Virus record (IMG/VR): IMGVR_UViG_3300021139_002043
Location: 1 to 23,531 of that record
Reading direction: 5' to 3' (one strand)
DNA from: a virus
Length of the DNA: 23,531 bases
The notes beneath the pieces were generated by a model. It searched no databases. It saw nothing but the letters and a program-made list of their open reading frames with translations, and was not told where the DNA came from. The position numbers were made by a program, and so were the translations under genes. Below, in pieces: positions 1 through 23,531 of the stretch (position 1 is the stretch's first letter; each line of letters starts with the position of its first letter).

Positions 1-489
1 TCCTCCAGGCGATAGGCGCGACCAAAAGAAACCCAATGCTTCCAGTGTCGGCTTATAGAGATCCATATCTAAGTAGACAAAACTAAACGTCTCATCTGCT
101 ATCGTCTGATAGAGGATCTCAGGCACAAGTCCTTTTATCACTTTAAGATGCTCACAGTCACTCAAATACGTTCTTACTTGCTGTTCATTAGAAGTAAAAT
201 TACCCGCTTCGTGTTCACCATCCAAACGTTGACTGCCGGGAATTCCCTCAAAAGTATCAAACACATACATCTTCTTCGCATCGTGGAAAAGACATTTATA
301 GATGAATTTGGCAGATCCTCCCCTGTAAGTGCCACATTCAACCATAGCTCCGGGCACATCCACGCAATCTCGGGCCACTCTCCACAAATGCCAACATCTA
401 TCGGGAGAAGTCAATGCGTGGTCATGGATCTCTCGATACAAGTCTATGAACTTAAGAAAAATTCCGGCCATTATTTGTTCTTGATCCAT
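1..489 (-). CDS. TylF/MycF-type O-methyltransferase, 3' end outside window
   Basis: The gene starts at ATG 489, with an AGGAG about 10 bases upstream, and stays open for 163 codons to the left edge. Visible motifs match the TylF/macrocin O-methyltransferase family: a SAM-binding VECGTYRGGS at residues 50-59, FDTFEGIPGS at 77-86 and the metal/SAM-region LDMDLY at 140-145, followed by PTLEAL and SPGG. Family members methylate sugar hydroxyls using S-adenosylmethionine and Mg2+, and are frequent in glycan-decoration clusters. It starts 4 bases after the stop of the GT2–GT9 gene, so it is probably co-translated with it. The likely job is capping or modifying a sugar added by the neighbouring transferases; the acceptor is unknown. 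The family call is firm and the substrate is inference. Confidence 0.88.
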   Translation of the reverse strand, partial: MDQEQIMAGIFLKFIDLYREIHDHALTSPDRCWHLWRVARDCVDVPGAMVECGTYRGGSAKFIYKCLFHDAKKMYVFDTFEGIPGSQRLDGEHEAGNFTSNEQQVRTYLSDCEHLKVIKGLVPEILYQTIADETFSFVYLDMDLYKPTLEALGFFWSRLSPGG

Positions 490-493
490 ATTT

Positions 494-2101
494 TCAGCTC
501 TCCTTTTGTAACAATCTTATATTCCTTTTGAGCAGCTCTTCAGGGCCCATAGTGAGATGGTCCATGACCATCGTAGGTGTCAGGTTCTCCATGCAATTTT
601 GAGCCGTCATGTAGCATTGGTTGAAGCCGTTATCACCTTTCCTTTGGTAGCAACCAATGCAATATAAGTCTTCACAAAAGATAGGGAACACAGTTAACCA
701 ATCAATTATCCACGCTTTCGGGTCCGTAGCTCCAAATAGAGCAAAGGTCTTCGTTCCAAATGCCTGCCCTACATGAAGAGCCAATGAATCAATTGTGATA
801 AGGCTGTCAACGGTTGCAATTACTGAACAGAATTCTCTCAAGGAAGTCCCGTCTACCAGATCCAAATCGGCTATACCGGAACTTTCAACTCCTCTGCCAA
901 GTTCGATGACCTTCACGTCGTAACTCTGTAACATTTCAATAAGAGAGATTATATATTCTCTCGGCCAATTTTTACCTTGCCATTGCGGCCTGTCATTCTG
1001 AAGACAAACGGCAACTACTTGCTCACTGTCACCCCGAAGGCCCTCTACCGTATTTCTTCCGGCATCTATTTCATTCTTCATAAGAAAAATTTGAGGCAAA
1101 TACGAATCCAGTTTCGTGCAACAGAATCGCTCCGCTTCCTTTGCCAACAATTCCCTGGAAGCGTAATTCAATTTAATATCGATTACCCTGTCGTAGATCC
1201 GCTTATATTCCCTCTTGAGATCGTATAATTCACTCAAATAGGGATTCCCAATCAACAATTCGGGAAAAGGACAAGCAACTTCGATAACCGCAGTCGGATA
1301 ATCTTTCCTTAAGCCTGCAAGAACCGGTGTTAAGGCGCATAAAATATCGCCAATCCCTACCGAATTCATCTTGACCAAAATACGATTGGTAAATGTCGGA
1401 TTCGCCAAATAACGGCTCCATTTTTTTCTGAAAATATTCGAGTTGTTTCTCTGAATTCTGAGCTTTTCATCGACCGGAACAAGATTAACCGATTGGCTCC
1501 TGAGATGATCATATTGAGAGGAAATAAGCTTCAAAGAGTAGCCCATTTGTTTGAACTTTAGGCTCAGGTCGGCATCCTCGAAATACATTCTATGATAGAC
1601 TTCGGAGAATAAACCGAATTTTCTGAATTCTTCCGTTCTTCCCACCAAAAAAGAGCCTTCGATGTAGTCAACATTTCTACTGATTCTGCCATCTATATAG
1701 TCCCCGGCAGCGTTGAGAATCAACGAACACGGAGCGCCTTCCAGGCCGACAAGCCCGACTTTGGGATCTGATTTGAGAACCTCTATCGCCTTGTCGAAAA
1801 CTGAATTATCTTTGAGGAATAGATCGGGATTGAGAACGGCAAAATATTCACCTTTAGCTAAAGCCAAATTGGCATTATGGCCTCTGTTAAAGCCAAGATT
1901 GTTAGAAGGAACATAAATTAGATTTCTCAGACCACATTTAAAAACAGCATCCTCAGATTGTCGGTCATCTAAATGCTCCGTTTGGTTCCTGAGAATAACC
2001 TCAACGTCCCCCCGTTGATTTAAGACAGCCTCAAGTTTTTTCAGAAATTGTTCGGTAATATCGGCCCGACTATATAGCAGCACTGAGATTGTCAGTAACA
2101 T
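494..2101 (-). CDS. Bifunctional glycosyltransferase: GT2 domain fused to GT9 (heptosyltransferase-like) domain
   Basis: The protein has 535 residues. Residues 1-235 are a GT-A family 2 domain: LTISVLLYSR at the start, NNLGFNRGHNANLALAKG at 67-84, an NPD (91-93) in place of the DxD metal motif as in rhamnosyltransferase-like GT2s, and EDADLSLKFKQMGY at 175-188. Residues 241-535 resemble GT9 ADP-heptose transferases: KMNSVGIGDILCALTPVL at 244-261, GTSLREF at 418-424, DSLALHVGQAFG at 438-449 and ALFGATDP at 454-461, then a Cys-rich tail (C476, C481, C484, C496, C503). The start at 2101 is needed for the first GT2 strand and has GGGAG 9 bases upstream. It overlaps the preceding gene by 32 bases. 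It probably adds two successive sugars; donor and acceptor are not readable. Confidence 0.88.
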   Translation of the reverse strand: MLLTISVLLYSRADITEQFLKKLEAVLNQRGDVEVILRNQTEHLDDRQSEDAVFKCGLRNLIYVPSNNLGFNRGHNANLALAKGEYFAVLNPDLFLKDNSVFDKAIEVLKSDPKVGLVGLEGAPCSLILNAAGDYIDGRISRNVDYIEGSFLVGRTEEFRKFGLFSEVYHRMYFEDADLSLKFKQMGYSLKLISSQYDHLRSQSVNLVPVDEKLRIQRNNSNIFRKKWSRYLANPTFTNRILVKMNSVGIGDILCALTPVLAGLRKDYPTAVIEVACPFPELLIGNPYLSELYDLKREYKRIYDRVIDIKLNYASRELLAKEAERFCCTKLDSYLPQIFLMKNEIDAGRNTVEGLRGDSEQVVAVCLQNDRPQWQGKNWPREYIISLIEMLQSYDVKVIELGRGVESSGIADLDLVDGTSLREFCSVIATVDSLITIDSLALHVGQAFGTKTFALFGATDPKAWIIDWLTVFPIFCEDLYCIGCYQRKGDNGFNQCYMTAQNCMENLTPTMVMDHLTMGPEELLKRNIRLLQKES

Positions 2102-2939
2102 CCTCTTCTTCTCCCTTTTTATTGAACGGCCTTTCGTAGAGATCCTCCCATTTTTGAGTTTTTATACCCGCTCCCCATTTGCGGCAAAGATAATCAAAAG
2201 CCTGTTTTTGTAAAGGGTCCATTTGACCGGATATAGGCGTTCGATAAAGAGCGTCTTGGGTAATCCCTCGACAATGAAAAAAACGCATAGTTCCAAGGCG
2301 ATTCAGTTTGTAGCCATCTTTGATCAGGCGAATGAAGTAATCATTGTCCCCAATTACACCGCCGTATCGATCAAATTCTATGTCCATATCACCAGTCTTC
2401 TGAATCGCATCCATTTTGTAAACGCAAGCCGCAGCTTCCCACCATAGACGATCAAGGGGATCAACATCAAAAGAGCAATCAAATGGTTGAGGAATTTCTT
2501 TCATACTTAGGGGCATATTCCAACCGCCTATCTCATGATCAAAACCGGGACCACCTCTGTTTGGAATACCTGCTACAATTGCTATGTCTGAATTAATTTC
2601 CAACCAAGCAATTCCTTTAAGTAGAAATTCTTCACTAATAAAGGCATCGTCATTGAAGTTGAAGAGATAGTCGGCACCTAAAAATTCAGCAAATTGCTTA
2701 GCGGAATTCCAATTGGCTCCGAATCCTGCCCCCGGCTTCCAGCTATATGAATTTAGCCCCGAAACCCACGCCCATCTCGAATCGAACTGTCCAAAATCTA
2801 TAACCAGAAGATCGTCTTGAATTGGAACATCAGAATGCGCCTTCAAATATTTAAGACTTTTTTCATAATGCTCAATACTTAACTTGGCGTATTCTTCATT
2901 CTTGTCGTATGTAAAAACAGATGATACGAGTTTAATCAT
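2070..2939 (-). CDS. GT2-like glycosyltransferase
   Basis: The protein has 289 residues from ATG 2939. That start has GAGGG 9 bases upstream and overlaps the previous stop by 8 bases; ATGs at 2945 and 2975 are also in frame but badly spaced or antisense to the fold start. GT-A features are an N-terminal strand (MIKLVSSVFTYDKNEEY), GANWNSAK at 74-81, an NFNDD metal-binding motif at 94-98 (DxD equivalent), a WWEAAACVYK segment near 166-175 and GDNDYFIRLIKDGY at 197-210, which fits the catalytic (E/D)DxD-type motif of GT2s. It belongs to the glycan cassette and would act in the cytoplasm on a nucleotide-sugar. The acceptor could be a virion protein or a host glycan; nothing in the sequence decides this. 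Confidence 0.8.
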   Translation of the reverse strand: MIKLVSSVFTYDKNEEYAKLSIEHYEKSLKYLKAHSDVPIQDDLLVIDFGQFDSRWAWVSGLNSYSWKPGAGFGANWNSAKQFAEFLGADYLFNFNDDAFISEEFLLKGIAWLEINSDIAIVAGIPNRGGPGFDHEIGGWNMPLSMKEIPQPFDCSFDVDPLDRLWWEAAACVYKMDAIQKTGDMDIEFDRYGGVIGDNDYFIRLIKDGYKLNRLGTMRFFHCRGITQDALYRTPISGQMDPLQKQAFDYLCRKWGAGIKTQKWEDLYERPFNKKGEEEDVTDNLSAAI

Positions 2940-3633
2940 CTTCATCGTCCCTCTGCAAAATGATATTCTTTCCACTTGGAACTCCGGTCATGTGACCGGA
3001 GTTATATAAATCAGCCACAGGAGCCAACTTTTTCCAAAAGTCGTATCCATTTGGATGAGCGCCCTCGATGAACCAATCATCAAACGACTCATTGTAAGTG
3101 TCCAAGACCTTATCAAAAAGATTCTGGCTTTTGAAAATTACCAACTTTGCGCTAATGAGAAACTGCTGAAGATCGAAGCCTTTAATTGAATTGACGATTC
3201 TCAACACAAAAGGATATTTCCTTTGGAACAAAATACCTTTGATTTGATTGAGTTGGTTCTGCCCGTAGGCCGCTAAGGGCATGTCGATAATGATCAAATT
3301 CGCCTGGATGAGTCTTTGAAGAGAAAATACGTTGGCGGTATATGTTTCGATCTGAAAGCCGCACTCTTCGGCGGTTCGATGATAGACGTTATCCACATAT
3401 GCGGTTGTGATCCATGAAATTTTTGTGAGGTTTTTGTCTTCTTTGACGGGAGTTTCTTTGACGGGAGGGTTAAGATTCAGATTCGGATAGCTGCCGACAA
3501 TGACGGCCAATCCTTCTTGAACATATTTACGAGCCAACGATAGGCCCATTTCTTTAGGTTTAGAACCGTGCTGAGCGGCAAGAGAACTTTCTATGTATTT
3601 GATCTTTACTTTTGGATCATGTTTGATTTCCAT
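2932..3633 (-). CDS. Possible truncated GT-B glycosyltransferase with N-terminal add-on and in-frame palindrome
   Basis: The protein has 233 residues from ATG 3633, behind a strong AGGGAGGAAGA ribosome site. Residues 1-50 (KYIESSLAAQHGSKPKEMG and following, up to GLAVIV) resemble a short domain seen in small phage head proteins, and are joined by a Pro/Lys linker (52-68) to a second part. Residues 71-205 alternate hydrophobic strands (KISWITTAY, ANLIIIDMPL, AKLVIFKSQ) and end in a PNGYDFW stretch that looks like the first Rossmann half of a GT-B transferase; the second half is missing. Residues 211-218 (NSGHMTGV) are encoded by the 24-bp palindrome, and the protein ends 15 residues later with an acidic tail. 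It could be a fragment, a non-catalytic partner, or something else. The gene is certain, the function weak. Confidence 0.5.
   Translation of the reverse strand: MEIKHDPKVKIKYIESSLAAQHGSKPKEMGLSLARKYVQEGLAVIVGSYPNLNLNPPVKETPVKEDKNLTKISWITTAYVDNVYHRTAEECGFQIETYTANVFSLQRLIQANLIIIDMPLAAYGQNQLNQIKGILFQRKYPFVLRIVNSIKGFDLQQFLISAKLVIFKSQNLFDKVLDTYNESFDDWFIEGAHPNGYDFWKKLAPVADLYNSGHMTGVPSGKNIILQRDDEDD
2980..3003. repeat. 24-bp palindrome, copy 1 of 3
   Basis: Two 11-base arms (AACTCCGGTCA and its reverse complement) flank a central TG. It is identical to the copies at 11649-11672 and 16130-16153. Here it is read as NSGHMTGV near the C-terminus of the 233-residue protein and could fold into a 10-bp hairpin with a 4-base loop in the mRNA. 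Confidence 0.95.
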
Positions 3634-3662
3634 TCTTCCTCCCTTTAAGAAAAACTTTGAGT

Positions 3663-3691
3663 GTCATAAGTTACTTAGGGAGAAAAATCAA
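3663..3691 (-). promoter_or_regulatory. Candidate sigma70-type promoter of the glycan cassette
   Basis: On the minus strand a TTGATT (3691-3686) is followed after exactly 17 bases by TATGAC (3668-3663). The predicted start would leave a leader of about 20-25 bases before ATG 3633. It lies directly after the T-tract of the terminator at 3695-3733, which is where a promoter would be needed if the head operon is terminated upstream. The match to consensus is only partial. Confidence 0.45.
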
Positions 3692-3694
3692 GCG

Positions 3695-3733
3695 AAAAAA
3701 ATCCCCTCTGAGGTATGGACACCCTCGAAGGGG
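3695..3733 (-). terminator. Second of two tandem rho-independent terminators
   Basis: On the minus strand CCCCTTCGAGG pairs imperfectly with CCTCAGAGGGG (5 bp, a 2x2 internal loop, then 4 bp) around a 10-base loop, followed by ATTTTTTT. It is a weaker backup to the terminator at 3797-3842 and separates the capsid transcript from the glycan cassette. Confidence 0.65.
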
Positions 3734-3796
3734 CTAATTGCAGATGGTTCCATTCTTTCGAGAAGGATAATGACAGAATAAAAAAATAATGTCAAT

Positions 3797-3842
3797 AAAA
3801 AACTCCCTTGGCCTCATGGGGGGAGGGAGTGGGCCAAGGGAG
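3797..3842 (-). terminator. Strong rho-independent terminator after the capsid genes
   Basis: On the minus strand CTCCCTTGGCC pairs perfectly over 11 bp with GGCCAAGGGAG across an 18-base loop and is followed by six T residues. It begins about 44 bases after the stop of the 171-residue head protein, so it probably ends the abundant capsid transcript. Confidence 0.88.
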
Positions 3843-3849
3843 CGGTTAA

Positions 3850-3875
3850 GCCCGAGAAAGGAGTCAAACTCGGGC
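3850..3875. repeat. 7-bp inverted repeat between last head gene and terminator
   Basis: GCCCGAG (3850-3856) and CTCGGGC (3869-3875) form a 7-bp stem with a 12-base loop. On the minus strand it is not followed by a T-tract, so I read it as an mRNA 3'-end stabilising hairpin or an incidental stem. On the plus strand it is followed by TTTTC and could weakly stop antisense transcription. Confidence 0.6.
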
Positions 3876-3885
3876 TTTTCGGTGA

Positions 3886-4401
3886 TTAAGCAGCAACCCA
3901 GGTAGTAGCCAATTTGGTCGGCTGAGTGGGGAAATTGCGTCGATTCTGTCCATACAGACAAATGACATCGAAGGTCGCATTCCCACCAGTAGCAACCGCC
4001 TTAATCGAATGATACCTGCGGATGTTCTCATTGTCCGCATCGGCAATACAACGAGCCAAACTCGCATCGAACACGTGCTCGAAAATGAGTTCCGCCACAT
4101 AGAAACCGACTGCGGTAATGGGAGCAAGATCAGCCGCTTTATAAGGGGCCGATGCCACGTTCGCCGTAGTAATCGGGTTAAGACTATCGTAAAGTGAGAT
4201 CTCCAAAGAACCCGCAGTAAGAGCCGTTACGTTAGTGCAAATGAGCAAGTTGCGGAAAAGAGTCTTCCCGGCCTGCCAAGTGTCTATGCCAGCCGCAGGT
4301 TGCGGAGAAACGGAAGCCGTGTATATGGTATTTCCAGAACTCAATGTGTTCCCGGCAATCCCTACATACGGCCGAATATCAGAAAGAAGTTCGCGTAACA
4401 T
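3886..4401 (-). CDS. Small head protein, probable capsid decoration/stabilisation protein
   Basis: The protein has 171 residues from ATG 4401, with GGAGG 9 bases upstream. It follows the capsid gene by 22 bases and is the last gene before the double terminator, the usual place for an abundant decoration or head-stabilising protein. The composition is rich in small and beta-forming residues (NTLSSGNTIYTASVS, LTAGSLEISLYDS, GNATFDVICLYGQNRR), which suggests a beta-sandwich. There is no signal peptide or transmembrane segment and I see no enzyme motif. It is reminiscent of small beta-rich structural proteins encoded just after capsid genes in other phages. I assign the role from position and composition only; a head-completion or head-fibre protein is the main alternative. 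Confidence 0.55.
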   Translation of the reverse strand: MLRELLSDIRPYVGIAGNTLSSGNTIYTASVSPQPAAGIDTWQAGKTLFRNLLICTNVTALTAGSLEISLYDSLNPITTANVASAPYKAADLAPITAVGFYVAELIFEHVFDASLARCIADADNENIRRYHSIKAVATGGNATFDVICLYGQNRRNFPTQPTKLATTWVAA

Positions 4402-4423
4402 TTATATATACCTCCAAAATTGA

Positions 4424-5752
4424 TTAGCTCTGGTTCGCATCGGCCGTGTCATCGAGCACGACGAACGCTTTCGGCTGTTCGGGAATGCCGCCAAGTCGGC
4501 CGGAAGCTCTAAAGGCGGTTCGGTTCTGTCTGAAGACTTCACCGGCCTGTCGAGACATTTCAACGGTTATACCGGTGCGCTCACCGATAAAGTAATGTTT
4601 CCAGTCGCCCAACACACAGTCTCCTCTATAGCCGAGACGTGCGGTGCGATAATCGGACACCACGACCGGATAACCCAGGACGTAACCGGCCACGCCTTCC
4701 GAAAAATCATTGTATCCGAGACCAAGCTGGATCACGGGCTGGCCGTTCTCATCCTTCTGTTTACGCAGGCTATTAAAACACGCTTTGGACATCATCCAAC
4801 ATGCGCCCGCATCGAACATAGGCGGCAATGCCGTGCTCATATTGAGCAAGTCTTCATATCTGACCCTACTTGCGGTCACTCGGTCAACACTACCAATGTT
4901 CGGGTCGTTCAATACACCCAACGGACGGGTGTTACCGAAGCCTCTCAGGAACTCACGGTCGGTCTGATACCAATAGGTGCCCTGGAAGAGTTGAACGAGC
5001 AAGTTACCGAGATTGATCGCGCTGTCCTCGATGAGAACGTTCGTGATCTCCGTGTAGGCCGAAATTTCATGAGCATCGAGGCTCAAAATATCGAACTGCG
5101 GACGGGTTTCCGGTTTCTCACCGCCCTCTTCGGTCCACGTTACGATCATGTTGCCGAAGAATTCTTCCTCACCCTCGGTAAGATCCTGAACCAAACGAGG
5201 CCATTTAATATTCGGGCCGGTCATCGGCCAAACTTGCGCTCTCGGCCAAACTATTGTGCCGGGAGGAGCGAATTGTAGCATTGCGTAACGAAAATCTTCC
5301 GGCACGAACAATCCACCGCCTGCGTCCTCGGTAGAACGCATAACGTCGGATATATCGAGCGCCTTGGTTTCTACCAAGAAAGGCATTCTTTTCTTGAGGG
5401 ACTTATTGGCTTCCATCAAGAACTCTTTGGTCTCATCACCCAAAGATTGAAAAACTCCGTGGGAGCCTCTCATGTAGCCCTTACCGGTAGCTTTCCAAAT
5501 TCCCTTCACATTGATAACGGAACCGCCCGGAAGACGATAAACGTCCTTTCCGACTTCCTCAAGATTGCCGTCATCAACTACACCGGTAGAGGCCGTATGA
5601 ACGGTAGTAACGGAGGGAGCAACCGCTTCCAACTTACCTAATCGTTCCTCATAACCTTTCGTAATCGTCCCGGCCACCGCATCGACTTTATCCTGGAGCA
5701 TCTTATCGAGTTCTTCCAGGCTCATCTTTTTTGCTTTGTTATCATCAGGCAT
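4424..5752 (-). CDS. Major capsid protein, HK97 fold, with N-terminal delta-like domain
   Basis: The protein has 442 residues. ATG 5752 is chosen over the in-frame ATG 5767 because GGAGAG lies 7 bases before 5752 but directly abuts 5767. Residues 1-129 are charged and helical (SLEELDKMLQDKVDAV and following), matching a scaffold-like delta domain; HK97's is 102 residues. A VETK at 127-130 followed by ALDISDVMRS is the expected place for maturation cleavage, leaving about 312 residues. The mature part carries phage_capsid (PF05065) signatures: GGGLFVPEDFRYAML at 145-159, the E-loop region near 182-225, YWYQTDREFLRGFGNTRPLGVL at 260-281 (dimer/spine helix and P-domain) and GYVLGYPVVVSD at 356-367. 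It forms the shell. The upstream 637-residue gene is a probable scaffold partner. Confidence 0.93.
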   Translation of the reverse strand: MPDDNKAKKMSLEELDKMLQDKVDAVAGTITKGYEERLGKLEAVAPSVTTVHTASTGVVDDGNLEEVGKDVYRLPGGSVINVKGIWKATGKGYMRGSHGVFQSLGDETKEFLMEANKSLKKRMPFLVETKALDISDVMRSTEDAGGGLFVPEDFRYAMLQFAPPGTIVWPRAQVWPMTGPNIKWPRLVQDLTEGEEEFFGNMIVTWTEEGGEKPETRPQFDILSLDAHEISAYTEITNVLIEDSAINLGNLLVQLFQGTYWYQTDREFLRGFGNTRPLGVLNDPNIGSVDRVTASRVRYEDLLNMSTALPPMFDAGACWMMSKACFNSLRKQKDENGQPVIQLGLGYNDFSEGVAGYVLGYPVVVSDYRTARLGYRGDCVLGDWKHYFIGERTGITVEMSRQAGEVFRQNRTAFRASGRLGGIPEQPKAFVVLDDTADANQS

Positions 5753-5780
5753 TTTATATCTCTCCATCTCCTATATTTGT

Positions 5781-7694
5781 CTATGCTTCAAGCTGTTCAA
5801 GCCTTGATTCAAGGGGTTTAGTAAATCTTTCCGCAATAATCCTATCGAATGCGCTCAGAAGTTCGTCGCTATCAAATTCGACCATATTGGCTTCCTTTGT
5901 TTCGACCTCTTCTCTTTTATCTTCTAGCCACGCTTTTAAAACAGTATCGCTCAAACAGTCAATCTTTTCTGCGACAATTTCCACAGGAGTCTTGTCCTTC
6001 TCTTTCTGTATCTTGAACTGTTTTTTGACCCATTTTTGAGCATCTTCGCTTTTCCATATTTGCTGATCGAATGAGTAATTGAGCATCTTATTGCAGGTCA
6101 CGCAAAAATCGCCGTCTACTCCGGTAAAATCTTTGATTTTGATCTTGTGAGTATGGCAGTCACAGTGATCGTCGTGGTCGAGCATTATGAGATGACTCTC
6201 TGAAGGCGGCTTATAGCCTTTCTCTTCTACTTGAACGGGCCCTTCCTCGATCACTTCTTCCTCTTTTTGTTTAAAGGGACATCCCTCTTCCGTGCAAGCG
6301 TCTATATCGGCCTGAGTGACATCTCTGTCACAGTGAATACAATATATGGGCTCTTCTTCGTCTTCGGGCTCTTCAACTTCCTCAACCGTCTCTTCCTCTA
6401 CCGGCTCCTCTTCATCACCCTCAAGGGCATTCAGACGCTCTTCCAGCGATTTGATTTTGTCTAACAGAAGGGCCGTTTTGGGATCTTCCTCATCTTCCGT
6501 TTCGACTTCTTCTACTTCAGGAGTTTCCTCAATCTCTTCCTCTTCTACGGGAGTCTCTTCCTCCTCTTCGGGCTCTTCCGGCTGATTGAAAGCTTCCTGC
6601 TCCTCTTCTTCAACAGGAGCCTCTTCCGCAGTCTCTACGGGCGCTTCCTCTTCAACCGGCGCTTCCGCCTCATCCAAAAGGGCTTTCGCTTTTTCGGGAT
6701 CTTCCGCAAGGAGAGCTTGGAATCGTTCTACGAGTGACATATCTTCCTCCTCATTTTCGAAGGGAATGTCTTCCTCTCCTTGTGGCATCTCTACCGGTAG
6801 CTCAGGCTCCTCTTCAGGCACGGGAGCGGCCTCTTGTGTTGGCTCCTCTTCTTGAGTTTCTTGTTCCGGCATATCCGGCAATTCAAATTCTTCTTGACCG
6901 GGCTCATCAGGTTCACCGGCATCGGGCACATTTACAAAATCGTTTGCTTCCTGATTTTCAGGCGCAGGTTGCTCGTCTTCCGGGAGTTCGTTTGCTCCGG
7001 GCTCTTCCTCTCCGCTGAATTCAAAGTAACTTCCCTGTCCTTGCTCTCCGGGCGACTCGATAGGCGCATCGTTCGGGGCTTGAGGGCTTGCTTCGTTCCA
7101 AAGCGATTCGGCTTCGGCCGCGCTCGATAAAGCGATTCCGACATCAGTTACTTTCCATTCACCGGTTACATGATTAAGACGAGAAACTACGGCAGGTTCT
7201 ACGCATTGGATCTCCAGGCCGGGGAGTTGTTTATCCGCAGCCAAATTATGAGTCCAAATGACTTTGAGTAACTTATCAAGCGTGTCCGTCACTACCGCTT
7301 TCTGCATGACGGCCGCTTGGTCCCCTATTCTGACTTTCCGCTGTATATTTTCAAGGGCATCCAGGCCAAGTGTTACACCTTGTAGCATGGACCCGACTAG
7401 ACTGTTTAATTGACCGGCAGCGCTCAACTTGGGATCGAGATCCGTGCTGTTGAGATACTGGCTCAGAACATTAATATATTCGTAATAGGCTTTCTTAGCC
7501 GCCATTCTCCCTTGCGCATACCACAACTCGGGAGCGGGCCAATTCGAGACAGTTGTTTGAGGGGCCATATTGTTTGCTCCCATCGGAGCATTTCCCTCTG
7601 TAATAGCGGCCGGAATAGCAATGTCGGACCCAAGATTACCGATCATTTTAGTAGTTATTTTTTGTTTTTTTGTTTTCTTCTTAGGCTTAGGCAT
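5781..7694 (-). CDS. Glu-rich scaffold-like protein with two putative zinc sites
   Basis: The protein has 637 residues. ATG 7694 overlaps the preceding stop by 8 bases and has GGAG 6 bases upstream. The N-terminus is strongly basic (PKPKKKTKKQK). Residues 50-195 look folded and helical, residues 205-450 are an extreme Glu/Pro low-complexity tract with a helical island at 319-345 and another at 405-425. Two Cys clusters may bind zinc: YCIHC (451-455) with C467 and C472, and HCDCHTH (510-516) with CVTC (531-534). Near the C-terminus VETK (597-600) repeats the capsid's putative cleavage motif, and the last 37 residues (ending TKPLESRLEQLEA) resemble the capsid delta domain (TKGYEERLGKLEA). Position directly before the capsid gene and acidity both suit a scaffold. 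The zinc sites are unusual for that role. Confidence 0.65.
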   Translation of the reverse strand: MPKPKKKTKKQKITTKMIGNLGSDIAIPAAITEGNAPMGANNMAPQTTVSNWPAPELWYAQGRMAAKKAYYEYINVLSQYLNSTDLDPKLSAAGQLNSLVGSMLQGVTLGLDALENIQRKVRIGDQAAVMQKAVVTDTLDKLLKVIWTHNLAADKQLPGLEIQCVEPAVVSRLNHVTGEWKVTDVGIALSSAAEAESLWNEASPQAPNDAPIESPGEQGQGSYFEFSGEEEPGANELPEDEQPAPENQEANDFVNVPDAGEPDEPGQEEFELPDMPEQETQEEEPTQEAAPVPEEEPELPVEMPQGEEDIPFENEEEDMSLVERFQALLAEDPEKAKALLDEAEAPVEEEAPVETAEEAPVEEEEQEAFNQPEEPEEEEETPVEEEEIEETPEVEEVETEDEEDPKTALLLDKIKSLEERLNALEGDEEEPVEEETVEEVEEPEDEEEPIYCIHCDRDVTQADIDACTEEGCPFKQKEEEVIEEGPVQVEEKGYKPPSESHLIMLDHDDHCDCHTHKIKIKDFTGVDGDFCVTCNKMLNYSFDQQIWKSEDAQKWVKKQFKIQKEKDKTPVEIVAEKIDCLSDTVLKAWLEDKREEVETKEANMVEFDSDELLSAFDRIIAERFTKPLESRLEQLEA

Positions 7695-10281
7695 TAGCTA
7701 CTCCGTTCGCTTCATTGTGCTTAACCGAATCTTTCATGAATGCATAGATTTCCGTTACGATATTGTTCAAGGAAGTAAACCCTGAAGAACCGGGCATTTT
7801 ACCTTCAACTACCGTCTTACAACTTTGAGAAATATCGGAAATCATTTTTGCAAGTTCCATCGCAGCTTGGGTTATAACTTCATCTTCAAATTCTTCCTGA
7901 GTCATTTGCGGCTTATTGGCATCGTATCCCTTGACCCCAAAGGCTTTGTCAATAAGGTCAGCAAGGGAAGCGCCCTTATTCGTGCCCGTCTTTTTCCCGG
8001 TTCCCTTAAATGCCCCTTCTGCTTCTAGTTTTTCATAAAGGGCATCAATTCTTTCGAGCAAGTCTATCTTCTTTTCTACATCATCGCCCTTAAGAACCTT
8101 TAACACTTCCGCTTTCTTTTCGTCGCTATCAAGCCAACCTAATGCATCCATTCTCGCAAAGGTTGTTTCCGGCTTAAAGGCGTATGTCCTATTGACACCC
8201 TCTAAATTTCTTCTTATTCCAAGTTCAACGAGTTTTTTAGCATATTGTTCTCTTTGAGCATCTACGGCGAATTTAACCGCATCTCTTTTCTGCGTCTCTT
8301 TCTCTCTTTTGATCTCCAACTCTATCGATCTATTTTTCGCCTTTTGTAATTCAACTTCAGAGTTGCCCTTTTTTCCGGGTTCTTTCGGGAGTTCAAAAGT
8401 ATCCTGCTCTTCTCTAAATTTTTTGTAATTCCCTAAAAACCGCTCTATGTCGCTTTGGAAATAATAAACGGTTTCTCCGAGAGCGCCTGCGCCCGCAGTA
8501 GCAGTAAGAGCCGCGAGCGTTCTACCGCTTAATTGAGGCAAAACTTTCTCGGAAGCCCACTGGTGATAAGTCTTAAGATTATCGGCAGCTTTTTTGTGTT
8601 GGGCTATTTGTCCCGCTTTTCTTTTTCGCATCAATTCAGAAGGCCAAACCCGCACTTGGAATTGCTTTGGCTTCCCCTTTTCACCCGTCATACTTAAAAT
8701 AGGATTGAGCTTAACAACTCTTTTCTCGCCTTCAGAACCAAGTTCCCATTTGCTTTTTGCAAGCCATTGTTTTGCTTTATTTTCCCAATATTCATTCACT
8801 TCCGCCACTTCCTCACTTGCTTCTTTAACTAAACCTGAAGTGGTCTTAGAAGTTCCCTTTATTCCCCAATGCTCAACTCCTCCCTCTCCTTTAAAAACCT
8901 CAAAACCCCATTTTGAAACCTGCTCTCTTGTAAAGGGCCACTTTTCACTTCCTAAGTCGGCAGGATTCATAGGCAATCGCCCATCGACAATGGCAAGGTT
9001 AGTGTAATCAACAGATTGAACTGCTTCTCTTGATAATTTGCCGTCTGCTCCTATCTTCCTTATTTTATGAAACAAAGTAAGACCGGTATGAGGATCAGTA
9101 TCAAAGTTTGCTTGCACTTCATGATAATTGTGCTTCGTGCTAATCAAATCCCATTCGGGAGAATGTTTAATGTCCCCCGACAACATGGGGCCAAGATCAC
9201 GGAATTCAGTAACCGGAATGCCATTCTCATGACGAACTTTGCCGGTAGCCTTGGCCAATAGTCTTCGTATTGGTCCTAAAGCACGAGCGAAAGTATAACC
9301 CTGATGTTCAAGGTAAGCCCGTCGTGCGCCGGTAATCCCTTTAAATTCACTTTCAGGCAAAATCTTTGTGAACTGAAGCCACGTAGGGTCTACTTCAAGA
9401 GGGTTTACTTCCCCTTCTTCCGTCAAAATACGAGCTTCCGTGCTCGCTCCCGGAGTGCGATAGAATTTCTCCTCTTCGGCTATAAGTTTTTTTCCTGCTA
9501 TTTTTGGCCTACTCGCTATCAAAGCACCTACGCCGACTATCATTGCGATAGTTGCAGCCGCAGTAATCAACTTGGCCTTTGATCTTTCGCTCTCGTCAGG
9601 ATGATCCTTCATAAAGGTATCATAGGCTTCTTTCACATCCCGAGACTGTTGAACTTCCCTGTCCCATTTCGCTCTGGAGGTTTTGACTTCGCTAAAAACC
9701 TTCTCCGTTCCTTCGGAATCGCTGACTCTCGGAATAGTTTTGCCGTTTACTTTTACTTTGCCGGGTCTCGATGCAATCGCATCCATGACTTCCTGTTCAC
9801 GCTTCTTCTGGTAAGCGGCAGGATCGGAAGCCAAGAGATACAGATCGGGATTCTGTTTTTCCAAAGCATAGTCTATGAGTTTTTGCCGAGTTTCTTCCTC
9901 AGTGATTTTGGGATTTTCTTCTTTCCATTGAGCGACAAGTTTCTCTTTGGCAGCCACAGGATCATTGGTCATGCGACCGGCATTCTTACGAGCGCCGCCC
10001 CATGCGCCTTTGGTGGGATGAGGACCGGCCGGTGCGCCTGCTTCATTTTTCTTAACGAATTCACCATCAGCACCACGAGGATGTTCACTTTCCACGAACT
10101 CTTCAGCAGTCATTTCTTTAGTAGCAATTTTATAAAGGTCACTAAGCCCTTTGCGTTGCATCTTCTCAAATTTATTCATATACTGAAGACTGTAAAAAAG
10201 CACATCAGGAGCCAAGAAAGTGACAATCTTCTTTTCAAAGGGAGTTAAATCATTAATATTTTTTTCCAATAGTGAACTCAA
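7687..10281 (-). CDS. Large virion-associated protein with ESEHPR motif, function unknown
   Basis: The protein has 864 residues from a TTG start at 10281 that overlaps the previous TGA (TTGA) and has GGGAG 7 bases upstream. Order of features: an N-terminal helical part (1-50); IATK-EMTAEEF, a candidate protease site at residue 55; ESEHPRGADGEF (64-75), a motif also present twice in the 1015-residue protein; a basic WGGARKNAGRM (94-104) like AT-hook segments of some terminase small subunits; a hydrophobic segment at 237-257 (LITAAATIAMIVGVGALIA); an alpha/beta region at 290-470 without recognisable motifs; a second hydrophobic segment at 587-609; and a long charged helical, probably coiled-coil part at 610-760. 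It is co-translated with the protease gene. I expect an internal head protein or ejection protein, but no family is recognised. Confidence 0.5.
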   Translation of the reverse strand: MSSLLEKNINDLTPFEKKIVTFLAPDVLFYSLQYMNKFEKMQRKGLSDLYKIATKEMTAEEFVESEHPRGADGEFVKKNEAGAPAGPHPTKGAWGGARKNAGRMTNDPVAAKEKLVAQWKEENPKITEEETRQKLIDYALEKQNPDLYLLASDPAAYQKKREQEVMDAIASRPGKVKVNGKTIPRVSDSEGTEKVFSEVKTSRAKWDREVQQSRDVKEAYDTFMKDHPDESERSKAKLITAAATIAMIVGVGALIASRPKIAGKKLIAEEEKFYRTPGASTEARILTEEGEVNPLEVDPTWLQFTKILPESEFKGITGARRAYLEHQGYTFARALGPIRRLLAKATGKVRHENGIPVTEFRDLGPMLSGDIKHSPEWDLISTKHNYHEVQANFDTDPHTGLTLFHKIRKIGADGKLSREAVQSVDYTNLAIVDGRLPMNPADLGSEKWPFTREQVSKWGFEVFKGEGGVEHWGIKGTSKTTSGLVKEASEEVAEVNEYWENKAKQWLAKSKWELGSEGEKRVVKLNPILSMTGEKGKPKQFQVRVWPSELMRKRKAGQIAQHKKAADNLKTYHQWASEKVLPQLSGRTLAALTATAGAGALGETVYYFQSDIERFLGNYKKFREEQDTFELPKEPGKKGNSEVELQKAKNRSIELEIKREKETQKRDAVKFAVDAQREQYAKKLVELGIRRNLEGVNRTYAFKPETTFARMDALGWLDSDEKKAEVLKVLKGDDVEKKIDLLERIDALYEKLEAEGAFKGTGKKTGTNKGASLADLIDKAFGVKGYDANKPQMTQEEFEDEVITQAAMELAKMISDISQSCKTVVEGKMPGSSGFTSLNNIVTEIYAFMKDSVKHNEANGVANA
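10048..10128 (-). repeat. TK-EMT-ESEHPR module, copy in the 864-residue protein
   Basis: This codes IATKEMTAEEFVESEHPR and then GADGEFVKKN. It is nearly identical, also at DNA level (GAAATGACT and CATCCTCGT shared), to 11565-11645, which indicates a recent duplication between adjacent genes. Confidence 0.85.
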
Positions 10282-13200
10282 ATTTTTTCTCCCTTCTCAA
10301 CCTTTACACTGATCCATTCTGACAAATTCGACATTCCATAGACCCTTCTATGATCTAAATTGCCTATTTTGATCGCATTCAAGGCAATATCCTTCATGGG
10401 ATCGTCTCCTTGAGAGGCGAATTGACCATAGTAATGTTGCACTTCCAAAATACCATCCGTATGAAATTCTTTTCTATGACCCTCCGAATCTTCTACTGTA
10501 AAGACTGCTCCCCTATGTCGAGAACTCGTTATATTCTTAAGGGCCGCATCCACTTCATCAGGCCATAATTTTTTAATTTTTTCTAATTCTGGCACCACGT
10601 CTACATCAGTCATTTTGTAATCGACAACTTTAAATTTCTGTCTTCCGGCCGTCATGTTTCCAAACGGATCAACCTGAACTGTTTCTCCCCACGGCTTTTC
10701 TTCTGAAGGAAACTCCCATTTGTCGGGTAACTTTAAGCCCGTGGGAATATCAATTTCCTTTCCAATAAGACCTTTACAGACACCCTCATATTCCTTCAAA
10801 TGGCGTTGCTGAACCTCATCATGTTTCATGGTGATTGAATGAGCATATTCGTGCATAAGTAATTCACGAGGCGTAAATTCATCTCCAATTACCCGAGACA
10901 AATCCTCATGAATTCCGGCATTGATATAAATCGTGTCCGTTCCCACAAAGTAGCAAAAATTATTGTTGAGAATATTCTTCACATTGAAAACATTGAATTG
11001 AGTATGGCTTAAGAGAACGACCTTTGCCGTTCCACCTTCAGGAAGATGTCCAAATTTCTTCGCCAAATCTTTCTTGAACTCATCACTGTTTACGTAATCA
11101 ATGATTTGCTGTTGGAATTTAGTCCTCTTTGAATCCTCGAAAACTCGATTCTCCACCTGAAGATTAATGATATTTGTTAAAGCTTTTTTATTAGGATTCG
11201 GCTTTGGACACGCCTTCACAACATCATCGGCCCTCACTTGGGCCTGTTGAAGGTTCTCGGAAGACTTAAGGATGTCACTATCACGCAAAATAACGTAACC
11301 CATTTGACTTGCTCCTGCTATCCCAAGAGCAAGTAAGACGTCGGCTCCTCCTACAATATTTGATTTACTTTTGCCCATTAGAGCAAGACTCCCGGCTCCA
11401 GCCCCAATGACCACTCCTGCGTGAAGGGCCATTTCTAAAACACTGGATGGTCGAGTAGTCGGCATGTCTTTATATTTAGGATCGTCAAAAAAATCAGGTT
11501 TATTTACCGTCTTTTTATTAGATTTTGGAATCTTATCTTGTTTTGGCTGAGAAACTTCTCCTTCGTTCTTTTTTGCAAATTTACCATCTTCGGCACGAGG
11601 ATGCTCACTTTCAACAAATTCCCCAGAAGTCATTTCTTTGGTTTCAATAACTCCGGTCATGTGACCGGAGTTTTTTAATTCATGAACCATCTTGTCGTAA
11701 AAAGTTTTAAGTTTCTTATATTGTTCAGTTTCCGTTGCCCCAATAGATTCGGCCTTTGATAGAGCCGCTTTGGTGAGAGTCAAGATTCCAAGAAGTTTAT
11801 CAGTTGCATCTAAAGGACCAAGTTCTTTAATGACATTGTTCTTCAACCAATTGCTGATTTTTTTACTAACCCATTCTTGCGTTTTGGGATCTTTGGCCGC
11901 ATGTTTAATCCCATAATACAGACCCGTAACCACTCCTATTTTGACAATCCAGCCCTTTGCCCAATTGCCCCATGAGTCCTTGTCTTTGATTTCCTCAATG
12001 TCCTGGCGGTCCCTTCTTTGATTCGCCAGAATGATATCGAGCTTTCGATTGACTTGTTCATCTTTCGGATCATAATGACCACCGATAATAGGCGTAGAGC
12101 TACTACCGGAAGAAGTGAATTCGCCGTCCTTTGCACGAGGATGTTCCGATTCATCCCAATTGAAGAGTTTCGTCACAAAGCCCTTCCAGACAATAGGCAC
12201 ATCAGGAGACTCTTCAAGACCATCTACTATTTGTCGGCAATCCATCCCCAACCCACGCCACATTTCAACCATTTTAGGTCGATCTTCGTAAACAATTTCC
12301 ACTCGGGCTTTGGGAATTTCGCCGGATTCAACCCAATCTCTCTTGAGATCAACGTCATCTTGGCGATTATCAGCAGGTCGCATCAACAATTTGTCATAAT
12401 GAACATCATGATCATGAAGCCATTTCTCGGTTTGCTCCCTTACCTGATCCGACCTGCCGGAAGCAATATAGATTTCATGGCTGCTTGCCCACTTATTGCA
12501 CAGATCTATGATCTCCTGATTGGGAGTATCTTTGACGGAAGCCTCATAAAAGGCGTCATAGTCGCCCTTTTGAGGATCTTTTTTCTCAATCAAATGAATT
12601 CTATGTTCAACATTGGCCAAAGTGCCGTCCAAATCGAAGACTGCAATGGCCTTATCGGGCATTCCTACGCCCTTTGTCACACTTTCAATGAAGAAATAGC
12701 TCTTCGGGTTGAGCCATTCTTTGATTATCGGTGTAACATCCTGTCCTTCGTAGGATTTCATGACCATATCCGCGACTTTATTGCCCTTCTGAGCGTAGGT
12801 TATGAGAGCTTCACGGTTAGAAGGTATAGAAAGTAGCGAAATTTCGACTAATTCGACCTCTTTATAGTATTTTTTAAGTCCTTTGTTCTGTAAATATGGC
12901 GGTAAAAGGTGATCATGAGGATCTTTGACGTAATCTACCGGCACAAAACCGGCTGAGAGGCCCCTAAGACATCCTTCATTGATCAAAGTAAGGCATTCTT
13001 CGCCTACGGGAGTCGTAGCAAGGTAGAATTTCGCCCATAAACCCTCTTCTCGGGGCTCAATTGCAATACAGCGGCCTATTGGAAGGCTGTCACGGGTAGT
13101 TTTGTGCTGATGACCAAGCAAAAGGACCGGATTTTCCATATAAATCGGCAATCTTTTGACAAAAGCCGACACAGGAACGAATTCCATGTCCCTATCTACC

Positions 13201-13325
13201 GTGGGAGTGGATGTAATGGCCTCAAAAGTGCGTGCTTTCGGGTCTACCACGTTGAGAATCGTTCCAAAATCACGAGTAACCTTCGGGCCGTCTATCTCCA
13301 TGCTGCTTTTTGCTACTTGAGCCAT
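10278..13325 (-). CDS. HK97-type prohead protease fused to Pnkp-like HAD phosphatase and a HExxH metallopeptidase domain
   Basis: The protein has 1015 residues, several times the length of a normal prohead protease. ATG 13325 directly follows the previous TAG. Residues 18-180 are the S78 protease: PVLLLGHQHK with the catalytic His region (H72/H74), LPIGR, LSAGFVP with Ser124, and VELVEISLLSIPSN (157-170). Residues 222-368 match the 3'-phosphatase half of T4 Pnkp: AVFDLDGTLA (D231, D233), ASGR (288-291), KLLMRPADNRQDD, K328 and YEDRPKMVEMWRGLG (346-360). ESEHPR motifs occur at 392-397 and 572-577, each shortly after a TK site (386, 563). Hydrophobic stretches lie at 456-472 and 633-680. HEYAHSITMKH (825-835) has metzincin-like HExxHxxxxxH spacing with Thr instead of the usual Gly. 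A cleavable polyprotein is my inference; see findings. Confidence 0.87.
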   Translation of the reverse strand: MAQVAKSSMEIDGPKVTRDFGTILNVVDPKARTFEAITSTPTVDRDMEFVPVSAFVKRLPIYMENPVLLLGHQHKTTRDSLPIGRCIAIEPREEGLWAKFYLATTPVGEECLTLINEGCLRGLSAGFVPVDYVKDPHDHLLPPYLQNKGLKKYYKEVELVEISLLSIPSNREALITYAQKGNKVADMVMKSYEGQDVTPIIKEWLNPKSYFFIESVTKGVGMPDKAIAVFDLDGTLANVEHRIHLIEKKDPQKGDYDAFYEASVKDTPNQEIIDLCNKWASSHEIYIASGRSDQVREQTEKWLHDHDVHYDKLLMRPADNRQDDVDLKRDWVESGEIPKARVEIVYEDRPKMVEMWRGLGMDCRQIVDGLEESPDVPIVWKGFVTKLFNWDESEHPRAKDGEFTSSGSSSTPIIGGHYDPKDEQVNRKLDIILANQRRDRQDIEEIKDKDSWGNWAKGWIVKIGVVTGLYYGIKHAAKDPKTQEWVSKKISNWLKNNVIKELGPLDATDKLLGILTLTKAALSKAESIGATETEQYKKLKTFYDKMVHELKNSGHMTGVIETKEMTSGEFVESEHPRAEDGKFAKKNEGEVSQPKQDKIPKSNKKTVNKPDFFDDPKYKDMPTTRPSSVLEMALHAGVVIGAGAGSLALMGKSKSNIVGGADVLLALGIAGASQMGYVILRDSDILKSSENLQQAQVRADDVVKACPKPNPNKKALTNIINLQVENRVFEDSKRTKFQQQIIDYVNSDEFKKDLAKKFGHLPEGGTAKVVLLSHTQFNVFNVKNILNNNFCYFVGTDTIYINAGIHEDLSRVIGDEFTPRELLMHEYAHSITMKHDEVQQRHLKEYEGVCKGLIGKEIDIPTGLKLPDKWEFPSEEKPWGETVQVDPFGNMTAGRQKFKVVDYKMTDVDVVPELEKIKKLWPDEVDAALKNITSSRHRGAVFTVEDSEGHRKEFHTDGILEVQHYYGQFASQGDDPMKDIALNAIKIGNLDHRRVYGMSNLSEWISVKVEKGEKI
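11565..11645 (-). repeat. TK-EMT-ESEHPR module, second copy in the protease polyprotein
   Basis: This codes ETKEMTSGEFVESEHPR and then AEDGKFAKKNEG, directly after palindrome copy 2. It is the closest relative of the 864-protein copy at 10048-10128. Confidence 0.85.
11649..11672. repeat. 24-bp palindrome, copy 2 of 3
   Basis: It is identical to copies 1 and 3. It is read as NSGHMTGV (residues 552-559) in the 1015-residue protein, exactly before the putative cleavage site IETK-EM that opens the metallopeptidase module. Confidence 0.95.
12114..12179 (-). repeat. ESEHPR module, first copy in the protease polyprotein
   Basis: This codes FVTKLFNWDESEHPR then AKDGEFT, after the phosphatase domain. 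It is more diverged than the other two copies but keeps the same layout: a TK site, a few residues, ESEHPR, then DGxF. Confidence 0.8.
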
Positions 13326-16106
13326 CTACTTTTTATCCTTAATATTCAACTTGCCGACTTTGGGAGTTCCCACTTTGGGAACATGGCCCATCGGCTTCAA
13401 TTGCTCCCTCTCCATTTTCTCTTCTTGGCGAGCCGCTCTCTCAGCTTTATCCTCCTGAGACTTCTTTCTCTTCTCCTCATAGGCGGGATCTTTGAAAGCG
13501 TGTTGTTCCTGCGGGCTCATCTGTCTAAATTCGGCCTTAGTTTGCTCTCTACCTTCTTCTTTGCCCTTCTGATTGCCTAAGACAGCCCCCATTCCGAGAG
13601 CCGCTCCAGCGGTCAATAGGTGCGACTTGAGAGACTTTTCTTCTTTGGGATTTCGACTCTCCTCTATTTTTTTCTTAAGGAAATAAACGCCAGTTCCGCC
13701 TATAGCCGCAGGTATAGCAAGTTTGGCCGCTCTTTTAAGTTGAACTTTTCGACCTGCCTTATTGAGTTCACGCCGAACCAATTCACTTGGACCCATCTCA
13801 GTATGGAATTCATCGCCTTTCATGTAATCTCTATCGGCAAGCCCCTTTGTGCGAACGTAATAAGGCTCTCCCTCAGAATCATAAAATTTCTCAGGAGTAT
13901 TTTTACCGGCACGACCACCAGCAGCCGCTCCAGCAGACCCTATGCCGGTTATTATGCCAAGACCAGCTAAATCCGCATCACGAGCAGCAAGTTTTTTGAT
14001 TTTCTTTGAATGCCTCAAGAGAGCACCCGTTCCTAAGGTTGCAGCAACTCCAGCCGCACTTCCTTCACCAGCTCCCGCCAAAGCACCTCTTATTCTACCG
14101 CCTTCCGGCGCACTAGCAGCGCCGGAAGCAGCTCCCGTAACACCGCCTATCGCAGCGCCTACACCACAGGACTTATGAAAATCGTGTGCTACATGTCCTA
14201 ATTCTTGCAATGCACGCTCTTTGAAACTGCCCTTAGTCACAACTTCAGGACCATCAAATTCCTTATATCCGTAAGGATCTTCGGGTTTATCCAATTTGGC
14301 CGTTCCCATTATGCCGCCGCCAATCATCCCCTGAGCCTGAGCCGTATCTGCGACCTTACCTCTAGCTTGAACCGCCGCTCGTCTTGCTCCCGGAACTCTC
14401 TGGCCCGATCTTGCCGCTTTAATGGCCTCTACAGCCCTCTTCTCATTGATATGAGTAGTTGTTCCGGCAAGTGCCCCACCACTCAAGCCGCCTATCGCAG
14501 CCCCTCTCAAGGCACCTTGCACTCTATCTTCGGGAGAGCTTAATGCACCTGTGGCCGCACCAGTAGCAGCGCCGCCCATAGCGCCACGTAGACCGGCCTT
14601 GGCCATTTGTTTAGTGGGAGTAATGGCAGATAAAATGCCTTTGGTCACAGTTGTCGGCCCTTCCAACTCTTCATAGTTTTTTTTTACATCGGGACTATTC
14701 TCATCCCTCTTGAGTTTACGAACACCCGCCTGAGCCACATCATCAGCCAAGTTGCCTATGGGACGTAGATGTTCCAACACATCTCCAACTATGCCTTTGG
14801 TTTCGGTGTCAACAGAGTCAGCGGGGGTCACTGTATCCGTTTTGCCGTTATAACTACGATTCAAGTTTGAGTCTCCGGGATTTGCGACCATAGAATTAGG
14901 CATTTGGAAACCGGAATTCGCAGGAGCGCCAAACCCGGCATTTCCTTGCACACCTTTCTCTTCTTTTTTACTATGCCGCATTTTAGAAAAGTTTATAGCG
15001 AGATTGGCTTGTCGTTTTGTCTCAGTATCCGCCTTGGGATCGGACATAACATGATGAGCGTATTCTTCCGTGCCCATACCGGCTGCTTCCGCTTTGGCCT
15101 TAAATGCTCCGGGGTGTTTCACCACTTCACTTTCGGGCTTACCGAATATAGTGCCGCCCTTGACCACGACTTCAGGGCCTTCAAGTTCTTTCACCTTCAT
15201 CCTATCCGGGTTGAGGGCAGGCTGAGCCGCTACTCCACGCTCAAAGTCATGTTGCGGAGAAGTAGACGGAGCGGTATTCAACGAAGGATCTCCGGGGACC
15301 AATCCTTTCTCTTTCAACTTGTCGGTTAATTCACGAAATCTTTTAGGAAGTTCCTTTTCACTTGTGGCCGATGTTCCATATTTCTTGAGGTTCTCGGCAC
15401 GACTAACAGCTTCTTTTGTGGCTGCGCTTGCTGCTTTGGCAAACTTGTCGCCTGAGAAAATGCCCTTTTTCTTCACTTCGATGGTTTTGCCCGAAGCAAA
15501 TTCACCCTTCTTGGAAATGCCTTTTTCTTCTTTTTTACGACCAAGGAGATAAGCGCCTGCGCCTAAAGCGGCAGCGCCAGCTCCTAATCCGAGAGCGACT
15601 TTGGCTCCTCGACCTAATTTGCTTTTCTTCGCTGCCTGAGAAACAACCTTTTCTCCTTGAGATACGGGAGTTGGTTTGGGTTTAGGTATCTCAGACTTCT
15701 TCGGTTCAAACGCTTTGCTTAATTCCTCGTCATTCAAATCACGATAGCCGACACGTCTTTTGTCTTGACGAAGTTCATTCTTCTCACGCATCTCGGCCAA
15801 TTTCTTCTTGCCCTCTTTAGTACGTCCAAATGAAAAGGCATCGTCGGGTCTTTTGCGGAGAACGTCATAACCGCCACCATAAGTCTGAGTGCCCCCATCT
15901 TTGGTCTCAACCGTATTGCTCCACACCATACCCTTAGTAACGGTTTCAACATCGTCACTCATAGCCTTGGCACGCATTTCTGCGATTTGATAACAATTTA
16001 CGTCCTCTTTAGCGTTGGGTTTTTGAGAAAGTCCATGCTCAAACTGTTCCATATCGTAGCCATTAGAGGAATCCATTTCTGAGTAAGAGGCTTTTCCGCG
16101 TGCCAT
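13326..16106 (-). CDS. Glycine-zipper head polyprotein, probable internal/ejection protein
   Basis: The protein has 926 residues from ATG 16106, with AGGAG 7 bases upstream; it begins MARG like the 352-residue protein. It is built from repeated units. TK/VK-G sites follow acidic leaders at K58, K316 (ELEGPEVVVKG), K437 (DTETKG), K489 (ELEGPTTVTKG), K625 (EFDGPEVVTKG) and K754 (YYVRTKG), with related KEEKG/S at 195, 384 and 824. Between them are Gly/Ala-rich hydrophobic segments at about 168-190, 505-550, 647-697, 713-733, 796-811 and 830-845, each flanked by basic residues, as in membrane-inserting glycine zippers. The C-terminus (850-905) is charged and probably coiled coil. I recognise no family. 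Position between portal and protease and the repeated sites suggest internal head peptides that could help DNA cross the host membrane. Confidence 0.6.
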   Translation of the reverse strand: MARGKASYSEMDSSNGYDMEQFEHGLSQKPNAKEDVNCYQIAEMRAKAMSDDVETVTKGMVWSNTVETKDGGTQTYGGGYDVLRKRPDDAFSFGRTKEGKKKLAEMREKNELRQDKRRVGYRDLNDEELSKAFEPKKSEIPKPKPTPVSQGEKVVSQAAKKSKLGRGAKVALGLGAGAAALGAGAYLLGRKKEEKGISKKGEFASGKTIEVKKKGIFSGDKFAKAASAATKEAVSRAENLKKYGTSATSEKELPKRFRELTDKLKEKGLVPGDPSLNTAPSTSPQHDFERGVAAQPALNPDRMKVKELEGPEVVVKGGTIFGKPESEVVKHPGAFKAKAEAAGMGTEEYAHHVMSDPKADTETKRQANLAINFSKMRHSKKEEKGVQGNAGFGAPANSGFQMPNSMVANPGDSNLNRSYNGKTDTVTPADSVDTETKGIVGDVLEHLRPIGNLADDVAQAGVRKLKRDENSPDVKKNYEELEGPTTVTKGILSAITPTKQMAKAGLRGAMGGAATGAATGALSSPEDRVQGALRGAAIGGLSGGALAGTTTHINEKRAVEAIKAARSGQRVPGARRAAVQARGKVADTAQAQGMIGGGIMGTAKLDKPEDPYGYKEFDGPEVVTKGSFKERALQELGHVAHDFHKSCGVGAAIGGVTGAASGAASAPEGGRIRGALAGAGEGSAAGVAATLGTGALLRHSKKIKKLAARDADLAGLGIITGIGSAGAAAGGRAGKNTPEKFYDSEGEPYYVRTKGLADRDYMKGDEFHTEMGPSELVRRELNKAGRKVQLKRAAKLAIPAAIGGTGVYFLKKKIEESRNPKEEKSLKSHLLTAGAALGMGAVLGNQKGKEEGREQTKAEFRQMSPQEQHAFKDPAYEEKRKKSQEDKAERAARQEEKMEREQLKPMGHVPKVGTPKVGKLNIKDKK
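14229..14264 (-). repeat. EFDGPxVVTKG repeat (putative cleavage motif)
   Basis: This codes residues 615-626 of the 926-residue protein (KEFDGPEVVTKG). The other copies are at 14637-14672 and 15153-15191. A diverged relative (MEIDGPKVTRD) is at residues 9-19 of the protease protein. Confidence 0.8.
14637..14672 (-). repeat. ELEGPxxVTKG repeat (putative cleavage motif)
   Basis: This codes residues 479-490 (EELEGPTTVTKG). It is followed by ILSAI and a glycine-zipper segment. Confidence 0.8.
15153..15191 (-). repeat. ELEGPEVVVKG repeat (putative cleavage motif)
   Basis: This codes residues 306-318 (KELEGPEVVVKGG) of the 926-residue protein. It has the same acidic leader and small residue after Lys as the other copies. 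Confidence 0.8.
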
Positions 16107-16129
16107 GTTCGTTCTCCTGTATACGATAT

Positions 16130-16153
16130 AACTCCGGTCATGTGACCGGAGTT
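16130..16153. repeat. 24-bp palindrome, copy 3 of 3 (intergenic)
   Basis: It is identical to copies 1 and 2. It lies in the 71-base gap between the portal stop (16178) and the ATG of the 926-residue gene (16106), about 12 bases upstream of the latter's AGGAG. The frame of NSGHMTGV equals the portal frame continued past its TAA. A hairpin here could affect translation or mRNA stability of the downstream gene. Confidence 0.95.
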
Positions 16154-16177
16154 ATTTAAGACGTTGAAATCGTTCTT

Positions 16178-18589
16178 TTATTCCATTTCCGGCTTTGCCA
16201 AGCACGCACAATATGGATGGCGCGGCATCTCCAGATATGTTTTATTCTCAACATAGTCAACGATTGTCTGGCCTTTCTCGCTGTTGCACTCTTTACAAGT
16301 GCGCTCTCCGAGAGTCGGCAGCAAAGAACATCGTTTGACTACAATTTTTCCTGAGTCTTTATTGATTGTTCTATAGCTGGCATCTACACCGGCAAAGGCT
16401 CCAGCAGCCAGTTCCGTCCGAGAAATCATCTCGGCCCTCTTCGTTCCTATGTCCTCAAATCTCTTTTGAATCATCTCCGCAACTGCATCACTATCGAGAC
16501 CTTTATCAAGGCCCTCTCGAATGATTTCTGTAAGGGCCCTCTTAGTGCTTACCACTTTGAGATCGGCGCTTCTGTTGAGAAACTTTCCAGCCGCTCGCAA
16601 GCTTTCTTTTTCGTAAACATCGGGCGGATCGAAATCATTAAAGCCCGACTTTTGAACCATTAGGAAACCACTCTGATAACCGGCCTCAACCGCTTTATGA
16701 ACAAATGAAGATGCCTGAGAAATATAATCCTCTCTCAAGACGCTTTCATCTATATCAAACGTGCTGCCTTTGGTCGTAAACTTTGAGAAGTTCTTTGTTA
16801 CGATATCCGCGATTTCAATACCTTTTTGAACGAAGAACTTGCCGCTCTCTTCCGCAAATGATTCTTCTAAGGGAACAATAATAGAGAAGTAATCTTCGAT
16901 AATATCGAAATAGAGTTTATCTTCCTCTTCTCCATATTCCTTTAGAGCGTAATCTCGAATGGCCTTGGTTAAGAGCCTTGTAAGGCCCATATCCCTTGAA
17001 CGCTCTTGACCCAAAAGGCTTTGAATACTCGGTTCGTCGGAATGAGCCGCTAATAGACCTGCCAATCCCCCTCTTCTTCCTCGTGAAGCGGAAAGAAGAG
17101 CTGAAAGAGCCGGTCGGGAATTTTGTAGAGCTTGATTCACCAAAGTCGTTAGGGCTTGACCAGTTGGCCTTCCCCCTTCTACACCGTGATTTCCTTGGTC
17201 TTCCGGCGCATTACTTTCTTCTCCTGGAACTGCGCCCATTGGTTGAGGCGGACTCTGGAAATCTTTCCATAACTTGTCAGCCTCTTCACTATTTCCGGGT
17301 AACGGCTGGCCTCCAACCCACGGGACTTCGGCTAACGGAGACTTAAAGGGCTTCACACCTTCTCTTCTTCTTATTTCATTAAGGGTCACAAGCCCGATTG
17401 ACAACTCGGTCTGATTCTTGCTTAATTCAAATTCATCGTCTCTCGCAAGAGCGTTTGCGAATTCAAACTCATATCCATCGAGGTTTCGATAACGAGTCAC
17501 CAATTGAGCATTGATACAGTCTTCAAACATTCTCAATCGAGGGCTCAAACAGTTCTTCGCAAAGATATTCTGAGTGTTAAGGGATGCGCTCTTGTTGCTC
17601 TCTCCCATAATCCCTAGCATTGCTTCGGGAACACCGTAACCACTTAATATTACTTCTTTTGTCCAATTCGCCATCGACAAAAATTCAAAATCATGGGCGC
17701 TCATCGAAAGCTGTTGAATCTTGACATTCTCGCTCATGACCGCAGGCTTGAAGTTTTTCCCCGGTCCTCTGAAGCGAGCCATCCATCCTTCGCTTACTCT
17801 CTCAGCCGCTACTTTCCCTATCTGTTTTTCGGGAATAATCACGAAGTCAGGACGGGCTCCGTTCTCAAAAAATCCCTTGGTGTAAACCTGAAGATGAAGG
17901 TCAATCTCAGTTGCATGGCTCATAGCCTGCAAGGGAGACATAGGAACATAAGGATTCTCAGGATGCGGATAATGAAAATAGAGCATATCCTTCCAGGGAA
18001 TAAATTCGGTCTTCATTTTGTTCTGAGGATTTGAGAAATGAAAGCCTTTAATAAAAGTGTCGGGCGTAGTCCCCAATTCCACCTGGACAAGACAATGAGG
18101 AGGATATGGAATTAATTGAGCCGGTTTCCCGGCTCCATTAGAGAGAATCTTAACAAAAGCACATCCGGCGAGTTCCAAATTCAAGAAAATATATCGCATC
18201 AATTGACGGCCCGAAAGATACTCATTGGGCCGTTTTAAAAGCTTTATGATCGGGTGAGAAAGAACTCTCTCAAACGCTTCCCTGTCCTGTTTGCTTTTCT
18301 CTTTATAGAGGTAATAGGGAACGGCCGCAACTTCATTCGCAATGATATTTACGACCGGATAAACCCATCCTCTATATCGTTGCAGGCCCCTTGCGGCATC
18401 CACCTTCGGAGATATAGTGCCCGGTTCATTCCCCCTAACGGTTTGAAGACCGGAACGTAATTCTTCCCATCCCTTACCCGTAACGAGCTGAAGACCGGCA
18501 GTCTCTATCTCGTCTTCAAACGATTTGACTTCATAAACCGGTCTTCCCCATGTCTTATAGGCAGTCGTTATATTCTGTAAGAAGCCCAC
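16178..18589 (-). CDS. Portal protein fused to MuF-like minor head protein
   Basis: The protein has 803 residues, with a GTG start 3 bases after the preceding stop. Residues 60-440 form an HK97-type portal (PF04860): YRGWVYPVVNIIANEVAAVP (72-91), HPIIKLLKRPNEYLSG near 112-127, a wing/stem region with SPLQAMSHATEIDLHLQVY (218-236), a long GYGVPEAMLGIMGESNKS (318-335) and the C-terminal crown region with VTLNEIRRREG (401-411). A Gln/Gly/Pro linker (445-535) leads to a helical part and a MuF domain (about 640-803): SRTELAAGAFAG (723-734), RTCKEC (763-768), GQTIVDYV and MPRHPYCACLAKP (788-800), the usual Cys/His zinc-like end. The portal is the DNA channel at the head vertex and MuF proteins sit inside the head near it. 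FTTKG at 604-608 resembles the TK-G sites. Fused portal–MuF genes are known in other phages. Confidence 0.93.
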   Translation of the reverse strand: MGFLQNITTAYKTWGRPVYEVKSFEDEIETAGLQLVTGKGWEELRSGLQTVRGNEPGTISPKVDAARGLQRYRGWVYPVVNIIANEVAAVPYYLYKEKSKQDREAFERVLSHPIIKLLKRPNEYLSGRQLMRYIFLNLELAGCAFVKILSNGAGKPAQLIPYPPHCLVQVELGTTPDTFIKGFHFSNPQNKMKTEFIPWKDMLYFHYPHPENPYVPMSPLQAMSHATEIDLHLQVYTKGFFENGARPDFVIIPEKQIGKVAAERVSEGWMARFRGPGKNFKPAVMSENVKIQQLSMSAHDFEFLSMANWTKEVILSGYGVPEAMLGIMGESNKSASLNTQNIFAKNCLSPRLRMFEDCINAQLVTRYRNLDGYEFEFANALARDDEFELSKNQTELSIGLVTLNEIRRREGVKPFKSPLAEVPWVGGQPLPGNSEEADKLWKDFQSPPQPMGAVPGEESNAPEDQGNHGVEGGRPTGQALTTLVNQALQNSRPALSALLSASRGRRGGLAGLLAAHSDEPSIQSLLGQERSRDMGLTRLLTKAIRDYALKEYGEEEDKLYFDIIEDYFSIIVPLEESFAEESGKFFVQKGIEIADIVTKNFSKFTTKGSTFDIDESVLREDYISQASSFVHKAVEAGYQSGFLMVQKSGFNDFDPPDVYEKESLRAAGKFLNRSADLKVVSTKRALTEIIREGLDKGLDSDAVAEMIQKRFEDIGTKRAEMISRTELAAGAFAGVDASYRTINKDSGKIVVKRCSLLPTLGERTCKECNSEKGQTIVDYVENKTYLEMPRHPYCACLAKPEME

Positions 18590-18592
18590 AAT

Positions 18593-19534
18593 TTAATGTC
18601 CCACTTGTTCTTTTTTGAAATCTGCGAGATTAGAAAGTTTAGCATCCAGGGCCGAATGAATGTGAGTCAAGAGAGATGCGTATCTCTTTTGTTTCTGAAG
18701 AATTTGAGTTTCAACTGCTTCGATTTGATCTTCACTCTGAAGGAACTGGTCCTTAAAAGAAGTGAATTTTTGAAGCATTCTCGTTTCTACGAGAGTCACC
18801 TGATTTTCAACTGAGTCGGGAGTATCACCCGGAGCTACTACTTCGGGGGTTACTGAGGTAGTCGTATCGTCAGCCACTTGTGTCTCCTTTTTTGTTTCTG
18901 GAATCGGGTCAGGAATTACTTGAACTGTAGGCGTGCTGGCCGCAACAGTTTCAGGAGTGCTTACATCAACATCACTCACTACTATTGTAGAATCGGGAGT
19001 AATATCAACCGTGACCGGCTGAGTAAATGCTACCTTTTCATCGGTCAAAACATATTGAGGCGGATCTCCTGTGACCTTAAACGTTCGTTCTGTCGTTTGG
19101 ACCTGCTCTCCCACGGTTTCAGTTAATACTACTTTGGTTTCCAATGGGCTTGCTTCCGTTACAGGTGCATCAGTCGAAACAGCCGATGTATCAAGAGTGC
19201 TCTGGTTCGTATCAACAGACACCGGAGTCTCGCTAGTCGGCTGCGCCTCAACGGTTGTTTGAGTTGTGTCATCGGCCATGTTTCCTTGCTCCTTTTGATC
19301 GCCGCCTACGTTCGTAATGGTCAAATTCCTGATTGCCTTTTTTGAATACCATTCTTGAATGATAGCCTTTTGAACGTCTCCTGAAACAATTAACGGAGGA
19401 TTCCCGGCCACATCGAACTGTATGGGATAAGGAGAGCGCAACCGCCGTGCTATCTCGTCAACGGATGATACGTTGACAACATCATTCACGGAAGTTGCGC
19501 CGTTATTAAACATGAGGAGAAGTCGAAAAGACAA
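18593..19534 (-). CDS. Thr/Val/Asp-rich protein with C-terminal coiled coil, unknown function
   Basis: The protein has 313 residues if it starts at TTG 19534, directly after the previous TAA and with GAGGA 4-5 bases upstream; ATG 19513 is in frame but lacks a ribosome site. Residues 8-75 look like a small folded domain (VNDVVNVSSVDEIARRL, then VQKAIIQEWYSKKAI). Residues 85-240 are a low-complexity Thr/Val/Pro/Asp/Glu tract, probably extended, with a beta-like island (TERTFKVTGDPPQYVLTDEK). Residues 245-305 are a heptad-rich coiled coil (TLVETRMLQKF, then IEAVETQILQKQ). It is wedged between the glycine-rich protein and the portal with no gaps, so a structural or assembly role around the portal is likely. 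No family is recognised. Confidence 0.5.
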   Translation of the reverse strand: MSFRLLLMFNNGATSVNDVVNVSSVDEIARRLRSPYPIQFDVAGNPPLIVSGDVQKAIIQEWYSKKAIRNLTITNVGGDQKEQGNMADDTTQTTVEAQPTSETPVSVDTNQSTLDTSAVSTDAPVTEASPLETKVVLTETVGEQVQTTERTFKVTGDPPQYVLTDEKVAFTQPVTVDITPDSTIVVSDVDVSTPETVAASTPTVQVIPDPIPETKKETQVADDTTTSVTPEVVAPGDTPDSVENQVTLVETRMLQKFTSFKDQFLQSEDQIEAVETQILQKQKRYASLLTHIHSALDAKLSNLADFKKEQVGH

Positions 19535-20593
19535 TTAGTCCTCGTCTTTCTCCAACGCTCTTTTGACACCATAGCCAGCCATACCGGCAACCGTTGCGCC
19601 TGTGCCTAAAGCAGTACCACCAGTGGCCATCTGATTATGGTTGGCAAGTTTCGATGCTCTACCAAGAGAAGTCTTCTCCCTTTTGCTTCGACTCAAAGCT
19701 TGACGATTTTTCATGTCCTTCAGACCGGTTCCTATCGCCTCACCAACCCTTTTGACACCGCCCTTTGCCGCCTCTACAATGCCCTTCTTCTCCATCTTGC
19801 CACCGATACACTTCTCTTCTTTTTCGGTAGTTTCTTTACCGGCTCGATATGCCCTTGCGATAGAACTATTCTTTATGGGGTGAAGAGTATTCTCTTTTAT
19901 GGCCCTAATTGGATGCTTAGTGTCTTCCCAATCTGCCTTATAACTCTCTTTAATGCCAGCCTTAGCACCCTCTCCTCTTTTGCCCTCTCCAGCTCCTATG
20001 GCCCCCGCCGCTCCACGAGCACCAACATTTAGCCCTACACCACCAGCCGCACTACCAGCCAAAACGCCTCCAGCCTTATATTTGTCGGCATTGCGTTTGA
20101 AATGCTCTTTGGCACCCTCTACGACTCTCCCACCAAATTTCTTGGCTCCTTCATAAGCCTCTTTAGCTCGCCCCTTCAGCACCACTTCCGACCCGATCTC
20201 CTTGCAAACAGTCTGAGTGTGCGCCTGAGCATTATCCAGAAACTCGCCCACGTTGTAGGGATTGAGTTCGATGTTGGCCGCAATGCCTTTGGCCACGACA
20301 TCGTTGTATCTCTCGTAGCCCTTGCGCTGACAATCCTGGACGTAAGTATCCGCTATGTCCTTCTCGGCACCCTCACGGACCTTATCCACGTCTTTGGAGA
20401 TAGTCAGATCATCTTCCTCTGTTTTACGACCGCCTTTCTTGGGGCCTTTACCGGAAGCAAGTTCTTTCATCTCTTCTTCTTCGGTAGCATCCCTCCCGGC
20501 GTCTTTGTTCGGTAGAGTCTCCGGGCTCTCGCCGCCCTTCGTCTCGATACCAAATCCCTTAGAAACTATAAAATCAGCATTTCCTCTCGCCAT
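19535..20593 (-). CDS. Glycine-zipper protein of the head cluster, related in build to the 926-residue protein
   Basis: The protein has 352 residues. ATG 20593 (MARG) is preferred over ATG 20599 because GGAGAG lies 7-8 bases before it; the 926-residue gene begins the same way. A putative site IETK-GG occurs at residue 19, with others at VVAK-G (102), EVVLK-G (140) and MEKK-G (270). The stretch after 140 (GRAKEAYEGAKKFGGRVVEG) and that after 270 (GIVEAAKGGVKRVGEAIGTG) are recognisably the same repeat. Gly/Ala-rich hydrophobic segments are at 173-204 and 321-343. Residues 30-75 are highly charged. There are no catalytic motifs. I infer an internal head or ejection protein processed like its larger relative; the gene is certain, the role is not. 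Confidence 0.55.
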   Translation of the reverse strand: MARGNADFIVSKGFGIETKGGESPETLPNKDAGRDATEEEEMKELASGKGPKKGGRKTEEDDLTISKDVDKVREGAEKDIADTYVQDCQRKGYERYNDVVAKGIAANIELNPYNVGEFLDNAQAHTQTVCKEIGSEVVLKGRAKEAYEGAKKFGGRVVEGAKEHFKRNADKYKAGGVLAGSAAGGVGLNVGARGAAGAIGAGEGKRGEGAKAGIKESYKADWEDTKHPIRAIKENTLHPIKNSSIARAYRAGKETTEKEEKCIGGKMEKKGIVEAAKGGVKRVGEAIGTGLKDMKNRQALSRSKREKTSLGRASKLANHNQMATGGTALGTGATVAGMAGYGVKRALEKDED

Positions 20594-20611
20594 GTTCATT
20601 CTCTCCGTGTG

Positions 20612-20752
20612 TTATTTTTCTTGATTTCCGCAAGCGGAACAAACAAAACAATTTTTGACTTCGCTAAAATAGAAAAGTCGCTTCTTGACTCCGTATATGG
20701 TATCAAATAGTTTATTTTCGCACTCGCACTCTCCAATGTGACAATCTACCAA
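20612..20752 (-). CDS. Possible 46-residue zinc-ribbon protein with TTG start
   Basis: An open frame of 46 codons runs from TTG 20752 to TAA 20612, ending 18 bases before the next gene. It would encode a protein with two Cys pairs, GECEC near residues 7-11 and CFVCSACG near 35-42, with a hydrophobic basic middle (KKRLFYFSEV), as in small phage zinc ribbons. GAGAGGG of the terminator stem lies about 9 bases upstream and could serve as a ribosome site. There is no ATG or GTG in frame and a stop lies 8 codons upstream of the TTG. The Cys pattern argues for a gene; the TTG start inside a terminator tail argues against. Confidence 0.4.
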   Translation of the reverse strand: MVDCHIGECECENKLFDTIYGVKKRLFYFSEVKNCFVCSACGNQEK

Positions 20753-20753
20753 T

Positions 20754-20790
20754 AAAAAAGCCCTCTCGGTCGGTTACTACCGGAGAGGGC
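20754..20790 (-). terminator. Rho-independent terminator after the DNA-processing genes
   Basis: On the minus strand GCCCTCTCCGGT pairs with ACCGAGAGGGC (11 bp, one bulged base) and is followed by six T residues. It starts 27 bases after the stop of the helix-turn-helix gene and splits the terminase-side genes from the portal cluster. I found no convincing promoter between it and 20593. Confidence 0.85.
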
Positions 20791-20816
20791 TCACAAGATC
20801 AACAAATTTTCAGAGT

Positions 20817-21119
20817 TTATTTATTTTTAGATAAACGTAGCTCTTTTCTCAATGCTTGCTTGATTGCACGCTGCAAAGTCGGCAATGGAATATTCAAAAT
20901 CTCTGAAATTTGGGCATATGTTTTGCCTTCCTTCCTGAGAGCAACCCCTTTTTCAAGATCCCACTTTCTAGGCTGACCGGGACCAAATTCACTCTCGTAG
21001 CCCAAGGCGGATAGGGCATATTGTATCGAGAAAGGATGGCAATTAAGCAAAGCAGCTGTCCTGCGCCATGAGCGAGTTCTCTTAAATATTTCAATTGCCT
21101 TATCTATATCAATCGGCAT
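20817..21119 (-). CDS. Small protein with two helix-turn-helix motifs
   Basis: The protein has 100 residues; ATG 21119 is directly joined to the preceding TAA (TAAATG). Two helix-turn-helix segments are visible: SWRRTAALLNCHPFSIQYAL (17-36) and TYAQISEILNIPLPTLQRAI (67-86), joined by a basic linker (QPRKWDLEKG). The C-terminus is Lys/Arg-rich. It would bind DNA. Candidate roles are a terminase small subunit (they often carry such motifs and sit near the large subunit) or a transcription regulator of the late genes. The first HTH resembles those that skip long DNA stretches, as in recombinase-like regulators. I cannot choose between these roles. It is the last gene before the terminator at 20754-20790. 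Confidence 0.65.
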   Translation of the reverse strand: MPIDIDKAIEIFKRTRSWRRTAALLNCHPFSIQYALSALGYESEFGPGQPRKWDLEKGVALRKEGKTYAQISEILNIPLPTLQRAIKQALRKELRLSKNK

Positions 21120-21386
21120 TTACATTTCCTGATCGGGGACGTGAGGTAAACCGTCAGAGGTTTCGGCCTTTTCAAACTTAGGTTTGAATTCACCACAACC
21201 ATCATTCGGGGCCATTGGAGGAAAGAAACTCATGGAGGTAATACTGGTTTGCATCTCTCCTTTTGGCCCCGCAACCCCACTCTGAGACGGCATAATAAAT
21301 ACGGTTGCGGGAAATCTTTTGCAGACCTTTGTTTGAGGCGTCTGTTGCCGATGCCAATAACATCGAGCACATGTTTCTTTTGCCAT
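21120..21386 (-). CDS. Small Cys-rich phage protein, putative zinc binding
   Basis: The protein has 88 residues from ATG 21386, directly after the previous TAA, with AGGAG 7 bases upstream. It has CARC (6-9), C22 (KVCKRFP) and NDGCGEF (61-67), the pattern of short phage proteins with an N-terminal CxxC, a CxRxP and a terminal CGEF. Four Cys could bind one zinc. The role of this group is not known to me; such genes are common in phage accessory regions. The 35-55 stretch is a Gly/Ser/Met-rich loop. Confidence 0.6.
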   Translation of the reverse strand: MAKETCARCYWHRQQTPQTKVCKRFPATVFIMPSQSGVAGPKGEMQTSITSMSFFPPMAPNDGCGEFKPKFEKAETSDGLPHVPDQEM

Positions 21387-21545
21387 TTATTTACTCCTTT
21401 TTGTCTTGATCCATTTGCGTTCCTGCAAATCCCATTGCATTTGATAACCACATTTTCGACAGACCTTATATAATTGATTCTCCCTCTCGTAACGATAGTC
21501 GTTGTGAGCGCAGAAGAATTGACGGATGAGTTTGAAGAGGTTCAT
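21387..21545 (-). CDS. Small zinc-finger-like protein
   Basis: The protein has 52 residues. ATG 21545 overlaps the stop of the endonuclease gene as ATGA, typical of translational coupling; an upstream in-frame ATG at 21572 would add 9 residues inside the endonuclease gene and looks less likely. CAHNDY (C11, H13) and CRKCG (CxxC at 28-31) suggest one zinc site, followed by MQWDLQERKW and a basic tail. Similar tiny zinc proteins are common in phage genomes, with no assigned role. Confidence 0.55.
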   Translation of the reverse strand: MNLFKLIRQFFCAHNDYRYERENQLYKVCRKCGYQMQWDLQERKWIKTKRSK

Positions 21546-22444
21546 GCTGATTCTCTTAAATCCTCTCCCCAATGCTGAAAGGCACGAGCCATAGATCTTT
21601 TGGAAACGAATTCTTTAGCTTCTTGGACGATTTGAGGAAAGGGCATATTTTTCTTAAGGCGGTTGTCGATGAAGCCATTAGAAACCCTCAATTCTCTGGC
21701 CCATTGAGTCAAAATTTTAACCTCATCCCCACATCGAAAAAGCCTGTTGTTACTTTTGTTTTGTGCCTGTTGAGTATATGTGGCCCACCTACAATTTTCT
21801 TTACAATAACCAAGATCATTATTTTTTCTGTCAAGAGTCATTCCTTTGGGCTTCTCTCCCATATCATCTAAAAAGTTCTGAAAATCTTCCAACCATCTAT
21901 CACAAATCATTACGCCCATTTCATAATAATGTTGATAGGCTTTCGTGTTTTCTCCAAGCACACGACGTTTCATGGCCATATATGCAAGATAAGTTGGAGT
22001 CTTTTCCCCTCTATTCGCACATCCATGCTTCGTGCTTCTTTTGGCTGTCACTTCCGGTTGTAAACATCCACAAGATTTTTTCTCTCCTCTTGTAAACAAA
22101 TTAGTCCAAGCCTCAGTCCAGTTCCCACAATCGCAAAGGGCCTTCCAATAAACCTTTCCTCGTCTTGCTTCCAATCTCTCTTTAATAACTAAACGTCCAA
22201 AACGCTGTCCCAATAAATCAACCTCGTTGGGAGTCGGCCTATCTGCATAACCACATGGAACACAACTTGTTGTTTTATTTAAAGTTAAAGTATTTGACCG
22301 AACAGTAGTTTCTTTCCCACACTCACAAAGACAATCCCAACTAACTCGTGTTCTCCCCTTTCCATCAGACAACCTCTTGTCTGATAATTTCATTACCTTT
22401 AATTTTCCAAATGTTCTTCCCGTTAGATCGATAAATTTTGGCAT
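21542..22444 (-). CDS. HNH-type (phage/homing-like) endonuclease with duplicated zinc ribbons
   Basis: The protein has 300 residues from ATG 22444, with AGGAG 7 bases upstream. Two repeats of the DLxGxxFGxL–CxCG–SCxxC type open it: DLTGRTFGKLKVMK (6-19) with CLCECG (38-43) and CVPC (61-64), then DLLGQRFGRLVIKE (76-89) with CDCG (104-107) and CGC (125-127). The nuclease core spans about 150-232: TPTYLAYMAMKRR, VMICDRWLEDFQNFLDDMG (178-196), MTLDRKNND (202-210) and ENCRWATYTQQAQNKSNN (216-233). The last part (242-277, TQWARELRVSNGFIDNRL) resembles the DNA-binding tails of these enzymes. It lies 16 bases after the terminase nuclease gene, as free-standing homing endonucleases often do. Its target is unknown. 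Confidence 0.82.
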   Translation of the reverse strand: MPKFIDLTGRTFGKLKVMKLSDKRLSDGKGRTRVSWDCLCECGKETTVRSNTLTLNKTTSCVPCGYADRPTPNEVDLLGQRFGRLVIKERLEARRGKVYWKALCDCGNWTEAWTNLFTRGEKKSCGCLQPEVTAKRSTKHGCANRGEKTPTYLAYMAMKRRVLGENTKAYQHYYEMGVMICDRWLEDFQNFLDDMGEKPKGMTLDRKNNDLGYCKENCRWATYTQQAQNKSNNRLFRCGDEVKILTQWARELRVSNGFIDNRLKKNMPFPQIVQEAKEFVSKRSMARAFQHWGEDLRESA

Positions 22445-22460
22445 TCATTTTCTCCTTTAT

Positions 22461-23399
22461 TTACCATACTTCTATTTTGGCGCTCCCATAATGGGCCAAA
22501 GCGCAGGCGTCCGCTAAATCACTGGACCTTTTATTCCTCTTCTTAAAATGGTCCTTATCTTCAATTCTAATTTTTCCCGAAGCAGGATCAATTTTAAACT
22601 TCATCCACACAAGTTCCTGTAATAAATCACGAATTGGGGGGATCGATATGACTCCGAGTCTAAGTTTCTCGGCCAGTAATATGAACATTTCTGCCCTTTG
22701 GTTCAAGGCGTTGTGTCGAGATTCCCTGGGACGGCCGTTGAAGTGAATTCCAGTCACTACGGTAATTGCATCCACTTCATGCTCGATTAAGCCATCTATC
22801 AGGCCAACCCCGAGTCCGGTCGCATCACAGATAACCTCATCCGGCCTGTGATCATGAATGGCTTCAATGACTCGACCAGTTGTTTGAGTAATGTCTTGTT
22901 TCCAAAAGACTCTGCAATCTATCCCATGACCACCATGTTGGACATAAAGGCATGTCCGGTCATCGCCCTGATGTCCAATGTCCACGCCGATTGTTTTCCC
23001 CAATTCGGGGCTTGTAAAAAAATCAGGGCATAAATCAAGAGAAATGGGTTCTATAATACGACCTTTCGCTTCCAATGCATCATCAGTATGAAACGGATGC
23101 ACCCCTTGTATCACATCTTCATATCCGGCCTCGAACGGATAATCGCTTGGTTCACTCAACAGCGTAAACGTCCTCTCAACATTCTCTATTATGGTCTCTT
23201 CGTCGTTGAGAGTGACTACAGCATCCCTCCCTCTCTTAACCGTCCTCACCCCCGGCTGAGAATCCTCTATGAAAGCAATTGCCTCATCGAGCAATTCTTT
23301 GATGAGATCCTTATCGCCATTCGATTCGACTTGATATTCGAGTTCCGAATATAAAAATTCCGGGATCTTTCCCTTTAGCTCACGGACTGTTTCAATCAT
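22461..23399 (-). CDS. Terminase large-subunit-like nuclease domain lacking the ATPase half
   Basis: The protein has 312 residues from ATG 23399, overlapping the previous stop by 8 bases. Residues 134-305 are an RNase H-fold terminase nuclease: TIGVDIGHQGDDRTCLYVQHG (136-156, D140), DEVICDATGLGVGLIDGL (187-204, D192) and RSSDLADACALAHY (291-304, D294/D297) supply the three acidic metal ligands. Full-length terminases carry an N-terminal ATPase with Walker A and B motifs. Here residues 1-133 have neither, being two helical stretches and an acidic linker. Either the ATPase is a separate gene upstream, outside the window, or the gene was split. It would cut concatemeric DNA at packaging. An RNase H-fold nuclease of another role is possible but less likely given the context. 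Confidence 0.78.
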   Translation of the reverse strand: MIETVRELKGKIPEFLYSELEYQVESNGDKDLIKELLDEAIAFIEDSQPGVRTVKRGRDAVVTLNDEETIIENVERTFTLLSEPSDYPFEAGYEDVIQGVHPFHTDDALEAKGRIIEPISLDLCPDFFTSPELGKTIGVDIGHQGDDRTCLYVQHGGHGIDCRVFWKQDITQTTGRVIEAIHDHRPDEVICDATGLGVGLIDGLIEHEVDAITVVTGIHFNGRPRESRHNALNQRAEMFILLAEKLRLGVISIPPIRDLLQELVWMKFKIDPASGKIRIEDKDHFKKRNKRSSDLADACALAHYGSAKIEVW

Positions 23400-23531
23400 T
23401 TTTTATTTCTTGTAAAATGTCTTCTGTTAAATCAAAAACTTGCTCAAGTAGACCTTCCAAGCAATAGCGTTGTCTCAAATATCTTTTCTGCTCATCTCGC
23501 AAATGTTTTAATCGTCCTTGGAAAACAGTTA
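23392..23531 (-). CDS. C-terminal fragment of an unidentified charged protein, 5' end outside window
   Basis: The last 45 codons of a gene enter from the right edge and stop with TGA inside the start of the terminase nuclease gene (overlap ATGATTGA). The visible part contains HLRDEQKRYLRQRY and EQVFDLTEDILQEI, a highly charged helical stretch. It does not look like the end of a terminase ATPase and has no Walker motif. It could be a small subunit or accessory protein co-translated with the nuclease; the visible part is too short to identify. Confidence 0.6.
   Translation of the reverse strand, partial: TVFQGRLKHLRDEQKRYLRQRYCLEGLLEQVFDLTEDILQEIKND

Follow-up and report, generated by a model that had tools for sequence, protein, structure and literature searches.

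Large proteins encoded beside the portal and the major capsid protein of an uncultured tailed phage carry a short Lys-ending element at their module boundaries, and this element is kept in all seven lineages of the clade. Judged from sequence, the elements are likely recognition sites of the phage's own S78 prohead protease, which would trim packaged polyproteins into modules. A broader reading is offered more tentatively and with some doubt: that a single standard protease-site cassette, in common with the capsid maturation site, would allow modules to be added, exchanged and reordered among cargo chains, and that the prohead protease would cut these chains in the head into several membrane-active glycine-zipper pieces and enzymes entering the host with the DNA.

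The window, i.e., the whole stretch of DNA analysed (23,531 nucleotides), represents one of the seven lineages. Relatives were reached through capsid, portal and protease searches, which yielded six contigs and one near-duplicate; capsid proteins are 52–63% identical across lineages. Searching by pattern brought up no relative of the 926-aa protein, and the capsid alignment had no match among genome contigs. Among 32 fetched protease relatives, the distant ones (L020 onward) had neither HPR headers nor ELDDS elements, which confines the trait to the clade of the window. In profile searches against solved structures, matches of the capsid protein stopped short of the N-terminal arm, and the protease gave no credible match. 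AlphaFold gave poor models for the 1015- and 864-aa proteins (pLDDT 41 and 45), and disorder at the sites is not readable from them.

Form and enrichment of the Lys-ending element

The element takes three forms (the arrow marks the proposed cut). In glycine-zipper proteins it reads E(L/F)(D/E)(D/G)(S/P), followed by 3–6 residues and K↓G. At the head of enzyme modules it reads TK↓xMTxEEFxExEHPRxxDGxF, hereafter the HPR header. The third form, K↓ALDxxxVMxSxxDxxGGLF, is a copy of the delta/arm boundary of the major capsid protein and lies at the C-terminus of homologues of the 864-aa protein. A further feature common to the cargo proteins is an RGKAxF signal at the N-terminus (12 N-termini, aligned by eye).

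The initial annotation had reported recurrent TK-G or VVxK-G sites in the 352-, 926- and 1015-residue proteins, and every lysine it named was found in its place. Gly is not strict at P1' (VTK386↓L and ETK563↓E in the 1015-aa protein), and the E(L/F)(E/D)GP form described as frequent precedes three of the six sites of the 926-aa protein and is missing from the other three. In that protein, TKG occurs five times against 0.72 expected from shuffles (p = 0.004), and E(L/F/M)(E/D/S)GP three times against 0.01. Motif counts in the 352- and 1015-aa proteins were at chance level, so the plain TKG count was dropped as proof for these two, and support for their sites comes from orthologues.

The pattern (V/I/F)x(T/V/E)K(G/A/S) was counted 35 times in 19 cargo proteins from the clade, versus 10.1 ± 3.2 in shuffles, with 12 versus 7.4 in 62 control proteins; its Arg and reversed versions remained at chance level. 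The class-A anchor E(L/F)(D/E)(D/E/G/S)(S/D/P), picked without reference to Lys, was found 20 times in cargo and never in controls, and K(G/A/S/N) followed at +4 to +7 in 16 of these 20 cases (background 0.115). Every one of the 15 HPR headers has a Lys 9–12 residues upstream. A pattern drawn strictly from capsid sites was only mildly enriched in cargo (33 versus 21.5). P2 and P1' vary across sites, and the site signal is therefore weak outside the extended elements; a Lys-only logo of 64 sites is uninformative on P1, these having been hand-picked with Lys at that position. The T4 prohead protease gp21 is specific for Glu at P1; here, by contrast, Lys ends the element in 16/20 and 15/15 anchored cases.

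Copies of the element use different synonymous codons in 13 of 24 identical-residue pairs in the window and 90 of 166 in L018, and about half of such pairs differ in the window and in lineages A and B. This suggests selection on the peptide rather than recent copying of the DNA.

Cargo proteins and proposed cleavage sites

The glycine-rich proteins of the window contain the following features.

19535–20593, minus strand: 352-aa glycine-rich cargo protein, with orthologues in three lineages
20537–20593, minus strand: 19-aa N-terminal prepeptide ending IETK19↓GGESPETLP, a candidate targeting peptide putatively removed by the protease (4/4 orthologues)
20288–20290, minus strand: proposed cut after K102 (VVAK↓GIAA)
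20174–20176, minus strand: proposed cut after K140 (IGSEVVLK↓GRAK), aligning with ELDDSLVVK↓G in L049
13326–16106, minus strand: 926-aa glycine-zipper polyprotein, whose six K↓G sites would give pieces of 58, 258, 121, 52, 136, 129 and 172 aa
16071–16106, minus strand: N-terminal signal MARGKASYSEMD, candidate capsid-targeting sequence (N-termini of 12 cargo proteins, by eye)
15933–15935, minus strand: proposed cut after K58 (VETVTK↓GMVW)
15159–15161, minus strand: proposed cut after K316 (ELEGPEVVVK↓GGTI), anchored form
14973–15122, minus strand: small module phrog_20603 (HPGAFKAKAEAAGM...), residues 329–378 (E = 1.8e-7)
14796–14798, minus strand: proposed cut after K437 (VDTETK↓GIVG)
14640–14642, minus strand: proposed cut after K489 (ELEGPTTVTK↓GILS), anchored form
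14466–14591, minus strand: glycine zipper, residues 506–547 (Pfam Gly-zipper_Omp at 508–547, E = 1.3e-4, slightly under the curated cut-off)
14232–14234, minus strand: proposed cut after K625 (EFDGPEVVTK↓GSFK), anchored form
13845–13847, minus strand: proposed cut after K754 (YYVRTK↓GLAD)

In the 352-aa protein, K12, K19, K102 and K140 are invariant across all four aligned orthologues, compared with 4 of 25 other gap-free Lys columns, and a leader of 19–22 aa ending in K↓G is kept throughout. The phrog_20603 module, which sits between K316 and K437 of the 926-aa protein, is found as a stand-alone protein of 72 aa in crAss-like cr50_1 and of 59 aa in Thermus phage P23-45.

The enzyme-bearing protein and its neighbour are organised as follows.

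10278–13325, minus strand: 1015-aa polyprotein comprising S78 protease, PNKP-type phosphatase, DSWxxWAK module and zincin metallopeptidase
12726–13325, minus strand: prohead protease domain, residues 1–200 (Peptidase_S78 match and alignment of relatives)
12672–12674, minus strand: proposed cut after K218 (IESVTK↓GVGM), protease/phosphatase border
12219–12665, minus strand: PNKP/HAD phosphatase module, residues 221–369 (PF25109, E = 4e-21; phrog_415, E = 1.2e-41)
12168–12170, minus strand: proposed cut after K386 (KGFVTK↓LFNWDESEHPR; VSK↓VFGWNESEHPR in L004)
11637–11639, minus strand: proposed cut after K563 (GVIETK↓EMTSGEFVESEHPRAEDGKF), head of the metallopeptidase (Lys upstream of 15/15 HPR headers)
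10281–11558, minus strand: zincin-like metallopeptidase module, HEYAH at residues 825–829, aligned with L003 and L049
7687–10281, minus strand: 864-aa cargo protein consisting of a 55-aa leader, an HPR header and a conserved module present in all seven lineages
10117–10119, minus strand: proposed cut after K55 (KIATK↓EMTAEEFVESEHPRGADGEF) of the 864-aa protein

The protease domain matched S78 (PF04586) at residues 89–178 with 29.8 bits against a curated cut-off of 21, and also phrog_80 (E = 2.8e-15). Six lineages have a locus that extends over this domain, and each of them carries it at the N-terminus. H72, H74, S124, E158 and E161 are invariant in five relatives, and the catalytic residues are presumably among them. 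Equivalents of K218 occupy the same place in L003 (FVTK↓GAGL) and L049 (IITK↓GGGL). The metallopeptidase module had no family match in Pfam; its HExxH counterparts in L003 and L049 are HEWGH and HEYAH. In lineages A, C and D, a search of cargo and other ORFs for HExxH gave only a chance match within a portal protein, and these lineages still keep the junction sites and the S78 protease.

The modules bordered by the elements differ from genome to genome, being fused or split, permuted or exchanged. Chain sizes vary accordingly, from single chains of 2171 aa in L003, 1523 aa in L004 and 1296 aa in L005 to split chains of 252 and 911 aa in L002 and 787 and 945 aa in L049. Lineages A, B, D and G lack the phosphatase module, and in L004 its place is taken by a region resembling 2H phosphoesterases (weak LigT match, E = 0.059). 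In the window and L049 the metallopeptidase comes directly after the DSW module in the chain order, but in L003 it lies at the chain end. The conservation of the motif next to changing modules, proposed with the initial annotation as a check on relatives, was thus borne out.

That annotation overlooked further occurrences of the motif, at K55 of the 864-aa protein, at K607 of the portal-MuF protein and, as VETK135↓A, in the major capsid protein.

The predicted capsid maturation site, proposed mechanism and alternatives

The sites in the capsid protein and portal are listed below.

4424–5767, minus strand: HK97-type major capsid protein, 447 aa (PF05065, E = 7.1e-41, residues 208–439)
5363–5365, minus strand: predicted maturation cut after K135 (LVETK↓ALDISDVMRSTEDAGGGLFVPED), Lys in the capsid proteins of all relatives
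16769–16771, minus strand: K607 (FTTK↓G) as a possible site, situated in a loop of the portal-MuF fusion that is variable, Lys in 5/5 portals; the weakest candidate

The major capsid protein is of HK97 type with a delta domain, and its cut site before the arm is predicted by position: VETK135↓A separates the delta region, at the N-terminus, from the mature arm, and the Lys at this boundary is kept in all seven lineages. An HMM was built from the capsid delta/arm segment alone and run on 149 ORFs of the clade. Its non-capsid matches formed a single family, the C-terminus of homologues of the 864-aa protein (E = 5.7e-10, 2.2e-6, 1.9e-4 in a split ORF, 0.004 and 0.033; the next match had 0.73); the copy is absent from the 864-aa protein of the window itself. 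Through this capsid-like segment, the cargo sites are connected with the maturation cut predicted for the capsid protein, and because the same tag stands at that cut, the phage's own prohead protease probably cleaves it. The original proposal of HK97-family protease sites between modules is strongly, if indirectly, supported by the match to the capsid-cut motif, the capsid-segment copy in cargo and the conservation beside changing modules, with cleavage itself, membrane activity of the glycine-zipper pieces and ejection as predictions.

According to the proposed mechanism, the glycine-zipper and enzyme-bearing proteins would be made as tandem modules and would enter the growing prohead, probably via the N-terminal RGKAxF signal and the HPR headers. 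The protease would then cut the capsid delta domain after K135 and, in the cargo, would cut behind the Lys that ends each element. Glycine-zipper segments, PNKP-type phosphatase, metallopeptidase and 864-aa module would thereby become separate within the head. That they would pass into the host together with the DNA is suggested by the roles of such domains in other phages.

Alternatively, the elements could stay uncut and serve as tags for docking or packaging. Lying in flexible linkers, they would bind the capsid protein, the scaffold or the protease and in this way load the cargo, which would remain as long chains. Such a role would suit the HPR motif between portal and ADP-ribosyltransferase in Orimi01, which has no obvious K↓G, the HPR motif in the protein following the portal of Gordonia phage Forza, and the already tag-like RGKAxF signal. 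We nevertheless regard it as unlikely, given the segment common to the tags and the capsid maturation boundary, the Lys ending (16/20 and 15/15 cases) and the presence of several elements per protein at module borders, not one.

For polyvalent proteins, the current proposal is processing by zincins (PMC5512222), and the HEYAH motif of the metallopeptidase that ends the 1015-aa protein would be consistent with such a role here. It is very improbable: lineages A, C and D lack HExxH (bar the chance portal match) yet retain the junction sites and S78, and the kinship with the capsid site would be left unexplained. Least credence is given to the repeats being traces of DNA duplication or recombination seams devoid of function at the protein level. 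Some copies have near-identical DNA (9/11 codons in lineage D, 16/18 in G) and the modules are shuffled, but about half of the identical-residue codon pairs differ in the window, A and B, and the same residues persist across lineages as divergent as their capsid proteins indicate.

If cleavage by the S78 protease is correct, prohead proteases would do more than trim propeptides, freeing whole cargo sets from polyproteins in the capsid, an analogue of the polyprotein processing that RNA viruses carry out in the cytoplasm. Packaged cargo of uncultured phages could then be recognised by a sequence rule, based on an RGKAxF start and on headers of the forms ELDDS..K↓G and TK↓EMTxEEFxExEHPRxxDGKF. 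Capsids could be loaded with proteins by means of a natural plug-in tag, and the route that injected enzymes (a PNKP-type phosphatase, for example) take into the host could be tested directly.

Comparison with known systems

The initial annotation knew of no described system with this layout, which was too strong, since polyvalent proteins (PMC5512222) and the internal head proteins of T4 and SPN3US (PMC7411985, PMC10052503) are conceptually close. The system is best seen as a variation on its closest known counterparts, polyvalent proteins and the internal head proteins of the T4 type, which bear a capsid-targeting sequence. Polyvalent proteins of phages and conjugative elements are large multidomain effectors whose genes lie among those of the virion; they include peptidases, 2H phosphoesterases and MuF/portal fusions, and have been likened by their authors to viral polyproteins. 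Their processing is mainly ascribed to zincins, and the assemblin-like peptidase is reported to be C-terminal in every case (PMC5512222). The window similarly combines S78, PNKP and zincin in one chain encoded beside portal and capsid protein. In contrast, its prohead protease is N-terminal and a putative recognition element is repeated at module borders; the terms "HPR", "linker" and "glycine zipper" are absent from the text of PMC5512222.

T4 internal proteins have a short N-terminal signal ending at a prohead-protease site, are kept in the head and are ejected (PMC7411985). The 19-aa leader of the 352-aa protein, a candidate targeting peptide, looks similar to the capsid-targeting sequence of T4 IPI-III and Alt, which are cut by gp21; those proteins undergo one propeptide cut each, whereas many proposed internal sites with Lys at the putative P1 occur here. 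In SPN3US, a phiKZ-like giant phage, the prohead protease gp245 cuts many head proteins (14 sites in nine proteins); 13 of the 14 sites remove N-terminal propeptides, extra sites shred propeptides, and the motif is AXE (PMC10052503). Unlike these, the proposed sites described here separate modules resembling functional domains.

HK97 gp5 is cut after K103 (K103/S104), at the same kind of boundary (PMC10275583). The window resembles HK97 gp4/gp5 in pairing an S78 protease with an HK97-type capsid protein bearing a delta region, and in the Lys before the cut, here predicted. HK97 is not known to make comparable cargo polyproteins, nor is its protease known to be fused to enzymes. In phage P1, the 250-kDa DarB protein enters the head by virtue of a signal that can also direct a foreign protein there; unlike the cargo here, no array of internal sites is reported for DarB in the part of that source drawn on (PMC9024508).

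In other phages, as in the portal-ADP-ribosyltransferase fusion of Orimi01, the HPR motif is found with no evident K↓G ahead of it, so HPR may be a general cargo header.

Head genes of the window and its relatives

The window is an entire IMG/VR contig of 23,531 bases, and its head genes all lie on the minus strand. The terminase was called by sequence and position, the Pfam search being without a match.

Head genes in order, all minus strand
Terminase
352-aa glycine-rich protein
313-aa protein
Portal-MuF fusion, 16178-18589
926-aa glycine-zipper protein
1015-aa protein
864-aa protein
Acidic 637-aa protein, 5781-7694
HK97-type capsid protein

The 926-aa and 1015-aa genes directly abut, and the latter overlaps the 864-aa gene by four bases. 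In the 1015-aa protein, residues 15-181 form an S78 prohead protease and residues 221-369 a PNKP-type phosphatase; HEYAH, a zincin motif, lies at 825. Relatives were found by searching with capsid, portal and protease; their capsid proteins share 52-63% identity with that of the window.

Lineages of related phages
A: L002/L011/L017
B: L003/L018
C: L004/L016
D: L005/L010, with near-duplicate L009/L019
F: L006/L007
G: L049, 31.9 kb, from the bin of a Brevinema (spirochaete) genome

The acidic protein upstream of the capsid gene is also present in L004 (8083-9963) and L007 (514-2343), measuring 585-729 aa in lineages seen whole. A zinc-ribbon CxxC...CP(F/L) accompanies its conserved HxxxxDHxDH block, which often has Lys just before it, and the protein is a possible scaffold. 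Glycosyltransferase-like genes and a TylF-type methyltransferase fragment directly follow the capsid genes (window 494-2975 and 1-489), including a 535-aa protein matching PF01075 (E = 4.5e-8). Similar genes occupy the same place in L004 and L006, and the set forms a glycan-modifying cassette within the structural operon. L004 additionally contains a LAGLIDADG-type homing endonuclease gene (2570-3532; PF14528, E = 1.5e-6) between the glycine-zipper and protease genes.

Three forms of the junction element

The initial annotation proposed recurrent TK-G cleavage sites in the 352-, 926- and 1015-aa proteins, and all lysines it named are present. Recurrence held for the 926-aa protein, with five TKG (0.72 in shuffles) and three E(L/F/M)(E/D/S)GP (0.01 in shuffles). 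In the 352- and 1015-aa proteins the bare motif count was no higher than chance in shuffles, so relatives were needed. Since 64 sites were picked by eye with Lys preset at P1, their logo is no evidence on P1. The strict capsid-site pattern was only mildly enriched in the cargo, the proposed packaged head polyproteins (33 versus 21.5).

The element, a short Lys-ending motif (hyphen, proposed cut), takes three forms. Class A sits in glycine-zipper proteins, for example ELEGPTTVTK-G (window), ELDDSIETK-G (lineage D) and KELDDS(L/I)IVEK-G, found four times in a single 761-aa protein. Searched without its lysine, the class A anchor gave 20 matches in cargo and 0 in 62 control proteins; K(G/A/S/N) followed at the right distance in 16 of the 20, against a background of 11.5%. 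Class B, TK-xMTxEEFxExEHPRxxDGxF, heads enzyme modules and the conserved module of the 864-aa protein, with the lysine 9-12 residues upstream in 15/15 headers. In class C, homologues of the 864-aa protein carry at their C-terminus a copy of the boundary found in the capsid protein itself (for example KVETKALDMAGVMSSQMDAQGGLF in L007 versus LVETKALDISDVMRSTEDAGGGLF in the window capsid protein). An HMM built solely from capsid segments matched this C-terminus in five lineages (E 5.7e-10 to 0.033) and, capsid proteins aside, nothing else below 0.7 in the 149 ORFs searched. The elements were not found in more distant protease relatives.

The EHPR-bearing header of class B also occurs in head regions of unrelated phages (L047, 5935-8139 and 8414-11467; L048, 2270-4381): Gordonia phage Forza has it in the protein that follows the portal, and in Pseudomonas phage Orimi01 it lies between the portal and ADP-ribosyltransferase domains. 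Such headers may mark head-packaged effectors in general.

Module rearrangement and the N-terminal leader

The element is repeated at module junctions across rearranged chains. L003 joins protease, the DSWxxWAK module of the 1015-aa protein, a further module, the 864-aa module and a metallopeptidase in a single 2171-aa chain, and L002 places protease (252 aa) and 864-aa module (911 aa) on separate proteins. L049 is split as in the window (787 + 945 aa), with the phosphatase absent. A 2H-like region (weak LigT match, E = 0.059) replaces the phosphatase in L004 (1523 aa), and L005 (1296 aa) has neither. Synonymous codons differ among within-genome element copies (window, A, B), so it is the peptide that is selected.

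Within the 926-aa protein, region K316-K437 holds a small protein that is free-standing in crAss-like cr50_1 and Thermus phage P23-45. Glycine-zipper units are tandemly amplified in A647 and G531, with three to four KG(Y/F)xx(Y/F)N...KGF(Q/E)IEEK units each. The near-identical contigs L009 (13166-16947) and L010 (8544-12434) diverge sharply only within the 864-aa module, which suggests recombination inside it. In the portal-MuF fusion, a variable loop of the form (T/I)K-(G/D/E) contains Lys at residue 607, which is kept in 5/5 relatives and is a possible cut site between the two parts.

Glycine-zipper cargo proteins carry an N-terminal signal near RGKAxF (12 listed, judged by eye). This leader spans 19-22 aa in the 352-aa protein and three orthologues, ends at a conserved K-G and resembles the T4 capsid-targeting sequence (PMC7411985). 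K12, K19, K102 and K140 are invariant in this alignment, compared with only 4/25 other lysine columns.

Candidate protease and proposed fate of the cargo

The S78 domain is present in every lineage whose locus covers that stretch, whereas the zincin motif is absent from A, C and D, where the junctions are retained. HK97 gp5 is cleaved after K103 (PMC10275583), making Lys at P1 natural for this protease family. Together, these observations make the prohead protease the best candidate for the cuts predicted at the elements.

By analogy, the cargo would be ejected and act on membranes: glycine zippers of a type VI effector permeabilise membranes (PMC10240207), and enzymes packaged in the heads of T4 and other phages reach the host (PMC5512222). 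Polyvalent proteins are the nearest known kind. However, in those proteins the assemblin-like peptidase reportedly always sits at the C-terminus, and zincins have been proposed as the processing enzymes, whereas the window clade has an N-terminal prohead protease and a repeated element at junctions. Prohead-protease processing is widespread in SPN3US, yet 13/14 sites there take off N-terminal propeptides.

Follow-up and report, generated by a model that had tools for sequence, protein, structure and literature searches.

A rare, uncultured, tailed phage encodes, between its portal and prohead protease genes, a 926-aa protein whose best reading, from sequence comparison, is that of a precursor similar to the T4 internal proteins, one that would yield several small Gly-zipper peptides. 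We propose that this protein and a 354-aa companion are head-internal precursors, targeted by an N-terminal tag and cut by the S78 protease, and that the zipper peptides released are ejected and act on the host membrane; we give this proposal an even chance of being right.

Gene order and relatives

The window, by which we mean the whole 23.5-kb IMG/VR virus fragment analyzed, has all its main genes on the minus strand, in the order TerL C-terminus, 354-aa Gly-rich protein, 313-aa protein, portal-MuF, 926-aa protein, S78 protease-PNKP fusion, 864-aa protein, acidic presumed scaffold, and major capsid protein (MCP). The features needed here are:

19535..20599, minus strand: 354-aa companion, with tag, site GIETK|G and two Gly-rich runs (residues 176-190 and 324-345)
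16178..18589, minus strand: portal protein with MuF domain (PF04860, E 2e-59; phrog_2662)
13326..16106, minus strand: predicted 926-aa Gly-zipper polyprotein precursor (intact ORF and ribosome-binding site; zipper and site statistics)
10278..13325, minus strand: S78 prohead protease with PNKP-phosphatase and further regions, 1015 aa, the presumed cutter (PF04586, E 8e-7; PF25109, E 4e-21; phrog_80)
7687..10281, minus strand: 864-aa conserved protein with two hydrophobic segments and a K|EM...EHPR cargo tag near its start
5781..7694, minus strand: acidic protein upstream of the MCP, presumed to be the scaffold from position and composition only
4424..5767, minus strand: HK97-family MCP (PF05065, E 7e-41)

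The acidic presumed scaffold had no match in Pfam or PHROG. The 864-aa protein, whose counterpart is fused to the protease in three relatives, found no additional phages when used as a query, and its AlphaFold2 model was unusable (mean pLDDT 44). Bacterial genomes searched with the MCP gave no match.

Relatives were found by searching IMG/VR with the MCP, portal and protease. Five include the region, on contigs 3300037504_000875 (L001, L012), 3300037307_000543 (L002, L049), 3300037264_001640 (L003), 3300025121_000163 (L004, L011) and 3300025073_000649 (L010), and the four MCPs aligned were 54-63% identical to that of the window. Their gene between portal and protease encodes a protein of 501, 358, 628 or 252 aa, and upstream of the portal, where the sequence covers it, lie one to three further members of the same class (858, 647 and 142 aa in L012; 289 and 320 aa in L011; 398 and 761 aa in L049). 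The class is highly divergent, with an overall identity of 17-27%, and its tag, sites and zippers recur at the same locus. Besides the named relatives, L009 and L013-L047 were distant phages in which the gene class was absent from the parts read. Searching IMG/VR directly with the 926-aa protein found no relative, tblastn of this protein and two relatives' proteins against cultured phages found only the Thermus module at residues 329-377, and a DNA scan of IMG/VR for the repeat motif found only the contig already known.

Tail genes are absent from the window itself, and the tail layout was read from two relatives, L054 and L048. Both have the order adaptor, Neck1, presumed terminator, one presumed tube protein, two chaperone-sized ORFs and presumed tape-measure protein (1350+ to 1681 aa, the L048 one ending at the contig end); the adaptor and Neck1 are PHROG matches, and the interval from terminator to tape measure leaves no space for a sheath gene. 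We infer a siphovirus-type order, mainly from position and size, the tube and tape-measure genes having been identified solely by how large they are and where they lie. The presumed tape-measure proteins contained no uncharged runs of at least 15 residues; lambda gpH has 2 and the HK97 tape-measure protein 3. That these tape measures lack membrane-like segments is a lead, the L048 protein being incomplete at the contig end. The first-pass annotation had considered a role like that of podovirus ejection proteins unusual for this build, a description that fits the HK97-type head (PF05065, S78), the siphovirus-type tail genes of the two relatives and their presumed tape measures without uncharged runs.

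Glycine-zipper segments and hairpin module

The 926-aa ORF is uninterrupted and has the ribosome-binding site AGGAG 8 nt ahead of its ATG. When an uncharged run was defined as a stretch of at least 15 residues free of D, E, K, R, N, Q, H and P, the protein had seven such Gly/Ala runs relative to a shuffle mean of 0.08 (0 of 500 shuffles reached 7), at residues 170-189, 508-524, 535-551, 646-666, 682-697, 713-731 and 830-844; an eighth, at about 794-812, includes a proline. The pattern GxxxGxxxG occurred 14 times vs 1.62 expected (0 of 500 shuffles), and the spacing between glycines peaked at 4, 8 and 12. There were no zippers or long uncharged runs in the presumed scaffold or the MCP. These counts confirmed the earlier claim of at least six glycine-zipper segments in one protein, and its statement that basic residues bound them held to a modest degree: K and R made up 28% of the run flanks (8 aa on each side) vs 20% elsewhere outside the runs.

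15540..15599, minus strand: Gly-zipper segment 1, residues 170-189 (run statistics; near-copy GAGAYALGRKKEEKG in the L011 320-aa protein)
14535..14585, minus strand: Gly-zipper segment 2, residues 508-524, predicted hairpin arm 1 (Pfam, run statistics, module alignment, AlphaFold2)
14454..14504, minus strand: Gly-zipper segment 3, residues 535-551, predicted hairpin arm 2 (Pfam, run statistics, module alignment, AlphaFold2)
14109..14171, minus strand: Gly-zipper segment 4, residues 646-666 (run statistics, module alignment)
14016..14063, minus strand: Gly-zipper segment 5, residues 682-697 (run statistics)
13914..13970, minus strand: Gly-zipper segment 6, residues 713-731 (run statistics)
13671..13727, minus strand: hydrophobic Gly/Ala segment 7, residues 794-812, with proline (hydrophobicity)
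13575..13619, minus strand: Gly-zipper segment 8, residues 830-844 (run statistics)
14976..15122, minus strand: small domain, residues 329-377 (family of a stand-alone 59-aa Thermus phage ORF, phrog_20603)

Apart from the small domain, Pfam Gly-zipper_Omp and Gly-zipper_YMGG matched residues 506-547 (E 1e-4 to 3e-4) with scores under the curated cut-offs (22.3 bits vs 25, and 21.1 vs 28.9), and no enzymatic domain was recognized. Because their Kyte-Doolittle means are 1.05-1.7, the segments are not strong classical transmembrane helices; a holin helix gave 1.9, and the octanol sums of the segments were positive, indicating weak hydrophobicity.

Twelve modules from five phages could be aligned, with five invariant glycines arranged as two plus three, 4-spaced; locally shuffled modules gave a mean of 0.6 and a maximum of 2 invariant-Gly columns in 100 trials. 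AlphaFold2 on this alignment predicted two helices forming a hairpin (block pLDDT 80-95, residues 11-50), and the 289-aa protein of a relative passed PF05433, Glycine zipper 2TM (28.2 vs a cut-off of 24.2). The modules are repeated and have been exchanged among genes; for example, GAGAYLLGRKKEEKG of the 926-aa protein closely resembles GAGAYALGRKKEEKG of the L011 320-aa protein.

The "352-residue protein" in which the first-pass annotation saw zippers again is the ORF at 19535-20599, which encodes 354 aa (352 if counted from the second Met) and has orthologues in L011, L012 and L049. It does have two uncharged Gly-rich runs, but its single GxxxGxxxG is no excess over the 1.09 expected.

Predicted protease sites and N-terminal tag

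The MCP provided a presumed site for the prohead protease. Directly ahead of the conserved N-arm there is an invariant Lys (VETK|ALDISDVMRS in the window, with | marking the cut), which in a multiple alignment, on which the correspondence rests, falls at HK97 gp5 K103|S104, the HK97 maturation cut; hhalign of the MCP profile against HK97 gp5 gave no useful local match. From this site alone we derived a motif with V, I or F at P3 or P4, T at P2, K at P1 and G, A or S at P1'. In the window's pair of Gly-zipper proteins, 5 matches were found vs 0.47 expected (P 0.001). A relaxed motif occurred 51 times in the relatives' class proteins vs 17.5 expected (P 0.001) and showed no enrichment in 8,891 aa of non-virion proteins (14 vs 16 expected). 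Extended repeats surround some sites: E[LF][ED]GP..V.K|G was found 3 times in the 926-aa protein vs 0.02 expected, ELDDS.IVEK|G is present in four copies in the L049 761-aa protein, and KGYEAYNEGIVQKGFQIEEKG is repeated between successive zippers in the L012 647-aa protein. A site matrix trained on the relatives was swamped by the ELDDS.IVEK repeats of one phage and did not give the MCP site its top score; it was replaced by the motif from the MCP site.

5360..5377, minus strand: predicted MCP maturation site LVETK|A, K135|A136 (invariant Lys in the 5-phage MCP alignment; aligns with HK97 gp5 K103|S104)
15930..15944, minus strand: predicted site TVTK|G, after K58 (MCP-derived motif)
15156..15170, minus strand: predicted site ELEGPEVVVK|G, after K316 (extended repeat)
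14793..14807, minus strand: possible site DTETK|G, after K437 (weaker match, relatives-trained matrix)
14637..14651, minus strand: predicted site ELEGPTTVTK|G, after K489 (extended repeat and MCP-derived motif)
14229..14243, minus strand: predicted site EFDGPEVVTK|G, after K625 (extended repeat and MCP-derived motif)
13842..13856, minus strand: predicted site YVRTK|G, after K754 (MCP-derived motif)
16071..16106, minus strand: N-terminal tag MARGKASYSEMD, residues 1-12, capsid-targeting-like (rarity of RGx[AC]x[FYVI])

Cuts after K58, K316, K437, K489, K625 and K754, of which K316 and K437 are the weaker sites of a short motif, would give seven pieces. The predicted pieces are of 13-27 kDa, and those spanning residues 59-316, 490-625, 626-754 and 755-926 would contain 1, 2, 3 and 2 zippers and have net charges of +19, +7, +5 and +12, respectively. 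The earlier suggestion that the segments are released as peptides gains support from sites resembling that of capsid maturation, which are enriched in the class and would separate the zipper modules.

The tag pattern RGx[AC]x[FYVI] was found near the N-terminus of 11 of 357 ORFs, which correspond to 10 distinct genes and all belong to the Gly-zipper class, and only 12 times anywhere in 50,935 aa of these phages; as the pattern was set after viewing the sequences, the evidence is its rarity elsewhere and not a P value. The L049 761-aa protein carries the variant MPREKSTFAVMD. The tag is common to two groups that do not align together, 926-like and 354-like, so that a short N-terminal tag on otherwise unrelated proteins, typical of T4-type internal proteins, is also found here.

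Discussion

We propose that the RGxAxF tag would bring the 926-aa protein into the prohead; the precedent for such tag-led entry is the capsid targeting sequence, which plays this role for the internal proteins of T4 (PMC3012670, PMC9026906). The S78 prohead protease, which would also trim the MCP after VETK, would then cut the V-x-T-K|G sites to give some six or seven pieces. Four of these would contain one to three Gly-zipper segments, in several cases arranged as hairpins of two helices, and would be net positive. For targeting and cleavage, the argument is from sequence statistics and comparison. The basic hairpin peptides might remain with the DNA and exit alongside it at infection, a step suggested by T4, giant-phage and podovirus precedents, and the freed peptides, judging from Gly-zipper biology, might insert weakly in the host membrane, oligomerize and permeabilize it such that DNA or co-packaged enzymes could cross. 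A true DNA channel would be just one of the forms that this last step could take; by analogy, head-packaged membrane-active peptides are plausible.

The T4 internal proteins (IPI-III and Alt) are likewise very diverse, with a tag of about 10 residues at the N-terminus followed by a head-protease site, and several are present per phage. However, their tag and payload are different, T4 gp21 cuts after Glu whereas S78 here would cut after Lys, they have one site near the N-terminus whereas the 926-aa class has many internal ones, and PHROG and Pfam searches found no homology to the IP/Alt families. The abundant head-internal ejection proteins of the phiKZ and SPN3US inner body are also processed by the head protease, with several propeptide sites (PMC9026906, PMC10052503); in contrast, these are giant myoviruses with an S/A-x-E motif, and zippers are not described in the passages cited. 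Podovirus ejection proteins (P22 gp7/gp16/gp20, T7 gp14/15/16), to which the first-pass annotation had likened the membrane-active role, share weakly hydrophobic Gly/Ala-rich segments: the Kyte-Doolittle range of the 926-aa segments is comparable to those of T7 gp16 (1.1-1.44) and P22 gp7 (1.0-1.3), and two Gly-zipper runs lie at the end of P22 gp7. This analogy did not extend to homology, as the 926-aa protein had no PHROG match to ejection proteins, its only phage match covered residues 329-377, and hhalign of the hairpin profile against P22 gp7 gave no useful local match. Moreover, podovirus ejection proteins are not known as tandem protease-cut polyproteins and belong to short-tailed phages, whereas the relatives here have siphovirus-type tail genes. 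We found no literature describing a system with glycine zippers in virions or ejection.

The main and strongest rival is that the 926-aa protein is an internal scaffold or core protein which is chopped small, with pieces that exit before or during DNA packaging and Gly/Ala helices that are packing or solubility features. Exit from the head is generally expected of prohead-protease propeptides and is their usual fate (PMC10052503), and long propeptides of phiKZ and SPN3US carry several sites for removal (PMC9026906, PMC10052503); the location of the gene among head genes and the high divergence outside tag and glycines also agree with it. On the other hand, a separate acidic scaffold-like ORF is present, invariant 4-spaced glycines and seven long uncharged runs would be needless in a disposable core and do not occur in the scaffold or MCP, and the sizes predicted are large for easy exit. 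We give this rival a modest chance; long, positive pieces with conserved zipper glycines, as predicted, argue for retention and function. A further rival, that the segments are functionless Gly/Ala-rich linkers arising by compositional accident, could appeal to the fast-evolving, low-complexity-like sequence and the zipper-free L002 358-aa protein, but it is largely refuted by the excess of GxxxGxxxG and uncharged runs far over same-composition shuffles, by the conserved glycine spacing, and by recurrence of the class in five relatives, and we consider it barely credible.

Alternatively, the zippers may aid translocation of effectors and not of DNA. In the type VI secretion effector Tde1 an N-terminal Gly zipper permeabilizes the bacterial inner membrane and is required for delivery, and Tde1 and tape-measure zippers share with the present class repeated GxxxG segments, membrane permeabilization and a delivery role (PMC10240207), although they are single N-terminal segments on one effector or tail protein and involve no head polyprotein. 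Candidate cargo to cross the inner membrane would be the PNKP phosphatase, 2H-phosphoesterase-like and metalloprotease-like parts of the protease polyprotein, whose enzyme domains are joined to the protease, with K|EM...EHPR tags between them. There are precedents for multidomain effectors delivered by phages (PMC5512222). Phage polyvalent proteins (Iyer et al. 2017) are large and multidomain, are thought to enter the host with DNA and are in some cases proteolytically processed (PMC5512222); they have enzymatic domains, of which none was recognized in the 926-aa protein, and the adjacent 1015-aa protease fusion is the closer match. As zippers and enzymes reside in different proteins with no direct link between them, and co-packaging is itself conjectural, we regard this explanation as rather unlikely. 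Very improbable is a membrane tether, a role in which the precursor, before cleavage, would attach proheads containing the portal to the inner membrane of the host until the protease freed it. The 926-aa gene does adjoin portal, but a membrane anchor would not be expected within the prohead, which is where the protease works; the hydrophobicity of the segments is too low for them to insert in the usual co-translational way, and several tagged proteins exist per phage.

If the ejected-peptide proposal is right, a single modular polyprotein combines head targeting as in T4, processing by the prohead protease and membrane-active segments like those of podoviruses, and does so in a phage of HK97 type that is apparently long-tailed. 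It would then offer an explanation, open to testing, of the way in which DNA or cargo gets through the inner membrane in a phage whose tape-measure protein has no membrane segments. A bolder form, which we offer tentatively and think unlikely, is that the membrane-crossing role usually found in the tape-measure protein has moved into the head, the tagged, cut polyproteins serving as expandable cassettes of Gly-zipper hairpin peptides that, once ejected, form the passage for DNA through the host membrane in a long-tailed phage. The tag and VTK|G site would also serve to predict which proteins of these uncultured phages are head-internal, and fusion to the short tag is a possible means of loading proteins into such heads. 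Zippers are not the sole payload of tagged proteins, because the L002 358-aa protein has tag and sites without them.

Tags, domains, and fusions

Residues 329–377 of the 926-aa Gly-zipper protein (window 14976–15122) are a member of a small domain family, and the same domain forms a free-standing 59-aa ORF, adjoining a DNA repair exonuclease, in Thermus phages P23-45, P74-26, and G20c. Ahead of each cargo region in the protease polyprotein and the 864-aa protein (window 7687–13325) the tag K|EMT.EEFVESEHPR..DGEF recurs; at the DNA level, the repeat unit is 91 nt long and 76% identical. The protease, cargo, and 864-like protein of relatives are joined in one fusion of up to 2171 aa and, as read by eye, such fusions include 2H-phosphoesterase-like and HExxH metalloprotease-like parts.

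The N-arm of the major capsid protein (MCP), VETKALDMAGVMSSQMDAQGGLFAEP, is copied at the C-terminus of the 864-like protein, where it is followed by a zinc-ribbon-like CxxC..CxxxxCP that was found again in the presumed scaffold.

MCP N-arm copy/zinc-ribbon-like motif in fetched contigs
L008, 1–517
L012, 17000–17400
L003, 7900–8079

Downstream of the MCP, in those relatives reaching that far, lie glycosyltransferase-like and sugar-enzyme genes, as though sugars were attached to the capsid or to some other protein of the virion.

Glycosyltransferase-like/sugar-enzyme genes
Window, 494–2975
Contigs L001–L003, L007, and L008, downstream of MCP

Near-palindrome and other ORFs

The 24-bp near-palindrome AACTCCGGTCACATGACCGGAGTT occurred in three exact copies in the window versus none expected, and was not found in any relative fetched. 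One copy separates the portal gene from the 926-aa gene; the other two, in or beside other ORFs, read as NSGHMTGV.

Near-palindrome copies in the window
2980–3003
11649–11672
16130–16153

In L010, a relative, a ribonucleotide-reductase-like ORF (84–3002) appears to contain an intein-like insertion. L014, one of the distant phages, carries upstream of a large-terminase-like gene a 610-aa ORF (123–1955) consisting almost entirely of Ser-rich SSSSESSSS repeats.
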